Source: Dactylosporangium siamense
GTDB taxonomy: Bacteria > Actinomycetota > Actinomycetes > Mycobacteriales > Micromonosporaceae
Assembly: GCF_016862795.1 (NCBI RefSeq)
Contig: NZ_BONQ01000154.1
Span: forward strand, 1 to 64,000
DNA length: 64,000 nucleotides
Direction of reading: 5' to 3'
The notes under the pieces: model-generated
The model's database searches: none
The model's input: only the letters and a program-made list of their open reading frames with translations
Told to the model about the DNA's origin: nothing
Made by a program: the position numbers and the translations under genes
Shown here: positions 1 through 64,000 of the stretch, piece after piece
Position numbering within the stretch: the first letter of the stretch is position 1
Layout: each line of letters opens with the position of its first letter

Positions 1-1
1 T

Positions 2-46
2 GGCAGACGTAGCGCGCCGGCAGGCATGGAGCGCCGGCAGACGTAG
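2..46. repeat. 11-bp direct repeat at the left edge
   Basis: GGCAGACGTAG occurs at 2-12 and again at 36-46. No gene can be assigned to the first 118 bases. The repeat resembles the short duplications seen at several gene 3' ends in this window, so it may mark the end of a gene lying to the left. Confidence 0.4.
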
Positions 47-106
47 ACGGTGGTCACTGGGTGGGACGCTTGGCGAGGCGCTCACCCGGTTCGCAGGAAC
101 GGGCGC

Positions 107-112
107 TACGCT
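107..112 (+). promoter_or_regulatory. -10 box TACGCT of a leaderless promoter
   Basis: TACGCT ends 7 bases before the GTG at 119, which matches the actinobacterial leaderless layout in which transcription starts at or near the start codon. It supports the GTG at 119 over the earlier start at 50. Confidence 0.55.
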
Positions 113-118
113 TCCCGC

Positions 119-682
119 GTGACTGGTGAGGCCGACGGGACAGCCGCAGACCCCAGCCGCGATCCGGCCACGGTCGCGCTGCTGGCCGCGCGTGGCGGGG
201 ACCGGGCCGCGGCCGCGGTGTTCGTCCGGGCGACGCAGCCGGAGGTGTGGCGGTTCGTCGCCGCGCTGGTCGGCCCGCACCACGCCGACGACGTGACCCA
301 GGACACCTATCTGCGGGCGTTCCGCGCCCTGCCGGAGTTCGCCGGGCGCTCCACCGGGCGGACCTGGGTCCTGGCGATCGCCCGGCGCGCGTGCGCCGAC
401 CACGTCCGCGCGGCGGTGCGGGGGCGGCGCCTCGAAGCCCGGGTCGCCGCGGAGCCCGAGGAGCTGGCCGGCGCCGACCACGCCGGGCTGCACGCCGCCG
501 CCGACCTGGTCGCGGCGCTGCCGGCGGAGCGGCGGGTCGCGTTCGTGCTCACCCAGGTGCTCGGCCTGTCGTATGCGGAGGCCGCCGAGATCGAGGACGT
601 CCCCGTCGGCACGATCCGCTCCCGGGTCGCCCGTGCCCGCGCCGACCTCGTCGCCGCGATCGCCGCCGCCAGAGCCGGATGA
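119..682 (+). CDS. sigC: ECF RNA polymerase sigma factor, SigC-like
   Basis: An extracytoplasmic-function sigma-70 factor of 187 residues. Region 2 contains QPEVWRFVAALVG and DDVTQDTYLRAFRALPEF. Region 4 contains LSYAEAAEIEDVPVGTIRSR, the helix-turn-helix that reads the -35 element. Segments such as VWRFVA, RTWVLAIARR and PVGTIRSRVARAR closely resemble SigC of mycobacteria. An in-frame start at 50 exists, but I prefer the GTG at 119 because a TACGCT -10 box lies 7 bases upstream. The stop overlaps the next start (ATGA), so the membrane protein downstream is translationally coupled. No anti-sigma gene with a zinc motif is visible nearby, as is also the case for SigC in mycobacteria. Confidence 0.85.
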   Translation: MTGEADGTAADPSRDPATVALLAARGGDRAAAAVFVRATQPEVWRFVAALVGPHHADDVTQDTYLRAFRALPEFAGRSTGRTWVLAIARRACADHVRAAVRGRRLEARVAAEPEELAGADHAGLHAAADLVAALPAERRVAFVLTQVLGLSYAEAAEIEDVPVGTIRSRVARARADLVAAIAAARAG

Positions 683-1725
683 CCCGCACGCGGCTGTTCG
701 CCGCGGCGTCGCTGGGAGTGCTGCTCGGCGTGCTCGTGGCGCTCGGCTATGTGACCCCGGCCGCGGCCCACGGCGCCGACGCGCCCGCCGCCGTCGACTA
801 CGTCGTGCGCGTCGAGTCCGTGTCGGTGCCCGGCGTGACCGTCCGGGCGGTCGAGGGCGGCGCCCGCCTCGAGCTGCGCAGCACCACCGACCGGACCGTC
901 GTCGTGCTCGGCCTGCAGGGCGAGCCGTTCCTGCGCGTCGACCGGGACGGCGTCGCCGAGAACCGCCGCTCCCCGACCTGGTCCGCCAGCCGATCCCTGA
1001 CCGGCCGGGCCGCGCGCAGCAGTGCGACCGGCAGCAGCGCGACCGGTGGCGGTGACCCGGCCTGGCGGCGGGTGTCCGCGCAGCGCACCGTCCGCTGGCA
1101 CGACGAGCGCGCCCGGGAGCTGCCCGCCCGCGCCTGGAGCGTCCCCCTCGAGGTCGACGGCACCACCCCCGGCATCGTCCGCGGCACGATCGTCCGCGCC
1201 GCCCCGCCGCGGACCGGCTGGTGGTGGGCGGGCGCCGTGATCGCGGCCGTCGTCATCGGTGTCGTCGGCAGTGTCGCCGGCGGCGCGGCCGCGCCGAGGT
1301 CCCGGTGGGCGCTCGCGGCGGTCGCGGCGGTGGCCGGGTCGGTCGTCGTGGCCTGGATCGTCGCCGGCGCGGGGCTGGCCACGTCACCGGCGGAGCACCT
1401 CGGCACGCAGTTGCTCGCCAGGCTGTGGCCGCTGCTCACCGGCGTGGGCGTGCTCGCCGCGGCGGTGCTGCAGGCCCTGCGCCGACCGGCCGCGGACATC
1501 GTGACCGCCATCGCCGGCGCGTGCCTGGCCGTGATGACCGGGTTCGCCGACGCGGCCGTGTTCAGCAACGGCAGCCTCGCCGGCCCCGGCTGGTCCCGGT
1601 GGGCGGTCGCCGCCGCGCTGGGCGGTGGGCTCGGGCTGCTGATCGGCGGCGGCCTCCGCTGGTACCGCACACCGCACAGTGATTCCACACCGCACAGTGA
1701 TTCCACACCGCACGGCGATAAATAA
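679..1725 (+). CDS. Membrane protein with extracytoplasmic N-terminal domain, co-operonic with the sigma factor
   Basis: 348 residues, starting in the ATGA overlap with the sigma factor stop. A signal-peptide-like segment ends near PAAAHG. A soluble domain of about 170 residues follows, with the elements EPFLRVDRDGVAENRRSPTW and TVRWHDERAR. After it come about five membrane helices starting near residue 180. The soluble part resembles conserved actinobacterial proteins found near copper-resistance (CopC/YcnI-like) loci, but I cannot name a function. The C-terminus ends in TPHSDS hexapeptides made by an 18-bp tandem repeat. Coupling to a SigC-like factor suggests the product is part of, or controlled by, that regulon. 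Confidence 0.75.
   Translation: MTRTRLFAAASLGVLLGVLVALGYVTPAAAHGADAPAAVDYVVRVESVSVPGVTVRAVEGGARLELRSTTDRTVVVLGLQGEPFLRVDRDGVAENRRSPTWSASRSLTGRAARSSATGSSATGGGDPAWRRVSAQRTVRWHDERARELPARAWSVPLEVDGTTPGIVRGTIVRAAPPRTGWWWAGAVIAAVVIGVVGSVAGGAAAPRSRWALAAVAAVAGSVVVAWIVAGAGLATSPAEHLGTQLLARLWPLLTGVGVLAAAVLQALRRPAADIVTAIAGACLAVMTGFADAAVFSNGSLAGPGWSRWAVAAALGGGLGLLIGGGLRWYRTPHSDSTPHSDSTPHGDK
1668..1714 (+). repeat. 18-bp tandem repeat at a gene 3' end
   Basis: CACACCGCACAGTGATTC is present exactly twice (1668-1685 and 1686-1703), followed by an 11-base partial copy. It encodes TPHSDS repeats and stops just before the stop codon at 1723-1725. Confidence 0.9.
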
Positions 1726-1743
1726 ACAAAAACCAACGAGTTC

Positions 1744-1772
1744 TTTCACAAAGGCGCGTTTCTGCGCATAAT
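1744..1772 (+). promoter_or_regulatory. Putative promoter of the GH127-type gene
   Basis: CATAAT at 1767-1772 and TTTCAC at 1744-1749 are spaced 17 bases apart, in a locally AT-rich 90-base gap upstream of the glycosidase gene. The -10 is good and the -35 is weak. Confidence 0.35.
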
Positions 1773-1814
1773 CGGGCATCGATGTTCCCCGCCAGGAGCA
1801 AAGGAGTCCGGTCC

Positions 1815-4721
1815 ATGGACCGCAGAACGTTCGTCGCGAGCGGTGTCGCCCTCACCGGCGGCGCGATCGCCTTGTCCACCACCGTTGCCAGCCCCGCGAG
1901 CGCCGCGGTGCGGACGGCGAAAACCGTCACGCCGGGGGCCCGGGGCGGTCACTACTGGCCGAATCTCGCCCCGTTGAAGGCCACCGCGTTCCTGAAACTT
2001 CCACCCGGCGCGGTCCAGCCGCGCGGCTGGCTTCGCACACAGCTCAACATCGAGGCCGACGGGCTCTGCGGCCGGATGCCGGAGGTGTCGGACTACCTGC
2101 AGCTGAACAACTGCGGCTGGGTTGACAAGACCAAGGGTGCCTGGGAGGAGCTGCCCTACTGGCTGCGCGGCTTCGGCGACCTCGGCTACGTCACCGGCAA
2201 CACCCGGATCCTGACCCTGGCCCGCCAGTGGATCGACGGCATCATCAACAACCAGGGCAGCGACGGCTTCTTCGGCCCGAACGCGCTGCGCACCTCCCTG
2301 GAGGGCGGCCCCGACTTCTGGCCGCACATGCCGCTGCTGGACGCGATCCGGTCACACGCGGAGTACAACGAGCGCAACGGCACCCCCGACAACCGGGTCA
2401 ACCCGTTCATGCGCAAGTACTTCCAGTTCCAGAACGCGCAGCCGGCCGCCGTGTTCAACCGCAGCTGGGCGGCCCTGCGCTGGGGCGACAACATCGACAG
2501 CGTGTACTGGCTGTTCAACCGCACCGGCGAGACCTGGCTCCTCGACCTGGTGCGCAAGATCCACGCCGGGTCCGCCGACTACACCAACGGCATCCCCAAC
2601 TGGCACAACGTGAACCTGGCGCAGGGCTTCCGCGAGCCGGCCCAGTACGGGCTGCTCGACCTCGACCCGAAGTTCCCCGCCGCCACCTACCGCGACTACG
2701 ACACCGTCATGGGCCTCTACGGCAACTTCCCCGGCGGCGGGTTCGCCGGCGACGAGAACTGCCGCCCCGGCTACGCCGACCCGCGGCAGGGCTTCGAGAC
2801 CTGCGGGATCGTCGAGTTCATGCACAGCCACCAGATGCTCGCCCGGATGACCGGCGACTCGGTCTGGCTGGACCGCTGCGAGGACCTCGCCTTCAACCTG
2901 CTGCCGGCCTCACTGGACCCGGCGCAGCAGGGCATCCACTACGTCACCTGCGCCAACAGCATCGGCCTGACGAACGCGACCCTGACCCAGGGCCAGTTCC
3001 AGAACAACTTCCCGATGCTGGCCTACATGCTGGGCATCCACAACTACCGCTGCTGCCCGCACAACTACGGCATGGGCTGGCCGTACTACGCGCAGGAGCT
3101 GTGGTTCGCCACCTGGGACAAGGGCCTGTGCGCGGCCATGTACGGCAACTCGCAGGTGACCGCGAAGGTCGGCGCCAACGCCACCACGGTCACCGTCACC
3201 GAGGACACCGACTACCCGTTCAGCGACACGATCACGCTGACCATGGGCACCCCGGGCGCGGTGGCGTTCCCCCTGTACCTGCGGATCCCCAAGTGGAGCA
3301 CCGGCGCGGTCGTGCGGGTCAACGGGACGGTCGTCACAGGCACCGTCGAGGCGGGCTCCTTCGTCATCGTCGACCAGACCTGGAACAACGGCGACAAGGT
3401 CACCGTCACCCTGCCGATGCGCACCACGGTGCGGACCTGGGCGAAGAACGGCAACGCGATCAGCGTCGACAACGGGCCGCTGACGTTCTCGCTGTCGATC
3501 GCGGAGCGCTGGCAGCGCATCGGCGGCACCGACGCGTGGCCGACCAACGAGGTGTACGCCAACTCGGCGTGGAACTACGGCCTGCTCATCGACCCCGCCA
3601 ACCCCCAGGCCACGGTGACCCGCAAGCCGGGTGCCCTGGCGGCGAACCCGTTCACCCGCGACGGCGCGCCCGTCTCGCTGAGCGTCACGGCGCGGAAGAT
3701 CCCCAACTGGCAGGCCGACGCGGAGGGGGTCGTGCGGACCCTGCAGCAGAGCCCGGCCCGCTCCACCCAGCCCAACGAGACCGTGCAACTGCTGCCGATG
3801 GGCGCGCAACGGGTCAGGATCACCACGTTCCCGCGGGTCAGTGACGGTGCCGACGCGGTCGACTGGGTGATCCCGGCGACCCCGTCCGCGTCGTACTGCA
3901 ACCCCGGCGACACCGTCGCTGCCCTCAACGACGGCAAGGTCCCGAGCAGCTCCGCGGACCAGTCGATCCCGCGGCTCACGTTCTGGAACCACCTCGGCAC
4001 CAGCGAGTGGGCGCAGCTCTCCTACTCCAGCGCGATCACCACCGGCGCGGTGTCGGTGTACTGGTTCGACGACACCGGCACCGGCCAGTGCCGGGTCCCG
4101 CAGTCGTGGCAGGTCCAGTACCGCAACGCGAGCGGTGGCTGGGTCAACGTGGCGGGCGCGTCGGCGGCCGGCACGGCGGTCAACACGTTCAACCGGGTCA
4201 CCTTCACCAGCGTGACCACCACCGCGATCCGGGTCCTGGTGCAGCTCAGGGCCGGCGTGTCCGGCGGCATCCTGGAGCTGCGGGTCGAGGGCAGCACCGC
4301 GCCGGTCACCTGGAAGCGGATCCAGAACAAGAACAGCCTCAAGGTCCTCGGCGTCGACGGCATGTCGACCGCGAACAGCGCCAACGTGGTCCAGTTCGAC
4401 GACAACGGCACCGCCGACCACAACTGGCGCCTCGTCGACGCCGGCGGCGGCTGGTTCAAGATCGTGAACCAGAACAGCGGCAAGATGCTCGCGGTGCAGA
4501 ACATGTCGACGGCCAACTCGGCCCTGGTCCAGCAGTTCGAGGACAACGGCTCCGCGGACCACCTGTGGCGGCTGATCGACAACGGTGACGGCTGGTCCCG
4601 CATCCAGGTCCAGCACAGCCTGAAGGTGCTCGGCGTCTCGGGCATGTCGACGGCCAACTCGGCGCAGGTCGTGCAGTACGACGACAACGGCACCGCCGAC
4701 CACCTGTGGCGACTGCTCTAG
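1815..4721 (+). CDS. Secreted GH127-type beta-L-arabinofuranosidase-like glycosidase with ricin-type lectin domain
   Basis: 968 residues. The ATG at 1815 is chosen because AAAGGAG lies 8 bases upstream and it opens a twin-arginine signal (DRRTFVASG...ASPASAA). Residues 45 to about 560 match the DUF1680/GH127 fold: LPPGAVQPRGWLRTQL, GDENC (Glu314), ETCGIVE (Glu328, Cys330) and CCPHN (Cys413/414). These line up with the zinc site and catalytic Cys/Glu of GH127 arabinofuranosidases. A discoidin-like segment (about 690-830) and a C-terminal ricin-type lectin repeat region follow, with three DHxWRL units near 870, 916 and 960. The role inferred is extracellular trimming of arabinose-containing polysaccharide. 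The exact substrate cannot be read from sequence, since DUF1680 members vary. Confidence 0.88.
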   Translation: MDRRTFVASGVALTGGAIALSTTVASPASAAVRTAKTVTPGARGGHYWPNLAPLKATAFLKLPPGAVQPRGWLRTQLNIEADGLCGRMPEVSDYLQLNNCGWVDKTKGAWEELPYWLRGFGDLGYVTGNTRILTLARQWIDGIINNQGSDGFFGPNALRTSLEGGPDFWPHMPLLDAIRSHAEYNERNGTPDNRVNPFMRKYFQFQNAQPAAVFNRSWAALRWGDNIDSVYWLFNRTGETWLLDLVRKIHAGSADYTNGIPNWHNVNLAQGFREPAQYGLLDLDPKFPAATYRDYDTVMGLYGNFPGGGFAGDENCRPGYADPRQGFETCGIVEFMHSHQMLARMTGDSVWLDRCEDLAFNLLPASLDPAQQGIHYVTCANSIGLTNATLTQGQFQNNFPMLAYMLGIHNYRCCPHNYGMGWPYYAQELWFATWDKGLCAAMYGNSQVTAKVGANATTVTVTEDTDYPFSDTITLTMGTPGAVAFPLYLRIPKWSTGAVVRVNGTVVTGTVEAGSFVIVDQTWNNGDKVTVTLPMRTTVRTWAKNGNAISVDNGPLTFSLSIAERWQRIGGTDAWPTNEVYANSAWNYGLLIDPANPQATVTRKPGALAANPFTRDGAPVSLSVTARKIPNWQADAEGVVRTLQQSPARSTQPNETVQLLPMGAQRVRITTFPRVSDGADAVDWVIPATPSASYCNPGDTVAALNDGKVPSSSADQSIPRLTFWNHLGTSEWAQLSYSSAITTGAVSVYWFDDTGTGQCRVPQSWQVQYRNASGGWVNVAGASAAGTAVNTFNRVTFTSVTTTAIRVLVQLRAGVSGGILELRVEGSTAPVTWKRIQNKNSLKVLGVDGMSTANSANVVQFDDNGTADHNWRLVDAGGGWFKIVNQNSGKMLAVQNMSTANSALVQQFEDNGSADHLWRLIDNGDGWSRIQVQHSLKVLGVSGMSTANSAQVVQYDDNGTADHLWRLL

Positions 4722-4732
4722 GGAAGGCCGCG

Positions 4733-5629
4733 CTAGGAGAAACGGTGTCGCGGCAGGAGTCGCGTCGTGGGAAGGGCGGGGGCCGGCAACGGCTCCTGCC
4801 CACCCGGCACCACCCCGAACCGCGCCGACCCGGCCTCCCACTCCTCGCGCGCCGCCACGATCTCCTCGTGCGAGCGCGCGACGAAGTTCCACCACATGAC
4901 CAGCTCCTCGTCGAGCGGTACCCCACCGATCAGGAACAACCGCGCGGATCCTTCCAGACGCAGCGCCGCGCGCCCCTCGGGCAGGTGCAGCAGCGAGCCG
5001 GGCGTCACCTCGACCCCGTCGACCCTCGCGGCGCCGTCGGTGACGACCACCGCATGCTCAAAGGCCGGATCGATCGCGATTTCGGCGGGTGTACCGCCGT
5101 CGATGCGCAGTTCGGCGCCGACAAGGTCGCTGTGGACGGCGGCCGGCGACGTGACTGCGGCCAGGGAGCCGACGGCGACGGTGATCCGTACCCCCGCCAC
5201 ATCCGCGATCGGCAGGTCCTCCAGATGCTCGAAGCGCGGCTCCTGCCACCGCGCGGCCTCCGGCAGCGCCACCCAGAGTTGGAGCCCGTGCAGCAGCGGC
5301 GGCTTGGCGGCGGGGGAGTCCTCCGAGTGCGCGATCCCGCGCCCCGAGGTCATGATGTTGAGCTGGCCGGGGCGGATCAGCTCGTCCGAGCCGAGGCTGT
5401 CGCGGTGCCGGATCTCCCCGTCGAACAGCCAGGTGACCGTCTGCAGCCCGATGTGCGGGTGCGGCGGGACCCGCATGCCCGGCCTCCCGGTGACCTCCTC
5501 GGGGCCGAAGTGGTCGAGGAAGCACCACGCGCCGACCGTCCGGCGGGTCTTGTTCGGCAGGGTCCGCCGCACCACCGAGTGGCGGCCCAGCGGCACGTCC
5601 CGTCCTTCGAGGAGTTCCGGGTTGCTCAT
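4733..5629 (-). CDS. Pirin family protein (bicupin)
   Basis: 298 residues. The N-terminal cupin carries the iron-site pattern of pirins: PPHPHIGLQTVTW (His57, His59) and GIAHSE (His101, Glu103). A second cupin follows, ending in RLFLIGGVPLDEELVMWWN. Some pirins act as quercetin 2,3-dioxygenases and others as redox-sensing regulators, and sequence alone does not decide between these. The ATG at 5629 is preferred over an in-frame start 22 codons upstream because it aligns with the family N-terminus and has a GAGAGA ribosome site. It converges on the glycosidase gene with 11 bases between them. Confidence 0.88.
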   Translation of the reverse strand: MSNPELLEGRDVPLGRHSVVRRTLPNKTRRTVGAWCFLDHFGPEEVTGRPGMRVPPHPHIGLQTVTWLFDGEIRHRDSLGSDELIRPGQLNIMTSGRGIAHSEDSPAAKPPLLHGLQLWVALPEAARWQEPRFEHLEDLPIADVAGVRITVAVGSLAAVTSPAAVHSDLVGAELRIDGGTPAEIAIDPAFEHAVVVTDGAARVDGVEVTPGSLLHLPEGRAALRLEGSARLFLIGGVPLDEELVMWWNFVARSHEEIVAAREEWEAGSARFGVVPGGQEPLPAPALPTTRLLPRHRFS

Positions 5630-5672
5630 CGTCCGATTCTCTCTCGCAGTCCCGCGTGCAACCGGGAACGGG

Positions 5673-5678
5673 TAATTT
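5673..5678 (+). promoter_or_regulatory. -10 box TAATTT, leaderless promoter
   Basis: TAATTT ends 8 bases before the GTG at 5686 and lies in the 56-base divergent gap to the pirin gene. Confidence 0.5.
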
Positions 5679-5685
5679 GTCCGAT

Positions 5686-6252
5686 GTGATGGCATTGGTG
5701 GTGGCGGCGCTCGCGGTGCTCGTCGCCGGTGCCGCCGCGTTCCTCGCGTTCCAGGCGCTCAAGGGCGTCCGGCGCGCCGTCTCCGCAGCCGGTGATCTCC
5801 TGGCCGCGTATCAGCTCGCCGAGGCGCGCGCCGACGCCGAGCGGGTGTGCGCGTGGGCGGTCAGCGAGCGCGAGACGTTCGAGAAGATCATCACCCGGGG
5901 CGTGGTCGGCGCCGCGGTCCGCAACGCCGGGCAGACCCCCGTCTACGACCTGGAGATCGTGTTCCGGGACCCGCCGGCCGCGTGGACCGCGATCCGACGG
6001 GTCCGCATCGTGCCGCCGGCGGAGCAGCCCGAGGTGTACGCCGGCTTCGACGAGGAGAGCACCGACGGGCCCGTCGAGCGGGACCGGATCAACGAGGACG
6101 GCACGATCCGGCTCGCCCCGTCCGCGGACATGCACGTCGAGCTGCGCTTCACCGACAGCCGCGGCCGCCGCTGGCAGCGCGACGACCACGGCATCCTCGC
6201 CCAGGTCGGCGAGAACGTCGCCCGCGCCCCGGCGCCGGTCGAGCCGGTGTGA
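5686..6252 (+). CDS. Single-pass membrane protein of unknown function
   Basis: 188 residues. One N-terminal membrane helix (VMALVVAALAVLVAGAAAF) is followed by a soluble domain with VRNAGQTPVYDLEIVF and LRFTDSRGRRWQRDDHG. The pattern suggests a small beta-sandwich that could sense or bind something, but I do not recognise a named family. The start is the GTG at 5686 or the ATG at 5689, both just downstream of a TAATTT -10 box. The stop lies one base from the stop of the convergent ROK gene. Confidence 0.65.
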   Translation: MMALVVAALAVLVAGAAAFLAFQALKGVRRAVSAAGDLLAAYQLAEARADAERVCAWAVSERETFEKIITRGVVGAAVRNAGQTPVYDLEIVFRDPPAAWTAIRRVRIVPPAEQPEVYAGFDEESTDGPVERDRINEDGTIRLAPSADMHVELRFTDSRGRRWQRDDHGILAQVGENVARAPAPVEPV

Positions 6253-6253
6253 G

Positions 6254-7282
6254 CTACCGGCTCTCCAGGCTCGCCGCCGCGGCGATCGCCGCGCCCCGGG
6301 CGCCGGCCATGTCCCGGTCCGGGACCAGGGCGAACGTGGCGACCGCGGCCTGCTCCTCGCGCAGCAGCGTGTATTCGCGGACCTTCGCCAGGAACCACTC
6401 ACGGAAGTGCGGGGCCGCCTCGACCACGCCGCCGCCGACGAAGTAGCAGTCCGGGTCGGTGAAGTTCGCGGCGATCGTGAACAGCCGGCCGAGCCCCATC
6501 GCCTGCTGGTCGAAGATGTGCAGCGCCAGCTCGTCGCCCTGCTCGGCGAACGAGCGGACCTGCTTCGCGGCGGCGCGGATCGTGTCGGCGTGGTGCAGCG
6601 GGTGGTCCGGGAACCGGGTCAGCCAGTACGGCAGCAGGTTGCGCACGATGCCGGTCAGCGAGCTGACGCTCTCCACGTCGCCGAGGAACCCGCAGCCGCA
6701 CGACGGCAGCGGCTGCCCCTCCTCGAGGAGGCCGTGCATCGGGATGTGGACGTGGCCGAGCTCGCCGGCCATCCCGGCGGCGCCCTTGATGACGTTGCCC
6801 TGCTCGATGACGCCGCCGCCGAGCCCGGTGCCGACGATCGCCGACACCGACGACCGCTCGTTCGCGTCGGCGCCGAAGTGGACGTGGTGGGCGTAGAGGG
6901 CGGCGGCGTTGCCGTCGTTGTTGTAGATGACGGGCAGGCCGAGCCGCTGCTCGAGGGCGCCGCGGAAGTCGAAGCCCCACCAGGCCGGCTGGGAGAAGTT
7001 CGTCGAGCCCTTCGAGGAGATGACCCCGTCGGCGGTGGCCGGGCCCGGCGTGTCGAGGCCGACGGCGGCGACCCGCTCCCGGTCGACCTTGGTCACGGCG
7101 AGGATGTTGTCGAACGCCCCCGCGAGGGCCTCGACCGCGATCGCCGGCCCTTCGAGGACCCGGCTGGGCACCTCGACGAGGCCGTCGACGAGGAACGCCC
7201 CGTCGTGGGAGAGCACCGTGGCGTTGTTGGCGGTGCCGCCGTTGTCGAGGCCGACCACGACCCGGTCCTGCGCGATCCCCAT
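6254..7282 (-). CDS. ROK family sugar kinase
   Basis: 342 residues. DNGGTANNATV near the N-terminus is the phosphate-binding loop. Catalytic Asp is in NNDGNAAA. The ROK signature runs through GTGLGGGVIEQG and GELGHVHI. ROK enzymes phosphorylate glucose-like hexoses or N-acyl sugars in the cytosol, while other members are repressors; there is no N-terminal HTH here, so a kinase is likely. The zinc loop reads PSCGCGFLGDVES, with Asp where most ROK proteins have the third Cys (CxCGxxGC). GAGGAG precedes the ATG. It diverges from the glycan operon across a 93-base gap. Confidence 0.85.
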   Translation of the reverse strand: MGIAQDRVVVGLDNGGTANNATVLSHDGAFLVDGLVEVPSRVLEGPAIAVEALAGAFDNILAVTKVDRERVAAVGLDTPGPATADGVISSKGSTNFSQPAWWGFDFRGALEQRLGLPVIYNNDGNAAALYAHHVHFGADANERSSVSAIVGTGLGGGVIEQGNVIKGAAGMAGELGHVHIPMHGLLEEGQPLPSCGCGFLGDVESVSSLTGIVRNLLPYWLTRFPDHPLHHADTIRAAAKQVRSFAEQGDELALHIFDQQAMGLGRLFTIAANFTDPDCYFVGGGVVEAAPHFREWFLAKVREYTLLREEQAAVATFALVPDRDMAGARGAAIAAAASLESR

Positions 7283-7375
7283 CGGTCCTGCTCCTCGGCG
7301 CGAAGTTCGAATGCGAGCGGCGAACACGCTACCGCACGGCGTACCCCGGCGCTCCCCTCGATCGTTAGGAACCTC

Positions 7376-8713
7376 ATGGTGGTGCGGGAGCGGCAGCGGC
7401 ACCGGACCACCAGGTGGGCGGGGCTCGGGCCGGCGGCGGCGTTGTTCACCGCCACCGTCGCGCAGGGACCCGCCGGCGGGTTCGTCTACGACGCCGCCCG
7501 CTACTTCAACGGCTCCCTGGCGCTGTTCACGGACGCCGGCGTGGCCCGCGAGGGCGACCTGGACTTCCGCGGCGCGCTGACCCCGGTCGTCTACGCGCCC
7601 GCCGCGCTCGCCGAGCACCTGGTCGGCGGCGCCGGCCGGTACGCCGTCCTGGTGGAGAACGCCGTGCTCGTCGCGGTCATCGGGGCGGTGCTGCTCCCCG
7701 GTCTCGGGCCCGGGCTCGCCGGCCGCCGCGGCCCGGCCGCCGGGTGGCTGTGCGCCGTGCCGACCTGGCTGTGCGCCGTGCTGACCTGGCTGGTCGCGGC
7801 GAGGTTCGCGCCGTTCCCGCTGATGGACCTGCCGGCCGCCGCCGCCTTCCTGACCGCCGCCCGGCTGGCGCTGGGGGACCGGACCCGGTGGGCGCTCCCG
7901 GCGGCCGGCGTCGCCGCGGGTGTCACGCTCAACCTGCGGCCCGCCTACCTGCTGCCACTCGCCGTGCTCGGCGGCCTCCTGGCGGTGACCCGGCGGTGGC
8001 CGGCGGCCTGGTTCGCCGCCGGGGTCCTGGCCGGGTCGCTGCCGCAGCTGGCGGTCAACCTGGCCCGCGGCCTGTCACTGAGCCTGACGCCGCCGGGCAC
8101 CGCGGGGCTCGCCGGGTTCCAGGCCGGGTACGCCTCCTACGTGGTGCGCTACGACACCGTGACCACCGGCGGGCCGCCGCAGCAGTTCTACTGCGACCCG
8201 TCCCTGGCCGGGGCGGTCGCCGGGCACCCCGTCCACTCCACCGGCGGGCTCGTCGGGGCCCTCGCCGGCAACCTGCCCGGCTCGGTGCTGTTCCTCCTGG
8301 AGAAGGTCGCCGCCGCGCTCGCCTGGTCGTTCTCGACGCCGTACAGCACGGCCGCGACCGCCGAACGCTACGAGCTCGCCGTCCCGGTCGTCCTCATCGT
8401 CGCCGCGGGGATCGGCGCGCTGTGCCGCACCCCCGGCGCGCGGGCCCTGGCCGTGCTCGCCGCGGGCGTCTGCGCCTCGCTGATGACGTCGGCCACCGAG
8501 ACCCGCTTCGCGCTGCCCCTCGTCCTGCTCGGCGTCGCCGGCTGCGCGCTGCTCGCCCCACCGGCGTGGGACACCGGGCGGCGGGTGCCGCTGCGGTTCG
8601 CCGCGACGGTCCTGGTCGCCGCGGCCGTGCTGGGCGCCGTCGCCGCGGCCGGCCTCGCGCATCCGCTGCCGCCGGGACCGGCGACCGCCGCCGCGTGCGC
8701 CGCGAACGGGTGA
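7376..8713 (+). CDS. Polytopic membrane protein, probable GT-C type glycosyltransferase
   Basis: 445 residues with about ten hydrophobic helices. An acidic first external loop (FVYDAARYFNGSLALFTD) resembles GT-C glycosyltransferases, which use polyprenyl-phosphate sugars at the outer membrane face. The assignment rests on topology and context, not on a diagnostic motif. The ATG at 7376 is supported by TAGGA upstream. There is a small internal duplication, WLCAVPTWLCAVLTWL. It is the first gene of a five-gene operon for a surface glycan. Confidence 0.6.
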   Translation: MVVRERQRHRTTRWAGLGPAAALFTATVAQGPAGGFVYDAARYFNGSLALFTDAGVAREGDLDFRGALTPVVYAPAALAEHLVGGAGRYAVLVENAVLVAVIGAVLLPGLGPGLAGRRGPAAGWLCAVPTWLCAVLTWLVAARFAPFPLMDLPAAAAFLTAARLALGDRTRWALPAAGVAAGVTLNLRPAYLLPLAVLGGLLAVTRRWPAAWFAAGVLAGSLPQLAVNLARGLSLSLTPPGTAGLAGFQAGYASYVVRYDTVTTGGPPQQFYCDPSLAGAVAGHPVHSTGGLVGALAGNLPGSVLFLLEKVAAALAWSFSTPYSTAATAERYELAVPVVLIVAAGIGALCRTPGARALAVLAAGVCASLMTSATETRFALPLVLLGVAGCALLAPPAWDTGRRVPLRFAATVLVAAAVLGAVAAAGLAHPLPPGPATAAACAANG

Positions 8714-8755
8714 TCGGGCGCGACCCGTCCGGCACCGGCGCCGTTGGGCGGGGTA

Positions 8756-11116
8756 GTGAGCACAACACTGGACGCGACACGTGACCCCGCCGCAGGTCCG
8801 GCCGAGCCACCGGTGACCCCCGGCCGCGCCCGGCGCGGGCTGCCCGGCCTGCTCAGCCTGCTGCCGCTCGTCACCGGGCTCGCCGGGATCGCGTTCACGC
8901 TGCGGTGCTACGGGGTGTCGCTGCCCACGACCCTCGCGTTCGCCGGCTGGCTCGTCGCCGGTGTCGTGCTACCGGGGACGCTGCTGTGGCGCGCGCTGCT
9001 GGGCCGCTCCGGCTGGCTCGTCGCCGACGTCGTCGCCGGCGCCGCCGTCGGCTACGTCATGGAGGTCTTCGCCTACGTCGCCGCCCGCGCCGCCGGAGCG
9101 CCGCTGCTGGTGCTCGCCTGGCCCGCCGGGATGATCGCCGCGTCCCTGCTCGTGCCCCGCCTGCGAAAGGCCTGGCGGGGCACGGTGGCTCCGGTCCGGA
9201 CCCCGGCGCTGTGGTCCTGGTCGATGCTGCTCGTCGTCGGCGTGTTCGTCCTGCGCAGCGTCCGGATGTTCCGCTCGCACGGCCTCGACTGGCCCATCAC
9301 CAACCCGGCCGACGCCGACACCCCGTTCCACCTGGCGCTGATCGCCGAGGCGAAGCAGCACCTGCCGATGCAGGCGCCGTGGGTGTCCGGCGAGCCGCTG
9401 GTCTACCACTGGTTCGTCTACCCGGAGATGGCCGCGACCAGCTGGGTCACCGGCATCGACCCGCTGACGCTGCTGGTCCGGCTCACCCCGCTGCCGATGT
9501 TCGCCGGCACGCTGCTGCTCGTCGCGGTCCTCGCCCGGCGCCTCACCGGCGGCTGGTGGACCGGGCCCGTCGCGGCGGTCGTGACGCTGTTCGTCCTCGC
9601 CCCCGACCCGTACGGCTGGCCGCACACCGACGGCTGGTTCGGTTTCAGCGCATACGAGGACGGCTCCGTGTTCCGGCTGGTCGCCTGGACCAGCCCGACG
9701 CAGACGTTCGGCGCGCTGCTGTTCGCCGCCGTCGTCCTGGTGCTGCTCGACCGGTTCGAGCACCGTGGGGGCAAGGGACCCTGGCTGCTGTTCACGCTGC
9801 TGCTCGCCGGACTGGCCGGGGCGAAGTCGCCGTACCTGCCGCTGCTGACCGGCGCCCTCGTCCTCGTCGTGCTCGTCCGGCTGGTCGCCCGCCGCGGCCT
9901 GCACCGCCCGGCGCTGCTCGCGGCCGCGCTCACCGCCGCGTGCACCGTCGCCGCGCAGTTCGTCCTGTACGACAGCGGCGCCAACCAGGGGCTGGTCGTG
10001 CGGCCCCTGGCCACCATGGACGGGTTCGCCACCGTCGCCGCCACCTGGACCGGCTACACCGGCCCCGGCACGCCCGCCGGGCACGCCCGGGTCGCCGCCG
10101 GGCTCACCGTCCTGTGCTGGCTGTTCATGTGGGCCGGCGCGCTCACCCTCGGCCGCCGGGCCCTGGACCCGCCGGTGCTGCTGCTCCTCGCGGTGGGCGC
10201 CGGCGGGCTCGCCGGGGTGCTGCTGTTCGGCCACCCGGGCGGCTCCCAGTCCTACCTGATCGTGTCGGCGCGGCCGTACCTCGCCCTGGCGTCCGTCGTC
10301 GGGCTGGCCGCCGTCGCCGGCCGGATGACCCGGGTGCGGGCCGGGCTCCTCGCCCTGGCCGCGGCCGTCGGCGTCGCCGCGGTGCTGCTCCTGCGCCGGT
10401 TCGACACCGTCCAGCCGGTCGGGGAGCGGCTCGGGTGGGAGCTCGCCCGCCCGTACCTCATCCTTGCCGGGCTCGCGTTCACGGTCGGGGTGGCCGGCGT
10501 GGTGGCGGGGCTGATCCGCCGGGACCGCCGCGTCCTCGCGATGCTCGTCGCGCTCTGCGCCGGGTTCGGGCTGCCGACCGCCTACGACCAGACGGCCGCC
10601 GTCGTCACCGACACCGCCGCCGGCGGCTGGCGCGCCGTGCCCGCCGCGGACCTGGTCGGCCCCGACGGCCGCACCAGCGCCATCGACCGCGACACCTGGG
10701 ACGCCGGCCGCTGGCTGCGCGCGCACACCGGACCCGGTGACCTCCTCGCCACGAACGCGCACTGCTTCGGCGTCCGGCCCCCGGGCGAACGGTGCGACAA
10801 CCGGCGGTTCGCGCTCGCCGCCGCCAGCGGCCGCCGGGTCCTCGTCGAAGGCTGGGGCTTCACCAACACCACCTACGAACGCGCCGCCGCGGACGGGGTG
10901 CCGCCGTGGTTCGCCGACTTCTGGGACCCCGAGCGGCTCGCCGCCAACGACGCCGCGTTCACCGACCCCGGCCCCGCGACGATCGGCGTGCTGCGCGACC
11001 GGTACCACGTCCGCTGGCTCGTCGCCGACGCGACCGCCGGACCCGTCGGCGACCTCGGTGCCTTCGTGGTGCCGCGGTTCACGGCCGGACAGCTCACCGT
11101 CTATGAGGTGGCATGA
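8756..11116 (+). CDS. Large polytopic membrane protein, probable glycan assembly enzyme
   Basis: 786 residues. A dozen or more membrane helices are followed by a soluble C-terminal part (about residue 620 onward) with HCFGVRPPGERCDN and VEGWGFTNTTYERA. External-loop motifs include TNPADADTPFHLALIAEAKQ and VYHWFVYPEMA, which recur in large actinobacterial membrane proteins of surface polysaccharide loci. The GTG at 8756 follows GGGCGGGG. The stop overlaps the aminotransferase start by 4 bases. Catalytic role is inferred from context only; it could be a GT-C transferase or a transport/ligase component. Confidence 0.6.
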   Translation: MSTTLDATRDPAAGPAEPPVTPGRARRGLPGLLSLLPLVTGLAGIAFTLRCYGVSLPTTLAFAGWLVAGVVLPGTLLWRALLGRSGWLVADVVAGAAVGYVMEVFAYVAARAAGAPLLVLAWPAGMIAASLLVPRLRKAWRGTVAPVRTPALWSWSMLLVVGVFVLRSVRMFRSHGLDWPITNPADADTPFHLALIAEAKQHLPMQAPWVSGEPLVYHWFVYPEMAATSWVTGIDPLTLLVRLTPLPMFAGTLLLVAVLARRLTGGWWTGPVAAVVTLFVLAPDPYGWPHTDGWFGFSAYEDGSVFRLVAWTSPTQTFGALLFAAVVLVLLDRFEHRGGKGPWLLFTLLLAGLAGAKSPYLPLLTGALVLVVLVRLVARRGLHRPALLAAALTAACTVAAQFVLYDSGANQGLVVRPLATMDGFATVAATWTGYTGPGTPAGHARVAAGLTVLCWLFMWAGALTLGRRALDPPVLLLLAVGAGGLAGVLLFGHPGGSQSYLIVSARPYLALASVVGLAAVAGRMTRVRAGLLALAAAVGVAAVLLLRRFDTVQPVGERLGWELARPYLILAGLAFTVGVAGVVAGLIRRDRRVLAMLVALCAGFGLPTAYDQTAAVVTDTAAGGWRAVPAADLVGPDGRTSAIDRDTWDAGRWLRAHTGPGDLLATNAHCFGVRPPGERCDNRRFALAAASGRRVLVEGWGFTNTTYERAAADGVPPWFADFWDPERLAANDAAFTDPGPATIGVLRDRYHVRWLVADATAGPVGDLGAFVVPRFTAGQLTVYEVA

Positions 11117-12189
11117 ACGATCTCGTTGCGCTGCACGCCCCCATCGCTGACGCCCTTGCGGCGGCGGTGCGGAGGGTCGTGGACAGCGGCTGGTACATCC
11201 TCGGCCCGGAGGTCGACGACTTCGAGGCGGCGTTCGCCGCGTACTGCGGTGTCCGGCACGCCGTCGGCGTCGGCAACGGCACCGACGCGATCGAGCTCGC
11301 GCTCGCCGCGGTCGGCGCCGGCCGCGGCAGCCGGGTCGCCCTGGCCGCGAACGCGGGCGGCTACGGCACCACCGCCGTGCTCGCCCTCGGCGCCGAACCC
11401 GTCTACGTCGACGTCGACGAGGACACCGCCACCCTCGACCCGGCGCTGCTGGACCGGAAGACGTTCGACGCGGTCCTCGTCACGCACCTGTACGGCCGGC
11501 TCGCCGACATGGCCGCGCTCCGCACGGTCGCGGACGCGCACGGGGCGAAGCTGGTCGAGGACTGCGCGCAGGCGCACGGCGCAGCTCGCGACGGGCGCGT
11601 CGCCGGCGCGTGGGGCGACGCGGCCGCGTTCAGCTTCTACCCGACGAAGAACCTCGGCGCGCTCGGCGACGCCGGTGCCGTCGTCACCGCCGACGCGGGC
11701 GTCGCGCAACGGGTCCGGCGGCTGCGGCAGTACGGCTGGGACCGCAAGTATCACCAGGTCGCCGGCCCGGCCCGGAACAGCCGCCTGGATGAGCTGCAGG
11801 CCGCCGTGCTGGGCGCGAAACTGCCGCACCTGGACGGGTGGAACGCCCGCCGGGTCGCGGTCGCCGCCCGCTACGCCGCCACGATCGAGCATCCGAAGCT
11901 GACCCTGCCGGACGTCGCGGCACCGTCGCACGTCGGGCACCTGTACGTGCTGCGCACCACCGACCGGGACGCGCTGTCGGCGCACCTGCGCGCCCACGGC
12001 GTGCCGCACGACGTGCACTACCCGGTGCCCGACCACCGCCAGCCGGTGCACGGCGGCCGGTTCGCCGGTCTCGGCCTGCCGGTCACCGAACGGCTGTGCG
12101 CCGAAGTGCTGAGCCTGCCGTGCCACCCGGCACTGGCCCCCGCCGAGGTGGACCGGATCGCCGCCGCCCTCAACAGTTGGGCTGCCTGA
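11113..12189 (+). CDS. DegT/DnrJ/EryC1-type sugar aminotransferase, FdtB/QdtB-like
   Basis: 358 residues, PLP-dependent fold I. Cofactor-site motifs are GNGTDAIELAL, VEDCAQAHGA and FYPTKNLGALGDAGA, where the Lys in PTKN forms the Schiff base. It most resembles FdtB/QdtB, which put an amino group on C3 of dTDP-3-keto-6-deoxyhexoses using glutamate. The downstream fused ketoisomerase/acetyltransferase fits exactly that pathway. ATGA overlap with the preceding gene. Specificity is inferred from the neighbour, not from residues. Confidence 0.82.
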   Translation: MNDLVALHAPIADALAAAVRRVVDSGWYILGPEVDDFEAAFAAYCGVRHAVGVGNGTDAIELALAAVGAGRGSRVALAANAGGYGTTAVLALGAEPVYVDVDEDTATLDPALLDRKTFDAVLVTHLYGRLADMAALRTVADAHGAKLVEDCAQAHGAARDGRVAGAWGDAAAFSFYPTKNLGALGDAGAVVTADAGVAQRVRRLRQYGWDRKYHQVAGPARNSRLDELQAAVLGAKLPHLDGWNARRVAVAARYAATIEHPKLTLPDVAAPSHVGHLYVLRTTDRDALSAHLRAHGVPHDVHYPVPDHRQPVHGGRFAGLGLPVTERLCAEVLSLPCHPALAPAEVDRIAAALNSWAA

Positions 12190-12190
12190 C

Positions 12191-13168
12191 GTGTATTCGC
12201 TGATCGTTCCGGTGTACCGCAACGAAGGCTCGATCCCCGACCTGCTCGCCGCCGTCGAGGACCTGTACGACGCCCTCGACGACCGCCTGGAAGCGGTGTT
12301 CGTCGTCGACGGCAGCCCCGACAGCTCCGCGGACCTGCTGCAGGCGATGCTGCCCCGGCAACGGTTCCCCGCGACGCTGGTGCTGCTGTCGCGCAACTTC
12401 GGCTCGTTCGCCGCGATCCGGGTCGGGTTGCAGCACGCGACCGGCAGGTACTTCGCCGTCATGGCCGCCGACCTGCAGGAACCGCCGGAGCTGGCGCTCG
12501 AGTTCTTCCGTACCCTGGCCGCCGACGAGCACGACGTCGTCGTCGGGACCCGTGAGGGCCGCGCCGACCCGCTCGGCAGCCGGCTCGCCGCGAGCGCGTT
12601 CTGGGGGGTGTACCGGCGGCTCGTGGTGCCGGACATGCCGCCGGGCGGCGTCGACATCTTCGGCTGCAACCGGGCGTTCCGCGACTGCCTCCTGGAGTGC
12701 GAGGAGGCCAACACGTCGCTGGTCGCGCTGCTGTTCTGGCTCGGGTTCCGCCGCAAGCAGGTCGCCTACACCCGCCGGGCCCGGGTCCACGGCGGGTCCG
12801 GCTGGACGCTGCGCAAGAAGGTCACGTACCTCATGGACAGCGTCTTCGCGTTCACCGACCTGCCGGTGCGGGTGCTGATGACGTTCGGCCTGACGGGGCT
12901 GCTCGTGTCGCTGACCCTCGGCGCGGTCGTGCTCTCCGCGCGGCTCGCCGGCCTCTTCGACGTGCCCGGCTACGCCGCCACGATCCTCGTCGTGCTGTTC
13001 TTCGGCGGCATCAACGCCCTCGGCCTCGGCGTCGTCGGCTCCTACGCGTGGCGCGGCTACGAGAACACGAAACGCCGCCCCCTGGCCGTGGCGGCGCGCG
13101 AGCTGCGGTACACGGGCGGCAACCACACCGCGGGCCACACCGCGGTCCTGCAGGGAAGGCAGCGCTGA
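12191..13168 (+). CDS. GT2 family polyprenyl-phosphate glycosyltransferase, GtrB/DPM1-like
   Basis: 325 residues. The N-terminal GT-A domain has [25 protein letters not shown] and [12 protein letters not shown], the nucleotide and metal sites of dolichol-phosphate-mannose-synthase-like enzymes. Two membrane helices sit at about 225-300, as in GtrB. Such enzymes charge undecaprenyl phosphate with a sugar at the cytosolic face, which then feeds outward-facing GT-C transferases such as the two upstream. The GTG start comes one base after the aminotransferase stop. Confidence 0.82.
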
Positions 13169-14115
13169 TGTCGTTCTTCACCCACCCGAACGCCCTGTGC
13201 GAGAGCGGCGCCGTCGGGGCGGGGACCCGGATCTGGGCGTTCGCGCACGTGCTGCCCGGCGCCCGCATCGGCGCCGACTGCAACGTCTGCGACGGCGTGT
13301 TCGTGGAGAACGACGTCGTCGTCGGTGACCGGGTCACGGTCAAGTGCGGGGTCCAGCTGTGGGACGGCGTGACCCTGGAGGACGACGTGTTCGTCGGGCC
13401 CAACGTCACGTTCACCAACGACCGGATGCCGCGCAGCCGCCGGTATCCGGAGGCGTTCGCCCGCACCACGGTCGCGGCCGGCGCGTCGATCGGCGCGAAC
13501 GCCACGATCCTGCCCGGCGTGACCATCGGCCGGCACGCCATGGTCGGCGCCGGCGCCGTCGTGACCCGGTCCGTGCCGCCGTACGCCATCGTCGTGGGCA
13601 ACCCGGCCCGGCTCACCGGGTATGTCGACGCCGGGGTGGTGCCGGCCCAGCATGGTCCGCACGAGACGCCGACGGGGGAACGCGTCAACGGCACCAAGGT
13701 GCGCGGGGTGACCGTGCACCGGCTCGACTACGTCCGGGACCTGCGCGGCGACCTGTCCGTCGGCGAGTTCGAGCGGGACATCCCGTTTCCCGTGCGGCGC
13801 TACTTCATCGTCTTCGACGTGCCGGACGAGAAGGTCCGCGGCCAGCATGCGCACCGCGAATGCCACCAGTTCCTGATCTGCGTCAAGGGCCGCTGCAGCG
13901 TGGTCGCCGACGACGGGGTGAGCCGGCAGGAGTTCCTCCTGGACAGCCCGGCGACCGGGCTGTACCTGCCGCCGATGACGTGGGCGACGCAGTACCGGTA
14001 CTCGCCGGACGCGACGCTGCTGGTCTTCGCGTCGCACTACTACGACGCCGCCGACTACATCCGCGACCACGCCGAGTTCGTGTCAGCTGCCCTGCAGGTG
14101 GGCGAGCACCGCTAG
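13168..14115 (+). CDS. Fused dTDP-sugar N-acetyltransferase and 3,4-ketoisomerase (WxcM/FdtD-like)
   Basis: 315 residues in two halves. Residues 1 to about 150 form a left-handed beta-helix acyltransferase with hexapeptide repeats ([40 protein letters not shown]), like FdtC/QdtC. Residues about 175 to 310 form a cupin with [20 protein letters not shown] and [13 protein letters not shown], as in the FdtA/QdtA isomerases; the His residues fit the catalytic pair. Both activities belong to dTDP-Fuc3NAc or dTDP-Qui3NAc synthesis, with the aminotransferase supplying the step between. Which epimer is made cannot be told. RmlA and RmlB are not in the window. The 3' end overlaps the convergent regulator gene by 33 bases. 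Confidence 0.85.
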
Positions 14116-14724
14116 GACCCGCCGGTTGTCGTCGTCGGACACCGGCAGGTCGAGCTTGCCGAAGATGCTCGCGATGTGCTTGCCGACGGCGCTGTCGCTG
14201 AGGAACAGCTGCTTGCCGATCGCGGCGTTCGAGCGGCCCTCGGCCATCAGCGTCAGCACCTCCCGCTCCCGCGGGGTGAGCGTGCCGGTCGTCGCGCTCG
14301 GCCGCGCCACGAGCTTGGCTATGACCGTCGGGTCCATCACCGTGCCACCGGCCGCGACCCGCCGGACCGCGTCGACGAACTGGTCGGCGTTGAACACCCG
14401 GTCCTTGAGCAGGTATCCGACGGCGCCGGTGCCGTCGGCCAGGAGCTCCCGCGCGTACAGCTGCTCGACGTGCTGGGAGAGCACGAGGACCGGCAGGCCC
14501 GGCACCTCCCGGCGGGCCGCCAGGGCCGCCTGCAGCCCCTCGTCGGTGAAGCTCGGTGGCAGCCGCACGTCGACGACCGCCACGTCCGGGCGGTGTTCGA
14601 GCAGCGCCGCGAGCAGCGTCGGGCCGGTGTCCACGGCGGCGACGACGTCGAAGCCGTGGCTGCGCAGCAGCAGCACCATGCCGTCCCTCAGGAGGTAGAG
14701 GTCTTCGGCGAGGACAACACGCAC
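14083..14724 (-). CDS. LuxR/NarL-type response regulator
   Basis: 213 residues. The receiver domain has acidic pocket ED at residues 7-8, phosphoacceptor Asp52 ([10 protein letters not shown]) and Lys in GYLLKDRVF. The C-terminal LuxR helix-turn-helix is [20 protein letters not shown] followed by [16 protein letters not shown]. The GTG at 14724 lies inside the kinase gene, overlapping its end by 37 bases, so the two are coupled. It is the partner of the kinase upstream. Confidence 0.9.
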
Positions 14725-16514
14725 GGTAGCTCCAGCGTCGCGACGGTCGGCCCGCCCGGCGGGCTGCTCAGGCTCAGGGTCCCGTCGAAGGTACCCAACC
14801 GCCGTTCGATGCCGCGCAGGCCGGTGCCCCGGGACGGGTCGGCGCCGCCGGCCCCGTCGTCGGTGACGGTGACCCGCAGCAGCCCCGCCCGGTGATCGAT
14901 CCCGACGGTCACCGCGCGGGCGCCGCCGTGCCGGGTCGCGTTGGCGATGAGCTCGCTGACCGCGAAGTAGGCGGCCGACTCGACCGGCGCGGGCGGCCGG
15001 CCGTCGAGCCGCCCGGTCACCGTGATGTTGGCGGTGACGTCGTCGAGGTCCAGCGCGAGCGCGCGGATCGCGTCGGCGAGGCCGCGCTCGGACAGCACCG
15101 GCGGGTGGATGCCGCGGACCAGGTCCCGCAGCTCCCGCAGGGCCGCCTCGGCGGTCTCCCTCGTCTGCGCGACGAGCTTGCGGGCCGCGGCCGGGTCGGT
15201 GTCCATGAGCCGCTCGATCGCGCCGAGGGTCAGGCCGACCGCGATCAGCCGGGCCTGGGCGCCGTCGTGCAGATCCCGTTCGATCCGGCGGACCTCGGCG
15301 GCCTGCGCGTCGACGGCGTCCGCGCGGCTGCGGGTGAGCTGCTCGACCCGCAGCCGCAGCGCCGCCTCCCGGGTCGGGCGCAGCAGCAGCGCCGTCCACC
15401 GCGCGTGCACCGTGACGAGCCGCCCCGTGACCGCGAGTCCCGCCGCGACCAGCGCGACCCCGAGGACCAGGCCGGCCGTGCGGTTGCCGTCGGCGGCGCC
15501 GTACCAGGCGGACCAGTCGGCCCCGAACACCTGCGTCCACACCCAGGGCAGGGCCAGCCCGAACGCGCCGTAGGCCACGGCGGCGACGGGCAGGCCGAGC
15601 AGCCCCACCGTGACGAGCGGGTCGACGCACAGCCACGCCAGGTCCCGCCACGACGCGATGTCGTGCCATGTCCACTGCCAGCGGGCGTTGAACGACGCCA
15701 TCGCCTCGGTCTTGTACAGGTTGTTGCGGACCTGGAGCATCCCGTCCGGGCGGCGCTGCGGCAGCAGCTCCGGTGTGTACGGACGGTCGACCCGCACCCC
15801 GCCCCAGCCGGCGAAGTGCCGGCGCAGGTTCGCCAGCCACCGGTAGTGAGAGATGCCGAGGGGGATGACGAAGACGAGCCCGAGGCCGAAACCGAGGGCG
15901 AAGCAGGCCATGCTGATCGCGAACAGCACCACCTCGAGCGCGGCGAAGCAGACCAGCAGCGCGGCCCGCGCCCAGGCCAGCAGCGCCCGTTGGGTGCGCG
16001 CGCCCCGGCTCGCCTTGCGGGCCGCCCGGGCCGGGTCCATCGGGGCGAGCATCCACGCCGACCAGGTGGCGACCAGCCGGACCGTCCACGGCGCCACGAC
16101 CAGCCCGACCGGCACGACCGCGAGGACGACGACGGGGAACCAAAGCTGCCACACCAGGTCCCGTTTCGTCGCCGGGTCCTTCATCAGCCAGTCGAGGCGC
16201 CGGAAGAACCGCGGGAAGCGCGGCGACTTGTAGAGGGTGGTGTCGTGGCGGTACAGGCCGTCACCGTCCGGCTGCGGCGGCGCGGGCGGCGGCTGGTACG
16301 GCGCCGGCACCTCCCGGCCCGTCCACGCCGCGAACATCGCCCGCCACCGGTTGGTCAGCCGCCGCCCGTGCCGCACCGGCGGCGGGATCAGGAAGACCCA
16401 GCCGAGCAGCACGCCGGGGAGCAGCAGCACCAGCGATCCGAGGAACTGCGCGAGCACGGCGACGGCGACGCCCAGCAGGACGACGCCGCGGTACACACCT
16501 CTGAACCAGGTCAT
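14688..16514 (-). CDS. HisKA_3 (DesK-family) sensor histidine kinase with duplicated membrane sensor
   Basis: 608 residues. The C-terminal third is a kinase: RRIERDLHDGAQARL with His416 as phosphosite, SELIANATRHGG as N box and DDGAGGADPSRGTGLRGI as G boxes. The N-terminal 390 residues hold two copies of a membrane module. Each copy has paired hydrophobic helices, a stretch of the type RxxxAxWxGxxVxxPYxP, a QPDG/RPDG turn, an LYK motif and a further helix pair. The first copy is at about 5-140 and the second at about 185-330. This tandem duplication of a putative sensor domain is unusual. The signal is unknown. It diverges from alr across a 108-base gap with a palindrome. Confidence 0.87.
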   Translation of the reverse strand: MTWFRGVYRGVVLLGVAVAVLAQFLGSLVLLLPGVLLGWVFLIPPPVRHGRRLTNRWRAMFAAWTGREVPAPYQPPPAPPQPDGDGLYRHDTTLYKSPRFPRFFRRLDWLMKDPATKRDLVWQLWFPVVVLAVVPVGLVVAPWTVRLVATWSAWMLAPMDPARAARKASRGARTQRALLAWARAALLVCFAALEVVLFAISMACFALGFGLGLVFVIPLGISHYRWLANLRRHFAGWGGVRVDRPYTPELLPQRRPDGMLQVRNNLYKTEAMASFNARWQWTWHDIASWRDLAWLCVDPLVTVGLLGLPVAAVAYGAFGLALPWVWTQVFGADWSAWYGAADGNRTAGLVLGVALVAAGLAVTGRLVTVHARWTALLLRPTREAALRLRVEQLTRSRADAVDAQAAEVRRIERDLHDGAQARLIAVGLTLGAIERLMDTDPAAARKLVAQTRETAEAALRELRDLVRGIHPPVLSERGLADAIRALALDLDDVTANITVTGRLDGRPPAPVESAAYFAVSELIANATRHGGARAVTVGIDHRAGLLRVTVTDDGAGGADPSRGTGLRGIERRLGTFDGTLSLSSPPGGPTVATLELPCVLSSPKTSTS

Positions 16515-16571
16515 ACGTCCAAGTCTCGGGTCGCGCTCCGGCGGGCACATCGGCCCTGGCCGCCGTCTGCG

Positions 16572-16591
16572 GGGTGGGGCTAGCTCCACCC
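16572..16591. promoter_or_regulatory. 20-bp imperfect palindrome in the kinase/alr divergent gap
   Basis: GGGTGGGGCTAGCTCCACCC is a near-perfect inverted repeat centred on GCTAGC, ending 4 bases before the TATGAT box of alr. The position fits an operator that could control alr-ddl, the two-component pair, or both. No regulator is assigned. Confidence 0.4.
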
Positions 16592-16595
16592 TGAC

Positions 16596-16601
16596 TATGA
16601 T
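16596..16601 (+). promoter_or_regulatory. -10 box TATGAT of alr-ddl
   Basis: A strong -10 hexamer 22 bases before the GTG start of alr, followed by the ribosome site AAGGGGG. No clear -35 is present; the palindrome occupies that position. Confidence 0.5.
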
Positions 16602-16622
16602 CGGCGGGCAAGGGGGTGGCGC

Positions 16623-17750
16623 GTGGGACCAGTGGCCGAGGCGGTCGTCGATCTCGACGCCGTGGCGCACAATACCCGGCTCCTGTCCGGTCTCGCTGGG
16701 CATGGAAAGGGTCAGGGCGCGGCGACCATGGCGGTCGTCAAGGCCGACGCCTTCGGTCACGGCGTGCTGCCGGTCGCGCGCACCGTCCTGGCCAGCGGGG
16801 CCACCTGGCTCGGTGTCACCTCGATCACCGAGGCCCGGCAAGTGCGCGACGCCGGGATCGACGCGCCGGTGCTCGCCTGGCTGTATGGCACCGACGACGA
16901 CTTCGCCTGGGCGGCGCGGCACGGCGTGGACCTGTCCGTGTCCACGCCGGATCACCTCGACGCGATGCCGCCCGGGGTCACCGTCCACCTCAAGGTCGAC
17001 ACCGGGCTGACCCGCAACGGGGTCGCTTGGACCGACTGGCCTTCGCTTGTCGCGCGGGCCGCCGACCTGGAGCGGCGCGGCACGGTGCGGGTCCGCGGGA
17101 TCTGGTCGCACCTCGCCTCCGCCGACGACCCCGGCAACCCGTCGGTCGCGCTGCAGCTGGAGCGCTTCGAGGAGGCCCTGGCCGTCGCCGCGAAGGCGGG
17201 GCTCGAGCCGCAGCTGCGGCACCTGGCCAACTCCGCCGGGATCGTCGACGTGCCCGCCGCCCACTACGACCTGGTCCGGGCCGGGCTCGCGCTCTACGGA
17301 GTCGAGCCGATCGACGGCGTCGTCGCCGGGCTGCGCCGGGCGATGACCCTGCGCGCCAGGGCCGTCAACGTCAAACGCGTCCCGCCGGGCACCGGGGTGT
17401 CGTACCTCCACCAGTACGTGACGGACCGCGACACGACGGTGGTCCTGGTCCCGGCCGGATACGCCGACGGGGTGCCCCGCCTGCTCAGCAACCGCGGCGC
17501 GGTCGCGATCGGCGGGGTGCGCTGCCCGATCGCCGGGCGGGTCGCCATGGACCAGTTCGTCGTCGACGCCGGTGACCTTCCGGTGGCGCTCGGTGACGAG
17601 ATCGTGCTGTTCGGGCCGGGCGACGGTGCCGAGCCGACCGTGGAAGAGTGGGCGGCCTGGGCGCAGACCAACCCGCATGAGATCTTGACCGGCATCGGCG
17701 CCCGGGTGCCGCGAACGTATGTGAGCAGTGGGGAGCTACCGCATGGCTGA
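16623..17750 (+). CDS. alr: Alanine racemase
   Basis: 375 residues. Makes D-alanine from L-alanine for peptidoglycan, with PLP. Lys40 in AVVKADAFGHG is the PLP lysine, and Tyr261 in PPGTGVSYLHQY is the opposite-face base. Other landmarks are KVDTGLTRNG and the C-terminal barrel with PIAGRVAMDQFVVD. The GTG at 16623 is preferred because AAGGGGG lies about 7 bases upstream. The end overlaps ddl by 8 bases, so D-Ala production and D-Ala-D-Ala ligation are coupled. Confidence 0.95.
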   Translation: MGPVAEAVVDLDAVAHNTRLLSGLAGHGKGQGAATMAVVKADAFGHGVLPVARTVLASGATWLGVTSITEARQVRDAGIDAPVLAWLYGTDDDFAWAARHGVDLSVSTPDHLDAMPPGVTVHLKVDTGLTRNGVAWTDWPSLVARAADLERRGTVRVRGIWSHLASADDPGNPSVALQLERFEEALAVAAKAGLEPQLRHLANSAGIVDVPAAHYDLVRAGLALYGVEPIDGVVAGLRRAMTLRARAVNVKRVPPGTGVSYLHQYVTDRDTTVVLVPAGYADGVPRLLSNRGAVAIGGVRCPIAGRVAMDQFVVDAGDLPVALGDEIVLFGPGDGAEPTVEEWAAWAQTNPHEILTGIGARVPRTYVSSGELPHG

Positions 17751-18858
17751 ACGTCGCATCCGCGTCGCCGTCGTCTTCGGGGGGCGCAGCGGCGAGCACG
17801 AGGTCTCGTGCAAGTCGGCGCTGAGCATCGTGCGGTTCCTGGACCGGGCCCGCTACGAGGTCGTGCCGGTGCGCATCACGCCCAGTGGCACCTGGGTCTT
17901 CGGCCGCGACGCCGACTCGCCCGAGGCCCTGGACCTGGAGGGCCTGCTGGCCCTCACCAAGGAGACGGACGCCCCCGCCCTCGCGAGCCTGGCCGACGCG
18001 ATCGGCGCGATGCGCGAGTGCGACGTGGTGTTCCCCGCCATCCACGGCCCCTACGGCGAGGACGGCACGATCCAGTCGGTCCTGGAGATGGTCCGCCTGC
18101 CCTACGTCGGCAGCGGCGTGTTCGCCAGCGCCGCCGGCATGGACAAGGAGTTCACCAAGCGGATCCTCGTCGCCGACGGGCTGCCCGTCGCCGACGGCGT
18201 GGTCCTGCGCGGCGGCGCCGGCACCGTGTCGCCGCAGGAGCGGGAGCGGCTCGGCCTGCCCGTGTTCGTGAAGCCGTCCCGGGCCGGTTCCAGCCTCGGC
18301 GTGTCCAAGGTCGACGACTGGGCCGAGCTCGACGACGCCCTCGCCGAGGCCCGCGCCAGCGACGCGAAGGTCCTCGTCGAGGAGATGGTGCACGGGCGTG
18401 AGGTCGACCTCGGCGTCCTGGAGCACCCCGACGGCTCGCTGCAGGTCGGCCCGCCCCTGGAGATCAGCTTCCCGGACAAGCACGAGTTCTTCGACTACGA
18501 GGCGAAGTACCTCGACCCCACGACCATCTTCGACATCCCGGCGAAGCTGGAGCCGGCGATCATCGAGCAGCTGCAGGACCTGGCGGTGCGCACGTTCCGC
18601 GCCCTGGAGTGCCGGGGACTGCTGCGGGTCGACTTCTTCCTGCGCTTCGGCACCGAGCCGGTCATCAACGAGGTCAACACGTTCCCCGGCTTCACCGCCG
18701 TCTCCCAGTACCCGCAGATGTTCCGGGTGGCCGGGCTGGACTACCCGGCCCTCCTCGACGTCCTGATCGCGACCGCCATCGCCCGTGGCGCCGGTGGTCA
18801 GGCCCGTGGCGCCGGTGCTCAGGCCCGCACGAACCGGGCCGCGTCGGCGATCACGTAG
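17743..18858 (+). CDS. ddl: D-alanine--D-alanine ligase
   Basis: 371 residues, ATP-grasp. N-terminal VVFGGRSGEHEVS, then FPAIHGPYGEDG, the ATP loop KPSRAGSSLGVSKV, FFDYEAKY, and metal site INEVNTFPGF. The Tyr-containing DYEAKY loop fits D-Ala-D-Ala ligases rather than VanA-type D-Ala-D-Lac ligases, which have His there. The ATG at 17743 has GGGGAG upstream; a longer GTG start 5 codons earlier is less likely. The C-terminus is a low-complexity tail encoded by a 21-bp tandem duplication and overlaps the convergent FAD gene by 40 bases. Confidence 0.95.
   Translation: MAERRIRVAVVFGGRSGEHEVSCKSALSIVRFLDRARYEVVPVRITPSGTWVFGRDADSPEALDLEGLLALTKETDAPALASLADAIGAMRECDVVFPAIHGPYGEDGTIQSVLEMVRLPYVGSGVFASAAGMDKEFTKRILVADGLPVADGVVLRGGAGTVSPQERERLGLPVFVKPSRAGSSLGVSKVDDWAELDDALAEARASDAKVLVEEMVHGREVDLGVLEHPDGSLQVGPPLEISFPDKHEFFDYEAKYLDPTTIFDIPAKLEPAIIEQLQDLAVRTFRALECRGLLRVDFFLRFGTEPVINEVNTFPGFTAVSQYPQMFRVAGLDYPALLDVLIATAIARGAGGQARGAGAQARTNRAASAIT
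18781..18822 (+). repeat. 21-bp tandem duplication at the ddl 3' end
   Basis: Two 21-base units (18781-18801 and 18802-18822) of GCCCGTGGCGCCGGTGxTCAG differ at one base. They encode RGAGxQA repeats after the conserved ligase C-terminus and reach the convergent gene's stop. Confidence 0.85.
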
Positions 18859-20813
18859 CCGTCGGTCTGCTCGGTGCGGATCAGCACGCTGCCGGCGCTG
18901 CCCGCGGTGAACTGGAACGTGCCCAGCGCCACCCACTGCCCGCCGGACGTGCGCTGGTCGACGCCGAGCGTGCTCAGCCCGCCCGCGTGCACGACGTCGA
19001 CCGGCACGTTGCTGGCCCGGTTGGCGTGCGCCGTCCACCGCAGCTGCACCGTCCACGCGCCCGCCGCCGGCAGCGCGGGGGTGAACCGCAGCCGGTTGAC
19101 GCCCTTGGCGGTGTTGTTGTCGTGCTCGTAGTCGCTGCCGTAGTACCCGCCGATCGAGGTGCTCGACAGCCACGTCCCGGCCCGCGTGACCCCGGTCGAG
19201 CTGCGGCTGTCAATAATGATTTCCGAATTGCCCGAAATGTCAATTCGCTGGCCGAGGGCGCGCAGCTGGCTCTGCAGCGTCGCGACGTTGACCTGCTGCA
19301 CCGGCGCGCCGTTGGTCAGCGCGAGCCGCGCCGCGACGGCCGCCGACTGGCCCAGCACCATGAACACCGGCTCCATCCGGATCGACCCGTACGCGATGTG
19401 GCTCGCCGACAGGCACACCGGCACGAGCAGGTTGGCGCACTGCGCCTCGACCGGCACGATCGAGCGGTAGCTGACCTGGTACGGCCCGGGCACGCCGATC
19501 TGCACGTCGCCCTCGTTCTTCGCCACACCGCCGACAACCAGGCGCTGGCAGTTGTGGGAGTCCATGGTGTAGCTGGCCAGGCCGACGGAGTCGGCGACCG
19601 TGGCGGTGCCCCGGCAGTTGTGCTCGGTCATCACGTAGGCCGACACCATCCGTCGCGCCTCCCGCACGTACAGCTGCGGCGGCCAGAAACCCGTCCCGCT
19701 GAACTCGTCCGCGGCGAGGCCCCAGGCGGCCGTGGCCGCACGGATGGCGGTGGGCACCCGGGTGTCGTTGCTCAGGAACCACATCAGGCCCTGCTGGTAC
19801 GTGCGGTGCTCGGCGACGATCGTGTCCCGCGCCGCGAACGACGCGGTCGGGTAGGCGGAGTTCATGCCGATGTCGTCGGTGGAGAACGCGCCGTCGTTGT
19901 TGGAGTCCGTCTTGCTGCCGCCGACGCTGACGGCGTTGAAGAACGGCCCGGTGTAGCCGGCCTCGATGTAGCGCAGCAGCAGCGCGTAGCGGCCCGCGTC
20001 GTAGCCGTCCGGCCGGGGGAACGGCACCCGGTCCGCCGCCTTGGTCAGGCACATGCGGAAGTTGTACGCCTGGATCCTCCCGTCCGCGGTGCCGTTCGGC
20101 GCCAGGGCGGCCGCACTCACGCCCGGCAGCAGGCCGCTGGCCGGGTTCCCGGGCGTCACGTACGGGTCGACCGCCTTCGTGAACTGGTGCTTGTCGCGCA
20201 GCTGGACGCCGTTGATGCTCTCGCCGTACTGGGCGTTGCCCTCGCGGCCCACCGTGCTCGCCACCCCGGCCTTCGCGAGGAGGTCGCCCTCGTAGCTGGC
20301 GTCGACGTACATCAGCCCGCGGTACACCTGACCGTCCTGGGTGGACAGTTCCACGATCCGGTTGCCGGCCTTGGTGACCGTCGCCAGAGGCCGTCCCACG
20401 TGGACGGTCACGCCGGCCTCGGTGAGCAGGTCGGTGAACACGGCCGCCGCGACGTGCGGCTCGAACGTGAACCGGGCCGGTGACGTCGCGGTGACCGGGG
20501 TGCCGTTGTACCTGCCGTACACGCGCCGGTAGAACTCGTGCGACAGGCCGCCGATCGCGGCCGTGTTGCCGGTGTCGGTGGCACCGAGCCCGGCGGTCGT
20601 CATCCCGCCGACGTGGGTGCCGGCCTCCACCACGACCGCGGTGCCACCGGAGCGGCGGAACTGGATGGCGGCGGCGAGCCCGCCCGGCGTCGCGCCGTAG
20701 ACGACCAGGTCGGCGGTGATCGCGGCCGCGCTCGCTCTGGTCGCGGGGGACACGATGACGGCGCCGGTGCCGAGGAGGGTTGCCTGGATCACATTGCGGC
20801 GGGTGTACGGCAT
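18819..20813 (-). CDS. Tat-exported FAD-dependent oxidoreductase with golvesin-type C-terminal domain
   Basis: 664 residues. A twin-arginine signal (TRRNVIQATLLGTG...ASA) precedes a Rossmann FAD motif, DLVVYGATPGGLAAAIQFRR, and GGMTTAGLGATDTG. The body to about residue 530 matches the FAD-dependent oxidoreductase group found in carbohydrate loci (PF12831 type). The last 130 residues (IIIDSRSS...GYVIADAARFV) match the golvesin/xanthan-lyase C-terminal module, a probable carbohydrate-binding domain. Substrate is unknown. Export together with cofactor suggests a folded extracellular enzyme acting on a polysaccharide. A second, cytoplasmic member of this group is at 62096-63721. Confidence 0.82.
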   Translation of the reverse strand: MPYTRRNVIQATLLGTGAVIVSPATRASAAAITADLVVYGATPGGLAAAIQFRRSGGTAVVVEAGTHVGGMTTAGLGATDTGNTAAIGGLSHEFYRRVYGRYNGTPVTATSPARFTFEPHVAAAVFTDLLTEAGVTVHVGRPLATVTKAGNRIVELSTQDGQVYRGLMYVDASYEGDLLAKAGVASTVGREGNAQYGESINGVQLRDKHQFTKAVDPYVTPGNPASGLLPGVSAAALAPNGTADGRIQAYNFRMCLTKAADRVPFPRPDGYDAGRYALLLRYIEAGYTGPFFNAVSVGGSKTDSNNDGAFSTDDIGMNSAYPTASFAARDTIVAEHRTYQQGLMWFLSNDTRVPTAIRAATAAWGLAADEFSGTGFWPPQLYVREARRMVSAYVMTEHNCRGTATVADSVGLASYTMDSHNCQRLVVGGVAKNEGDVQIGVPGPYQVSYRSIVPVEAQCANLLVPVCLSASHIAYGSIRMEPVFMVLGQSAAVAARLALTNGAPVQQVNVATLQSQLRALGQRIDISGNSEIIIDSRSSTGVTRAGTWLSSTSIGGYYGSDYEHDNNTAKGVNRLRFTPALPAAGAWTVQLRWTAHANRASNVPVDVVHAGGLSTLGVDQRTSGGQWVALGTFQFTAGSAGSVLIRTEQTDGYVIADAARFVRA

Positions 20814-20880
20814 GCTGCTGGGCTCCCTTGCCTGCTGGGCGGGGTCGCCGTACCCCTGAGATTGAGGGGAGTCTAAACGT

Positions 20881-20886
20881 TAGGCT
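20881..20886 (+). promoter_or_regulatory. -10 box TAGGCT of purC, leaderless
   Basis: TAGGCT ends 8 bases before the GTG of purC, leaving no room for a ribosome site. It decides the start in favour of 20894 over longer in-frame starts. Confidence 0.55.
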
Positions 20887-20893
20887 GGCGGGC

Positions 20894-21724
20894 GTGAAGC
20901 TGTTGCACTCCGGCAAGGTCCGCGACGTCTACCTCGACGGCGACGACCTGATCCTGGTCGCGTCCGACCGGATCTCGATCTACGACGTGGTGCTGCCCAC
21001 CCCGATCCCGGACAAGGGCGAGGTGCTCACCCGGCTGTCGCTGTGGTGGTTCGAGCAGCTCACCGACATCGTGCCCAACCACGTGCTGTCCGCGACCGAC
21101 GTGCCCGCCGAGTTCGCCGGCCGGGCCATCCGCTGCCGCCGGCTCGACGTGGTCCAGGTGGAGTGCATCGCCCGCGGCTACCTCACCGGGCTGGGCCTGA
21201 AGGAGTACCAGCGCGACGGCGCCGTCAGCGGCGTCACCCTCCCGCCCGGCCTGGTCGAGTCCGACCGCCTGGACGAGCCGATCTTCACCCCGACGACGAA
21301 GGAGGCCGTCGGCGTGCACGACGAGTTCATCACCTTCGCCGACGTGCAGGAGCAGGTCGGCAAGGACCTCGCCGAGGAGCTGCGGGACCTGACGCTGCGG
21401 ATCTACGCGCGCGGCCGGGACGTCGCCGCGGAGCGCGGCATCATCGTCGCGGACACGAAGCTCGAGTTCGGCCGCACCGCCGACGGCACCCTGATCCTCG
21501 CCGACGAGGTGCTCACCCCGGACTCGTCCCGGTTCTGGCCTCTGGACCAGTGGACGCCGGGCCGCGTGCAGTACTCCTTCGACAAGCAGTCCGTGCGGGA
21601 CTGGTCGCAGGCCGCCGGCTGGGACAAGACCGCGCCCGGGCCCGAGGTGCCGCCGGACGTCGTCGAGCGAACCCGCGCCCGCTACGTCGAGGTGTACGAG
21701 CGACTGACGGGCACCGCGTTCTGA
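20894..21724 (+). CDS. purC: Phosphoribosylaminoimidazole-succinocarboxamide synthase
   Basis: 276 residues. SAICAR synthetase of purine biosynthesis joins CAIR and aspartate with ATP. Motifs: LHSGKVRDVY at the N-terminus, the signature LVASDRISIYDVVLPTPIPD, and EFGRTADG followed by ADEVLTPDSSRFW. The length is normal for the long actinobacterial type. The gene stands alone here, without other pur genes. A 20-bp tandem duplication spans its stop codon. Confidence 0.95.
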   Translation: MKLLHSGKVRDVYLDGDDLILVASDRISIYDVVLPTPIPDKGEVLTRLSLWWFEQLTDIVPNHVLSATDVPAEFAGRAIRCRRLDVVQVECIARGYLTGLGLKEYQRDGAVSGVTLPPGLVESDRLDEPIFTPTTKEAVGVHDEFITFADVQEQVGKDLAEELRDLTLRIYARGRDVAAERGIIVADTKLEFGRTADGTLILADEVLTPDSSRFWPLDQWTPGRVQYSFDKQSVRDWSQAAGWDKTAPGPEVPPDVVERTRARYVEVYERLTGTAF

Positions 21725-21750
21725 CGGGATGCACCTCGTTCTGACGGGGT
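21711..21750 (+). repeat. 20-bp tandem duplication spanning the purC stop codon
   Basis: GCACCGCGTTCTGACGGGAT (21711-21730) and GCACCTCGTTCTGACGGGGT (21731-21750) differ at two bases, and each contains an in-frame TGA. Confidence 0.85.
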
Positions 21751-21849
21751 GCTGAGGTGCCGGCCGACCGTTCTCACGCCACGGTACCCCAGCGGACCAA
21801 GTCGATCTCCAGGCTCGTCACGCTCGGTGATAGTGCCTGCATGCCTGGT

Positions 21850-22764
21850 CTACGGGTTCTCGTCGTTGCGGGTCTGCTCCGCCAGGAACCGCTCCAGCTC
21901 GGCGCCGATCTCGTCGGCCGTCGGCAGCGGCGACGGCGAGTCGGCGAGGAGGTTGTTGCCGGCCCGGCCGCGGGTGTAGGCGTCGTACTGCTCCTCGAGG
22001 GCCCGCACCAGCGACGCCGCCTCGTCGGCCTGGGCGATCTGCACGTCGATCTCGGCCCGCACCGACTCCGCGGCGGCGTGCAGCTCCTCCGTCGGCAGCC
22101 GCAGCCCGGTCGCCTCCGACACGCAGCCCAGGAGCTTCTCCGCCGCCGACGGGAACTCCGCCTGGGCCACGTAGTGCGGCACGTGCACGGCGAAGCCGAA
22201 CGCGTCGCGGTCCTGCTGGCCGATCCGGTACTCGAGCAGGTTGCCCACGCTGCCGGGCACCTGGACCCGCTGCAGCCACGGCTCGAACCCGGCGATCAGG
22301 TCGCGGCTCGTGCCGTGCGCGGTCACCCCGGTCGGGCGGGTGTGCGGCACCGCCATCGGGATCGCGGTCAGCCCCACCGTCGCCCGCACGTCGAAGCGCT
22401 CGATCAGCTCGATCACCGCCGCCGTGAACCGCTCCCACTGCAGGTCCGGCTCCGGCCCGTCCAGCAGCAGGAACTCGGTGCCGGTCGCGTCGCGCAGCAC
22501 CCGCAGCAGCAGCTGCGGCTGCTCGTAGTGCTCCCAGTGGTCCTCGACGAACAGCATCGCCGGGCGCCGGCTGCGGTAGTCGTAGAGCTGGTCGAGGTCG
22601 AACGTCGCGAGGGTGCGCGGCGAGCCGACCGTCAGCAGGTGCTCACGCGCGAGGCGGCTGGCGTTGCCGGCGTCGACGAAGCCCGTCAGCGCATGCACGA
22701 GCACCGGCCGGTCGACGGCCGGCAGGTCCTCGGTGAGCGTGTAGAGCTCGCTGGGGTTGAGCAC
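21850..22764 (-). CDS. PAC2 family protein
   Basis: 304 residues. Resembles the proteasome-assembly-chaperone-2-like family, common in actinobacteria next to the proteasome or alone. Landmarks are LVHALTGFVDAGNASRLA, FDLDQLYDYRSRRP and AVPHTRPTGVTAHGT, with an acidic helical C-terminus (AELERFLAEQTRN). A role in proteasome assembly or protein quality control is by family analogy and unproven in bacteria. The GTG at 22764 has GGAGG upstream. Convergent with purC. Confidence 0.85.
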   Translation of the reverse strand: MLNPSELYTLTEDLPAVDRPVLVHALTGFVDAGNASRLAREHLLTVGSPRTLATFDLDQLYDYRSRRPAMLFVEDHWEHYEQPQLLLRVLRDATGTEFLLLDGPEPDLQWERFTAAVIELIERFDVRATVGLTAIPMAVPHTRPTGVTAHGTSRDLIAGFEPWLQRVQVPGSVGNLLEYRIGQQDRDAFGFAVHVPHYVAQAEFPSAAEKLLGCVSEATGLRLPTEELHAAAESVRAEIDVQIAQADEAASLVRALEEQYDAYTRGRAGNNLLADSPSPLPTADEIGAELERFLAEQTRNDENP

Positions 22765-22828
22765 CGGAACGGAGCCTCCTCATGTCCTGGGTTGCTTCTT
22801 TGTGGCTGCAACCCGGCGTGCGCCACGA

Positions 22829-23443
22829 TCATTCCATCCCGGCGGACCAGGGATTCGTGAGGATCGCGTAGACCAGCTCGTCGACCGCCGTGGCCAGGGA
22901 CGTGAACGACACGCCAGCGCCCGTGTAGGGGTCGCAGACCTGCAGCATCATCTCGTGCACCCCTCCCACCAGCGCGATCGCCAGCAGCTGTGACAGCTTC
23001 GGGATGGCCGGGTCTGCGGCGCGGGCCGCGTCCACCACTTCTACCAGCGTATCGGCGAACCGCCGCTGCATCTGCTGGCGCAGCCGGTAGGCCTTCGGGC
23101 CGGCCGCCTGGATCTCCACCAGCAGCGTGCGGGTCACCGCGGGCATGCCCTCCAGCGCGTTGAGATAGGCGGTCACCCCGTCGTTGATCATGCTCTTCCA
23201 GGTGCCGCCGCCGGTCGCGGCGCTCTTCACGACGCCGAGCAGGTAGCCGCATCCCTGCTCGTACAGGGCCATGAGGCAGGTTTCCTTGTCGGCGAAGTGC
23301 TCGTAGAACGTGCGCTTCGACACCCGCGCGTGCATGACCACGTCGGCGATGGTGGTCGCCGCGTAGCCCTTGTCGGCGATCGCCGCGGCCAGCCCACCGG
23401 TCAGCGCCTCGCGGACCTCCGCGCCGGTCCGGGTGTTCGTCAT
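22829..23443 (-). CDS. TetR family transcriptional regulator
   Basis: 204 residues. The N-terminal helix-turn-helix reads GYAATTIADVVMHARVSKRT followed by FYEHFADKETCL, a standard TetR motif. The C-terminal ligand domain is not assigned. It diverges from the SDR gene, with a palindrome GGTACT-GAAC-GGTACC between them that recurs upstream of an aurF/DUF4873 pair. It therefore probably represses itself, the SDR and that distant pair in response to a hydrophobic ligand. A five-codon out-of-frame start at 23457 precedes it and I ignore it. Confidence 0.88.
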   Translation of the reverse strand: MTNTRTGAEVREALTGGLAAAIADKGYAATTIADVVMHARVSKRTFYEHFADKETCLMALYEQGCGYLLGVVKSAATGGGTWKSMINDGVTAYLNALEGMPAVTRTLLVEIQAAGPKAYRLRQQMQRRFADTLVEVVDAARAADPAIPKLSQLLAIALVGGVHEMMLQVCDPYTGAGVSFTSLATAVDELVYAILTNPWSAGME

Positions 23444-23506
23444 GCGGTGCTCGTCATGCGCATTCCTTGGCCTTTCGCCAGAATGTACGTGGGTGTTAGT
23501 TTGCCT

Positions 23507-23522
23507 GGTACTGAACGGTACC
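23507..23522. promoter_or_regulatory. Putative TetR operator, GGTACT-GAAC-GGTACC
   Basis: An inverted repeat (GGTAC-N6-GTACC) of 16 bases in the TetR/SDR divergent gap, 19 bases before the SDR start. The same arrangement recurs exactly at 55476-55491. Confidence 0.55.
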
Positions 23523-23541
23523 GCCGACGGGAGGCCCTGAC

Positions 23542-24462
23542 GTGCAGCAGCACTTGTCCGGCAAGGTGGTGCTCATCACCGGAGCCGCGCGGGGTATCGG
23601 GGAACACACCGCCCGGCTCGCCGCGGCCCGCGGCGCCAAGGTCGTCCTCGTCGGCCTCGAGCCCGAACGTCTCACTGCCCTCGCCGCGGAACTGGACGCG
23701 GTGTCGTTCGCGTGTGACGTCACCGACCAGGCCGGTCTCGCGGCCGCGGTCGAGGGGGCCGTGGCCGCGCACGGCCGCATCGACGCCGTCGTCGCCAACG
23801 CGGGCGTCGCCAGCCGCGGCACCGTGGCCACCGGTGACGTCGAGGCCCTCGTGCGCACCGTCGAGGTCAACCTCATCGGCGTCATGCGCACCGCCGCCGC
23901 CGTCATGCCGCACCTCATCGCGGCGCGTGGCTACCTGCTCATCGTCGCCTCGGCGGCGTCCTTCGCCGCGCTGCCCGGGATGGCGCCCTACTGCGCCTCG
24001 AAGGCCGGCGTCGAACACTTCGGCAACGCCCTGCGGCTCGAGGTCGCCCACCACGGCGTCCGCGTCGGCACCGCGCACCCGTCGTGGATCGACACCGATC
24101 TCGTCCGCGACGCCCAGGACGACATGCCCACCTTCCGCGAGACGCTGCGCAAGCTGCCGCCCCCGCTGGGCTCGACCACCTCCGTGGAGCGCTGCGCCGA
24201 GGCGTTCGTCGCAGCCGTCGAACGCCGCCGCCGCAAGGTCTTCGTCCCGCGCAGCGTCGCCGCCGTCTACTGGCTGCGCACCTTCGTCAACAGCCGCCTC
24301 TCCGAGCGGATGATCGAACGGCAGGCCCGAACCAGCGTCCCGGCCATGGAGGAGCAGGTCCGCTCGCTGCGCCGCGGCTTCGGCGCGCACACCGCGACCG
24401 GTCTGCCCGCCACCGCCGAACCGCCGGGGCCGGGCTTCATCGCTGACCGTTACACGCGCTGA
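23542..24462 (+). CDS. Short-chain dehydrogenase/reductase
   Basis: 306 residues. Classical SDR: cofactor loop TGAARGIG, NAG motif in VANAGVASRG, catalytic Ser in VASAASFAALPG, and YCASKAG with Tyr and Lys. The C-terminal 60 residues (RRRRKVFVPRSVAAVYWLRTF and onward) extend beyond the core, as in SDRs acting on lipids or steroids. The GTG at 23542 follows GGGAGG. It is likely controlled by the divergent TetR. Its last 93 bases are duplicated directly downstream. Confidence 0.88.
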   Translation: MQQHLSGKVVLITGAARGIGEHTARLAAARGAKVVLVGLEPERLTALAAELDAVSFACDVTDQAGLAAAVEGAVAAHGRIDAVVANAGVASRGTVATGDVEALVRTVEVNLIGVMRTAAAVMPHLIAARGYLLIVASAASFAALPGMAPYCASKAGVEHFGNALRLEVAHHGVRVGTAHPSWIDTDLVRDAQDDMPTFRETLRKLPPPLGSTTSVERCAEAFVAAVERRRRKVFVPRSVAAVYWLRTFVNSRLSERMIERQARTSVPAMEEQVRSLRRGFGAHTATGLPATAEPPGPGFIADRYTR

Positions 24463-24570
24463 GGGTTGCGCGTCATCCGCCGCGGCTTCGGGGCGCGCAC
24501 CGCGACCGGTCTGCTCGCCACCGCCGAACCGCCGGGGCCGGGCATCATCGCTGACCGTTACACGCGCTGA
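24370..24570 (+). repeat. 93-bp direct duplication of the SDR gene 3' end
   Basis: Bases 24370-24462 (the last 30 codons and stop of the SDR) recur at 24478-24570 with four mismatches that I can count. Extra copies of TTACACGCGCTGA lie at 24556 and 24574. The 24463-24616 gap is made mostly of this duplicated sequence; I see no separate gene in it. Confidence 0.92.
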
Positions 24571-24616
24571 CGGTTACACGCGCTGACCGCTACCCGGGCG
24601 GACTGCTACCCGCGCG

Positions 24617-25276
24617 TCATCCGCTGCGGCTCTCGTGCACCAGGATCGCGACCTGGACGCGGTTGGTGCAGTCCAGCTTGCCGAGGATCCGTGACACGTA
24701 GGTCTTCACGGTCGCCACGCTCATCAGCAGCGCCGCGCTGATCTCCGCGTTGGACCGGCCCTCGGCGACCGCGTCGGCGACCTTGCGCTCCGCCGGGGTG
24801 AGCGCCTCCAGGGCCCGCACGGCGCTGTCCGCGGCGGCCCGGCGGTCGGCGGTGTCGTCGCGGACCACGTGCTCGACGAGGCGCCGCACCACGGACGGCG
24901 ACAGCATCTGCTCGCCGGCCGCGACCCGCCGGACCGCGTCGAGGATCGACAGCGGCGGGGTGTCCTTCAGCAGGAAGCCGTGCGCTCCGAGGCGCAACGC
25001 CCGCAGCACGTGCTCGTCGGTGTCGAACGTGGTGAGCATCACCACCGCCGCCGGCACCCCCTCGGCCCGCAGCGCCTCGAGGGCGGCGAGGCCATCCATC
25101 CGCGGCATCCGGATGTCCATCAGCACCACGTCGGGCCGGTTGGCGCGCACGACCCGGACGGCCGCCACGCCGTCGCCGGCCTCGCCGACGAGCTCCAGGT
25201 CGGGGTTGCCGCCGAGGACCATGGCGAGGCCCGCCCGGACCAGCGCGTCGTCGTCGACGACGACGACCCGGATCAT
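24617..25276 (-). CDS. LuxR/NarL-type response regulator
   Basis: 219 residues. Receiver with DDD at 8-10, phosphoacceptor Asp54 ([14 protein letters not shown]) and the FLLKD lysine. The C-terminal HTH is [20 protein letters not shown] with [14 protein letters not shown]. The ATG at 25276 overlaps the kinase stop (ATGA). It is the last gene of a three-gene minus-strand operon. Confidence 0.92.
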
Positions 25277-26664
25277 GCCCGCCACGGCAGCCACGCCTCG
25301 AGGTGGAACCCGACCTCGCCGGGCTGCTGCGCCGTGCTGCCCGGCTGCGCTGTGTGGCCCGGCTGCGCTGTGTGGCCCGGCTGCGCCGTGTGGCCCGGAT
25401 GCGCCGTGTGGCCCGGCTGCGCTGTGTGGCCCGGTTGCGCCGTGCTGCCCGGCTGCGCTGTGTGGCCCGGCTGCGCCGTGCTGCCCGGCTGTGCTGTGTG
25501 GTCCGGCTGTGGTGTGCGGCGCGGCCCGTGCCGCAGCCGGCCGCCGGCCAGGGTGACCCGCTCCGCGAGGCCGACCAGGCCGGACCGGGAGCCGGGCAGC
25601 GCGGGGCGCACCGGCTCGGCCGGCAGCGGGTTGCGCAGCCACACGTGCAGCTCGCCGCCGTCGGTCCGGTCGAGGCGGACGGCGACCTCGGCGCCCGGGG
25701 CGTGCTTGCGGGCGTTGGTCAGGCCCTCCTGCACCAGCCGGAACGCGGTCCGGTTGACCGCGGCCGGCAGCGTCTCCGGCCCGGCGGCGCCGCCCCGGCC
25801 GTCGAGCCGGCCGGCGATCCGGTTGTCGAGGTGGACCGGGGTGCCGGCGAGGCGGACCTCCTCGATCAGCTCGTCGAGGTCGGCGAGGTCCTGCCGGGGG
25901 CGCAGCCCGTCGTCGTCGCTGGTGCGCAGGACGCCGAGGATCTCCCGCAGCTCCTCCATCGCCTGGTGCGCGCTGGCCCGGATGGTGCCCCCGGCCGCCG
26001 CGACCTGCTCACCGGAGAGGTCCCGGCGGATCTCCAGGGCGCCGGCGTGCAGGCTGATGAGGGAGATCCGGTGCGCGAGGACGTCGTGCATCTCGCGGGC
26101 GATCCGCTCCCGTTCCAGCCCGCGCAGCAGATCGGCGTGCTGCTCGGCCTCCGCCTCGGCGCGCACGGCCCGCTCCCGCAGCGACACGATCAGCTCCCGC
26201 CGGGTGCGCACCGTCACCCCCCACGTGACCACGAGCGCGAGGATCATCACGGCCGCCGTGTTGATGCCGACGAAGTGCAGGTCGGGGTCCGGATACAGCA
26301 CCGTCAGCGGGATCGGCACGACGAAATGCGCGGCGGCGACGGCGAGCGCCACCCGCAGCGGCCGGTGCACCGCCACCGTGAACACCGCGATCGTCGTGGC
26401 CGCGCCGACGAAGTCGGTCAGCGCCGCCGGGATCAGCAGCAGCAGCGCTACCTGCACCGGCCACCGCCGCCGCCACCACATCAGCACCAGCGTCGGCACC
26501 GACACGGCCGTCGACAGCAGCAGCCGCTCGTCGCTGATGGTCCCGTTGTCCAGGGCCAGCGATGCGATGACCACCATCGTGAGCGCGGAGAGCACGAACA
26601 CGCTGACGTCGACGACGATGTTGCGCGCCCTGCTGCCGGAGGTCCTGCCGCCGCCGGCGCTCAT
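25273..26664 (-). CDS. HisKA_3 (DesK-family) sensor histidine kinase with a repeat insertion in the ATPase domain
   Basis: 463 residues. About five membrane helices occupy residues 15-150. The dimerisation box is [19 protein letters not shown] and the N box is [15 protein letters not shown] boxes are weak, with [17 protein letters not shown]. Between LRHGPRRT and the final strand [10 protein letters not shown], where kin have a short turn, ten hexapeptides of the type [12 protein letters not shown] are inserted, encoded by an 18-bp minisatellite. The ATG at 26664 overlaps the upstream membrane protein stop by 4 bases. Confidence 0.9.
25331..25510 (-). repeat. 18-bp minisatellite, ten units, inside a histidine kinase gene
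   Basis: Ten consecutive 18-base units with plus-strand consensus GCYGTGTGGCCCGGCTGC; some units carry GTGCTG in place of GTGTGG. The unit length keeps frame and encodes AQPG[H/S]T. Units are near-identical, which implies recent expansion or homogenisation. Confidence 0.95.
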
Positions 26665-27341
26665 GACCGCACCAGGGGACGCCAGTGCTGCGTGGTGCCG
26701 TCGTCGCGGACCGTGTAGCCCAGTTTCTGCACCTCGTCGCGCAGCTCCGTGGCGTCGGTGGCGCTCTTGTTCTTCAACGCGACCGCCCGCGCGGCGAGGA
26801 CCGCGTTGACGGCGCCCGGCAGGTCCGGCAGGTCCGGGACCCAGCGGCGGAACAGCTTCGCATACGGGTCGTGCTCCAGCCACGGGTAGCCGTGCGCCCG
26901 GAACGCCGCCGCCACGCGTGGACCGCCGGCCCCTTCCAGCCGCTCCCGCACCACCTGCTTCGACTCCCCGTCGAGCACGACCAGGTGCCGCCCGTCGACG
27001 AACACCGCCGAGACCTCGCCCCGCGGCACGCTGCGGTCGGTGTCACCGAGCCGCAGCCGCAGCCCGCTGTCGGCGACGGTCACCCGCAGCGTCTCGTGGA
27101 TCGCGACGAACGCGAAGACCAGGGCGAGCAGCAGGCCCGCGCCGACCAGCGCGACCCGGCCGAACCCGGCGCCGAGCGCGTCGACGAGCCGCAGCGGCCC
27201 GCCGAACGGCACCCACGGCAGGCTCAGCAGCCACCGCGCCAGCACCGGCAGCACCCACCCGACGGCGAGCCCCACCAGGGGGAAGCCGACCCAGATCAGC
27301 CACCGGTCGCCGCGCGAGAGCCCCAGCTCGTGTTCCGCCAT
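26661..27341 (-). CDS. Two-helix membrane protein, YqeB-like
   Basis: 226 residues. Two membrane helices (about 13-37 and 60-80) are followed by a beta-rich, PH-like domain (LRVTVADSGLRLRLGDTD, VSAVFVDGRHLVVLDGES) and a helical C-terminus ending in GYTVRDDGTTQHWRP. This layout resembles the actinobacterial YqeB-like family of unknown function; the family call is moderate. The ATG at 27341 aligns with the family start MAEHELGLSRGDR. Coupled to the kinase downstream, so it may take part in signalling. Confidence 0.65.
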   Translation of the reverse strand: MAEHELGLSRGDRWLIWVGFPLVGLAVGWVLPVLARWLLSLPWVPFGGPLRLVDALGAGFGRVALVGAGLLLALVFAFVAIHETLRVTVADSGLRLRLGDTDRSVPRGEVSAVFVDGRHLVVLDGESKQVVRERLEGAGGPRVAAAFRAHGYPWLEHDPYAKLFRRWVPDLPDLPGAVNAVLAARAVALKNKSATDATELRDEVQKLGYTVRDDGTTQHWRPLVRS

Positions 27342-27406
27342 ACGACTCACGGTAGGCAGCCCCGCCGCCCCCGGACAGTCTCCGAAAGTCGACGCGTCCA
27401 TCGCCA

Positions 27407-28687
27407 TCAGCCGTGGCTGTGGCTGCTGGGGGTGCTGTCGCCGCTCGGGGTGATGTGCACCGACTCGACCCACGACGGCGGCAGCGGCGGGTTGGCCCCG
27501 ATCAGCCCGGCGATGAGCCGGCAGGCGGTTGGCTCGTCGGGCCACGGGGTGCCGCCGTCGGTGAGGACGACCACGATCTGCGGCCGGTCCGGCGAGCGCA
27601 GCGCCGCGGCGATCCCGACCCGCATGTCGGTGCCGCCGCCACCGCCGAGCTCCACCTGCTCCGCCTTCACCACCCGGGTCACGGCGTGCACGTCGGCGTC
27701 GCAGGCCACGACGGTCACCCGGTTGCCCCGGATGCCGACGGTCCGCAGCACGCCGGTCACCTCGCCCAGCGCGGCGGCCAGGTCGTCGGCGCCCATCGAG
27801 CCGGACGTGTCGACGACGATCGCGACCCGCGGCAGCGGCCGCCGCAGGCTCGGCAGCACCACCCCGCGCATCGCCCCGGTCCGCCGTCCGGGCCGCGCAT
27901 ACGTGTAGTCGACCGCGCCGCTGGCCCACGCGACCGCCTGACGCAGCGCACCGGTCAGCAGCCGCCGCCAGTCCACGACGGGCTCGGCGATCTCGTCGGC
28001 CCAGCGCTGCCAGCCGCCGGGCACGGTGCCGCGGGACCGCACGTGGGCGCGGATCGCGTCGGCGGTCTGCCGGCGGATCGCGACCGCTTCCACGTCGCGG
28101 ACGCCGGGCCCGGCCCCGTCGCCGACCTCGCCGTCGACCGGGGTGCCGTGCGCGCCCGACCCGCACTGCACCAGGTGCTCGTGGGTGTGCGGCACGCCGG
28201 CCAGATACTCCTCGAACAGCCGCCCCTCGGGCAGCCCGAACGTCTTGGGCTCCACCCGCGACGCCGGCAACGTGAGCCGGTCCGCGATCAGGTCGTCGTT
28301 GATCTCGCAGTCCTGGGCGAGGTTGACCCGCAGGTGGTCGGCGCGGTCCGCGGCGGGCAGCCGGTCCGCTCGCCCGTGGTGGTCACGCAGCAGGTGCGCC
28401 ACCTCGTGCACCCACACCCCGGCGAGCTCCTCGACGCTGTGCCCGTCGACGAACTCGGGCGACACATACAGCCGCCACCGCCGGTCGACCCCCATCGTCG
28501 CCAGGTGCCGGCTCGGCACCACCGACAGCGCATACAGCGCCGTGGCCAGATACGGCCGCAGCATCGCCGCCTTGTAGCGCGCCGCGAGCAGCTTCGTGCG
28601 GTCCAGCGCCCGCGCCGCGGGCACTTCAGGCACGGCGGCCTCGGGCGCGGCGACCTCAGGCGTGGCGACCTCGGGCACGGCGGTCAT
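27407..28687 (-). CDS. VWA-like/metallopeptidase-like protein (DUF2201 type)
   Basis: 426 residues. A PEVA-rich tail of about 25 residues precedes a metallopeptidase-like half with WVHEVAHLLRDHHGRA (HExxH). The C-terminal half is a von Willebrand A domain with the MIDAS motif VDTSGSMG and VVLTDGG. DUF2201 proteins pair with MoxR-type AAA ATPases, in which the VWA protein links the ATPase to its target. The start overlaps the ATPase stop by 4 bases, which confirms the pair. Whether the peptidase site is active is unknown. Confidence 0.86.
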   Translation of the reverse strand: MTAVPEVATPEVAAPEAAVPEVPAARALDRTKLLAARYKAAMLRPYLATALYALSVVPSRHLATMGVDRRWRLYVSPEFVDGHSVEELAGVWVHEVAHLLRDHHGRADRLPAADRADHLRVNLAQDCEINDDLIADRLTLPASRVEPKTFGLPEGRLFEEYLAGVPHTHEHLVQCGSGAHGTPVDGEVGDGAGPGVRDVEAVAIRRQTADAIRAHVRSRGTVPGGWQRWADEIAEPVVDWRRLLTGALRQAVAWASGAVDYTYARPGRRTGAMRGVVLPSLRRPLPRVAIVVDTSGSMGADDLAAALGEVTGVLRTVGIRGNRVTVVACDADVHAVTRVVKAEQVELGGGGGTDMRVGIAAALRSPDRPQIVVVLTDGGTPWPDEPTACRLIAGLIGANPPLPPSWVESVHITPSGDSTPSSHSHG

Positions 28688-29871
28688 CGCAGCGCGCCGG
28701 ACAGGCTCAGGATGTCGATGAACGCGTCGATGGTCGCCGGCACCGGCCAGGTCTTCTCACGCATCGCGGCCAGGTCGGCGGCGGCGCGGGCGGCCACGTC
28801 GGGCACCCCCGCGTCGACGGCCTTGCTCAGCACCGTCCAGCCCGCCTCCCACCGCTCGCGGGTCGTGTTGCTCTGCACGGCCGACACGACCGCGGTCAGG
28901 AACGCCAGCTGCCGGTCGCCGCGGGTCGGCAGCTGGAACGCGTCGGGGTTGGCCAGGACCCGGTTCGGGTCCGGCAGGTCGAGCTCGTCGAGGTAGTTGA
29001 CCAGCTCCAGGCCGGCCCCGTCGCCGATCGCGCCGATCAGCGCCGTGGACAGCGCGGCCCGCGACGCGTCGCTGGCCATGCCGAACGTCAGCAGCCGCAG
29101 CGCCATCTCCCAGGTGCGCGGCGACGGCCACGCCCCGCCGCGGGCCTCGGCGTCGGCGGGCAGGTGGTGGGTGAGGCCCGGCCGGGCGGTGAGGAACCCG
29201 GACAGCGTGCCCCGCGCCCGGGCGAGCGCCGACGCCGCCCGCTTCGGGTCGACGCTCGGGATGTCGGCGGTCGGCCAGGTGCCGGCCAGGCCCCGGGCGA
29301 CGACCGCGGGGTCGTGGGTCCAGTGCAGGTGGACGAACCGGTTCGCGAGGGGCGGGCTCAGGTGCCAGCCGTCGGCGGCGCTCGCCGGCGGGTTGGCGGC
29401 GGCGACGACCCGCACGGCTGGCGGCAGCTCGAGGCTGCCGACGCGCCGCTCCAGGACGACCCGCAGCAGCGCCGCCTGCACCGCCGGCGGCGCCGAGGAC
29501 AGCTCGTCGAAGAAGATCAGGCCGTAGCCGCGCTTCGCGAGCCGCACCGCCCAGTCCGGCGGCGCCATCGGCACCCCCTGTGTCGCGGGGTCGTCACCGA
29601 CGACGGGCAGCCCGGCGAAGTCCGACGGCTCGTGGATGCTCGCGATGACCGTCTCCATCGGCACCTGGAGGCGATCGGACAGCTGCTGCAACGCCGAGGA
29701 CTTGCCGATGCCGGGCTCGCCCCACAGCAGGACCGGCAGGTTGGCGGAGACGGCGAGCGCGAGGGCTTCCAGCTGGGTGTTGTCCCGGCGCTCCACCCGG
29801 GTCGAACGGGTCGCGGCGAGCAGCTCGTCGGCCGCCGCGAGCAGCGTCAGCGCCGTGGGTTCTGCGGTCAT
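28684..29871 (-). CDS. MoxR-type AAA+ ATPase
   Basis: 395 residues. Walker A GEPGIGKSSALQ, Walker B YGLIFFDELSSAPP, sensor 1 VVAAANPP, and RFVHLHW. MoxR ATPases remodel or activate partner proteins together with VWA proteins, in the cytosol. The ATG at 29871 is preferred over an in-frame start ten codons upstream because TACCGT ends 8 bases before it. It starts 52 bases after the ankyrin operon and runs the same way, so the two blocks may act together. Confidence 0.9.
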   Translation of the reverse strand: MTAEPTALTLLAAADELLAATRSTRVERRDNTQLEALALAVSANLPVLLWGEPGIGKSSALQQLSDRLQVPMETVIASIHEPSDFAGLPVVGDDPATQGVPMAPPDWAVRLAKRGYGLIFFDELSSAPPAVQAALLRVVLERRVGSLELPPAVRVVAAANPPASAADGWHLSPPLANRFVHLHWTHDPAVVARGLAGTWPTADIPSVDPKRAASALARARGTLSGFLTARPGLTHHLPADAEARGGAWPSPRTWEMALRLLTFGMASDASRAALSTALIGAIGDGAGLELVNYLDELDLPDPNRVLANPDAFQLPTRGDRQLAFLTAVVSAVQSNTTRERWEAGWTVLSKAVDAGVPDVAARAAADLAAMREKTWPVPATIDAFIDILSLSGALR

Positions 29872-29878
29872 GGGCGAC

Positions 29879-29884
29879 ACGGTA
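29879..29884 (-). promoter_or_regulatory. -10 box TACCGT of the MoxR-VWA pair, leaderless
   Basis: Read on the minus strand, TACCGT ends 8 bases before the ATG at 29871. It gives the pair its own promoter in the 51-base gap after the ankyrin operon. Confidence 0.5.
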
Positions 29885-29922
29885 GCGGCCACGTACGACA
29901 TTTCCCGACCACATTCCCACGG

Positions 29923-31341
29923 TCAGGACTCCAGCAGGAACCACAGGTCTTCGAGGCACCCGGCGGCCCGGGCCAGGTCGGCCCAGCCGGCGCCGGCGAA
30001 CGTGACGGCGCTCACATCCGCGCCCATCGTGACGAGCGCCCGGACGGTGGTCGCCGCCCCGCCGTTGGCGACCGCGAACAGCAGCGGCGTCAGGCCCGCC
30101 CGGTCGCGGGCCTCCAGGTCCAGCCCCGCCGCCAGGAGCTCCAGCAGCAGCGTCTCGACCAGCTCGGCGGTGTCGCCCCCGCCCGGCAGGTGCGCGAGCA
30201 GGTGCAGCATCGTGCGCCGCTCCGGGTCCCGGAAGTACGGATCACCGCCCGCCGCCAGCCACGCCAGCAGCGCCGGGGCGTCGCCGTGCCGCGCCAGCCG
30301 TACCACCGTGTCACGGCGCAACCGCAGCACCTTCGGCAACGCCGCCAGGGGGTCGTGCCAGCCGAGGTCGCCGGGTTCGGCGAACCGCCAGACACCGTCG
30401 CGGCGGACCCGGACCGGACCCACGCCCGGCTCCGGCGCCGGCGGCATCGTCGACAGCGCGGGGAACAGCGCCGCACCGACGAGGGGATGCAGCGCCGAAG
30501 CCGGCAGCATCCCGAGCCGCACCAGGTCGGCGTCGACGGGCCGCTCCACCAGCGCCGCCGGCAACCGCAACGCGGCCCCGGCGCCGTCCTCACCGGCGAC
30601 ACCACTGACCGTTGTGTCCCGGACCTGGGTGGTGTACGCCCCGTCGACGTGATCCAGCAGCACCCCCTCCGAGGGGGCACCCGCCGACCGGATCGCCGCA
30701 CGGAGCCCGGTCAGGTTCAGCCGCCACACCCGTCGCGCCGCCGGAGCGCCGGGCCCGCGCAGCTCGGGCCGGCGGCCGACCAGCGCCTCCAGGTCGAAGC
30801 CGGCGAGGCGCCACGCCCCGATCCAGTCCCCGGCGTCCTGCATAGCGATGACGTGCTCGGCGAGCCCCCACGCCTCCCGCGGCAGCCGCGACCCGCCGGC
30901 GTCGAGGAAGAGCCGCCCGGTCAGGGCGCCCGTGTGCCGGCTGTCCCAGCGTTCCCGGCTGTGCACCAACGACCCCCGCCACGAGTCCGGCGGCACGGCA
31001 CCGTAGCGCAGCGCCAGCCGCTCGGGCGCGCGCCGCAGCACGAACAGCGCCCGGGTCCCGCCGTAGACGTTCAGGAGCGTGACGGGCTGCGCCGGGTCGA
31101 GGTGCCAGCGCAGCAGGTCCGGCACCAGGTGCCGCAGGTCGTCCTCGACCCGCTCCGCGACCGCGCCGCCGTCGCCGTGGGCGATCGCCGACGGGTCCAG
31201 CTCGACGTCCACGTGCGCCGCCGCGCAGGCGCCGCGCCAGTCCCCGGCGAGGCGCCGCGCCGTGGCCGCCGTGATCATCCAGGCGGGCACCCCGAGCCGC
31301 CGCGTCCACCGCGCTGCCGCGAGCTCCCGGCGCCAGCTCAC
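29923..31341 (-). CDS. Ankyrin-repeat protein, paralog A
   Basis: 472 residues. The N-terminal module (MITAATARRLAGDWRGACAA, then DDLRHLVPDLLRWHL) is shared with the next two genes. The middle has WDSRHTGAL, AMQDAGDWIGAWRLAGFD and VRLGMLPASALHPLV. The C-terminus has ankyrin-like repeats (LHLLAHLPGG, LEARDRAGLTPLLFAVANGG). No signal peptide or membrane helix, so cytosolic. It starts with a GTG overlapping the stop of paralog B by 4 bases and is last in the operon. The function is unknown; ankyrin repeats normally bind proteins. Confidence 0.8.
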   Translation of the reverse strand: MSWRRELAAARWTRRLGVPAWMITAATARRLAGDWRGACAAAHVDVELDPSAIAHGDGGAVAERVEDDLRHLVPDLLRWHLDPAQPVTLLNVYGGTRALFVLRRAPERLALRYGAVPPDSWRGSLVHSRERWDSRHTGALTGRLFLDAGGSRLPREAWGLAEHVIAMQDAGDWIGAWRLAGFDLEALVGRRPELRGPGAPAARRVWRLNLTGLRAAIRSAGAPSEGVLLDHVDGAYTTQVRDTTVSGVAGEDGAGAALRLPAALVERPVDADLVRLGMLPASALHPLVGAALFPALSTMPPAPEPGVGPVRVRRDGVWRFAEPGDLGWHDPLAALPKVLRLRRDTVVRLARHGDAPALLAWLAAGGDPYFRDPERRTMLHLLAHLPGGGDTAELVETLLLELLAAGLDLEARDRAGLTPLLFAVANGGAATTVRALVTMGADVSAVTFAGAGWADLARAAGCLEDLWFLLES

Positions 31342-32843
31342 GACGCCAGCTCCCGCAGCGCCCGGATCGCCTGCGGGGTGCCGCCCTCGGCGACGGCGTG
31401 CTGCGTCGGCGTCCGCCCGGCCCGGTCGCGGGCCCGCGGGTCGAGCCCGGCGTGCCGCAGGCGGGTCACGACCGGCTCCGGGTCCGGCAGCCACGCGATC
31501 AGGTGCAGCAGGGTCCGGCCGAGGTGGTCCCGCAGGTGCGGGTCGAGGCCCGCGTCGAGCCACGCGGCGATCGCCGGGGCGTCGCCGTTGACGGCGTGCA
31601 GGACGATGTCCCGGCGCCGCAGCCGCAACACCTTCGGGGTCCACGCGTCGGGGGCGCGCCATCCGGCCCGCGCCGCGAAGCAACCGCGCAGCGGCGCCCC
31701 GCCGAGGGCCCGCAGCGCCAGCTCCCGGCGCATCTCCTCGCCCGTGTGGTGGCCGTCGCCGAGCACGTGCCACACACCCTGGCACCGGACCCGCACCGGT
31801 GCCAGGTCGGGGACCGGGTCGGGCGGGCCTTCGAACAGCCCGGCCAGGCCGGGGAAGAGCGCGTCGCCGACGAGCGGGTGCAGCTGCTCCATCGGCAGCA
31901 GCCCGAGGCGGACGAGGTCGAAGTCCACCACCCGTTCAGCGCGCACGACCGGCAGGTCCGGCTGTGGCACCGGGGCACTTGGGTAGGACACCCGTAGGTC
32001 CGCGTCGACGGACAGCTGGGCGGTGAACCCCAGGACGTTCCCGCCGCTGAGCCCGACCCGCACCCGGTCCCGGCGGCCCGTCCGGATCTCGCCCACAGCG
32101 GCGCGCACCTGGGCGAGGTCCGGCCGGCTCTCGCGCAGGTGCCGCTCGATCCAGTGCCCCCGCTCGACCAGCGCCTGCAACGCCCGGACGTCGAAGCCGG
32201 CCACGTTCCACGCGCGGACCCAGTCGCCGGCGTCCTGCGCGGCGATCACCCGCTCCCGGTCGGTCCACGCCGCCTCGGGCAGCCGGTCACCGGTCGCGGT
32301 GAAGAACGGCAGGTGCCCGTCGTAGCCGCCGCAGCGGTCCAGCAGCGCGCCGGCGTGCCGGCTGTCCCACCGCTCCCGGTCCTGCGAGAGGTCCTGCAAG
32401 AGGTCCTGCGAAAGGCCCTGCGACTGGTCGTGCGACCGGTCCGGCGAAACGTCCTGTGGCGCGCCGCCGGCGCGTTCGGTGAACACGAGCTCGAGCCGCC
32501 GGCTGGGCGTGCCGGGGTGCCGCGGGCGGATCCGCAGCGCCATCGGTCCGTACCCGGCCAGCCGCACGTCGACCGGCCGCAGCGCCGTCGCCGGGGCCGC
32601 CCCGATCAGGTGCCAGCGCAGCAGATCCGGGGCGAGATGCCGCACGTCGTCCTCGACCGCGGCGGCGACCGCGGCGCCGTGGTCCCGCCGGATCCGGGCG
32701 AGGTCCAGGGCGACGTCGACGCCGGCCGCGTCGCAGGCGCCCCGCCAGTCGCCGGCGAGCCGCCGCCGGGTGGCCTCCTCGATCATCCAGCGGGGCACCG
32801 TGAACCGGCGCACCCGGTGCCACCCGCGCAGCTCGCGGCTCAC
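31338..32843 (-). CDS. Ankyrin-repeat protein, paralog B
   Basis: 501 residues from the GTG at 32843; a GTG at 32858 is an alternative. Same plan as its neighbours: MIEEATRRRLAGDWRGACDA, DDVRHLAPDLLRWHL, WDSRHAGALLDRC, AAQDAGDWVRAWNVAGFD, VRLGLLPMEQLHPLVGDALF. Then come ankyrin repeats (LDPHLRDHLGRTLLHLIAWL, LDPRARDRAGRTPTQHAVAE). A low-complexity insert of SQDL/LQDL tetrapeptides near residue 140, made by a 12-bp repeat, is absent from the paralogs. Fourth gene of the operon. Confidence 0.8.
   Translation of the reverse strand: MSRELRGWHRVRRFTVPRWMIEEATRRRLAGDWRGACDAAGVDVALDLARIRRDHGAAVAAAVEDDVRHLAPDLLRWHLIGAAPATALRPVDVRLAGYGPMALRIRPRHPGTPSRRLELVFTERAGGAPQDVSPDRSHDQSQGLSQDLLQDLSQDRERWDSRHAGALLDRCGGYDGHLPFFTATGDRLPEAAWTDRERVIAAQDAGDWVRAWNVAGFDVRALQALVERGHWIERHLRESRPDLAQVRAAVGEIRTGRRDRVRVGLSGGNVLGFTAQLSVDADLRVSYPSAPVPQPDLPVVRAERVVDFDLVRLGLLPMEQLHPLVGDALFPGLAGLFEGPPDPVPDLAPVRVRCQGVWHVLGDGHHTGEEMRRELALRALGGAPLRGCFAARAGWRAPDAWTPKVLRLRRRDIVLHAVNGDAPAIAAWLDAGLDPHLRDHLGRTLLHLIAWLPDPEPVVTRLRHAGLDPRARDRAGRTPTQHAVAEGGTPQAIRALRELAS
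32378..32449 (-). repeat. 12-bp tandem repeat, six units, in ankyrin paralog B
   Basis: Units close to GGTCCTGCGAGA run in frame and encode tetrapeptides such as SQDL and LQDL just before RERWDSR. The first three units are most alike; the last three have decayed. Confidence 0.85.
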
Positions 32844-32865
32844 TCGGCCGTGCCACACGGCGGGC

Positions 32866-34485
32866 TCACTCGCCTGGTGGTTGCAGGAACTCGAGCTCCG
32901 GGCGGCTGAAGCGGTCCAGGGTGTCGAAGAGGGAGACGCCGTTGTCGTCGACGGTGCCGGCGTCGGCGCCCGCCTCGAGGAGGGCGAGGACGAGCTGGGC
33001 GGTGCCGGTGTCGTACACCGCCGTCTGCAGCGGGGTCATGCCCCGCCGGTCGCGGGCCTCGACGTCCAGGCCGGCGGCGACGAGCCGGCGGAACAGGGTC
33101 AGGTCGTCGGGGGCGGCCATCAGCCCGCTGATGTGGTGCAGCAGCGTCCGGCCGTGCGGGTCACGGGCGTGCGGGTCGACGCCGGCGTCGAGCAGCTCCA
33201 GGACGCCGGGCAGGTCGCCGTGCTGGGCCCGCAGCATGAGGTCGCGGCGCAGTTCGCGCAGGGCGCGGGGGAGCGTCGAACCCGGTTCGCGCCAGGCCCG
33301 TTCGGCGGCGATACAGCCGTGCACCTGACCGCCGAGTGCGGACAAGGCCTGTTCGCGGCGGCGTTCCTCGTCGTCGTGCGGGATGTCGAAGCGTCCGCCG
33401 CTCATCCGCACGTGATGCCACGCGCCGTCCCGGCACCGCAGCCGGGCCTCCGCCACCGGAGCCGGAAGGACCCGCGGCGCGAGCGGCCCGGCCTCGGGGA
33501 AGAACGCGGCGTGCACGAGCGGGTGCAGTGACGAGACCGGCAGCACGCCCGCGCGGATCAGCTCGGCGTCGACCGGCCGCTGGAACGGCGCCGGGTCGAG
33601 GTGCCAGTCGGCGTCGCGGTCCTTGTAGCTGACCCTCACCCACGTGCCGGTCAGCTGCTCGCCCTCGAACCCGGTCAGCTCGACCAGGTTGGTCCAGCCG
33701 AACGGGATGCCGACCCGCTCCGACCCACGGTCCCGGGCCGCGGCGACGACGGCGGCGTGGTCGGCGAGGAACCCCTGCCAGTGCTGCTGGAGGATCCGCG
33801 CGTCCCACCGGCTGGCGGGCAGCGGCGGATCGGAGACGTCGACGCCGGCCGCCTGCCACGCCTCGCGGCCCTGCCCGGCGTCGTGCAGGCTGAGGATCCG
33901 CTCGGTGAGCCCCCAGGCCCGCTCCGGCAGCGGGTTGCCGGCCGGGTCGAAGAACGGCAGGTGGGTCCAGCCGCAGCCGGCCAGCAGCGCCCCGGACTCA
34001 CGGGCGTCCCACAGGGACCGGCGGGTCCGGTAGTCGTGCAGGGCGTGGAACGGCCGCGGGCCGTCGTCCCACTCCCAGTCGTCCCACGCGCCGGGGTCCA
34101 GCGGCTCGTCCGTGACGAAGAGCCGCAGCCGCTGGGAGCCGAAGCCGAGACGGGTGCCGCCGACGTAGAGCGCCGGCCCCTTGACGGTGCCGTCACCGTC
34201 GCCGCCTCCGGCGAGGTGCACGACCTGCCGGGCGTCGAGGTGGGTGTCGCCGCGGCCCGGCTTGCGGGGCAGGTGCCAGCGCAGCAGGTCGGGCGCGAAG
34301 TGCGCCAGGTCGTCCTCGAACGGCGTGTAGTCCCCGGGCGCGACGTCGACGTTCGCCGCGGCGCAGGCGGCCCGCCAGTCGCCGGCGAGGCGGGCGGCGG
34401 TCGCGGCCCGGATCATCGACGGGGGCGTCGCCCAGCGCCGGATCCGGCCCCAGTTCCGGGCGCCCGCGCGGCTCAGTGTCGTCAC
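32866..34485 (-). CDS. Ankyrin-repeat protein, paralog C
   Basis: 539 residues, the longest of the three. Shared module MIRAATAARLAGDWRAACAA and DDLAHFAPDLLRWHL, then LWDARESGALLAGCGWTHLP, LSLHDAGQGREAWQAAGVDV and IRAGVLPVSSLHPLVHAAFF. Ankyrin repeats at the end are VDPHARDPHGRTLLHHISGL and LDVEARDRRGMTPLQTAVYD, then GADAGTVDDNGVSLFDTL. The GTG at 34485 overlaps the stop of the leucine-rich-repeat gene. No known enzymatic motif in the shared N-terminal region. Confidence 0.82.
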   Translation of the reverse strand: MTTLSRAGARNWGRIRRWATPPSMIRAATAARLAGDWRAACAAANVDVAPGDYTPFEDDLAHFAPDLLRWHLPRKPGRGDTHLDARQVVHLAGGGDGDGTVKGPALYVGGTRLGFGSQRLRLFVTDEPLDPGAWDDWEWDDGPRPFHALHDYRTRRSLWDARESGALLAGCGWTHLPFFDPAGNPLPERAWGLTERILSLHDAGQGREAWQAAGVDVSDPPLPASRWDARILQQHWQGFLADHAAVVAAARDRGSERVGIPFGWTNLVELTGFEGEQLTGTWVRVSYKDRDADWHLDPAPFQRPVDAELIRAGVLPVSSLHPLVHAAFFPEAGPLAPRVLPAPVAEARLRCRDGAWHHVRMSGGRFDIPHDDEERRREQALSALGGQVHGCIAAERAWREPGSTLPRALRELRRDLMLRAQHGDLPGVLELLDAGVDPHARDPHGRTLLHHISGLMAAPDDLTLFRRLVAAGLDVEARDRRGMTPLQTAVYDTGTAQLVLALLEAGADAGTVDDNGVSLFDTLDRFSRPELEFLQPPGE

Positions 34486-35612
34486 CGGTACACGCTCACG
34501 ATCTCGCTGCCGGATCCCGTGCCGGCATCCGCCGGCGGGAGCAGCGCGCTGATGGCCCGTTTCACGCGGCGCGGGACGTCCGGGCCGAGCGCGAGGCGGG
34601 TCAGGTCGGTGGAGGGCAGCGCCGCGAGGAGCGCCTTGGCGCCCCGGCCGCCGACGCCGGTGTGGCGCAGGTCGAGCCGGCGCAGCCGGGTGCCGGGCAG
34701 CGCCGCGGCGAGCAGCGCGGCACCCTCGTCGCCGACCATGTTGTCGGCGGCGCCGAGCACCCGCAGCGACTGCGGCCGGCTCAGGTCGAGACTGTCCAGC
34801 ACGGACAGCCGGTCGGCGATCCCGGCGACCGCGGCGGGGGAGAGGCCGTTGCCGCCGAGCCCGAGCGTGCTGCCGGCTGTGGTGACGGCTTGGACGACGG
34901 GTGCGACGCCGGCGTCGCCGAGGCGGTTGGCGGCCAGGAACAGGCCCCGGACGCCGGCCTCCCGCAGCAGCCGCGCCAGCAGCGGACCGGCGGACGGGCC
35001 GAGGCCGTTGCCGCCGAGGAAGACCCGGGTCACCGGGGTGGGCCGGGCGGCGAGCGCGTCGACGAGCGTCTCCAGGCCGGCGGTCGTCAGCCCCGTGTTG
35101 ACCAGGTCGACGGTGTCGATGGTGGTGTTGCGGCGCAGCGTCTCCGCGAGCGCGGCCACGCCCTCGTCGCCGAGCGGGTTGCGCTTGAGCCACAGCGCCC
35201 GCACCCGGTCGTCGGCGGCGAGCCGCTCGAACAGTGGTGCCGCGCCGGCGGCGTCGATCGCGTTGCAGCCGAGGTACAGCGTCTCCACCCGGTGCCCGTC
35301 CGGCAGCCCTTCGGCCAGGGCGGCGGTGCCGGTGGCGCCGAGCCCGTTGGTGCCCAGCAGCAGGTGCACCGCGTGCGGCGAGCCGACGACCCGGTCCAGG
35401 ACCTGGGTCACGCCGGCCGCGCCGAGCCCCTGCTTGCACAGGTCGACCCGGCCGTCGGGCTGCAGCGTGCCGAGCGGGAAGCGCTCGGTGCCGCGCACCG
35501 GCTCCGGGTCGGCGAGCCGCCGCAGCAGGGGCGACAGGTCGGCCAGGTCGGCCTGCGGCACGGCCGGCACGGCGAGCACCGGGCAGGCGATGTCGGGAGC
35601 TTCGTCTACCAC
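34482..35612 (-). CDS. Leucine-rich-repeat protein, ribonuclease-inhibitor type
   Basis: 376 residues. Between about residues 50 and 350 there are roughly eleven 28-residue repeats with LxLxxNxLGxxGxxxLAxxL character (for example LYLGCNAIDAAGAAPLFERL and LFLAANRLGDAGVAPVVQAV). This is the RI-like LRR fold usually used for protein binding. No signal peptide. The GTG at 35612 overlaps the SDR stop by 7 bases. Second gene of the ankyrin operon. Confidence 0.8.
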   Translation of the reverse strand: MVDEAPDIACPVLAVPAVPQADLADLSPLLRRLADPEPVRGTERFPLGTLQPDGRVDLCKQGLGAAGVTQVLDRVVGSPHAVHLLLGTNGLGATGTAALAEGLPDGHRVETLYLGCNAIDAAGAAPLFERLAADDRVRALWLKRNPLGDEGVAALAETLRRNTTIDTVDLVNTGLTTAGLETLVDALAARPTPVTRVFLGGNGLGPSAGPLLARLLREAGVRGLFLAANRLGDAGVAPVVQAVTTAGSTLGLGGNGLSPAAVAGIADRLSVLDSLDLSRPQSLRVLGAADNMVGDEGAALLAAALPGTRLRRLDLRHTGVGGRGAKALLAALPSTDLTRLALGPDVPRRVKRAISALLPPADAGTGSGSEIVSVYR

Positions 35613-36925
35613 TGCACCACCTGGTAGTCCTTGAGGAAGACACCGGAGATCCGGTCGCCGTGCACGCCGCGGACGATCGGATCGTAGACCCGGGCGGCGC
35701 CGTCGACGACGTCGAGCGGCACCCGGAAACCGGCCTCGTGGAAGGCCTCCTTCGTGCCCTGCGGCCGCTCGTCGGTGACCCAGCCGGTGTCGACGCTGGT
35801 GACGTGGATGCCGTCGCGGGCGTAGTCGGCCGCGATGGTCCGGGTCAGCATGTTCAGCCCGGCCTTGGCCATGTTCGTGTGCGGGTGCCGGCTGGTCTTG
35901 TTGCGGCGGCTGAAGCTGCCCTCCATCGCCGAGACGTTGACGACGTAGCGGTCGGGGTGCGGCGACGCCAGCAGCAGCGGGCGCAGCCGGGCGGTGAGCA
36001 GGAACGGCACGAACGAGTTGACGACCTGCACCTCCATCCACTCCCGGGGGCTGACCTCGTGCAGGTGCAGCACCCAGCTGTTGACGGGACGCAGGTCGAG
36101 CGGCTCGCCGGTCTCGTCGACCGCGCCGAGCGGGAAGTAATCCACAGTGGAGCGCAGCGCGGGCACCTGCGTCGCGGGCACCACCGGCACCGGCGGCGGC
36201 GACGTCGTCCCGGCGGCGGCACCCTCCAGCGCGGCCGTCTCGGCGGCCCGCAGCGAGCGGTGATACTCGAACGGCCGGGAGATGGTCTGGGCCGCGTTGT
36301 TGATCAGGATGTCGAGGTGGCCCCAGCGGGCGGTGACCGCGTCGACGAGCCCGACGACCGCGGGCAGGTCCAGGAAGTCCACGCCGTGCACCCGGAGCCG
36401 GTCCTGCCAGTCGGTGAAGTCGGCCTCGGCGGCGAAGCGGCGCGCCGCGTCGTGCGGGAAGCGGGTGGTGACGATGACGTCGGCGCCGTCGCGGAGCAGC
36501 TTCAGCGCGGTCTGGAAGCCGATCTTGATCCGCCCGCCGGTGACGAGCGCGCGTCGGCCGCGCAGGTCGCACCGGGCCGTGCGGCGGGCCGTGTTGCCGG
36601 TCGAGCACGGCACGCACATGAGCGGGTACGCCCGGTTGACCGTGCGGTAGTGCTTCTTGCAGACGTAGCAGCGCCGCGCCCGCAGCAGCGCGGCGTCGTC
36701 CTGCCCGGCGCCTTCCGGTCCGGCGTCTCCGTCAGCGGTCAGCACCCGGAGATCGTGGGTGCTGGTCGCGGTGCGCCGGGCCGTCCGCTGGTGCTTCTTG
36801 CGGCTCTTGTACGCACTGACGACCGCCTCGCGCACCACCGGCGCTGACGGGTCGTCGTCCGCGTCGTTGAGCGCGGCGAGCACGCGCAGGCACGCCGCGA
36901 CGTCGGAGGGGTCCAGACGAGGCAC
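35606..36925 (-). CDS. SDR-fold oxidoreductase with N-terminal zinc-finger-like extension
   Basis: 439 residues, first gene of the operon. Residues 1-120 are an extension with basic SAYKSRKKHQRTARR and two CxxC pairs (CYVCKKHY, MCVPC) spaced like a zinc ribbon. The SDR domain follows: RRALVTGGRIKIGFQTA, INNAAQT, VVNVSAMEGSFSRRN. At the position of the usual YxxxK there is HTNMAK, so the catalytic Tyr is Thr while Lys is kept. The enzyme may be inactive or atypical, perhaps a nucleotide sensor. The GTG at 36925 is set by TAGGCT 7 bases upstream. Confidence 0.82.
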   Translation of the reverse strand: MPRLDPSDVAACLRVLAALNDADDDPSAPVVREAVVSAYKSRKKHQRTARRTATSTHDLRVLTADGDAGPEGAGQDDAALLRARRCYVCKKHYRTVNRAYPLMCVPCSTGNTARRTARCDLRGRRALVTGGRIKIGFQTALKLLRDGADVIVTTRFPHDAARRFAAEADFTDWQDRLRVHGVDFLDLPAVVGLVDAVTARWGHLDILINNAAQTISRPFEYHRSLRAAETAALEGAAAGTTSPPPVPVVPATQVPALRSTVDYFPLGAVDETGEPLDLRPVNSWVLHLHEVSPREWMEVQVVNSFVPFLLTARLRPLLLASPHPDRYVVNVSAMEGSFSRRNKTSRHPHTNMAKAGLNMLTRTIAADYARDGIHVTSVDTGWVTDERPQGTKEAFHEAGFRVPLDVVDGAARVYDPIVRGVHGDRISGVFLKDYQVVQW

Positions 36926-36931
36926 CGGCAG

Positions 36932-36937
36932 AGCCTA
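36932..36937 (-). promoter_or_regulatory. -10 box TAGGCT of the SDR-LRR-ankyrin operon, leaderless
   Basis: On the minus strand TAGGCT ends 7 bases before the GTG at 36925. It appears to drive five coupled genes down to 29923. Confidence 0.55.
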
Positions 36938-36966
36938 GCCGCTGTGCGCAAGCGGTGAGATCGGGG

Positions 36967-37039
36967 CAGAGCCGGTCGGAATCGAACCGACGTCCTCCAG
37001 CGTGCTGTGCCGGCGCGACGACCTCTGCGCTACGACCCT
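36967..37039 (-). tRNA. tRNA-like gene with anticodon-position AGC and C33
   Basis: 73 bases fold as a cloverleaf with canonical spacing. The acceptor is AGGGTCG/CGGCTCT with G3-U70 and G67-U-type wobbles, position 8 is T, and the D arm is GCGC/TCGC with A14, G15 and GG. The anticodon stem is CCGGC/GCTGG with loop ACAGCAC, the variable loop AGGAC, and the T arm GTCGG-TTCGATT-CCGAC. Discriminator G, no encoded CCA. Position 33 is C instead of the near-universal U, and A34 would be rare in bacteria. G3-U70 is the alanine identity pair, but G73 is not the alanine discriminator. The first ten bases overlap the end of the VOC gene. It may be a real odd tRNA, a decayed copy, or another RNA. Confidence 0.55.
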
Positions 37040-37437
37040 GCCGGCGGGTAGCTTAGTACCCTCGTGCGCGGTTGGTAGAGCTGGTGTAGCACAAAGGTGT
37101 TGCCGTCGGGGTCGGAGAAGCTCGTGACCCGCGAGAACGGCCCTTCCTCGATGGGTCCGTCGAAGATGATGCCCCGCTCCGACAGCTCCTCGAAGGTCTT
37201 CTCGATGTCGTCGGTGTCCAGCACGATGCCGCGCAGCGAACCCGCCGGCATGGTCTCGAACCAGGTGACGAGCGTGAACGCGGTCTGGCCGTGCTTGGGC
37301 GCCACCTCGACCCACCGGCGGTCGCCGGAGTCGTTGTCGCTGACCAGCTCCCAGTCCAGCGCGTTGACGTAGAAGTCGCGTGCCCGGTCCTGGTCGCTCA
37401 CCGGGATGGACACGATCTGCACGTGATCGATCGGCAT
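37030..37437 (-). CDS. VOC family protein (glyoxalase/bleomycin-resistance fold)
   Basis: 135 residues from the ATG at 37437. VOC repeats: VQIVSIPVSDQDRARDFYVN, then a second half ending FSDPDGNTFVLHQLYQP. Metal-site residues typical of the fold are visible (His near the start, Glu in VEVAPK), but the substrate is unknown. It stands alone between the operon promoter and an unknown gene. The stop codon TAG corresponds to positions 8-10 of the tRNA-like gene on the same strand. Confidence 0.88.
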   Translation of the reverse strand: MPIDHVQIVSIPVSDQDRARDFYVNALDWELVSDNDSGDRRWVEVAPKHGQTAFTLVTWFETMPAGSLRGIVLDTDDIEKTFEELSERGIIFDGPIEEGPFSRVTSFSDPDGNTFVLHQLYQPRTRVLSYPPAGS

Positions 37438-37487
37438 GCTTTGCAGGGTACCGCCGGAAGTGTCCGTCTCGTGGCGAATTGCCCCTC

Positions 37488-37934
37488 TTAGAGCAGGACC
37501 CATTCGGTGTGCACGGCGGCGCCCTCGACGGGCTCGCACCGCAGCCGCACCGACCCCGCCACGACACCCTGGAACCGGAACCGGCCCTCACCGTCCACGT
37601 CGGTCTCGACGCTGCCGGAGGGGGACTCCAGCACCACCCGCGCCGGCACCGCCGGGGACACCTCGCCGACCATCTCGACGGCGCCCGCCCGGGTCGTCGC
37701 CTGCACGTCGATCGTCAGCGAGCCGCCGAAGAACGACAGCAGCCGCGGTGACCCGCCGCCCCGGACCGCGACCAGCCGCGAGGCGGCCGAGTCGGCGGTG
37801 AGCTGGGCCAGGGCCGCGTCCGGGTCGCGCCAGGCGATGCTGGCCCGCGCGGCGGCGAGGACGTTGTCCGGCACCGGGTCGCGCCGTCCGGCGATGTCGC
37901 GCAATGCCCTCAGCACCTCTTCCTCCCCGATCAT
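37488..37934 (-). CDS. Protein of unknown function downstream of an ECF sigma factor
   Basis: 148 residues. A helical N-terminus (VLRALRDIAGRRDPVPDNVL, ARASIAWRDPDAALAQL) is followed by about 90 residues of beta-strand character (LTIDVQATTRAGAVEMVGEV, ESPSGSVETDVDGEGRFRFQ), which resembles a carboxypeptidase-regulatory-like beta sandwich. No membrane helix. Genes of this shape often follow an ECF sigma factor and sit near subtilase or CHAT proteins in actinobacteria, as here. I assign no function. It starts 22 bases after the sigma stop. Confidence 0.7.
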   Translation of the reverse strand: MIGEEEVLRALRDIAGRRDPVPDNVLAAARASIAWRDPDAALAQLTADSAASRLVAVRGGGSPRLLSFFGGSLTIDVQATTRAGAVEMVGEVSPAVPARVVLESPSGSVETDVDGEGRFRFQGVVAGSVRLRCEPVEGAAVHTEWVLL

Positions 37935-37956
37935 CGGGTCGGCCCTGCCCAGAACG

Positions 37957-38520
37957 TCATGTCGAACCCAATCTGCGTCGCAGCGTGCCGAGGCAGCGCT
38001 GCCGGGTCGGTCCGATGCTGCCGACCGGCAGGTCGAGCGCGGCCGAGACCTCGGCGTAGCTCGGCGGGGGGTCGGCGATGAGCACCCGCAGCAACTGCTG
38101 GCAGGGCTCCGACAGCGTGCGGAACTCGTGCCACAGCGCGGCGTCGCGCTCGTCGCGCAGGACGCCGGCGTCGGGCTCCTCGTCCGAGCTGGCGAGGCTG
38201 CCGGCCAGGGTGCCGACGAAGTCGGTGGCCGCGCCCGCCGGCACGTCCCGCCCGCCACGGCGCAGCAGCGCCAGGGCCTCCCGCCGGGCGGTGGTGGCGA
38301 GCCATGAGCCGAGCTTGTCCGGATCGCGAACGTCGTCGATGTGCTCGACCAGGCGCAACCAGGTGGCCTGGCTCACGTCGGAGGCGTCGGACTGGGCGAG
38401 CTGGAAGCTGCGCGCGACCGACCAGACAAGGTTGGCATATCTGTCCACGATGGACTCCCAAGCCTTCTGGTCGCCGGTGGCGGCCGCCCTCAGGACCTCG
38501 GCGTTTTCAGGCTCAGCCAT
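37957..38520 (-). CDS. ECF-type RNA polymerase sigma factor
   Basis: 187 residues. Region 2: YANLVWSVARSFQLAQSDAS with DVSQATWLRLVEHID and LGSWLATTARREAL. Region 4: PPPSYAEVSAALDLPVGSIG then PTRQRCLGTLRRRL. The ATG at 38520 (MAEPENAEV) is chosen; an in-frame ATG at 38538 with GGGGGG upstream is an alternative. Between region 2 and region 4 lies a short acidic linker. No anti-sigma factor is obvious. The unknown 148-residue gene follows and a subtilase gene precedes it on the same strand. Confidence 0.88.
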   Translation of the reverse strand: MAEPENAEVLRAAATGDQKAWESIVDRYANLVWSVARSFQLAQSDASDVSQATWLRLVEHIDDVRDPDKLGSWLATTARREALALLRRGGRDVPAGAATDFVGTLAGSLASSDEEPDAGVLRDERDAALWHEFRTLSEPCQQLLRVLIADPPPSYAEVSAALDLPVGSIGPTRQRCLGTLRRRLGST

Positions 38521-38660
38521 GGTCTCGAAGGCTATCATCGAGCCCCCCGGGAGACGGGATGCGGCAACCTGCGCGCCGCACCCCGTCACCCCCCTCCCCC
38601 TGGTAAGGCACCGGTGGACCCCCGTGTGAAGCCTGCGGCTCCCTGTGTGCGGCATCGCGA

Positions 38661-39848
38661 TCACGCCAGTCCCGCGTAGCGGCCGTACCTGCGGGCCGCG
38701 CCCGCGATGACCGCCTCCGCCGCCAGCCGGGCCGAACCGGCCCCGGGCAGCGCGTCGGCGATCGCGGCGGCGACGAACGGCGCCGCGAACGACGTCCCGC
38801 TCCACGTCGCCCAGCCGTCGTCGAACCCCTCGTGATGGACGAACGTGCTCGTGACGTCGGCGCCCGGCGCGGCGAGCGTGATCCACGTGCCGGTGTTGCT
38901 CCAGTCGCTGATCCGCCGGCCGTCGTGTGCCGCGACGGCGATGACCCGCCGCCGCCACGGCACGCTGGTGCCCGCGTAGGCCGCCGGCCAGAACGGCCGG
39001 TCGTGCTGCCCGTCGTTGCCCGCGGCCGCGACCACCACCCGGTCGCCGGTGCCGAGCAGCCGCGCGAGGGCCGCCGTCAGCAGCAGCGGCGGCCGGTCGT
39101 CGAGCGTGTAACCGCCCAGCGACAGGTTGATGATCTGATGGTCGTACGCCTGCCCGAGACCGGCGATCAGATCGCTCTCGCGGCAGACCCCGTGCGTGTC
39201 GACGATCTTCATCACCCTCGGCCTGACGTGCTCGGACCTGGTGAGCAGCACGCCGGCGACGAAGTTGGCGTGCCCGACGTCGCCGTCGCGGACCCCGTCG
39301 TCCGTGCCGGCGTCGTCGTGCTGCAGGTCGGACTCGAAGTCGTCGGTGACATACCGGTCCTTGGGCAGCGGGCTGTTCAGCCACACCCCGGTGTCCAGCA
39401 CGAGCACCTCGACCTCCGGCACCGCACGGTCACGGACCGTGAGGCTCCCCGGCGCCACCGGCCGCGGCGGGCCATACGGCCCGGCGTGCTCGAACGGTGT
39501 CGACACGAACACGTGGTTGGGTCCGGCGGCGACCCTGCCGTCACCGGCCGCCTCGGCCTGGACCCGCACCCGCCTCGCGGCGCGTGCGACGTCCAGGCCA
39601 GGCAACCGCACCCGCCGGAATCCGTCCGGGACATCCCCCTCCTCCACGATGTCCCGCACGGTGAAGCCCTGCTCCAGGAACGCCTGACGAGCGGTGGCGA
39701 AGTGGTCGTCGAGCACCAGGAGCTCGTCCGCGACGAACCGCACCGGGGTGCCGTCCGCCCGGTCCTCACGACGCACCCACCCAAGCCCGGCGAGCCGCCG
39801 GGCGCGGCGCGACCGCCACTGCTCCGAACGGGCGTCCGCTGGTGCCAT
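38661..39848 (-). CDS. S8 family (subtilisin-like) serine peptidase, apparently not secreted
   Basis: 395 residues. Catalytic Asp in VEVLVLDTGVW, His in GDVGHANFVAGVLL (a variant of GHGTHVAG), oxyanion Asn in VVAAAGNDGQ, Ser in WSGTSFAAPFVAAA. The first 140 residues are an unusual N-terminal region (RRARRLAGLGWVRRED, FATARQAFLEQGFTVRDI). No signal peptide, so it probably acts in the cytosol. GAGGAGG precedes the ATG at 39848. With the ECF sigma factor downstream it may form a protease-controlled response, which is my inference. Confidence 0.87.
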   Translation of the reverse strand: MAPADARSEQWRSRRARRLAGLGWVRREDRADGTPVRFVADELLVLDDHFATARQAFLEQGFTVRDIVEEGDVPDGFRRVRLPGLDVARAARRVRVQAEAAGDGRVAAGPNHVFVSTPFEHAGPYGPPRPVAPGSLTVRDRAVPEVEVLVLDTGVWLNSPLPKDRYVTDDFESDLQHDDAGTDDGVRDGDVGHANFVAGVLLTRSEHVRPRVMKIVDTHGVCRESDLIAGLGQAYDHQIINLSLGGYTLDDRPPLLLTAALARLLGTGDRVVVAAAGNDGQHDRPFWPAAYAGTSVPWRRRVIAVAAHDGRRISDWSNTGTWITLAAPGADVTSTFVHHEGFDDGWATWSGTSFAAPFVAAAIADALPGAGSARLAAEAVIAGAARRYGRYAGLA

Positions 39849-39956
39849 GGGCTCCTCCTCACGTGGTCTGCAAAGAAGAGGCGGCCCGTCGGGTTCCTGA
39901 TACACAAATTCCCGGCCGGTGTCCGCCCCCGCTGTTTTCTGTCGTATCCGGGCGGC

Positions 39957-42641
39957 ATGATGATGCCCGTGGCGAGCAATGACCAGCAGACCGTGACCCG
40001 TGAACTGACCGTCCTCGAAGTGACCGTCGCCGGTGCCTCCGGCGAGGCGCGCTCGCTGGTGCGTCCCGACGACACGGTGACCATCGGCCGCGACGCCGCC
40101 AACGACCTGGTGGTCGAAGGCACCCTGATCTCCCGCCGGCACGCCGAGGTGATCTGGAACGACGACGGCTGGTTCCTGCGCGACCTGGGCAGCCGCAACG
40201 GCACCTACGTGGCCGGCGAGAAGGCCGCGTTCGTCGCCGCCGTCGACGGAGGAGAGGTCCACCTCGGCGCCGCCGACGGTCCCGCCGTCACGTTCAAGGT
40301 CATCACGATCACCGAGCAGATCCCGGTCCAGCCGCCGGTGCCGCAGCAGCCGGCAGCACAACAGCCGGCCGCGCAGCAGTCGGCAGCGCAGCAGTCGGCA
40401 GCACAGCCGGTCGGGCATCCGCCCGCCGTGCCCCGCGAGGCCGCGCTGCACACGGCGGGCGCGCTGATCCGGCTAGGCCGGGGACCCGACAACGACATCG
40501 TGCTCGGCGATCTGCGCAGCTCACGCAACCACGCCGAGCTGCGCCGCACGCCGACCGGCTACGAGGTCGTCGACCTCGGCAGCCGCAACGGCACGTTCCA
40601 CAACGGCAAGCAGGTCACCCGCCAGGCGATGCAGCCCGGCGACATGATCTCGATCGGCAAGCACGAGTTCATCTTCGACGGGATGCGGCTGCACGAGTTC
40701 GAGGACGCCGGCCCGTCGTCGCTCATCGCCGACGACCTCACCGTGCGGATCAAGGACGCGATCCTGCTCGACGACGTCAGCTTCGCGCTGACCGAGGGCA
40801 GCCTCCTGGCCGTCATCGGACCTTCCGGCTGCGGCAAGTCGACGCTGGTCAAGGCCGTCGCCGGACTGCGACCGGCGACCCAGGGCACGGTGCGTTACGA
40901 CGGCCGCGACCTCTACGCGGACTACGCCGAGCTGCGCTACCGCATCGGCATGGTCCCCCAGGACGACGTGCTGCACCGCCAGCTCACCGTGCGCCGGGCG
41001 CTGCGGTTCGCCGCCGCGCTGCGCTTCGCCGACGACGTGCCGCGCAAGGAGCGCCGGGTCCGCGTCGCGGAGGTGCTCCGCACGCTCAACCTCACCGAGC
41101 GCGCCAAGATGCGCATCGACAAGCTGTCCGGCGGTCAGCGCAAGCGCGTCTCCGTCGCACTGGAGCTGCTGACCGAGCCGTCGCTGCTGTTCCTGGACGA
41201 GCCGACCTCCGGCCTCGACCCCGCCCTGGACAAGGAGGTCATGGAGGAGCTGCGCGACCTGGCAGACAAGGGCCGCACGGTGGCCGTCGTGACCCACAAC
41301 GTGATGCACCTCGACCTGTGCGACCGGGTCCTGGTCCTGACCGTCGGCGGCCGGATGGGGTATTTCGGGCCGCCCAGCGACCTGCTGTCCTTCTTCGGCG
41401 CCGAGGACTACGCCGAGGTGTTCCGCGAGGTCACCACCAACGCCGAGCACTGGACCCGCACCTATCGCAGCTCGGAGCTCTACACCCGATACGTGACGGC
41501 CGAGATCGCCGAGGCCCCGCTGCCGAAGCCGGCCGCGGTCGAGCGCGTGACCGTCCCGATGCCCCGCTCGCCGGAGCCGGCCGCCGTGACGGCAGGGGCG
41601 GACGCGCCGGCGGACCCGGCCGCGGTGGCGGACCCGACAGCGGTGGTCCCCGCGGTGGATCCGTCCGACTCGCCGACGGGTGAGCAGCGGCGTCCGTCGC
41701 GGCCCGGCGGGCCGGTCGCGGCTGCGCCGCCCGAGCCGGGCCCCGGCGGGAAGCCGGCGCGGGCGGTCGGGCGGGCGCGGGTCAAGCTCGGCGGCGCCTC
41801 GCTGCGCAGCCGGGCGTTGCACCCCGCCGCGCCGATCCGGCAGTTCCTCACCCTGTGCCTGCGCATGTTCTGGGTCATCGGCGCCGACCGCGGCCTCGCC
41901 CTGTTCACCGTCGGGCTGCCCCTGGCCCTCGCGTTGCTGACCCGCACCGTGCCGGGGGAGAACGGGCTCGCACCCGGCCTGACGAAGTTCAGCCTGGAGG
42001 CGCAGCGGCTGCTGGTCGTGCTCGCCGTCGGCGCCGCGTTCCTCGGCACCGCCGCCGCGATCCGCGAGATCGTCAACGAGGCGACCATCTACAAGCGGGA
42101 ACGGGCCGTCGGACTGTCCGCCGGGGCGTATCTCGCGTCGAAGGTCTTCGTGTTCTCGATCATCATCGTCGGGCAGACGGCGCTGTTCACCTGGCTCGCG
42201 CTGCTGGGCAAGAACCCGCCGAAGGACCCGCTGATCTTCCAGGAGCACTGGCTGCTGGAGATCAGCATCCCGGTCGCGCTGGTCGCGCTCGCGTCGATGG
42301 CGTTCGGCCTGCTGGTCAGCGCCCTGGCAAAGACGACCGAGCAGACGACCCCGGTGCTCGTCGTGGTCGTGATGGCCCAGCTGGTGCTGTCCGGCGGCCT
42401 GTTCGAGCTGCAGGGGCAGACGGTCCTGCAGCAGATCGCCTGGCTCTTCCCGACCCGCTGGGGCCTCGCCGCCGGCGCGTCCACGGTCGACCTGCAGTCG
42501 ATGATCCCGTTCAAGGACAGCCTGTGGGAGCACACCACCGGCGCCTGGTGGCGCTCGGTGTTCATCCTGGTGCTGCAGATCGCCGCCCTCATCGGCCTGG
42601 CCCGCCTGGCCCTGCGCCGCCTGGAACCCGGCCGGCAGTGA
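39957..42641 (+). CDS. FHA-domain ABC exporter, Rv1747-like
   Basis: 894 residues. Two FHA domains (about 40-112 with GRDAAND, ISRRHAE and LGSRNGT; about 168-240 with GRGPDND, SSRNHAE and LGSRNGT) flank an AAQQ-rich linker. The ABC domain follows, with Walker A GPSGCGKS at 288-295, signature LSGGQRKR and LLFLDEPTSGLD. After a Pro/Ala linker comes an ABC2-type membrane domain of about six helices. The same order is found in M. tuberculosis Rv1747, whose FHA domains bind phosphothreonine made by the kinase PknF, and which is linked to cell-wall lipid export. No Ser/Thr kinase is in this window. The start is one of three consecutive ATGs. Confidence 0.9.
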   Translation: MMMPVASNDQQTVTRELTVLEVTVAGASGEARSLVRPDDTVTIGRDAANDLVVEGTLISRRHAEVIWNDDGWFLRDLGSRNGTYVAGEKAAFVAAVDGGEVHLGAADGPAVTFKVITITEQIPVQPPVPQQPAAQQPAAQQSAAQQSAAQPVGHPPAVPREAALHTAGALIRLGRGPDNDIVLGDLRSSRNHAELRRTPTGYEVVDLGSRNGTFHNGKQVTRQAMQPGDMISIGKHEFIFDGMRLHEFEDAGPSSLIADDLTVRIKDAILLDDVSFALTEGSLLAVIGPSGCGKSTLVKAVAGLRPATQGTVRYDGRDLYADYAELRYRIGMVPQDDVLHRQLTVRRALRFAAALRFADDVPRKERRVRVAEVLRTLNLTERAKMRIDKLSGGQRKRVSVALELLTEPSLLFLDEPTSGLDPALDKEVMEELRDLADKGRTVAVVTHNVMHLDLCDRVLVLTVGGRMGYFGPPSDLLSFFGAEDYAEVFREVTTNAEHWTRTYRSSELYTRYVTAEIAEAPLPKPAAVERVTVPMPRSPEPAAVTAGADAPADPAAVADPTAVVPAVDPSDSPTGEQRRPSRPGGPVAAAPPEPGPGGKPARAVGRARVKLGGASLRSRALHPAAPIRQFLTLCLRMFWVIGADRGLALFTVGLPLALALLTRTVPGENGLAPGLTKFSLEAQRLLVVLAVGAAFLGTAAAIREIVNEATIYKRERAVGLSAGAYLASKVFVFSIIIVGQTALFTWLALLGKNPPKDPLIFQEHWLLEISIPVALVALASMAFGLLVSALAKTTEQTTPVLVVVVMAQLVLSGGLFELQGQTVLQQIAWLFPTRWGLAAGASTVDLQSMIPFKDSLWEHTTGAWWRSVFILVLQIAALIGLARLALRRLEPGRQ

Positions 42642-42674
42642 TCCCCGGCAGCGACTCCGGCCGGTGCCCGGCAG

Positions 42675-42680
42675 TAGCGT
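42675..42680 (+). promoter_or_regulatory. -10 box TAGCGT, leaderless promoter
   Basis: TAGCGT ends 8 bases before the ATG at 42688 and sets that start over an in-frame start 8 codons upstream. Confidence 0.5.
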
Positions 42681-42687
42681 TGAGATC

Positions 42688-43446
42688 ATGTCAGATGCGA
42701 TCCGCGCCGAGACGGTGTACATCGGCGACGAGAAGATCCAGGCCTACCAGGCGGTGCCGCTGGGCGCCGGGCCGTTCCCCGGCGTGGTGGTGATCCACCA
42801 CCTGCCCGGCTTCGACGAGTCGACGAAGGAGATGGTGCGCCGGTTCGCCGTCAACGGCTACCTGGCGATCTGCCCCAACCTGTTCTGGCGGGAGGCGCCC
42901 GGTGCCGCCCCGGACGACGCGTCGGCGTTCGTGCGCGGCCAGGGCGGCATCCCCGACGAGCAGATCATCGCCGACGTGCGGACCGCCGCGGCCGCGCTGC
43001 GCGGTGCCTCCAGCCATAACGGCAAGGTCGGCGTCATCGGGCACTGCTCCGGCGGGCGGCAGGCGCTGCTGGTCTCGGCCGCGCTGCCCAGCGGCGTGAT
43101 CGACGCCGCCGTCGACTGCTACGGGGCGTTCGCGCTGGAGCCGCCGCCGGCGGCGAGCGGGCTGAAGATGACCTCGATCAAGGACCGGCTCGGCGACCTG
43201 AGCTGCCCGGTGCTGGGCCTGTTCGGCGACGACGACGGCAACCCGGCACCCGCGGAGGTCGACCGGCTCGCCGCGATCCTCGCGGAGCACGGCAAGCAGT
43301 TCGAGCGGCACAGCTACGAGGGCGCCGGCCACGGGTTCTTCGCCCCGGACCGGCCCGGCTACCGGCCGCAGGCCGCCGTCGACGGCTGGAAGCGGATCTT
43401 CGCGTTCTTCGACCGGCACCTCGGCGGCAAGCGACTGGAGGTCTGA
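42688..43446 (+). CDS. Dienelactone hydrolase family protein
   Basis: 252 residues, alpha/beta hydrolase. The nucleophile Cys is in VGVIGHCSGGRQALL (GxCxGG as in dienelactone hydrolases), the Asp in LGLFGDDDGNPAP, and the His in YEGAGHGFFAP. The N-terminal VVVIHHLPGFDESTKEMVRR supplies the oxyanion region. The substrate is unknown; many members are general esterases. It starts a three-gene operon with a small DUF6295-type gene and an acyl-CoA synthetase, with gaps of 2 and 10 bases. Confidence 0.9.
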   Translation: MSDAIRAETVYIGDEKIQAYQAVPLGAGPFPGVVVIHHLPGFDESTKEMVRRFAVNGYLAICPNLFWREAPGAAPDDASAFVRGQGGIPDEQIIADVRTAAAALRGASSHNGKVGVIGHCSGGRQALLVSAALPSGVIDAAVDCYGAFALEPPPAASGLKMTSIKDRLGDLSCPVLGLFGDDDGNPAPAEVDRLAAILAEHGKQFERHSYEGAGHGFFAPDRPGYRPQAAVDGWKRIFAFFDRHLGGKRLEV

Positions 43447-43448
43447 GC

Positions 43449-43727
43449 ATGTGCACGTACGACACCGAGACCGTGGAGCTCGAGGGCAGCGCCAAGGGCC
43501 CGGCCGGCTGGTTCCCGGTCACCCGCGCCGCGGTCTACGTCGACCACCCGCACCACGCGCCGTTCGGGCACACCCTCAACATCGACTTCGCCGACCCGGC
43601 GCTGGGCCCGTCGGCGCGGGTCGCGGTCGAGCTCACCGAGGAGGCCGCCCGGGCGCTGGTCGCCGCGATCACGGCCGCCCTGGACCACGCGCCGGCAGGC
43701 CTGGCGAGCGGGAGCACGCGGGTGTAG
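43449..43727 (+). CDS. Small protein of unknown function (DUF6295-like)
   Basis: 92 residues. Begins MCTYDTETVELEGSAKG and contains VYVDHPHHAPFGHTLNIDF and VELTEEAARALVAAI. No signal peptide or membrane helix. The His cluster DHPHH could bind a metal, but this is speculation. It follows the hydrolase after 2 bases and is probably co-translated. DUF6295 is my recollection of the family from MCTY..EVEGSAKG-type N-termini, with moderate certainty. Confidence 0.75.
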   Translation: MCTYDTETVELEGSAKGPAGWFPVTRAAVYVDHPHHAPFGHTLNIDFADPALGPSARVAVELTEEAARALVAAITAALDHAPAGLASGSTRV

Positions 43728-43737
43728 ACATCCAGGG

Positions 43738-45630
43738 ATGGGCGCCTATCGCGACACGTACGAGCGCAGCCTCAGCGACCCCGACTGGTTCTGGCGCGAC
43801 GCCGCGGCCGGGGTCGACTGGGAGCGCATGCCGATGCGGGTGCTGGACCGCGACCGCCCGCCGTTCTACCGCTGGTTCCCCGACGCCGAGCTCAACACCT
43901 GCCACAACGCCCTCGACCGGCACGTGGCCGCCGGGCGCGGCGAGGACACCGCCCTCATCTACGACAGTCCGGTCACCGGGACGCTGCGCACGTACACCTT
44001 CCGCGAGCTGCGGGACGAGGTCGCCGTGTGCGCCGGAGCGCTGCGCCGGCTCGGCGTCGACCAGGGTGACCGGGTGGTCATCTACATGGCGATGGTGCCG
44101 GAGGCGATCATCACGATGCTCGCCTGTGCCCGGCTCGGCGCCGTGCACTCCGTCGTGTTCGGCGGGTTCGGGCCGAAGGAGCTCGCCGCCCGCATCGACG
44201 ACGCCCGGCCGAAGGTCGTCGTCGCCACCTCGTGCGGGATCGAGGGCAGCCGCGTCGTGGCCTACAAGCCGCTGCTGGACGCGGCGCTCGCCGAGGCCGC
44301 GCACCGGCCCGCGCACTGCGTGATCCTGCAACGCGGGCAGGCCCCGGGCGAGCTCGGCCCGGGCGACCTGACCTGGGACGACGCCCTCGCTGGTGCGCCC
44401 GAGGCGGCGTGTGTCCCGGTCGCCGCCACCGATCCGCTGTACATCCTCTACACGTCGGGCACCACCGGCCGGCCGAAGGGCATCGTGCGCGACAACGGCG
44501 GCCACGCCGTCGCCCTCGCCTGGTCGATGGCCAACGTGTACGCGACCGGACCCGGGGACGTGTTCTGGGCGGCGTCGGACGTCGGATGGGTCGTCGGCCA
44601 CTCGTACATCGTCTACGGGCCGCTGCTCGTCGGCGCCACGACCGTGCTGTACGAGGGCAAGCCCGTCGGCACCCCGGACGCCGGCGCGTTCTTCCGGGTC
44701 GTCGAGCAGCACGGGGTGACGGCGCTGTTCACGGCCCCGACCGCGATCCGCGCGATCCGCAAGGAGGACCCGGCCGGCACGCTCATCCGGAAGTACGACA
44801 CCGCGACCCTGCGGACCCTGTTCCTCGCCGGGGAACGCCTCGACCCGCAGACCTACGAGTGGGCCGGGCAGATCCTCGGCGTCCCCGTCGTCGACCACTG
44901 GTGGCAGACCGAGACCGGCTGGCCCGTCGCGGCGAACCTGCGCGGCCTGGAGCCGATGCCGACCAGGCCCGGGTCGCCGTCGGTGCCGGTGCCGGGCTTC
45001 GACGTGCGGATCCTGCAGCCCGACGGGACGCCCGCCCCGCCGGACGTCGACGGCGCGATCGTCATCGCCCTGCCGCTGCCGCCCGGCTGCCTGCCGACGC
45101 TGTGGCAGGACGACGAGCGGTTCGTCGCGTCGTACCTGTCCGCGTTCACCGGCACCTACCCCGACGGCGTCTATCTCACCGGCGACGGCGGCCGGTTCGA
45201 CGCCGACGGGTACCTCTACGTGATGGGCCGCACCGACGACGTCATCAACGTCGCCGGCCACCGCCTGTCCACGGGCTCCATGGAGGAGGTCCTCGCCGCC
45301 CACCCCGCCGTCGCCGAGTGCGCCGTGATCGGCGTCGACGACGACCTCAAAGGCCAGGTGCCGCGTGGTCTCGTGGTGCTGAAGGCGGGCGTCGACACCA
45401 CCCACGACGTCCTGGAGCGGGAGCTGGTGGCGCTGGTACGGCAGCGCATCGGCGCCGTGGCCTCGCTCCGCCGGGTGCAGGTCGTGCCGGCACTGCCCAA
45501 GACCCGCTCCGGCAAGATCCTGCGCAAGACCATGCGCGGCATCGCGGGCGGCGATGACCCGGCGGTCCCGTCCACGATCGAGGACGCGTCGGTGCTGGAC
45601 GCGCTGCGCCCGATATTGCGCTCACCCTGA
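43738..45630 (+). CDS. Acyl-CoA synthetase, propionyl-CoA synthetase (PrpE)-like
   Basis: 630 residues, AMP-forming. Activates a short-chain acid to its CoA thioester through an acyl-AMP. Motifs: YILYTSGTTGRPKGIV, SDVGWVVGHSYIVYGPL, VDHWWQTETGWPVAAN, YLTGDGGRFDADGYLYVMGR, and catalytic Lys in TRSGKILRK. TETGW in place of the acetyl-CoA synthetase TETGG, with the PLPPGCLPTLWQ region, points to PrpE-like enzymes over Acs. Third gene of its operon. Imperfect 15-bp repeats follow its stop. Confidence 0.9.
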   Translation: MGAYRDTYERSLSDPDWFWRDAAAGVDWERMPMRVLDRDRPPFYRWFPDAELNTCHNALDRHVAAGRGEDTALIYDSPVTGTLRTYTFRELRDEVAVCAGALRRLGVDQGDRVVIYMAMVPEAIITMLACARLGAVHSVVFGGFGPKELAARIDDARPKVVVATSCGIEGSRVVAYKPLLDAALAEAAHRPAHCVILQRGQAPGELGPGDLTWDDALAGAPEAACVPVAATDPLYILYTSGTTGRPKGIVRDNGGHAVALAWSMANVYATGPGDVFWAASDVGWVVGHSYIVYGPLLVGATTVLYEGKPVGTPDAGAFFRVVEQHGVTALFTAPTAIRAIRKEDPAGTLIRKYDTATLRTLFLAGERLDPQTYEWAGQILGVPVVDHWWQTETGWPVAANLRGLEPMPTRPGSPSVPVPGFDVRILQPDGTPAPPDVDGAIVIALPLPPGCLPTLWQDDERFVASYLSAFTGTYPDGVYLTGDGGRFDADGYLYVMGRTDDVINVAGHRLSTGSMEEVLAAHPAVAECAVIGVDDDLKGQVPRGLVVLKAGVDTTHDVLERELVALVRQRIGAVASLRRVQVVPALPKTRSGKILRKTMRGIAGGDDPAVPSTIEDASVLDALRPILRSP

Positions 45631-45632
45631 CC

Positions 45633-45662
45633 AGCGAGAACGCTGACAGCGAACACGCTGTG
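45633..45662 (+). repeat. 15-bp imperfect tandem repeat after the acyl-CoA synthetase stop
   Basis: AGCGAGAACGCTGAC (45633-45647) and AGCGAACACGCTGTG (45648-45662), followed by AGCGAAC. It starts two bases after the stop codon. Confidence 0.7.
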
Positions 45663-45697
45663 AGCGAACCGGACGAGCTTTTCGGCGGCGCCGCGCA

Positions 45698-45703
45698 TAC
45701 CGT
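45698..45703 (+). promoter_or_regulatory. -10 box TACCGT of clpP, leaderless
   Basis: TACCGT ends 7 bases before the ATG at 45710. Confidence 0.5.
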
Positions 45704-45709
45704 CGGACC

Positions 45710-46285
45710 ATGGCCGACACGCAGATCCCCTTCGACAGCGCCGTTTTCGACCGACTGCTCGCCAAGCGCATCATCGTCCTCGGCACCGAGGTCAACGACG
45801 AGAGCGCCAACCGCATCTGCGGGCAGCTGATCCTGCTCGCCGCCGAGGACCACGAGAAGGACATCAGTCTCTGGATCAACTCACCGGGCGGGGTCATCAG
45901 CGCCGGCCTGGCCATCTACGACACGATGCGGTTCGTGCCCAACGACGTGTCGACGGTCGTCATGGGCATGGCCGCGTCGATGGGACAGTTCCTGCTCAGC
46001 GCCGGCACCCCGGGCAAGCGCTACGCCCTGCCGCACTCGCGGGTCATGATGCACCAGCCGTCCGGCGGCATCGGCGGCACCGCCTCCGACATCGCGATCC
46101 AGGCCGAGCAGATGCTCTTCACGAAGAAGACCATGCAGCGGCTCATCTCCGAGCACACCGGCCAGACGTATGAGCAGATCGAGGAGGACTCCGACCGGGA
46201 CCGCTGGTTCACCGCGCAGGAGGCCGTCGACTACGGGTTCGTCGACAAGGTCGTCGCCGGCGCCGAGCAGCTGGCGGTTTCCTGA
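45710..46285 (+). CDS. clpP: ATP-dependent Clp protease proteolytic subunit
   Basis: 191 residues. Serine protease barrel subunit that degrades proteins unfolded by ClpX/ClpC ATPases. Catalytic triad Ser90 (MGMAASMGQFL), His115 (VMMHQPSGG) and Asp164 (DSDRDRWFT). A short N-terminus (MADTQIPFDSAVFDRLLAKR) with little propeptide. It is isolated, without a second clpP, clpX or tig next to it. It is therefore likely an additional ClpP paralog rather than the main clpP1P2 pair of actinobacteria, which is an inference from context. Confidence 0.93.
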   Translation: MADTQIPFDSAVFDRLLAKRIIVLGTEVNDESANRICGQLILLAAEDHEKDISLWINSPGGVISAGLAIYDTMRFVPNDVSTVVMGMAASMGQFLLSAGTPGKRYALPHSRVMMHQPSGGIGGTASDIAIQAEQMLFTKKTMQRLISEHTGQTYEQIEEDSDRDRWFTAQEAVDYGFVDKVVAGAEQLAVS

Positions 46286-46293
46286 TCGCGCAT

Positions 46294-46299
46294 TAAGCT
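46294..46299 (+). promoter_or_regulatory. -10 box TAAGCT, leaderless promoter
   Basis: TAAGCT ends 8 bases before the GTG at 46307, just after the clpP stop. Confidence 0.5.
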
Positions 46300-46306
46300 G
46301 CCGGGC

Positions 46307-47569
46307 GTGAGCATCGAACGTGAGGTCGCGCCCGGGCAGGTCGGCTTCGACGCGAAACGGCTGGCCGCGCTGGACAGCCACTTCGCCCGGTATGTCGAGG
46401 ACGGCCGGCTCGCCGGCTGGCAGCTCGTGATCAGCCGGGACGGCCGGGTCGCGCACGCCTCGACGTGCGGGCGGCGCGACCTGGAGGCCGGCCTGCCGGT
46501 CGAGCCCGACACCCTGTGGCGCGTCTACTCGATGACGAAGCCCATCACGTCGGTCGCCGCGATGATGCTCTGGGAGGAGGGCCGCTTCGAGCTGACCGAC
46601 CCGATCAGCCGGTGGCTGCCCGAGTTCGCCGCGCCGCAGGTGTATGACCGCGGCTCCGCCGGGCAGCCCTACACGGTGCCGGCCGCCGAACCGATCCGGG
46701 TCTGGCACCTGTTGACGCACACGTCGGGCCTCACGTACGGGTTCCTGCAGACCTCGGTCGTCGACGCGCTGTACCGCAAGGCCGGCTACGACGTCATGTC
46801 CAAGGCGGGCGTCGACCTGGCCCAGGCCTGCCGCGACTGGGCGGCGCTGCCGCTGCTCTTCCAGCCCGGCACCGGCTGGGGCTACGGCGTGTCCACCGAC
46901 GTGCTCGGCCGGCTCGTCGAGGTGGTGTCCGGCCAGTCACTCGGCGACTTCCTCCGCACCAGGATCTTCGAACCGCTCGGCATGACCGACACCCACTGGT
47001 GGGTCGACCCCGCCGGCGACGACGCGAAACGCCTCGCCGCGCTGTACGTGCCGAGCCCCGCCACCGGTTCCGGGGTGCAAGCCGGCGCAGCGGTCCGGTT
47101 CGACCCGATCGGCCAGCACGCGCTGCGGGAGCCGGACCTGCACTCCGGCGGCGGCGGCCTGATCTGCACCGCCGCGGACTACCACCGCTTCACGTCGATG
47201 CTGCTGCGCGAGGGCACTGCCGGCGCCGCCGGGGAGCGGCTGCTCAGCAGCCGCACGGTGCGGTTCATGACCCGCAACCACCTGCCCGGCGGCGTCGACC
47301 TGGACCGGCTGCAGACCGGTGGGTTCGCCGAGACCACGTTCGAGGGCATCGGCTTCGGGCTCGGCTTCGCCGTGGTCCGCGACCCGGTGCCGGCCCGGAC
47401 GCCGAGCACGCCCGGCTCGTACTACTGGGGCGGCGCGGCCAGCACGGCCTTCTGGGTCGACCCGGTCGAGCGGCTCACGGTCGCGTTCTACACCCAGCTG
47501 ATGCCGTCCAGCACCCACCCGATCCGGCCGCAGCTGCGCCAGCTGATCTACTCAGCACTCACCGACTGA
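46307..47569 (+). CDS. Beta-lactamase-family serine hydrolase
   Basis: 420 residues. The class C beta-lactamase/esterase fold: SxxK in RVYSMTKPITSVAAM, the YxN-like WGYGVSTDVLGRLVEVVSG, LLTHTSGLTYG, and a C-terminal GGAASTAFWVDP in place of the KTG box. No signal peptide, so an intracellular esterase or peptidase is likelier than a true beta-lactamase. The start is the GTG at 46307, set by the TAAGCT box. A 16-bp tandem repeat spans its stop codon. Convergent with the lipoprotein gene. Confidence 0.88.
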   Translation: MSIEREVAPGQVGFDAKRLAALDSHFARYVEDGRLAGWQLVISRDGRVAHASTCGRRDLEAGLPVEPDTLWRVYSMTKPITSVAAMMLWEEGRFELTDPISRWLPEFAAPQVYDRGSAGQPYTVPAAEPIRVWHLLTHTSGLTYGFLQTSVVDALYRKAGYDVMSKAGVDLAQACRDWAALPLLFQPGTGWGYGVSTDVLGRLVEVVSGQSLGDFLRTRIFEPLGMTDTHWWVDPAGDDAKRLAALYVPSPATGSGVQAGAAVRFDPIGQHALREPDLHSGGGGLICTAADYHRFTSMLLREGTAGAAGERLLSSRTVRFMTRNHLPGGVDLDRLQTGGFAETTFEGIGFGLGFAVVRDPVPARTPSTPGSYYWGGAASTAFWVDPVERLTVAFYTQLMPSSTHPIRPQLRQLIYSALTD

Positions 47570-47597
47570 CCAGCGCACCGACTGACCAGCTCACCGA
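47560..47597. repeat. 16-bp tandem repeat across two convergent gene ends
   Basis: CACCGACTGACCAGCG (47560-47575) and CACCGACTGACCAGCT (47576-47591) plus a partial CACCGA. It spans the stop codon of the serine hydrolase and reaches the stop of the lipoprotein gene on the other strand. Confidence 0.85.
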
Positions 47598-48313
47598 TTG
47601 AAGCTCAGGTCCCCGCCGCCGGTGGCCACGTGGACCTTGTGCAGTGAGGCGGCGTCGGACTGCACGGTGCCGGTCTGCGTGCCACCGTCGAGCTCGGCGG
47701 CGACCGCGTAGCCGTCCTTCGTCAGGGTCAGCTTCACGTCGCCGCCGCCGCTGTCGACATCGATCCGGTCCGGGGCCTGCGTCACGGCGAGGTCGACGGC
47801 GCCGCCGCCGGTGCGGGCGGTCAGCTCCGGCGGGGCGAGGCCGGCGCCGGTCAGCGCGCCGCCGTCGGTGGACACGTCGATGAGGCCGGTCAGGCCGGTC
47901 AGCGCGATCGTGCCGCCGGCGCTGTCCAGGCGCACGGTCAGCGTGGAGGGGATCTCCACCGTGTACGCGATCGAGCAGTCACCGCTCTTGCAGCCGGTCG
48001 AGGTCAGGACCAGCTCACCACCGTCGACGCTCTGCTTGCGGCCGGGCTTGTCGGCCTTGAAGGTCGACGTCTCGGTCACCTTGATCGTCGGGCCGGCGCC
48101 GACCTTGACCGTGATCGCGCCGCCGGCGCTGTCGACCTCGACCACGCTGACGTCGTCCTTGACCTCGAACGTGTTGGTGGCGGTCTGCGAGCTGCCGTTA
48201 CCCTTTCCGGCACCGTCGTCGCTCGACGGCGTGTCGGAGCCGCAGCCGGCGAGGGCCGGCGATGCCGCGAGGGTCAGCAGGGCGGTGAGCGTCAGGATCC
48301 GCGGTGACTTCAC
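47591..48313 (-). CDS. Lipoprotein with DUF4097-like beta-helical domain
   Basis: 240 residues. The signal peptide ends at a lipobox (LAASPALAGC), so it is lipid-anchored outside. The rest is a repetitive beta structure with strand motifs VVEVDSAGGAITVKVGAG, VRLDSAGGTIALTGLTG, IDVDSGGGDVKLTLTK and KVHVATGGGDLSFNR, typical of the DUF4097 (putative adhesin) fold. Cys in STGCKSGDC may form a disulfide. Function unknown. The GTG at 48313 gives the best signal peptide. Divergent from the methyltransferase gene. Confidence 0.83.
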   Translation of the reverse strand: MKSPRILTLTALLTLAASPALAGCGSDTPSSDDGAGKGNGSSQTATNTFEVKDDVSVVEVDSAGGAITVKVGAGPTIKVTETSTFKADKPGRKQSVDGGELVLTSTGCKSGDCSIAYTVEIPSTLTVRLDSAGGTIALTGLTGLIDVSTDGGALTGAGLAPPELTARTGGGAVDLAVTQAPDRIDVDSGGGDVKLTLTKDGYAVAAELDGGTQTGTVQSDAASLHKVHVATGGGDLSFNR

Positions 48314-48365
48314 GGAGGTCAGCTTCGCACGCGCCACAGCGGCCACTTCGACAGGGGCGACTCGG

Positions 48366-48371
48366 TACGCT
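48366..48371 (+). promoter_or_regulatory. -10 box TACGCT, leaderless promoter
   Basis: TACGCT ends 7 bases before the ATG at 48378 in the 64-base divergent gap to the lipoprotein gene. Confidence 0.55.
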
Positions 48372-48377
48372 CGCCGG

Positions 48378-48932
48378 ATGAACCTTGTCGATGCCGCGTA
48401 CGACCGCGCCGGGGCCAGTGACTTCCCGATGTCCTGCGAGCGTCCCGTCGGCCAGTTGCTGGCGGCCCTCGCGGCGGGCGTGCGACCCGGCGGGAACATC
48501 CTGGAGCTCGGCACCGGCGCCGGGGTCGGCGTCGCCTGGCTGGTCAGCGGGCTCGGCGAGCGCACCGACGTGACCGTGACCTCGATCGAGCTCGACCCCG
48601 AGCGGGCCGCGGTCGCGGCGAAGGAGACCTGGCCGTCCTATGTGGACCTGCGGGTCGCCGACGCCCTGACCTTCCTGGCCACCGCCGCCGGCGCGTTCGA
48701 CCTGATCTTCGCCGACGCCCAGGGCGGCAAGAGCGAAGGGCTGGACCTGACGATCGCCGCGCTGCGGCCGCGGGGCATCCTCGTCGTCGACGACATGCGG
48801 ACCGTCGAGGACTGGCCCGAGGAGTTCAAGGTCCGCCAGGACGGGGTCCGCCGGACCCTCGTCGAGCACCCGCACCTCGTCTCCGTCGAGCTCGACCACG
48901 GCTCGGGAATGGTGCTGAGCACGCATCGTTGA
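48378..48932 (+). CDS. Class I SAM-dependent methyltransferase, O-methyltransferase-like
   Basis: 184 residues. SAM-binding motif I is ILELGTGAGVGVAWLVSGL, motif II VTSIELDPERAAVA, and the acidic loop is FDLIFADAQGGKSEG, followed by ILVVDDMRTVEDWPEEF. The overall shape matches small class I methyltransferases of the family-3 O-methyltransferase type. The substrate is unknown. The start at 48378 is set by the TACGCT box 7 bases upstream. Confidence 0.85.
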   Translation: MNLVDAAYDRAGASDFPMSCERPVGQLLAALAAGVRPGGNILELGTGAGVGVAWLVSGLGERTDVTVTSIELDPERAAVAAKETWPSYVDLRVADALTFLATAAGAFDLIFADAQGGKSEGLDLTIAALRPRGILVVDDMRTVEDWPEEFKVRQDGVRRTLVEHPHLVSVELDHGSGMVLSTHR

Positions 48933-49011
48933 CGCCCTGGGGTGACGCCGTTTGCGCTGGTGGGGCACGGGTACACGGATGGCTGTCAAGCCCCGTTCGT
49001 GAGGAGATCCG

Positions 49012-49512
49012 ATGTCCACCGACGCCATAGTCGTGCTCAAGGAAGACCACAAGACCGTCAAGCGGCTGTTCAAGGAGTTCCAGGGCGCCGAGGACGGACC
49101 GGCGGCGACGAAGGCGCGGATCGTCAAGGAGATCCTGACCGAGCTGACCGTGCACACGTACCTCGAGAACGAGGTCATGTACCCGGAGGTCCGGCGTCTC
49201 CTGCCGGACCTCGACGACGACATCCTCGAGTCCTACGAGGAACACCACGTCGCCGACGTGCTGTGCATGGAGCTCGCCACGATGACCCCGGACGACGAGC
49301 ACTTCGACGCGAAGGTCACCGTCCTCATCGAGAGCGTCTCGCACCACATCGACGAGGAGGAGCAGGAGTGGTTCCCGAAGGTCCGTGACGGCCTCAGCCG
49401 CACCCAACTGCAGGAGATCGGCGCCCGGATGCAGGAGCTGCGCCCGGACGCGCCGACGACCCCGACCGAGCCGAAGGCCCTGAAGAAGGCCCTCGACGCG
49501 ATCCGTGCCTGA
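49012..49512 (+). CDS. Hemerythrin HHE domain protein
   Basis: 166 residues. A four-helix bundle with the diiron ligand pattern of hemerythrins: LKEDHKTVKRLFKEF, LTVHTYLENEVMYPEV, YEEHHVADVL and VSHHIDEEEQEWFPKV. It may bind oxygen or nitric oxide or act in redox stress; family members vary. A Pro/Thr-rich tail ends ALKKALDAIRA. GAGGAG precedes the ATG. A stem overlaps its stop codon. Confidence 0.92.
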   Translation: MSTDAIVVLKEDHKTVKRLFKEFQGAEDGPAATKARIVKEILTELTVHTYLENEVMYPEVRRLLPDLDDDILESYEEHHVADVLCMELATMTPDDEHFDAKVTVLIESVSHHIDEEEQEWFPKVRDGLSRTQLQEIGARMQELRPDAPTTPTEPKALKKALDAIRA

Positions 49513-49522
49513 CTGCTCAGGC
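49507..49522 (+). terminator. Possible terminator stem at the hemerythrin gene stop
   Basis: GCCTGA-CTGC-TCAGGC is a perfect 6-bp stem with a 4-base loop that includes the stop codon. It has no T-tract, so termination is uncertain. Confidence 0.3.
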
Positions 49523-49592
49523 CGGCCGGAGGCACCAACGGCCCGGGCGGGGTCATCCGACCGAAGGAAGCGCCGGGGCCGGGGTGTGCCGG

Positions 49593-49598
49593 TACCGT
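49593..49598 (+). promoter_or_regulatory. -10 box TACCGT, leaderless promoter
   Basis: TACCGT ends 9 bases before the ATG at 49607, one base further than most examples here. Confidence 0.4.
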
Positions 49599-49606
49599 CG
49601 AAGTCG

Positions 49607-50071
49607 ATGAACGCCGTGGTGCTTGCCCTGCACGGGTTGCTTGTGGAAGGGACCGTCGAGACCGTCGAACCGGTCCTCGCCGGTTGCCTCGTCGCCGCGG
49701 CGCCGCGGCTGGTGCTGGACGTGTCCCAGGTCACGGTCTGCGACACCGCCGGTGCGGCCCTGCTCGTGCGGGTCGCGACGCTCGCCTGGCAGCGGGGTGG
49801 TGAGCTGCGGCTCGCCGCCCCGTCACCCGCGATCCGGTCCTGGGCGCAGGTCGCGACCGGGATGGACACGATCGCGGCCTTCGCCACGGTCGAGGGTGCC
49901 GTCGAGGCCGACCCGCGCGACCTGCTCACCGGCGGGGCGTTGCCGGGCGGGAACCCGCCGGCGGCGTGCGTCGACGAGCCCGCCTACCCGCAGCGCCGCC
50001 GGCCCCGCTGGCGGGTCAACCCTTCGGCCCGCGGACGATCACGCCGAGGTCCCGCATCACCGCGTCGGTGA
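49607..50071 (+). CDS. STAS domain protein
   Basis: 154 residues. Residues 1-105 form a STAS (anti-sigma-factor-antagonist-like) domain: RLVLDVSQVTVCDTAGAALL followed by VRVATLAWQRGGELRLAAPS. In true antagonists a Ser in DSSG-type motifs is phosphorylated; here the motif reads CDTAGAAL, with Thr at about that place. The last 45 residues are Pro/Arg-rich (QRRRPRWRVNPSARGRSRRG). The 3' end overlaps the convergent pentapeptide gene by 56 bases. Partner kinase not in the window. Confidence 0.8.
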   Translation: MNAVVLALHGLLVEGTVETVEPVLAGCLVAAAPRLVLDVSQVTVCDTAGAALLVRVATLAWQRGGELRLAAPSPAIRSWAQVATGMDTIAAFATVEGAVEADPRDLLTGGALPGGNPPAACVDEPAYPQRRRPRWRVNPSARGRSRRGPASPRR

Positions 50072-50684
50072 GCCCGGGCAGCTGCGCCGGCTCGATGGTC
50101 ACGCCGCGCAGGCTGCTGACGCCGCTGACCTCCGACAGCTGGTTGCCGCGCAGGTCGGCGCCGCGCAGGTCGCAGCTCTCGAACGACATCTGCCGCAGCC
50201 GGCATCCGGACATTGCCGCCTGCGGCAGGACGCAGTCCCGGAAGACGGTGTTGACCAGGACACAACCGACGAAACCCGTCGGACCGACGGTCGTGATGTC
50301 GTCGAGGGTCGCGGCGTCCAGCCGGCACCCCTCGAAGAGCACGTCGCCGAGGCGCGACTCGGCCAGGTGGGCCCAGGTGAGCTTGCAGTTGACGAAGTGG
50401 ACCCGTTCGAGGGTCAGCCCGGTCAGCCGGGCCGCGGAGAAGTCGACCTTCTCGAAGCGGCAGCCGGTGACCGTCACGTCCTCCCACACGACCCCATTGA
50501 GGTCGAGGTTCTCCAGGTGGGAGCGGCGCAGCCGGGCGTCGATGAGGGTGGTGCGGATGGCGCGGCCGGTCTGCACGTGGGCGTCGTTGAGGTTGCCGCC
50601 CCACGGCGCGCTGACCGGCTCGAGCTCACCCTGGTCGATGACGGGGAGATCGATGTCGAGTTCATGCACGGTGCGCAGTGCCAC
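50016..50684 (-). CDS. Pentapeptide-repeat protein
   Basis: 222 residues. From about residue 40 to 185 there are A(D/N)Lxx-type pentapeptides: ARLRRSHLENLDLNGVVWED, CRFEKVDFSAARLTGLTLER, CDLRGADLRGNQL, which form a right-handed quadrilateral beta helix. Some such proteins mimic DNA and protect gyrase (Qnr, MfpA); others have structural roles, and sequence cannot tell. The GTG at 50684 is set by TACGGT 8 bases upstream. A shorter GTG at 50669 also exists. Divergent from a TetR gene. Confidence 0.87.
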   Translation of the reverse strand: MALRTVHELDIDLPVIDQGELEPVSAPWGGNLNDAHVQTGRAIRTTLIDARLRRSHLENLDLNGVVWEDVTVTGCRFEKVDFSAARLTGLTLERVHFVNCKLTWAHLAESRLGDVLFEGCRLDAATLDDITTVGPTGFVGCVLVNTVFRDCVLPQAAMSGCRLRQMSFESCDLRGADLRGNQLSEVSGVSSLRGVTIEPAQLPGLTDAVMRDLGVIVRGPKG

Positions 50685-50691
50685 GCAGCTC

Positions 50692-50697
50692 ACCGTA
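50692..50697 (-). promoter_or_regulatory. -10 box TACGGT of the pentapeptide gene
   Basis: On the minus strand TACGGT ends 8 bases before the GTG at 50684. It is only six bases from the -10 box of the divergent TetR gene. Confidence 0.5.
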
Positions 50698-50703
50698 CAC
50701 ACG

Positions 50704-50709
50704 TAGGCT
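50704..50709 (+). promoter_or_regulatory. -10 box TAGGCT of the TetR gene
   Basis: TAGGCT ends 9 bases before the ATG at 50718. The two divergent -10 boxes are so close that RNA polymerase could hardly occupy both at once. Confidence 0.45.
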
Positions 50710-50717
50710 GATGCGTC

Positions 50718-51365
50718 ATGAGTGATACGGCGGCGGTCGGGCAGCGGCGGGTCGACGGGCGCACACTGCGGGCCGAGCGCACCCGCCGGGCCATCGTCGA
50801 TGCCCATCTCGCGCTGCTGGAAGAGGGCGACCTCAAGCCGACGGCGGAGCGGATCGCCGAGCGCGCCGGGGTCTCACTGCGGGCGCTGTGGACGAACTTC
50901 AAGGACATGGAGCGGCTCTTCGCCGCCGCCGGCGCCAGGCTGATGGAGCGGCAGCTCGCCGAGCACCGCCCCGTGCCGCCGGACCTGCCGTTGCCGCAGC
51001 GGATCGAGGTGTACTGCGAGCAGCGCGCCCGGCTGCTCGAGCTCATCGCACCGGCGGCCCGCGCGGCCCGGCTGCGGGAGCCGTTCTCCGCAGCGCTGCG
51101 GCACAACCGGACCTGGTATGTCACGAACGCCCGCGAGGAGCTCGAGAAGCTCTTCGCCGACGAGCTGGACGGCGTCGGCGGTGACGCCACGCGGGAGGCG
51201 AGCCTGCACGCGCTCACGGTGGCCACGACGTTCGCGTCCTGGTCGATGCTGCGCGACGAGCTGCACCTCGACGTCCCCGCCGCGACGGCCGTGCTGCGCC
51301 GCGCGGTGACCGCGCTGCTACACCCTGCTGCGGACCCTGAGGACACGGCGGACACCGGACCATAA
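50718..51365 (+). CDS. TetR family transcriptional regulator
   Basis: 215 residues. The HTH is LKPTAERIAERAGVSLRALW followed by TNFKDMERLFAAAGARLMER, a TetR motif with Trp where Tyr/Phe is common. The ligand domain is unassigned. It diverges from the pentapeptide-repeat gene with nearly abutting -10 boxes, so it is a plausible regulator of that gene. Confidence 0.88.
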   Translation: MSDTAAVGQRRVDGRTLRAERTRRAIVDAHLALLEEGDLKPTAERIAERAGVSLRALWTNFKDMERLFAAAGARLMERQLAEHRPVPPDLPLPQRIEVYCEQRARLLELIAPAARAARLREPFSAALRHNRTWYVTNAREELEKLFADELDGVGGDATREASLHALTVATTFASWSMLRDELHLDVPAATAVLRRAVTALLHPAADPEDTADTGP

Positions 51366-51471
51366 GTTTCGCTTAGATCATCGTGAAATCGGCGCCCTTG
51401 GTTGGGAAAGGCGGCCACCGGACTCATAGGCTTCGGTGCGGTTGAGTCGTCTGTGCCTCAGGAGGCAGCTG

Positions 51472-52263
51472 GTGTCCGCGTACGGCCCTGAATACGGCCC
51501 GGAGTACGGCCCCGAGTACGACCCTGAGCCCAGCACCGAAGGTCATGAGCCGCGGCACCGTCGCGGCACCCGGCTCGCCGTGATCGTCGGGGTCGGCGTC
51601 GCCGCCCTGCTGGTCGTCGGCGCCACCGCGTTCGGCGGTGCGGTGCTGCTCGGCAACGACGGCGACACCGGCGACGCCGCCCGCACCTCCGTCGCGGGCG
51701 ACACGACCGGCGACCCGTCGAACGCCGGTAACCCGGCCGCGGGGGACGCGTCCTCGCCGGTCGAGGGCGCCACCGCCGACCCCAGCACCGCCCCGACGAC
51801 CGCCGCGGCGACGCCGACGAAGGCGGCGACCACGCCACCGGCGAAGCCGAAGACGACCGCGCCGCCGGCCGCCGGCAACACGTCGTACGAGCAGCAGGTG
51901 CTCGTGATCGTCAACACGGAGCGGGCAAAGGCCGGCTGCAAGCCCCTGGCCTACAACGCGAAGCTCGCCACCGCCGCCCGCAAGCACTCGCAGGACATGG
52001 CCGCCAAGGACTACTTCTCGCACACCTCGCAGGACGGCACCGACTTCGCCACCCGCATCACCAACGCGGGCTACAAGTGGTCCGGTGCGGCGGAGAACAT
52101 CGCGAAGGGCCAGCGCACCCCGGCCGACGTCATGAACGCGTGGATGAACAGCTCCGGGCACCGTGCCAACATCCTGAACTGCGGCCTGAAGGACCTCGGC
52201 GTCGGCCTCGCCTACCAGGGCAAGACCCCGATCTGGACCCAGGACTTCGGCAGCCCCCGGTAG
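51472..52263 (+). CDS. Membrane-anchored CAP/SCP domain protein
   Basis: 263 residues. A short cytoplasmic tail with YGPE repeats (12-bp tandem units), one membrane helix (AVIVGVGVAALLVVGATAF), a Thr/Ala/Pro-rich outer linker of about 75 residues, and a C-terminal CAP domain. CAP motifs: LVIVNTERAKAGCKPL, HSQDMAAKDYFSHTSQDG, AAENIAKGQRTP, and MNSSGHRANILNC. CAP proteins are secreted and varied in function. The GTG at 51472 is set by AGGAGG 6 bases upstream, which overrides a start 12 codons earlier. Confidence 0.9.
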   Translation: MSAYGPEYGPEYGPEYDPEPSTEGHEPRHRRGTRLAVIVGVGVAALLVVGATAFGGAVLLGNDGDTGDAARTSVAGDTTGDPSNAGNPAAGDASSPVEGATADPSTAPTTAAATPTKAATTPPAKPKTTAPPAAGNTSYEQQVLVIVNTERAKAGCKPLAYNAKLATAARKHSQDMAAKDYFSHTSQDGTDFATRITNAGYKWSGAAENIAKGQRTPADVMNAWMNSSGHRANILNCGLKDLGVGLAYQGKTPIWTQDFGSPR

Positions 52264-52325
52264 CCCGGCCGCAACCCCGCAGGAACCCTGCAGGAACCCC
52301 GTCGCGGTCACCGCCGCAGTGACAG

Positions 52326-52351
52326 CTACCGATCGGTATACCGCCCGGTAG
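52326..52351. promoter_or_regulatory. Inverted repeat CTACCG-N14-CGGTAG, possible operator
   Basis: Lies in the 257-base gap between the CAP gene and the DUF4397 gene, which is otherwise empty of genes. It contains the smaller palindromes ACCGATCGGT and GGTATACC. The role is unknown. Confidence 0.3.
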
Positions 52352-52520
52352 AGGAAAAAGACCGTCCAGTGGTTGCGTTCCGGCGCGCCATTCGGCATCG
52401 TGCACATCGGTCAGTGCTTATGGTGCCCGGGCGGATTACTCAATTTCCCTTCGCGCGGGTGCGAACCACGCGCATCTCGGACGCATCTCGAACGTGTCTT
52501 CGAGCAAAGGGACTATCAAC

Positions 52521-53411
52521 GTGATCGCTGCCTCCCTGCGACGGACGGCCTGGCTACGACGGGCTGGGGTGCTCGCCGCCGCGGCGCTGCTCGGACTCGG
52601 CGGGTCGCTCGTCGGCGCCCTGCCGGCCGCGGCGGCCGGGGTCGGCTATGTCCGCCTCGCCCACCTGTCGCCCGACACGCCCGCCGTCGACGTCTACCTG
52701 AGCTCGGTCAACGGGTCGATGGCGACGCAGAAGTTCGACGCGGTCGGCTACGGCGTGGTGTCGAAGTACCTGCCGCTCGCGCCCGGCACCTACGCGGTCG
52801 CGATGCGGCTGCCCGGTGCGGCCGCGGACAGCCCGCCGGTGCTGAGCACGCAGGCCACGGTCGTGGAGGGCAAGGCGTACACGGTCGCCGGCGTCGGCAA
52901 GTTCACCGACCTCGGCCTGCGGGTCATCCCCGACGACCTGGCGCTGCCGGACCCGGGCAAGGCCAAGGTCCGCGTGGTGCAGGCGTCGGTGAAGCAGCCC
53001 GTCCTCGACGTGGCGATCGCCAACGGCGCGAAGATCGCCGGTAACGTCGCGTTCGCCACGACCACCGACTACCAGCTGGTCGACCCGGGCAAGTGGACGC
53101 TGCGGCTCACCGCGCCGAGCGTCACCACCGCCGCGACCACGGTCACCGCGCCGCTCAAGGCCGGCAGCGTCTACTCGCTGATCGTCCTGGACGGCAAGAG
53201 CGGCCTCACCGCCCAGCTGCGCACCGACGCGACCAGCAACGGCGTGCCGGCCGGCGGCGTCGACACCGGCGGCGGCGGCACCGCGAACGACGACCGCTTC
53301 GGCGTCTGGCAGACCGTCTCGGTCCTCGGTGCCGTGCTGCTCGTGCTGCTTGCCGCCGGTGGTGTGCTCCTACGGCGCCGCAGCGGCGCGCGCCGCCGGG
53401 TGACGGCGTAA
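52521..53411 (+). CDS. Secreted DUF4397 protein with C-terminal wall-sorting-like tail
   Basis: 296 residues. The signal peptide ends near ALPAAAAG. Two DUF4397 beta domains follow: VRLAHLSPDTPAVDVYLSSV and VRVVQASVKQPVLDVAIANG. The C-terminus has PAGGVDTGGGG, a hydrophobic helix and RRRSGARRR, the layout of a sortase substrate but with VDTGGG where LPxTG is expected. A class F sortase gene follows after 20 bases, so this is probably its substrate. The GTG at 52521 has AAAGGGA upstream. Confidence 0.85.
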   Translation: MIAASLRRTAWLRRAGVLAAAALLGLGGSLVGALPAAAAGVGYVRLAHLSPDTPAVDVYLSSVNGSMATQKFDAVGYGVVSKYLPLAPGTYAVAMRLPGAAADSPPVLSTQATVVEGKAYTVAGVGKFTDLGLRVIPDDLALPDPGKAKVRVVQASVKQPVLDVAIANGAKIAGNVAFATTTDYQLVDPGKWTLRLTAPSVTTAATTVTAPLKAGSVYSLIVLDGKSGLTAQLRTDATSNGVPAGGVDTGGGGTANDDRFGVWQTVSVLGAVLLVLLAAGGVLLRRRSGARRRVTA

Positions 53412-53419
53412 CCCCCTCG

Positions 53420-53425
53420 TAAGCT
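53420..53425 (+). promoter_or_regulatory. -10 box TAAGCT of the sortase gene, leaderless
   Basis: TAAGCT ends 7 bases before the ATG at 53432, so the sortase can be made independently of the DUF4397 gene. Confidence 0.5.
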
Positions 53426-53431
53426 GCAAGC

Positions 53432-54121
53432 ATGGTCAGGTCCGCCGGTCAGGTCGTCAGGCATCGCGCGTTTCGCCTGAGTCTGGTTTACCGGGTGGGT
53501 CGCCGGCGGCGGACCCTGACCCTGATCGTCTGCGTCCTCGCCCTCGCCGCGCCGGTGTACATCGGCGCGGCGACGCTCGTCGGCCGCCGCGTCGACATCG
53601 ACGCCGGCGAGTCGACCTGGATCGTCCCGCACCGCATCGACCTGGACCCGGGTGCCCTCGCCGCCAGCACCCAGGACGGTGCCGATGCGCCGCCCACGCG
53701 CCTGCGGATCACGTCGCTCGGGGTCGACACGAGTCTCGAGACGCTGACGATCGACCCGGCAGGGCAACTGCAGAGCCCCAAGGTGTACGCGGAAGCCGGC
53801 TGGTTCGCCGCCGGCACCGCCCCTGGCGACCCGGGACCCGCGGTCCTCGCCGGGCACGTCGACTCGCGGACCGGCCCGGCGGTGTTCTACAAGCTGCACG
53901 AGCTCAAGACCGGCGACCGGGTCGAGGTGCAGCGCGGCGGCGCGTGGCTCACCTTCACGGTGACGGCCCGCGAGCACTACGCGAAGGCGAAGTTTCCCAG
54001 CGACCGGGTCTACGGCCCGACGCCCCTGGCGGAGCTGCGACTCATCACGTGCGGCGGCGAGTTCGACGCCGCCCGGCACTCCTACCGCGACAATGTCGTG
54101 GTCTACGCGGTGCTGAGCTGA
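53432..54121 (+). CDS. Class F sortase
   Basis: 229 residues. One N-terminal membrane helix (LTLIVCVLALAAPVYIGAA), then the sortase barrel. Landmarks: LAGHVDSRTGPAVFYKL with the catalytic His, LITCGGEFD with the catalytic Cys, and HSYRDNVVVYAV with the Arg. Class F sortases of actinobacteria attach secreted proteins to the wall or polymerise them. The likely substrate is the DUF4397 protein just upstream. Confidence 0.92.
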   Translation: MVRSAGQVVRHRAFRLSLVYRVGRRRRTLTLIVCVLALAAPVYIGAATLVGRRVDIDAGESTWIVPHRIDLDPGALAASTQDGADAPPTRLRITSLGVDTSLETLTIDPAGQLQSPKVYAEAGWFAAGTAPGDPGPAVLAGHVDSRTGPAVFYKLHELKTGDRVEVQRGGAWLTFTVTAREHYAKAKFPSDRVYGPTPLAELRLITCGGEFDAARHSYRDNVVVYAVLS

Positions 54122-54323
54122 GCTCGCACTGTCGCGGTGGTGCGGACGTTAAGGTCGGTGTGCCAGGTCGCCTCGCGGCGATAGGCGCATCACGGCTCCA
54201 GCCGAACGGTATTCCGTGAAGGCAGTGTGGTGAGGCCCGGGGACACACAGCACACCGACTCACTCGACAGTAGCGCGCCCGGCACGCATCGTCCCGTGAT
54301 CTGGATCTCTCAACCCGTGCGGG

Positions 54324-54506
54324 TCAGCTCTTGCGCACGCCCCGGAGGAACAGGACCGCTCCGACGATCGCGGTGATCGGGCCGATGACCGCCCACATCG
54401 TGTTGCCGCTCATGGCGCTGCCGCCGAGCAGGTTCAGCCCCTGGAGCGTCCAGACCACGCCGGAGAGGACCAGCAGCGCGCCCACGATCACCAATACCCA
54501 CTTCAT
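54324..54506 (-). CDS. Small two-helix membrane protein
   Basis: 60 residues. Two hydrophobic helices (WVLVIVGALLVLSGVVWTLQ and MWAVIGPITAIVGAVLFLR) separated by GLNLLGGSAMSGN, ending RGVRKS. Small proteins of this shape are widespread in actinobacteria and have no known function. The ATG at 54506 is set by TACTGT 8 bases upstream on this strand. A 202-base gap separates it from the sortase gene, where I see no gene. Confidence 0.75.
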   Translation of the reverse strand: MKWVLVIVGALLVLSGVVWTLQGLNLLGGSAMSGNTMWAVIGPITAIVGAVLFLRGVRKS

Positions 54507-54513
54507 GGCGCTC

Positions 54514-54519
54514 ACAGTA
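54514..54519 (-). promoter_or_regulatory. -10 box TACTGT, leaderless promoter
   Basis: On the minus strand TACTGT ends 8 bases before the ATG at 54506. Confidence 0.5.
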
Positions 54520-54520
54520 G

Positions 54521-54557
54521 TGCCGGCGCTGCGCTGAGAAAATGCCGGCGCTGCGCT
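54521..54557. repeat. 15-bp direct repeat at the aurF-like gene 3' end
   Basis: TGCCGGCGCTGCGCT occurs at 54521-54535 and 54543-54557; the second copy runs into the stop codon of the diiron oxygenase gene. Confidence 0.85.
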
Positions 54558-55444
54558 CAGAGCAGTGCCGAACCGCGCCAGAGTCGCTTGGCCGGGCCCT
54601 CGACGAGGCCGAGCTCCTGCAGGAACGCCGTGACCCGCTCCGCCGACCAGCGCAGCGTCTCCCGGAACGCGGGGTTGCGCCAGGCCGCCGCCCGTGCCGC
54701 GACCGGGTCGAGCCCGACCGCCGCGTACGCGCCCGGGTGGATCAGCGAGTGGGTGACGGTCCACGCGGCCCGGCCGATCATGAGCCGCGAGTAGGCCAGG
54801 GACATCCGGCCGGACCTCCGCACCTGGCGGGCCAGCTCGTCGCGGGCGAACCGGATGTGCCGGGCCTCCTCCACGACGTGGATCCGCGACACCATCCGGA
54901 CCAGTGGCTGGAGGCTGTCGTCGGCCATCGCCTCGCGCTGCAGGGCGTCGAGGATCTCCTCGGCGATGAGCGCCGCGGCGAACGTCTGCACCCCGCCGGC
55001 GGTCGCGCCGAGGTACCTGCCGAGGGCGCGTTCGAGCGGCGCGGGCCGGTACGCGGGCGTGCCGAACGCCTCGATCATCCGCGCGAACATGATGGAGTGC
55101 CGGCATTCGTCGCCGACCTCGGTCAGCGCGTACTGCACGTGGCCGGTGCGCGGGTCCTGGTCGCTGATGTGGCGCAGCAGCATCCGCATGAGCAGCATCT
55201 CGAACCAGATGCCGATGCTGGCGATGCTGGCCACCTCGTGCTTGGACAGCTCGACGCGCTGCTGCGGGGTGAGCCCGTCCCACAGGGGCGTGCCGAACAG
55301 CGACAGCCGGTGCGCGGGGGCGAACATGCGCTCCGGGTCGAGCGGCGCCCGCCAGTCGATGTCGACGTCCGGGTCGTAGGAGTTGCCGGCGGAGATCTTC
55401 AGCAGCCGCGCGGCGGTGGCCTCGCGCTCGTCGACGACGGACAT
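54557..55444 (-). CDS. AurF-type diiron oxygenase
   Basis: 295 residues. Matches the p-aminobenzoate N-oxygenase AurF family, ferritin-like diiron proteins that oxidise amines or hydroxylate lipids. Metal-ligand motifs: EVASIASIGIWFEM, LTEVGDECRHSIMFARMIE (ExxxxH) and VVEEARHIRFARDE (EExxH). No signal peptide. AAGGAG precedes the ATG at 55444. It diverges from the DUF4873 gene with a perfect palindrome between them that matches the TetR/SDR palindrome at 23.5 kb. Confidence 0.9.
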   Translation of the reverse strand: MSVVDEREATAARLLKISAGNSYDPDVDIDWRAPLDPERMFAPAHRLSLFGTPLWDGLTPQQRVELSKHEVASIASIGIWFEMLLMRMLLRHISDQDPRTGHVQYALTEVGDECRHSIMFARMIEAFGTPAYRPAPLERALGRYLGATAGGVQTFAAALIAEEILDALQREAMADDSLQPLVRMVSRIHVVEEARHIRFARDELARQVRRSGRMSLAYSRLMIGRAAWTVTHSLIHPGAYAAVGLDPVAARAAAWRNPAFRETLRWSAERVTAFLQELGLVEGPAKRLWRGSALL

Positions 55445-55475
55445 GAGCTGCTCCTTGACGGTTCCGGCCGGACTT

Positions 55476-55491
55476 GGTACTCATCAGTACC
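55476..55491. promoter_or_regulatory. Perfect palindrome GGTACT-CATC-AGTACC, putative TetR operator
   Basis: A 6-4-6 palindrome directly abutting the ATG of the DUF4873 gene and 32 bases before the aurF start. It matches the 23507-23522 site in both half-sites with one base difference, so the TetR protein at 22829-23443 is the likely binder. Confidence 0.6.
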
Positions 55492-55779
55492 ATGCCTGAG
55501 GAACCGCGACCGGTCAAGGCCGAGCTGCTCGTCGACGGCGCCGCCCACGCCGTCGAGCTGCACCTGACCGGGCACTTCCAGCCGCTCGACGGCCGGTACC
55601 ACTGGGGCGGCCGGATGACCGGCGAGCCCGCGGTGGCCGCGTTGCTGCGCGCCGGCCACCGCGACGTCCAGCTGCGGTGCGCGCCCGCGGCGCCGGTGCC
55701 GGCGCGCCTCCTCGAGATCGACCCGTGGGGCAACGTCCGCTTCGCCGGCACGGGCGCCCCGCCGCACGGCGCTGTCTGA
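55492..55779 (+). CDS. DUF4873 domain protein
   Basis: 95 residues. Beta-rich, with VELHLTGHFQPLDGRYHWGG and LEIDPWGNVRFAGTG. DUF4873 is often found as the C-terminal part of flavin monooxygenases, or alone beside AurF-type oxygenases and SDRs. Divergent from the aurF-like gene with a shared operator. An accessory role in the same oxidation pathway is inferred. The ATG at 55492 lies immediately after the palindrome, so the bound regulator would block initiation. Confidence 0.8.
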   Translation: MPEEPRPVKAELLVDGAAHAVELHLTGHFQPLDGRYHWGGRMTGEPAVAALLRAGHRDVQLRCAPAAPVPARLLEIDPWGNVRFAGTGAPPHGAV

Positions 55780-55941
55780 GGATCGGGCGCTGGGTGTGTC
55801 GGGCCGCTGGGTGCGTCGGGCGCTGGGTAAACGTCGGGCGCCACCCTCCGGCCTGACCCTCGGCAGCTGGCGGGCTGCTCGCGGAGGGTGGTCGTCGGTG
55901 TGGCGCCCGGTTGACGCGGTCCGGTGGTGCTTGGCTCCGGT

Positions 55942-55985
55942 AGTGCTCAGTGCTGGCAGTACTCAGCGCTGGCAGTGCTCAGCGG
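55942..55985. repeat. 16-bp tandem repeat spanning the ssgB-like stop codon
   Basis: AGTGCTCAGTGCTGGC (55942-55957), AGTACTCAGCGCTGGC (55958-55973) and a partial AGTGCTCAGCGG. The stop codon on the minus strand (55979-55981) lies in the third copy. The rest of the 55780-55941 gap holds GCGCTGGGT/GTCGGGC repeats and no gene. Confidence 0.85.
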
Positions 55986-56410
55986 CCGGCCAGGAGCCGG
56001 TTCACCGCGTTGTCGACGTCCAGATGGTCGGTCTCGTGCCCGCGCGGCACGACGCTGTACGTCCGGCGCAGGAAGCGCACCAGCACGCTGCGTGGAACCT
56101 CGAACAGCGCGTTGCCGTCCGGTGAGGACAGGGCCAGTGCGACGAAGTCGCCGCGTGGACCGTTCCACGGCCAGACCCGCACGTCGCCGATGCCCGCGGG
56201 CTCGTCCAGGCCGGTGAACAGCAGTTCACGGGCGAAGGACCAGCTGACCGGCTCGCCCCCCGCCGACTCGGCGTGGAAGAGGACGTGGACCGCGTACGGG
56301 TCGTTCGGGTCGTATCGCAAGCTGGCTCGCACCGGCAATGCAGTCGCGTCGGGCGCGACGAGTCGTAGGGATGTCTCGACCTCGACGGTCGATGGTCGGA
56401 TAGCGCTCAT
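55979..56410 (-). CDS. ssgB: SsgA/SsgB-family sporulation and cell-division regulator
   Basis: 143 residues. SsgA-like protein, a family limited to morphologically complex actinobacteria. SsgB recruits FtsZ during sporulation septation. Landmarks: LVAPDATALPVRASLRYDPN, DPYAVHVLFHA, SWSFARELLFTGLDEPAG and GDVRVWPW, with a C-terminal FLRRTYSVVPRGHE. The match is closest to SsgB, and the species is likely a spore former. GGGGAG precedes the ATG. The upstream 272-base gap is relatively AT-rich and probably holds its promoter. Confidence 0.9.
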   Translation of the reverse strand: MSAIRPSTVEVETSLRLVAPDATALPVRASLRYDPNDPYAVHVLFHAESAGGEPVSWSFARELLFTGLDEPAGIGDVRVWPWNGPRGDFVALALSSPDGNALFEVPRSVLVRFLRRTYSVVPRGHETDHLDVDNAVNRLLAGR

Positions 56411-56682
56411 GTCGTACTCCCCCCGGCACCGCTGCGGAGCATGCCGTGCCCCGCCTCTCTTATGTTGAGGCGATTCCCAGTGTTACGCGTAGTGATTCTG
56501 CGATCTCACTCTGTAGTGTTTCTGGGCCCGATTTGCCGTCAACCGAACAACGTGCGCGCGATGTCCGGTTTTCAGAGCGTGACCGGGGTCCTTGACGTGA
56601 CGTGTGGGTCGTACGTCAATTCATTCGGGTAACGTCCAGTGGTTCGTGGGAGTGACGGGTTATCCAGTGATGGGAACGGAAA

Positions 56683-57153
56683 TTGCGCGACAGTGAGGCG
56701 GACGGGTCGGGCGTTACGCCTGATTCCGGACCGCTTGCCTCTCCACCGGGTGACTTCCGGCGTGTCGCTGCGCCGGAGCAGGGCTCCGGGACGGGTATTG
56801 GAACCCGGGTACTGGCCCGGGTGCTCGGCTGGCGTGAGCGGCTCTACGCGACCCGCATCGGCCGGTTCGGTGTGAAGATCGTGGTCGCGCTCGCCGGCAC
56901 GCTGGTCATCGCCGTCGGCGTGGTGCTGTTGCCGTTGCCCGGGCCGGGTTGGCTCGTCATCCTCGGCGGCCTGGCGATCCTGGCCATGGAGTTCCACTGG
57001 GCCCGCCGGCTGCTGGTGTTCACCCGCCGGCAGTTGCTGCGCTGGACCAAGCTGGTGCGGGACGGCTCCTGGCTGGTGCGGGTCGTCTCGGTCGGCGGCC
57101 TGCTCCTCGTCGTCGGTGCGGCGTTGCTGCTCTCGCTCCAGTTGCTTGCCTGA
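56683..57153 (+). CDS. PGPGW-type membrane protein (TIGR02611-like)
   Basis: 156 residues. A soluble N-terminal tail of about 60 residues, then helices with LLPLPGPGWLVILGGLAILA, the PGPGW signature, and EFHWARRLLVFTRRQLL, with a last helix VGGLLLVVGAALLLSLQLLA. Function unknown. The TTG at 56683, preceded by GGAACGGAAA, is the only start that keeps the N-terminal tail, so its start is uncertain. It lies between ssgB and lsr2. Confidence 0.75.
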   Translation: MRDSEADGSGVTPDSGPLASPPGDFRRVAAPEQGSGTGIGTRVLARVLGWRERLYATRIGRFGVKIVVALAGTLVIAVGVVLLPLPGPGWLVILGGLAILAMEFHWARRLLVFTRRQLLRWTKLVRDGSWLVRVVSVGGLLLVVGAALLLSLQLLA

Positions 57154-57459
57154 CTTCACGACAGCGATCATGCTGCGGTCCAGGATGAGCCAAGGACATC
57201 CGTGCCGGGTGACTCGGTAGACCCGCCGATCTGTGCCGGGATCTGTGCCCGGATCTGAGGACGCTGCCTTAACCGATTGTGCGCGTTTCATGTTGTCTGC
57301 GTTTCGTGACGCACTGATTCAGCGCCGGGTGCGCGAGAACGGTACGGTGGGAGTAATCTCGCCCGGTATCGGGGCGTAGTATCCCGCTGAACATCTTGGT
57401 TCGTGTCCGAATGATGCGGCACGTGTACGCAATTGGCAGCACCTGAGGAAAGGCCACTC
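57154..57459 (+). promoter_or_regulatory. 306-base upstream region of lsr2
   Basis: I see no credible gene here. It contains AT-richer patches and a TAGTAT box at about 57377, 78 bases before the lsr2 ATG, which could be the -10 of its promoter. The long leader is unlike the leaderless genes around it and may carry autoregulation by Lsr2; that is an inference. Confidence 0.35.
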
Positions 57460-57816
57460 ATGGCGAAACGCGTCATCCACGAGCTGATCGACGACATCGA
57501 CGGCAAGCCCGCTGCCGAGAGCATCGTGTTCGCGCTCGACGGCGTGCAGTACGAGATCGACCTGTCCGCGTCCAACGCGGCGAAGCTGCGCGACGCCGTC
57601 GCCCCGTTCGTCGCCGCCGCGACGAAGATCGGGCGTGGTGGCGTGGTCAGCACCGTGCGCGGTCGCGACGTGCGTGGCCGGGGCGTCACCCGCGGCGACC
57701 GCGACCAGAACCGTGCCATTCGGGAATGGGCGCAGGCCAAGGGGATCGACGTTTCCGACCGGGGCCGGATCAAGCAGGACGTGGTGGACCGCTACCACGC
57801 CGAAGCCGGCCGCTAA
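57460..57816 (+). CDS. lsr2: Lsr2 nucleoid-associated protein
   Basis: 118 residues. A histone-like protein that bridges AT-rich DNA and silences foreign genes. The N-terminal dimerisation part is [20 protein letters not shown] and [20 protein letters not shown]. The C-terminal DNA-binding part is [20 protein letters not shown], with the RGR hook that enters the AT-rich minor groove, then [21 protein letters not shown] precedes the ATG. A strong hairpin follows the gene. Confidence 0.95.
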
Positions 57817-57884
57817 TTACCACGAGTTGAGAAACCGGTCGATGCAGCGTCGCATTCCGGCGAAACGCGTGATCAAGCAGTGAT

Positions 57885-57914
57885 CGAGTCGCGGCCCAGC
57901 TGGGTCGCGGCTCG
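57885..57914. terminator. Bidirectional terminator-like hairpin between lsr2 and lacI
   Basis: CGAGTCGCGGCCCAG / CTGGGTCGCGGCTCG form a 15-bp stem with almost no loop and only G-T-type mismatches, placed between two convergent genes. No T-tract follows, which is common for high-GC terminators. Confidence 0.6.
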
Positions 57915-57921
57915 TTCGCAA

Positions 57922-58986
57922 TCACCGCCGGGAAACGAGGGTGGCACCGCCATGGATGGTGCAGGGCAGCAGCCGCTGCACTGCGGCAGCACTCCCGGCA
58001 GCACTCCCGGCACCGCCGCTTTCGATGGCTGCGGTGAGCTGGTCCACCGCCTGCCAGCCCATTTCCCGGCGCGGGATACGCAACCGCGTGATCTCCTCGT
58101 CGAGCGGCCCGGCGCCGGCCGGCTCGCCCAGCGCCACCACCGACAGGTCGCCCGGCACCGACCAACCCCGGGCCCGGGCCGCCACGACCAGCGCGACCGC
58201 GTCGGCGTGCTCCTCCAGGAACACCGCGGTGAGCCGCTCCCGCTCGATCGCGTCCAGCCAGCCGGACAGTGACCCGGCCGGTGATCCGGACAGTGACTCG
58301 GCCGGTGACCCGGACGGTGACCCGGACGGTGGCAGGTGCAGCCGGTCGCCACCCGGCGCGAAGCCGCGGAGCCGGTCGGCGTGCGACTCGGCGGGCCCGC
58401 CGGTGCCCAGGTAGCCGATGCGGGTGTGGCCGAGTGCGCCCGCCCGCTCGACCAGCGCCGCCACCGCGGCCGGATAGTCGGCGCCGACGCACGGGACCGG
58501 GCCGCCGGCGTCGTCCCGCCGGCCGACGGACACGAACGCGTGCCCCTCGCCGACGAGCCGGACCAGGTCGTCCCGGTCGACCCGGCGGCCGAGCAGGATC
58601 GTGCCGTCCGCGATCCCGATCCGGCTGTCCGCGTGGAAGATCCGTCGTTGCTCCGCGTGCGACGTGAACAGCAGCAGGTCGCAGCCGAGCTGCTCGGCCC
58701 GCTGCTCGATGCCGACCAGGAACGGGTGGTAGAAGTCCGCGGCGGTGCTGGGGAACACCGGCTCATACGTGAACACGCCCAGGATCCGGTTGCGCCCCGA
58801 CACGAGCCGCCGGGCCACCGGGTCCGCGACGTAACCGGTGGTGCGGATCGCGTCGAGGACCCGTTGCCGGGTCTCGGGCGCGATCCGCACGTCGTCACCG
58901 GTGCGGTTGTTGAGCACCAGCGACACGGTCGCCTGGCTCACCCCCGTCATCCGCGCGATGTCCCGCTGCGTGACTCGTCTGCTCAC
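57922..58986 (-). CDS. LacI family transcriptional regulator
   Basis: 354 residues. The N-terminal HTH reads VTQRDIARMTGVSQATVSLV with the hinge ARRLVSGRNRILGVFTYEP. A periplasmic-binding-protein-like sensor domain follows (VGADYPAAVAALVERAGALG, LTAVFLEEHADAVALVVAA). An in-frame insertion of SGSP/AGSL-like residues (about 215-240) is encoded by a 24/12-bp repeat. It probably represses the sugar-import operon just upstream. A second LacI with a near-identical C-terminus lies at the right edge. Confidence 0.9.
   Translation of the reverse strand: MSRRVTQRDIARMTGVSQATVSLVLNNRTGDDVRIAPETRQRVLDAIRTTGYVADPVARRLVSGRNRILGVFTYEPVFPSTAADFYHPFLVGIEQRAEQLGCDLLLFTSHAEQRRIFHADSRIGIADGTILLGRRVDRDDLVRLVGEGHAFVSVGRRDDAGGPVPCVGADYPAAVAALVERAGALGHTRIGYLGTGGPAESHADRLRGFAPGGDRLHLPPSGSPSGSPAESLSGSPAGSLSGWLDAIERERLTAVFLEEHADAVALVVAARARGWSVPGDLSVVALGEPAGAGPLDEEITRLRIPRREMGWQAVDQLTAAIESGGAGSAAGSAAAVQRLLPCTIHGGATLVSRR
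58263..58333 (-). repeat. 24/12-bp tandem repeat inside the lacI-like gene
   Basis: CCGGACAGTGACCCGGCCGG-type units at 58263-58286 and 58287-58310, followed by two 12-base units CCGGACGGTGAC. In frame; encodes Ser/Gly/Pro repeats in the sensor domain. Confidence 0.85.
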
Positions 58987-59022
58987 AGGCGAAGGTGTAC
59001 CACCCTTTCCACCACGGACGCA

Positions 59023-59035
59023 CGCAACCTTTGCG
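59023..59035. promoter_or_regulatory. Putative LacI-type operator CGCAA-CCT-TTGCG
   Basis: A perfect 5-3-5 inverted repeat with TTGCG half-sites, 37 bases upstream of the lacI start and downstream of the permease gene. It may be an autoregulatory site. Confidence 0.4.
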
Positions 59036-59049
59036 GCCCGGGTGGGCGG

Positions 59050-59898
59050 TCAACCCTTGAGGCCCGTATGGGCCAGCCCTTCCACGAACTGGCGCTGCGC
59101 GATCACGAACACGACCAGGACCGGCAGGGCGGTCAGCGTCGCGGCCGACAGCTGCACGTCCCACATGGGGCCGCCGTACGCGTCGACGTACTGCGTCAGC
59201 GCCTGCGGCAAGGTGAACTTCTCCTTGCTCGACAGGTACACCACCGGCTCCAGGAACAGGTTCCAGCTGTTGAGGAACGTGAAGATGCCGACCGCTCCGA
59301 GCGCCGGGCGCGCGAGCGGCAGGGCGATGCGCCGGAACGTCTCGAACCGGCCGAGCCCGTCGACGCGGGCCGCCTCCTCCAGCTCCTTCGGCAGGGTTAC
59401 GAAGAACTGCCGCATGATGAACGTCGCCAGGACGCTCGGCGCGCCGAAGATCGGCACGAGGATCAGCGGCCAGTGCGTGTCGATCATGCCGAACCGGTTG
59501 AACAGCTGGAACAGCGGCACGATCGTCACCTCGCTCGGGATGAGCAGCCCGGTGAGCACGACCACGAACAGGGCGTTCTGCCCGGGGAACCGGATCCTGG
59601 CGAACGCGTAGCCGGCCAGGGACGCGACGACCATCGTGCCGACGGTGACGATCGCGGCGATGTACAGGCTGTTCCAGTACTGCTGCGCGAACGGCTGCAG
59701 CCGGAACACCTCCCGGTAGGCGCCGAAGTGCCACTCGGAGGGCAGCAGCCGCGGCGGGTAGGCGAAGATCTCGCTGGTCGGCTTGAACGACGAGGTCACC
59801 ATCCACCACGTCGGGAACACGAACGGGATGCACAGGACGGACAGCAGCCCGTACACGACGAGCTTGAGCTTCCTGCCGTTCCGAGTCTTACTGCTCAT
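59050..59898 (-). CDS. Sugar ABC transporter permease, MalG type
   Basis: 282 residues, about six membrane helices. The ATPase-contact loop is EEAARVDGLGRFETFRRIAL followed by PLARPAL, the EAA motif of binding-protein-dependent permeases. The N-terminus is YGLLSVLCIPFVFPTWWMVT. It pairs with the MalF-type permease, with which it overlaps by 11 bases. No ATPase gene is present nearby; these systems usually share MsiK in actinomycetes. Confidence 0.92.
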   Translation of the reverse strand: MSSKTRNGRKLKLVVYGLLSVLCIPFVFPTWWMVTSSFKPTSEIFAYPPRLLPSEWHFGAYREVFRLQPFAQQYWNSLYIAAIVTVGTMVVASLAGYAFARIRFPGQNALFVVVLTGLLIPSEVTIVPLFQLFNRFGMIDTHWPLILVPIFGAPSVLATFIMRQFFVTLPKELEEAARVDGLGRFETFRRIALPLARPALGAVGIFTFLNSWNLFLEPVVYLSSKEKFTLPQALTQYVDAYGGPMWDVQLSAATLTALPVLVVFVIAQRQFVEGLAHTGLKG

Positions 59899-60772
59899 GG
59901 ACGACCCACTTCCGGCGCAGCTGCCACTGCACGAGGGTCAGGGCGAGCACGATGACGAACAGCAGGATGGCCAGGGTCGAGCCGTAGCCGAAGTGATGGA
60001 ACTGGAACGCCTGCTGGTAGAGGTAGTAGACGAGCACGGTCGTCGAGGTGCCGGGGCCGCCCTGGGTGAGCACGGCGATCTGGGCGAAGACCTGCAGCGA
60101 GCCGACCACCGTGATGATCGACGTGAGCAGGATCGTCGGGCTGATCATCGGTACGGTGATGCGCCGGAACCTGGTCCACGCCGACGCGCCGTCCAGCTGG
60201 GCCGCCTCGTACAGCTCACCGGGTACCCCCTGCAACGCGGCGAGGAACAGCACCATGTTGAGGCCGACGTTCTTGAACACCTGCACCGCGATCACGGACA
60301 CCATCGCGGTCGGCCCCGTCCGCAGCCAGTTGGGACCTTCGATCCCGACGGCCTGCAGCAGGCCGTTGACGCCGCCGTTGGACTGCAGCAGGAAGCCCCA
60401 CACGATCGTCCAGGCGACCAGCGACACGACGACCGGGGAGAAGAACAGCGTGCGGTACACGGCGAGCCCCCGCAGCCGCTGGTTGAGCAGCACCGCGAGC
60501 AGCAGCGCCAGGCTCAGGTTGAACACCACGAGGCCGACGGAGAAGATCCCGGTCGCGCGCAGCACCGACGGCAGCGACGGGTCGTCCAGCAGCGCCTGGT
60601 AGTTGTCGGCGCCGACGAACTCGAAGCTGTCGGCGAGGACGTTCCACTCGTGCAGGCTGTACCACAGCACCATGCACAGCGGTGCGAAGACGAAGACGGC
60701 CGAGCCGGCCAGCTGGGGGGCGATGAACAGCCACCCGGCCAGCCGGTCAGCGGTCTTGGAGCTCAGCCTCAT
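59888..60772 (-). CDS. Sugar ABC transporter permease, MalF type
   Basis: 294 residues, six helices. EAA loop: ELYEAAQLDGASAWTRFRRI with TVPMISPTIL. N-terminal GWLFIAPQLAGSAVFVFAPL. The ATG at 60772 overlaps the binding protein stop (ATGA). It forms the heterodimeric membrane channel with the MalG-type partner. Confidence 0.93.
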   Translation of the reverse strand: MRLSSKTADRLAGWLFIAPQLAGSAVFVFAPLCMVLWYSLHEWNVLADSFEFVGADNYQALLDDPSLPSVLRATGIFSVGLVVFNLSLALLLAVLLNQRLRGLAVYRTLFFSPVVVSLVAWTIVWGFLLQSNGGVNGLLQAVGIEGPNWLRTGPTAMVSVIAVQVFKNVGLNMVLFLAALQGVPGELYEAAQLDGASAWTRFRRITVPMISPTILLTSIITVVGSLQVFAQIAVLTQGGPGTSTTVLVYYLYQQAFQFHHFGYGSTLAILLFVIVLALTLVQWQLRRKWVVHEQ

Positions 60773-62049
60773 GCCTTCGCCAGTTGCGGGGCGATCTTGG
60801 CGCACACGCCGGACAGCACCGCCTTGACGTCGGCCTGCGGCTGCCACAGCGGGTCGAGGCTCGCCCGGACGGTCTGCGACAGCTCCGCGAACCCGGCGTG
60901 GCTGGGGCCGACCGCGCCCTTGGCGATCCCGTCGACGACGACCTTCTGCAGCTGGTCGGGCTTGAGCAGCGGGTTGGTCTTGGCCAGGGTCTCCGCGGTC
61001 TGCTGCGAGGTGCGCGGCGGCGGGAAGTACGCGGCGAGCTTCGCCGAGTTGGCCGGGCTGGTCATGAAGGCCAGGAACTCCTGCGCCGCGGCGGCGTGCT
61101 TACCCTTCTTGAACACCCCGATGCCGGCCTGGCCGAACACCGCGTAGTCGCCGACCTTGCCCTTCGGCAGCGGCACCAGGTCCCAGCCGAACTGGTTCTT
61201 CAGCAGCGACGCCCGGCTGATCTGGGTGATCGTCATGGCCGCGTCGCCGGCGAAGAAGTCGGCGCTGACGCCGGGGCCGGGCAGGGCCTTGTCGGTGAAG
61301 ATGGCCTTGTGCAGGGTCGTCATCGCCTCGACCATCTCGGGTTTGTCGAACCCGCAGGTCTTGCCGTCGGCGCTCCACGCCTGCGCGCCCCAGCCACCCC
61401 AGAAGCTGGCCAGGTTCTGCCACGACTTGTAGTCGAAGTCCCGCACGACGAGGCCCGCCTTGCCGGTCGCGGCGTTGACGGCGGACGCGGTCTGCAGCGC
61501 CGTGTCCCAGGTCCAGTTCCCCGCCGCGATGAGCTCCGCGGGGGTGGGCTTGCCGGCCTTCTTCACCAGGTCATTGTTGACGAACACGCCGAACGGCGAG
61601 GTCGAGAACGGATACGCGTACAGCTTCCCCTGCTGCTGCCAGAGCTTCATCGGGCTGGCGCCGAGGTCCTCGAACTGGTAGCCGGGGGTCTTCTTCAGCG
61701 TGTCGTCGAGCGGGACGAGGGCGCCGGAGGAGACGAAGTCGGGGGCGGAGTTCTCCAGGATCCAGGCGAGGTCGGGCTGGTTCCCACCGGCGATCTGGGT
61801 GGTGAGGGCCGTGGTGTACGTGTCGAACGGCAGCGAGTCGAACTTGATCTCGGTGACGTTCGGGTGCGCCGCCTTGTACTCGCCGGCGATCTCGTTGAAC
61901 AGCTTCAGGTGGGCCTCGTTGGCGGTCCAGATCGTCATGCGCAGCGAGACCGGGCCGGTGTCCGTGGGTGCCGGGTCGTCGCCCGAGCCGCACGCGGTCA
62001 GGCCGAGCAGAGCTGCGGTGGCGACTGCCAGCGCTGTCTTCATTCGCAT
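60769..62049 (-). CDS. Extracellular sugar-binding lipoprotein
   Basis: 426 residues. The signal peptide ends in a lipobox, LLGLTAC. The type 1 solute-binding fold starts VSLRMTIWTANEAHLKLFNE, with ITQISRASLLKNQFGWDLVP and LPKGKVGDYAVFGQAGIGVF in the hinge region. It delivers an oligosaccharide or monosaccharide to the permeases that follow. The substrate is unknown; the neighbouring FAD oxidoreductase suggests a plant- or polysaccharide-derived sugar. CAGGAGA precedes the ATG. Confidence 0.92.
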   Translation of the reverse strand: MRMKTALAVATAALLGLTACGSGDDPAPTDTGPVSLRMTIWTANEAHLKLFNEIAGEYKAAHPNVTEIKFDSLPFDTYTTALTTQIAGGNQPDLAWILENSAPDFVSSGALVPLDDTLKKTPGYQFEDLGASPMKLWQQQGKLYAYPFSTSPFGVFVNNDLVKKAGKPTPAELIAAGNWTWDTALQTASAVNAATGKAGLVVRDFDYKSWQNLASFWGGWGAQAWSADGKTCGFDKPEMVEAMTTLHKAIFTDKALPGPGVSADFFAGDAAMTITQISRASLLKNQFGWDLVPLPKGKVGDYAVFGQAGIGVFKKGKHAAAAQEFLAFMTSPANSAKLAAYFPPPRTSQQTAETLAKTNPLLKPDQLQKVVVDGIAKGAVGPSHAGFAELSQTVRASLDPLWQPQADVKAVLSGVCAKIAPQLAKA

Positions 62050-62095
62050 GGGGGTCTCCTGTTGGGGGGTGTCGTTCAGGAAGCGGGTGTGTGTT

Positions 62096-63721
62096 TCAGT
62101 ACGCGGCGACGTCGGGCCAGGCGAGCTCGACGCCGTCGTTCGTCAGGCGGGACTGGAACGCGGCGAGCAGGGCAGGGTCGGCCCGGACGGCGCGAGGGGT
62201 GACGCGCCCGCCCCGGTCGGTCTCATTGAGGCAGTACGCGGCGAGCGCGCCGGCGGCCTCGCCGATGTTCCACTCGACGGGGTGCAGCCGGTAGCAGCCG
62301 TTGGTGATGTGGGTCGTGCCGAGGTTCTTCGCCGCCGGCAGCAGGTTCTCGACCCGGCGGGGCAGCAGCGCGCCGAGCGGGATCTGGAACGGGCTGGACG
62401 GCACGTCGATGTACGTGTCGCCGCCCGTGGACGGGTGCAGGTCGATGCGGTACATGCCGACACCGACCGAGTCGGGGTAGTTGACGCTGCCCTTGTCGCC
62501 GCGCACGGCGTGGGACAGGTCCTGCTCCACGACGGTGTAGTCGGCGAGGATGCGCCGCGACTCGCGGACGTACGGCGCCTGCGCCAGCCCCCATCCCACG
62601 CCGCCGGTCCCCGTGACGTCCCCACGCAGGCGCAGCCCGGGAAACCCGGTGCCGCCGTCGGGGCGCGGCGCCTCGGTCTGCAGCCAGTACAGCACCGACA
62701 TCGACAGCTCCCGCGCCCGCGACAGGTGCTCGGCGGCGTCGGGCACGTCGATGACCGGCGACTCGAAGTAGTCGATCATCGGCCAGTTGACGAGCGTGAT
62801 GTCGCTGGCGTAGGCACCGGGCGTGAACAGGTTCCTGGCCGCGATCCGCCGGAACGTCCACAGGTTCGCGTCACCGGGGTTGACCCGCTGGTCGGCGAGC
62901 ACCCGGAGCGGGTCGTCGTCCGGGTTCGGGGTGAAGCTGCGCTCGGAGATCTCCAGGGTCCGCGGGTGCGGGGACCGCCACGACAGCAGCGGGCCGCCCC
63001 AGAACGGCGGCGTGTACGCCCGCCAGAACCCGTACGCGTCCGGCCGGTCGATCGTGTGGTCGCCGTCGACGTGGTCGACCGCGAAGCACACCGAGACGGC
63101 CTGCATGTTGCCGGGCTGCGCGGTTGCCGGCGCGCTCGGCTCGCCCGTGTCGTCCTGCGACTCGAAGCCCGTCACGTACTCGGTGCCGGTCAGCGGCAGC
63201 AGCTCGCCGGTCTCGGTCGCGTCCAGCACGTAGCGCGCCGTGATCGTGGTTTCGCCGCCCTCCCGGTGCCTCCCGGTCACGGCGGTGACCCGGTCCCCGT
63301 CCGTCTCGGCGGCGGTCGCCTTCCACGGCTGCAGGACGGTGAGGCGGCCGCTGCCACGGTACGGCTGCAGCATCGCCTCCAGCACCGCCTTCGCGACGGC
63401 GGGCTCGTGGCAGAGCCGGCTGACGCCGCCGGCGCCGGGGTTCAGGTGCGTCCAGCGCCGGGCCGCGTCGGTGAGCGGGTAGTAACGCCGGTAGTAGTCG
63501 CGGATCCCGTCGCGCAGCGCCCGGTAGCTCGCGGTCACGCCGAACTGCTCGACCCACGTGTGCTCGTCCGGCGGCACCGCCTGGCTGGTGAGCTGGCCAC
63601 CGAGCCAGTCGTACTCCTCGGTGAGCACGACCGTCCGCCCGGCCCGCAGCGCGGCCAGTGCCGCCGCCACCCCGCCGAGTCCGCCGCCCACGACGAGGAC
63701 GTCCGCCGCCATTTCCTTCAC
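62096..63721 (-). CDS. FAD-dependent oxidoreductase, cytoplasmic
   Basis: 541 residues. The FAD Rossmann motif DVLVVGGGLGGVAAALAALR is followed by YDWLGGQLTSQAVPPDEH. The C-terminal half has VGVGMYRIDLHPSTGGDTY, LLPAAKNLGTTHITNGCYRL and HPVEWNIGEAAGALAAYC, typical of the PF12831 group also seen at 18.8-20.8 kb. Unlike that protein it has no export signal or binding domain. It begins with a GTG overlapping the stop of the upstream LacI by 4 bases, so it belongs to the sugar-import cluster. The substrate is unknown; an intracellular sugar or uronate derivative is likely. Confidence 0.88.
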   Translation of the reverse strand: MKEMAADVLVVGGGLGGVAAALAALRAGRTVVLTEEYDWLGGQLTSQAVPPDEHTWVEQFGVTASYRALRDGIRDYYRRYYPLTDAARRWTHLNPGAGGVSRLCHEPAVAKAVLEAMLQPYRGSGRLTVLQPWKATAAETDGDRVTAVTGRHREGGETTITARYVLDATETGELLPLTGTEYVTGFESQDDTGEPSAPATAQPGNMQAVSVCFAVDHVDGDHTIDRPDAYGFWRAYTPPFWGGPLLSWRSPHPRTLEISERSFTPNPDDDPLRVLADQRVNPGDANLWTFRRIAARNLFTPGAYASDITLVNWPMIDYFESPVIDVPDAAEHLSRARELSMSVLYWLQTEAPRPDGGTGFPGLRLRGDVTGTGGVGWGLAQAPYVRESRRILADYTVVEQDLSHAVRGDKGSVNYPDSVGVGMYRIDLHPSTGGDTYIDVPSSPFQIPLGALLPRRVENLLPAAKNLGTTHITNGCYRLHPVEWNIGEAAGALAAYCLNETDRGGRVTPRAVRADPALLAAFQSRLTNDGVELAWPDVAAY

Positions 63722-64000
63722 GTGCGCTCCCTGCTGCTGATATCGCTGCTGGTTCCAAGGGTTTCACCGGGGACGAGTTCGCAGGCCAGCAACGTCTGCC
63801 GTGCTGGGCCCGGCTCGAAGCCGCCGCCGACGATTTCGGTGAGGTGGTCGACCGCCTGCCAGCCCATCTCGCGGCGCGGCGTCCGGAACCGGGTCACGTC
63901 CAGCGGCGGGGGAGTGGCGCCCGCGCGGGTCGGCTCGCCGAGCACGACGACGGACACGTCGGCGGGGACGTCCCGGCCGTGCCCGCGCAGGATCGCGATC
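63718..64000 (-). CDS. LacI family regulator, C-terminal part (cut by the window edge)
   Basis: At least 93 residues of the C-terminus; the rest lies beyond the right edge. AILRGHGRDVPADVSVVVLG is the end of the sensor domain. FRTPRREMGWQAVDHLTEIV is close to LRIPRREMGWQAVDQLTAAI in the LacI at 57922-58986, so the two are paralogs. The stop overlaps the FAD gene start (GTGA), so it is probably the local repressor transcribed with the cluster. Confidence 0.85.
   Translation of the reverse strand, partial: IAILRGHGRDVPADVSVVVLGEPTRAGATPPPLDVTRFRTPRREMGWQAVDHLTEIVGGGFEPGPARQTLLACELVPGETLGTSSDISSRERT

Follow-up and report, generated by a model that had tools for sequence, protein, structure and literature searches.

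On the minus strand of the window, which is the whole 64,000-nucleotide stretch of Dactylosporangium siamense DNA that was analysed, an SDR gene is followed by an LRR gene, three ankyrin-repeat genes (ank1 to ank3), a MoxR-type ATPase gene, and a gene for a DUF2201 protein with a VWA domain, with a tRNA-like RNA gene ahead of the operon (Table 1). The ankyrin-repeat proteins belong to a family, called C0 here, that is marked by a region of ~400 residues without a Pfam family, closing in a C-H-H-C (CHHC) module.

Table 1 Features of the locus in the window
Feature	Position	Strand	Evidence
SDR gene	35606..36925	-	adh_short E 3.8e-21
LRR gene	34482..35612	-	LRR_6 (Pfam); best PDB match ribonuclease inhibitor E 1.5e-22
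ank1 (C0 protein 1), ~400-aa novel region with CHHC module and C-terminal ankyrin repeats	32866..34485	-	
ank2 (C0 protein 2)	31338..32858	-	Pfam Ank families
ank3 (C0 protein 3), CHHC module lost	29923..31341	-	sole 1/133 without module
MoxR-type AAA+ ATPase, subfamily A	28684..29901 (alternative ATG 29871)	-	AAA_5
DUF2201 protein, HExxH putative metallopeptidase domain and VWA domain	27407..28687	-	DUF2201_N E 2.4e-30, DUF2201 E 3.6e-16
tRNA-like RNA gene, 'anticodon' loop ACAGCAC, C at position 33	36966..37039 (ARAGORN: 36964-37040)	-	ARAGORN, Rfam, family model R1, alignment A6
-10-like hexamer TAGGCT, candidate leaderless promoter	36932..36937	-	sequence; 6 nt ahead of SDR GTG start
N-terminal zinc-ribbon-like four-cysteine segment of SDR (C86, C89, C104, C107)	36605..36670	-	37/37 homologues
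CHHC module of ank1 (C351, H357, H370, C391), predicted metal site	33313..33435	-	132/133 aligned C0 proteins

Gene order and protein features

All seven genes were present on the same strand by open-reading frame coordinates and translations and were found again by a codon-usage gene caller, two of them with shorter starts. Pfam placed adh_short, LRR_6, Ank families, AAA_5, and DUF2201_N with DUF2201 in their products. The original prediction of seven genes in one direction with mostly tight junctions was borne out by these data, as the SDR and LRR genes overlap by 7 nt and the LRR/ank1, ank2/ank3, and MoxR/VWA pairs by 4 nt each, with a gap of 7 nt between ank1 and ank2 and of 21 or 51 nt between ank3 and MoxR, depending on the MoxR start. 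The genes within its range of 28684-36925 are real, but most of the VWA gene lies outside that range. Among named loci taken from the best 80 of 548 candidates, the 4-nt overlap recurs in 40/62 LRR-C0 pairs and 44/64 C0-MoxR pairs. TAGGCT or TACGCT was found near the SDR start in four of five Dactylosporangium relatives and was not evident in the aligned upstream rows of other genera, so that a leaderless promoter ahead of the SDR gene is plausible, as a statement at the level of consensus. PADLOC and NCBIfam searches of the locus returned weak matches to generic ankyrin or AAA parts and nothing else.

In the SDR protein, threonine (T350) occupies the position of the catalytic tyrosine in 37/37 homologues, all of which keep K354, and the middle glycine of the nucleotide-binding motif is replaced by lysine (K134) in 36 and by arginine in one. 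A classical SDR enzyme with YxxxK and TGxxxGxG motifs was therefore rejected, and the protein looks like a non-classical nucleotide-fold protein; its proposed role as a trigger is a suggestion. The LRR protein is of the ribonuclease-inhibitor-like type, a resemblance of class that is silent on ribonuclease binding. The MoxR motif residues (Walker A K67, Walker B D132/E133, N170, and R188) were found in 93/93 rows, with one Walker A position either S or T, and H94, E95, and H98 together with D293, S295, S297, and D377 of the DUF2201/VWA protein in 91/91. Intact ATPase motifs thus stand beside a VWA protein with a MIDAS, as in the broad class of MoxR-vWA chaperone pairs. The VWA protein ends 17 residues past DUF2201, and no gene family recurs behind it across genera in the 31 loci clustered.

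Co-occurrence of the genes and the conserved C0 region

The ankyrin operon and the MoxR-VWA pair had been proposed to form one system, and rather than being rarely found together in related genomes they co-occur. The C0 region was matched in 22/22 relatives with a MoxR of subfamily A or B and in 0/39 without (61 relatives), and in 41/41 such genomes of a class draw of 394 at E 1e-6 or better (G114 by fragment only); the two samples overlap in some genomes (e.g. G000, G009, and G056), and the genomes are not independent. The other 353 class-draw genomes gave three weak C0 matches, each no more than 3 kb away from a MoxR with 51-53% identity. MoxR is the next gene in 64 of 78 named C0 loci, a set biased to subfamily A because it comes from the best 80 of 548 candidates. 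The loci, with one to four C0 copies each, occur in Streptomyces, Kitasatospora, Actinomadura, Nonomuraea, Micromonospora, Actinoplanes, and Dactylosporangium. Position is stable within a genus, and the flanking genes are mostly genus-specific. In one congener (G005), the site is nearly empty, with the flanking genes 206 nt apart and a decayed tRNA-like remnant of 41.9 bits. Stand-alone C0 genes were found only alongside a subfamily-A hub in the same genome (61 relatives, coordinates compared by eye), and one subfamily-B triad is carried on a mobilizable plasmid.

The CHHC module is present in 132/133 aligned C0 proteins by alignment columns (130/133 by regular expression), the sole exception being ank3 of the window. 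It is also found in all but one of the five subfamily-C proteins examined, and that one had been shortened by the gene caller. In 13 subfamily-B rows (L045-L059), a basic tail replaces the ankyrin repeats, while one locus with a B-like MoxR (L044) keeps them. Since most subfamily-B C0 proteins carry this tail, the ankyrins are ruled out as the conserved partner, and, judged from the alignments, the conserved third component is the C0 N-terminal region with its CHHC module. Against Pfam, to E 0.5, 29 such regions gave matches to five families, none of them in more than one member (best E 0.073), and no PDB or BFVD match was found for the N-region below E 0.5, which does not in itself prove a new fold; with whole C0 proteins, ankyrins alone filled the top 50 fold matches. 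The C0N profile omits five C0 proteins whose gene calls were truncated. The predicted secondary structure runs strand-helix-helix-three strands, twice, and a RelE/ParE-like fold for both halves is at most a weak candidate, the structural matches being at noise level, to ParE (Z 3.2, residues 212-292, rmsd 3.8, 76 aligned) and RegB (Z 2.3, residues 32-157, rmsd 4.6, 94 aligned).

Against one relative, dN/dS was 0.42 and 0.61 for C0 genes, 0.08 for MoxR, and 0.07-0.35 for flanking genes. In that pair, the C0 genes appear from these ratios to evolve fastest, which shows relaxed or faster change and not positive selection. The C0 region was not found in the viral contigs searched. The ank2 query gave no match against plasmids even though a B triad is plasmid-borne, indicating that this query is too distant.

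A tRNA-like RNA at the head of the operon

The tRNA-like gene, which the original prediction had overlooked, lies 38 nt upstream of the SDR operon and scores 42.3 bits with the Rfam tRNA model RF00005 (gathering 29) and 90.7 bits with the family model R1, of which the window row is itself a part. At the loci, the tRNA-likes score 74-97 bits with R1 and ordinary tRNAs at most 57, matches that are partly by construction, as the rows that went into R1 come from these loci. In alignment A6, for which 49 of 105 tRNA calls were used and 56 left out, the D and T arms are near-invariant and the anticodon arm is variable, with entropies of 0.16 and 0.22 bits vs 1.47 bits for the anticodon loop. The RNA family has the tRNA fold: a cloverleaf with covarying stems (paired cells 99.4% in the acceptor and 99.6% in the T arm) and the conserved D- and T-loop bases (GG and TTCGA, each in 47/49 rows). 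CC follows the discriminator in 40/49 rows, and CCA is encoded in 8/49. Position 33 is C in 29/49 rows, including the window, and U in 14/49, and some loops are not 7 nt long, so that an ordinary decoding tRNA was rejected. ARAGORN was unable to assign the 'anticodon' loop in several loci, and six copies in one genome have six different anticodon arms. Alanine identity via G3:U70 was dropped because this pair, present in the window, is absent from most rows.

With a gapped D-arm pattern, the tRNA-like was found in 13/14 relatives with a subfamily-A MoxR vs 0/47 others, and in 12/12 class-draw genomes with a subfamily-A MoxR vs 2/382 others (12/13 if G147, whose MoxR matched in two pieces of 71% and 46% and was scored as subfamily B, is counted as A). 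A reversed control pattern gave 0 in all genomes of both samples. The gapped pattern replaced a loose one with one mismatch that had matched 60/61 genomes, with controls mostly higher. In 74 named loci, again from the best 80 of 548 candidates, 80/81 strong matches are no more than 400 nt ahead of the start of an SDR, LRR, or C0 gene, and 55/58 hub+LRR loci carry such a match; of the remaining three, two are at contig ends and one has a copy at 44.5 bits. The RNA gene is on the same strand as the operon, at a median of 71 nt ahead of the first gene. This count by locus covers 74 of 78 loci, omitting L093, L094, L095, and L098 (repeat genomes of L032-L035, Dactylosporangium), which are kept in the residue counts (133, 93, 91, and 37 rows) and the 105/31 count, with some genomes doubled. 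A separate tRNA-like copy accompanies several C0 genes that are tandem, internal, or stand-alone, but among the stand-alone ones only three of seven in the window genome, and 6/11 named loci from the same best 80 of 548, have one. Three named hub loci have no called LRR, two of which (L145 and L150) also lack the tRNA-like. In the subfamily-B triads examined, tRNA-like, LRR, and SDR are all missing, which shows that some MoxR-VWA-C0 cores do without the RNA. One further genome (G347) has the SDR-LRR genes with a tRNA-like but no MoxR-VWA hub. The RNA was not found in the viral contigs or phages searched. Taken as comparative sequence evidence, these results show the locus to be one evolutionary unit, in which a dedicated tRNA-like RNA goes with a Cys4-ribbon SDR that lacks Tyr, with an LRR protein and between one and four C0 proteins, and with a MoxR/DUF2201-VWA pair.

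Known systems and possible function

MoxR-vWA ternary conflict systems comprise VMAP, iSTAND, FtsH, and beta-propeller types and, later, iSTAND2 and TERNS3 (the parts consulted of Kaur et al. 2020, PMC7159879; 2021, PMC8195603). They share with the unit an AAA+ MoxR, a VWA co-chaperone, a distinctive third component, and frequent occurrence in filamentous actinobacteria. Here, in contrast, the VWA domain follows a DUF2201_N HExxH domain without an effector tail, C0 with CHHC is the third component, and an LRR protein, Tyr-less SDR, and tRNA-like RNA are added; 'ankyrin' and 'DUF2201' are both absent from the main text of PMC7159879. The window MoxR has no Trp before LLWGEPG at Walker A, unlike the N-terminal WxhapG and PsWRxa of VMAP systems (consulted part of PMC7159879). 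Neither the end of the VWA protein nor the genes behind it supply the effector found after vWA or on an adjacent vWA-L in VMAP and iSTAND systems. A VMAP-C third component was rejected, with no such match in the 29 C0 N-regions (Pfam, E 0.5), and Pfam presumably includes a VMAP model. The inactive STAND module also gave no match in these regions with Pfam models, and iSTAND membership is unlikely. Beta-propeller and FtsH systems were rejected on the lack of a propeller in Pfam, a P-loop of GEPGIGKS vs GXXXTAKS, and a bpMoxR score of 22.2 bits, below the cut-off of 27. In TERNS3 systems the 5′ gene carries a TERNS3 alpha+beta domain; no TIR or effector domains were matched in the seven proteins. 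As far as tested, by profile and motif, placing the unit within the described ternary classes is not supported.

Ro60 carries a VWA domain, and no RtcB/RtcA, CARF, or Ro60 was found among the Pfam matches of the seven genes, which rejects the YrlA/Ro60 RNA repair operon. According to the sections consulted of PMC7790460, this operon, rsr-yrlBA-rtcBA, includes RtcR, Rsr/Ro60, and YrlA, a Y RNA in which one domain is tRNA-like, and so shares with the unit an operon-encoded tRNA-like non-coding RNA beside a VWA-type protein; its AAA+ regulator responds to broken tRNAs. Here, unlike YrlA, the RNA consists of nothing but a tRNA body whose anticodon arm varies, and the MoxR is not an enhancer-binding protein, unlike RtcR. 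Other MoxR/DUF2201-type pairs, with an adjoining AAA ATPase and VWA-like protein, occur on e.g. Rhodococcus and Mycobacterium plasmids (MoxR identity 39-43%), with other partner genes and no C0 or tRNA-like in the two stretches read. NLR-type receptors combine LRR with an NTP-driven switch, a likeness to the RI-like LRR and MoxR that is an analogy of working only, as these are separate proteins with no NACHT/STAND match. No description of the seven-gene/RNA unit was found in the open-access literature searched, a scope outside which most subscription papers fall.

The unit and its variable-loop tRNA-like RNA in soil actinomycetes point to an undescribed RNA-linked surveillance system, a reading drawn from gene content and conservation. 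The best explanation, to which we give a probability of roughly 0.4, is that MoxR-VWA reads and remodels repeat-protein sensors loaded with RNA. Sensor complexes would be assembled from the repeat proteins and the tRNA-like RNA, whose conserved body would be a handle for the proteins and whose variable anticodon arm would face a signal from outside, in the simplest case an enzyme or toxin that acts on tRNA. If the RNA were altered or left the complex, a C0 protein would be exposed and MoxR would remodel it with ATP via the VWA domain, and this would switch on the HExxH domain or free a C0/LRR partner, so that growth stops. Several C0 sensors could share a single hub, among them those encoded on their own at other places in the genome. 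Counting against this reading are the tRNA-like copies that stand alone, the hubless SDR-LRR genes of G347, the B triads and stand-alone C0 genes that lack the RNA, the weak PADLOC and NCBIfam matches, and the negative searches of viral contigs and phages. As in the original prediction, we infer that the ankyrin and LRR proteins may be clients or sensors, the SDR a trigger, and the function one of conflict; the least certain step is that the system answers to stress or conflict and does not regulate metabolism, and a defence role is unproven.

A more specific form, a tRNA guard system, seems improbable. In it, decoy tRNAs with anticodon arms mimicking tRNAs or other anticodon-nuclease targets would be held by LRR and C0-ankyrin sensors, and cutting or removal of a decoy would lead MoxR-VWA/HExxH to remodel the sensor and shut down the cell or hypha. 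Stand-alone C0 genes, some with their own decoys, would broaden the repertoire on one shared hub, which would amount to NLR-like guard-and-decoy immunity in bacteria, the bait being RNA. If the built-in design of RNA-loaded sensors works, it would unite a tRNA-like RNA family, CHHC-bearing repeat-protein sensors, and an AAA+ pair with a metallopeptidase-like domain, a trio with no joint description in the papers found; the novelty rests on the RNA partner, and the MoxR-VWA core alone would be a variation on a known type. It would also place the MoxR/DUF2201 pair in a context and might reveal how multicellular bacteria guard their tRNAs. The unit is directly testable, since many host strains are in culture collections.

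Doubtful, by comparison, is a cis-acting leader, that is, a tRNA mimic at the 5′ end of the mRNA that RNase P/Z would process, or that a protein of the operon would bind, to control expression. tRNA mimics in mRNA leaders are known (thrS) and give it precedent, and the copies lie close ahead of first genes and also before internal C0 units, but the full cloverleaf, the conserved loop bases, and the CC after the discriminator fit a free RNA better, as do the solitary copies away from family genes (G035, G254, G158, G419, and Streptomyces plasmids), and the variable anticodon arms would be left unexplained. We also think it unlikely that the pair is a house-keeping chaperone that matures C0/LRR complexes or inserts a cofactor with no conflict role: most MoxR-VWA pairs that have been studied serve in maturation (PMC7159879, consulted part) and the locus keeps its position within a genus, whereas the patchy distribution, faster C0 evolution, copy-number change, and RNA partner argue against such a role. 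It is quite unlikely that the RNA is a genuine aminoacylated tRNA whose amino acid is used in a reaction of the system, or an unusual decoding tRNA; the good cloverleaf, TTCGA, and the U33 and encoded CCA of some rows would suit it, and against it are the prevalent C33, unassignable loops, and anticodon arms that differ among copies of one genome. Least likely is that the tRNA-like is the mere attachment site of a mobile island, integrases using tRNA 3′ ends: the block gained or lost as a whole in G005, tRNA 3′ halves abutting the first gene in many genera, and the plasmid-borne B triad would agree with it, but the tRNA-likes are one divergent family, many have loops that could not decode, several C0 genes within and outside the operon have their own copies, and the copy in G005 is decayed where the operon is missing. 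One further genome (G347) has the SDR-LRR genes with a tRNA-like but no MoxR-VWA hub.

Unity of the operon and the MoxR-VWA pair

The seven genes from SDR to VWA form one conserved unit, and this unit is associated with a tRNA-like RNA. In the window, taken from a 12.7-Mb genome, the SDR gene, the LRR gene, three C0-ankyrin genes, the MoxR gene and the DUF2201 VWA gene all lie on the reverse strand with ends that overlap or almost touch. C0 denotes an N-terminal region of about 400 residues that ends in a C-H-H-C (CHHC) module and is usually followed by ankyrins.

Coordinates of the features discussed
Feature	Record	Positions	Strand
tRNA-like RNA gene	NZ_BONQ01000154.1	36966-37039	-
SDR	NZ_BONQ01000154.1	35606-36925	-
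LRR	NZ_BONQ01000154.1	34482-35612	-
ank1 (C0)	NZ_BONQ01000154.1	32866-34485	-
ank2 (C0)	NZ_BONQ01000154.1	31338-32858	-
ank3 (C0)	NZ_BONQ01000154.1	29923-31341	-
MoxR (subfamily A)	NZ_BONQ01000154.1	28684-29901	-
VWA/DUF2201	NZ_BONQ01000154.1	27407-28687	-
Histidine kinase	NZ_BONQ01000154.1	25273-26664	
Tandem tRNA-like array	L158	4490-4770	
Tandem tRNA-like array	L224	6623-7041	
tRNA gene and Tyr-less Cys4 SDR, Deinococcus plasmid	NZ_CP092194.1 (L229)	4169-5568	
Solitary tRNA-like	NZ_CP107736.1 (L227)	4996-5071	
Subfamily-B triad, Streptomyces plasmid	NZ_CP108274.1 (L178)	6407-10477	

MoxR was used as the starting query in 61 related genomes, where two close subfamilies were found: A, at 73-100% identity in 14 genomes, and B, at 56-63%. 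Thirty loci around MoxR matches, one of them at 47% identity, were clustered together with the window, giving 31 loci with gene calls for C0 (28), MoxR (31), VWA (30), SDR (11) and LRR (13); SDR and LRR accompanied subfamily A only. Two subfamily A loci deviated in order, with SDR-LRR placed between C0 and MoxR in one (L041) and several genes upstream in the other (L042). Neighbours outside the unit recurred across the 31 loci mainly within the window's genus, the exceptions being broad families such as response regulators.

The original prediction, that the ankyrin operon and the MoxR-VWA pair belong together, was borne out from both directions. A C0 query cut off before the ankyrins matched 22 of the 61 relatives, precisely the 22 having MoxR A or B, with both missing in the other 39. 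The reverse search with a C0 profile gave 78 named loci (the best 80 of 548), the culturable species Streptomyces lavendulae and S. virginiae being among their hosts, and in this set MoxR was the very next gene after C0 in 64 of the 78 and was followed by VWA in 63. The remaining 14 comprised ten C0 loci without the MoxR-VWA hub (stand-alone C0), the partial units L113 and L149, and loci L159 and L167, in which C0 was not called. Coded as S (SDR), L (LRR), C (C0), M (MoxR) and V (VWA), the commonest orders among these named loci from the best 80 of 548 were LCMV (29), SLCMV (13) and SLCCMV (9), followed by CMV and CSLCMV (3 each), LCCCCMV, LCCCMV and LCCMV (2 each) and SLCM (1). A complete subfamily-B C0-MoxR-VWA triad was also seen on a mobilizable Streptomyces plasmid.

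The association held among 394 genomes drawn from across the class: all 41 of those with MoxR A or B had a C0 match at E 1e-6 or better. Three of the remaining 353 gave a weak C0 match confined to the last part of the region, each with a MoxR of 51-53% identity at most 3 kb away on the same contig; these constitute subfamily C, in which the CHHC module lies within a protein of 270-340 residues placed after the MoxR-VWA pair or divergent from it. Twelve further genomes of the draw had a MoxR of 38-52% identity and no C0 match. Among five fetched subfamily C loci (L181-L185, MoxR 51-53% identity), the CHHC protein was divergent in four, there adjoining a protein of about 430 residues. On Rhodococcus and Mycobacterium plasmids (L179, L180), a related AAA/VWA-like pair is followed by small and ~390-aa hypothetical genes and a second AAA ATPase, and three more distant MoxR-VWA pairs (L192, L193, L194) have a 78-aa gene before and a 249-276-aa gene after.

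C0 genes also occur apart from the hub. The window's own genome carries one subfamily-B triad and seven C0-ankyrin genes besides those of the window; the 14-19.5 kb examined around each of the seven contains neither MoxR nor VWA. Coordinates compared by eye placed stand-alone C0 genes in 9 of the 14 A-hub relatives (10 counting a fragment in G022), in none of the eight B-only genomes and in none of the 39 hub-less genomes. In a congener (G005) that has neither MoxR A/B nor C0, the genes flanking the window's operon stand 206 nt apart, and the gap retains a likeness to the 5′ part of the tRNA-like, with the T-loop motif gone, 41.9 bits against the family model (a model of the RNA family built on operon loci) and no tRNA called in it by ARAGORN. 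With the operon absent and the RNA remnant decayed, this site indicates that the seven genes go together as a block, and loss of the block rather than gain is the simpler reading.

A tRNA-like RNA family upstream of the unit

The tRNA-like gene, missing from the original prediction, lies 38 nt upstream of the SDR start. ARAGORN called 105 tRNAs within 400 nt upstream of unit starts and 31 in the remainder of the 2.19 Mb, with some genomes counted twice. The tRNA-like sequences are one family in which GTAGCGCAGAGGTCGTCGCGC ... GGAGGACGCCGGTTCGAATCCGGCC is almost fixed and the acceptor stem covaries, with 99.4% of cells paired and four pairs changed on both sides. In the variable anticodon arm 76.6% of cells are paired, and the loop has an entropy of 1.47 bits compared to 0.16 for the D arm and 0.22 for the T arm. 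Of 49 rows, 29 have C and 14 have U at position 33, and some loops look ordinary by eye, for example those for CTC, GCC, CAT and GCT. Six copies, no two sharing the same arm, are present in the own genome: one at the window's operon, one beside a C0 gene on each of contigs C40 and C50, and the other three surrounding the C0 gene of C77. In loci L031-L035, one or two tRNA-likes stand between glyoxalase and SDR, with arms that differ among Dactylosporangium species (AGC, GCC, CAT, CTC), and two arrays of three tandem copies with differing arms precede a C0 or LRR gene.

A genome-wide search with a strict sequence pattern found the tRNA-like in 13 of 14 A-hub genomes and 0 of 47 others among the relatives, the single miss (G011) being a 69% complete genome whose contig starts inside C0. 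In the class-wide draw, all 12 A-hub genomes had it, as did 2 of the 382 remaining genomes, one with tRNA-like-SDR-LRR and no hub (G347) and one with a lone copy (G419). The family model scored tRNA-likes at 74-97 bits, and no ordinary tRNA in the loci exceeded 57; a degraded copy preceding a C0 gene (L164) reached 58. Of the 81 strong matches in 74 named loci, 80 lay a short distance before an SDR, LRR or C0 gene (median 71 nt). Since this model was trained on operon loci like those scored, the independent evidence for the RNA association is the genome-wide pattern search. Stand-alone C0 genes had a tRNA-like upstream in 3 of 7 cases in the own genome and at 6 of 11 named stand-alone loci. 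By the family model, the subfamily-B loci L044-L059 and L178 had none, and it was missing from two of the three named hub loci in which no LRR was called.

Both the SDR and the RNA have echoes on plasmids. A Deinococcus plasmid, outside Actinomycetota, encodes a Tyr-less Cys4 SDR (52% identity) with a tRNA gene 57 nt upstream, called tRNA-Ala(TGC) by ARAGORN and scoring 44.5 bits, in the range of ordinary tRNAs; a second T-arm-like stretch directly precedes it. No tRNA-like match was found beside two more plasmid SDRs (Tsukamurella, Streptomyces). The RNA itself was found by blastn in nine Streptomyces plasmid records, and the four examined had no annotated SDR, LRR, C0 or hub family gene near it. 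One of these solitary tRNA-likes (L227) lies 0.2 kb past a small gene that itself follows a HINT-type polymorphic toxin gene.

The proteins and a proposed working

The examined ATPase residues of MoxR were intact in 93 of 93 proteins (one Walker A position being either S or T), as were HExxH and MIDAS in 91 of 91 VWA proteins. All 37 SDRs kept Cys4 and had Thr at the position expected for the catalytic Tyr, with Lys or Arg within the dinucleotide motif, indicating that the SDR is no classical SDR enzyme. The C0 N-terminal region matched no Pfam family and had no useful match in PDB or BFVD; its predicted structure is confident (pLDDT 89.7, pTM 0.86; 91.7 and 0.90 for whole ank1). Of 133 aligned C0 proteins, 132 kept C-H-H-C; the one lacking it is the window's ank3, a degenerate or a repurposed paralogue. 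The C0 genes are the fast-evolving part of the operon, with dN/dS against the nearest relative of 0.42 (ank1) and 0.61 (ank2), compared to 0.08 for MoxR and 0.22-0.25 for VWA, SDR and LRR; the flanking genes range from 0.07 to 0.35.

We infer a working in which the fixed body of the RNA would be a handle for a protein and the variable arm the portion exposed to a signal, with C0 and LRR as the putative recognition parts. MoxR-VWA would read and remodel C0, probably through the CHHC module, the sole part seen in subfamilies A, B and C alike, and the HExxH domain may execute. A speculative guard-and-decoy reading, the boldest version of this mechanism, is compatible with the data.

The histidine kinase encoded downstream of the operon has a C-terminal repeat run.
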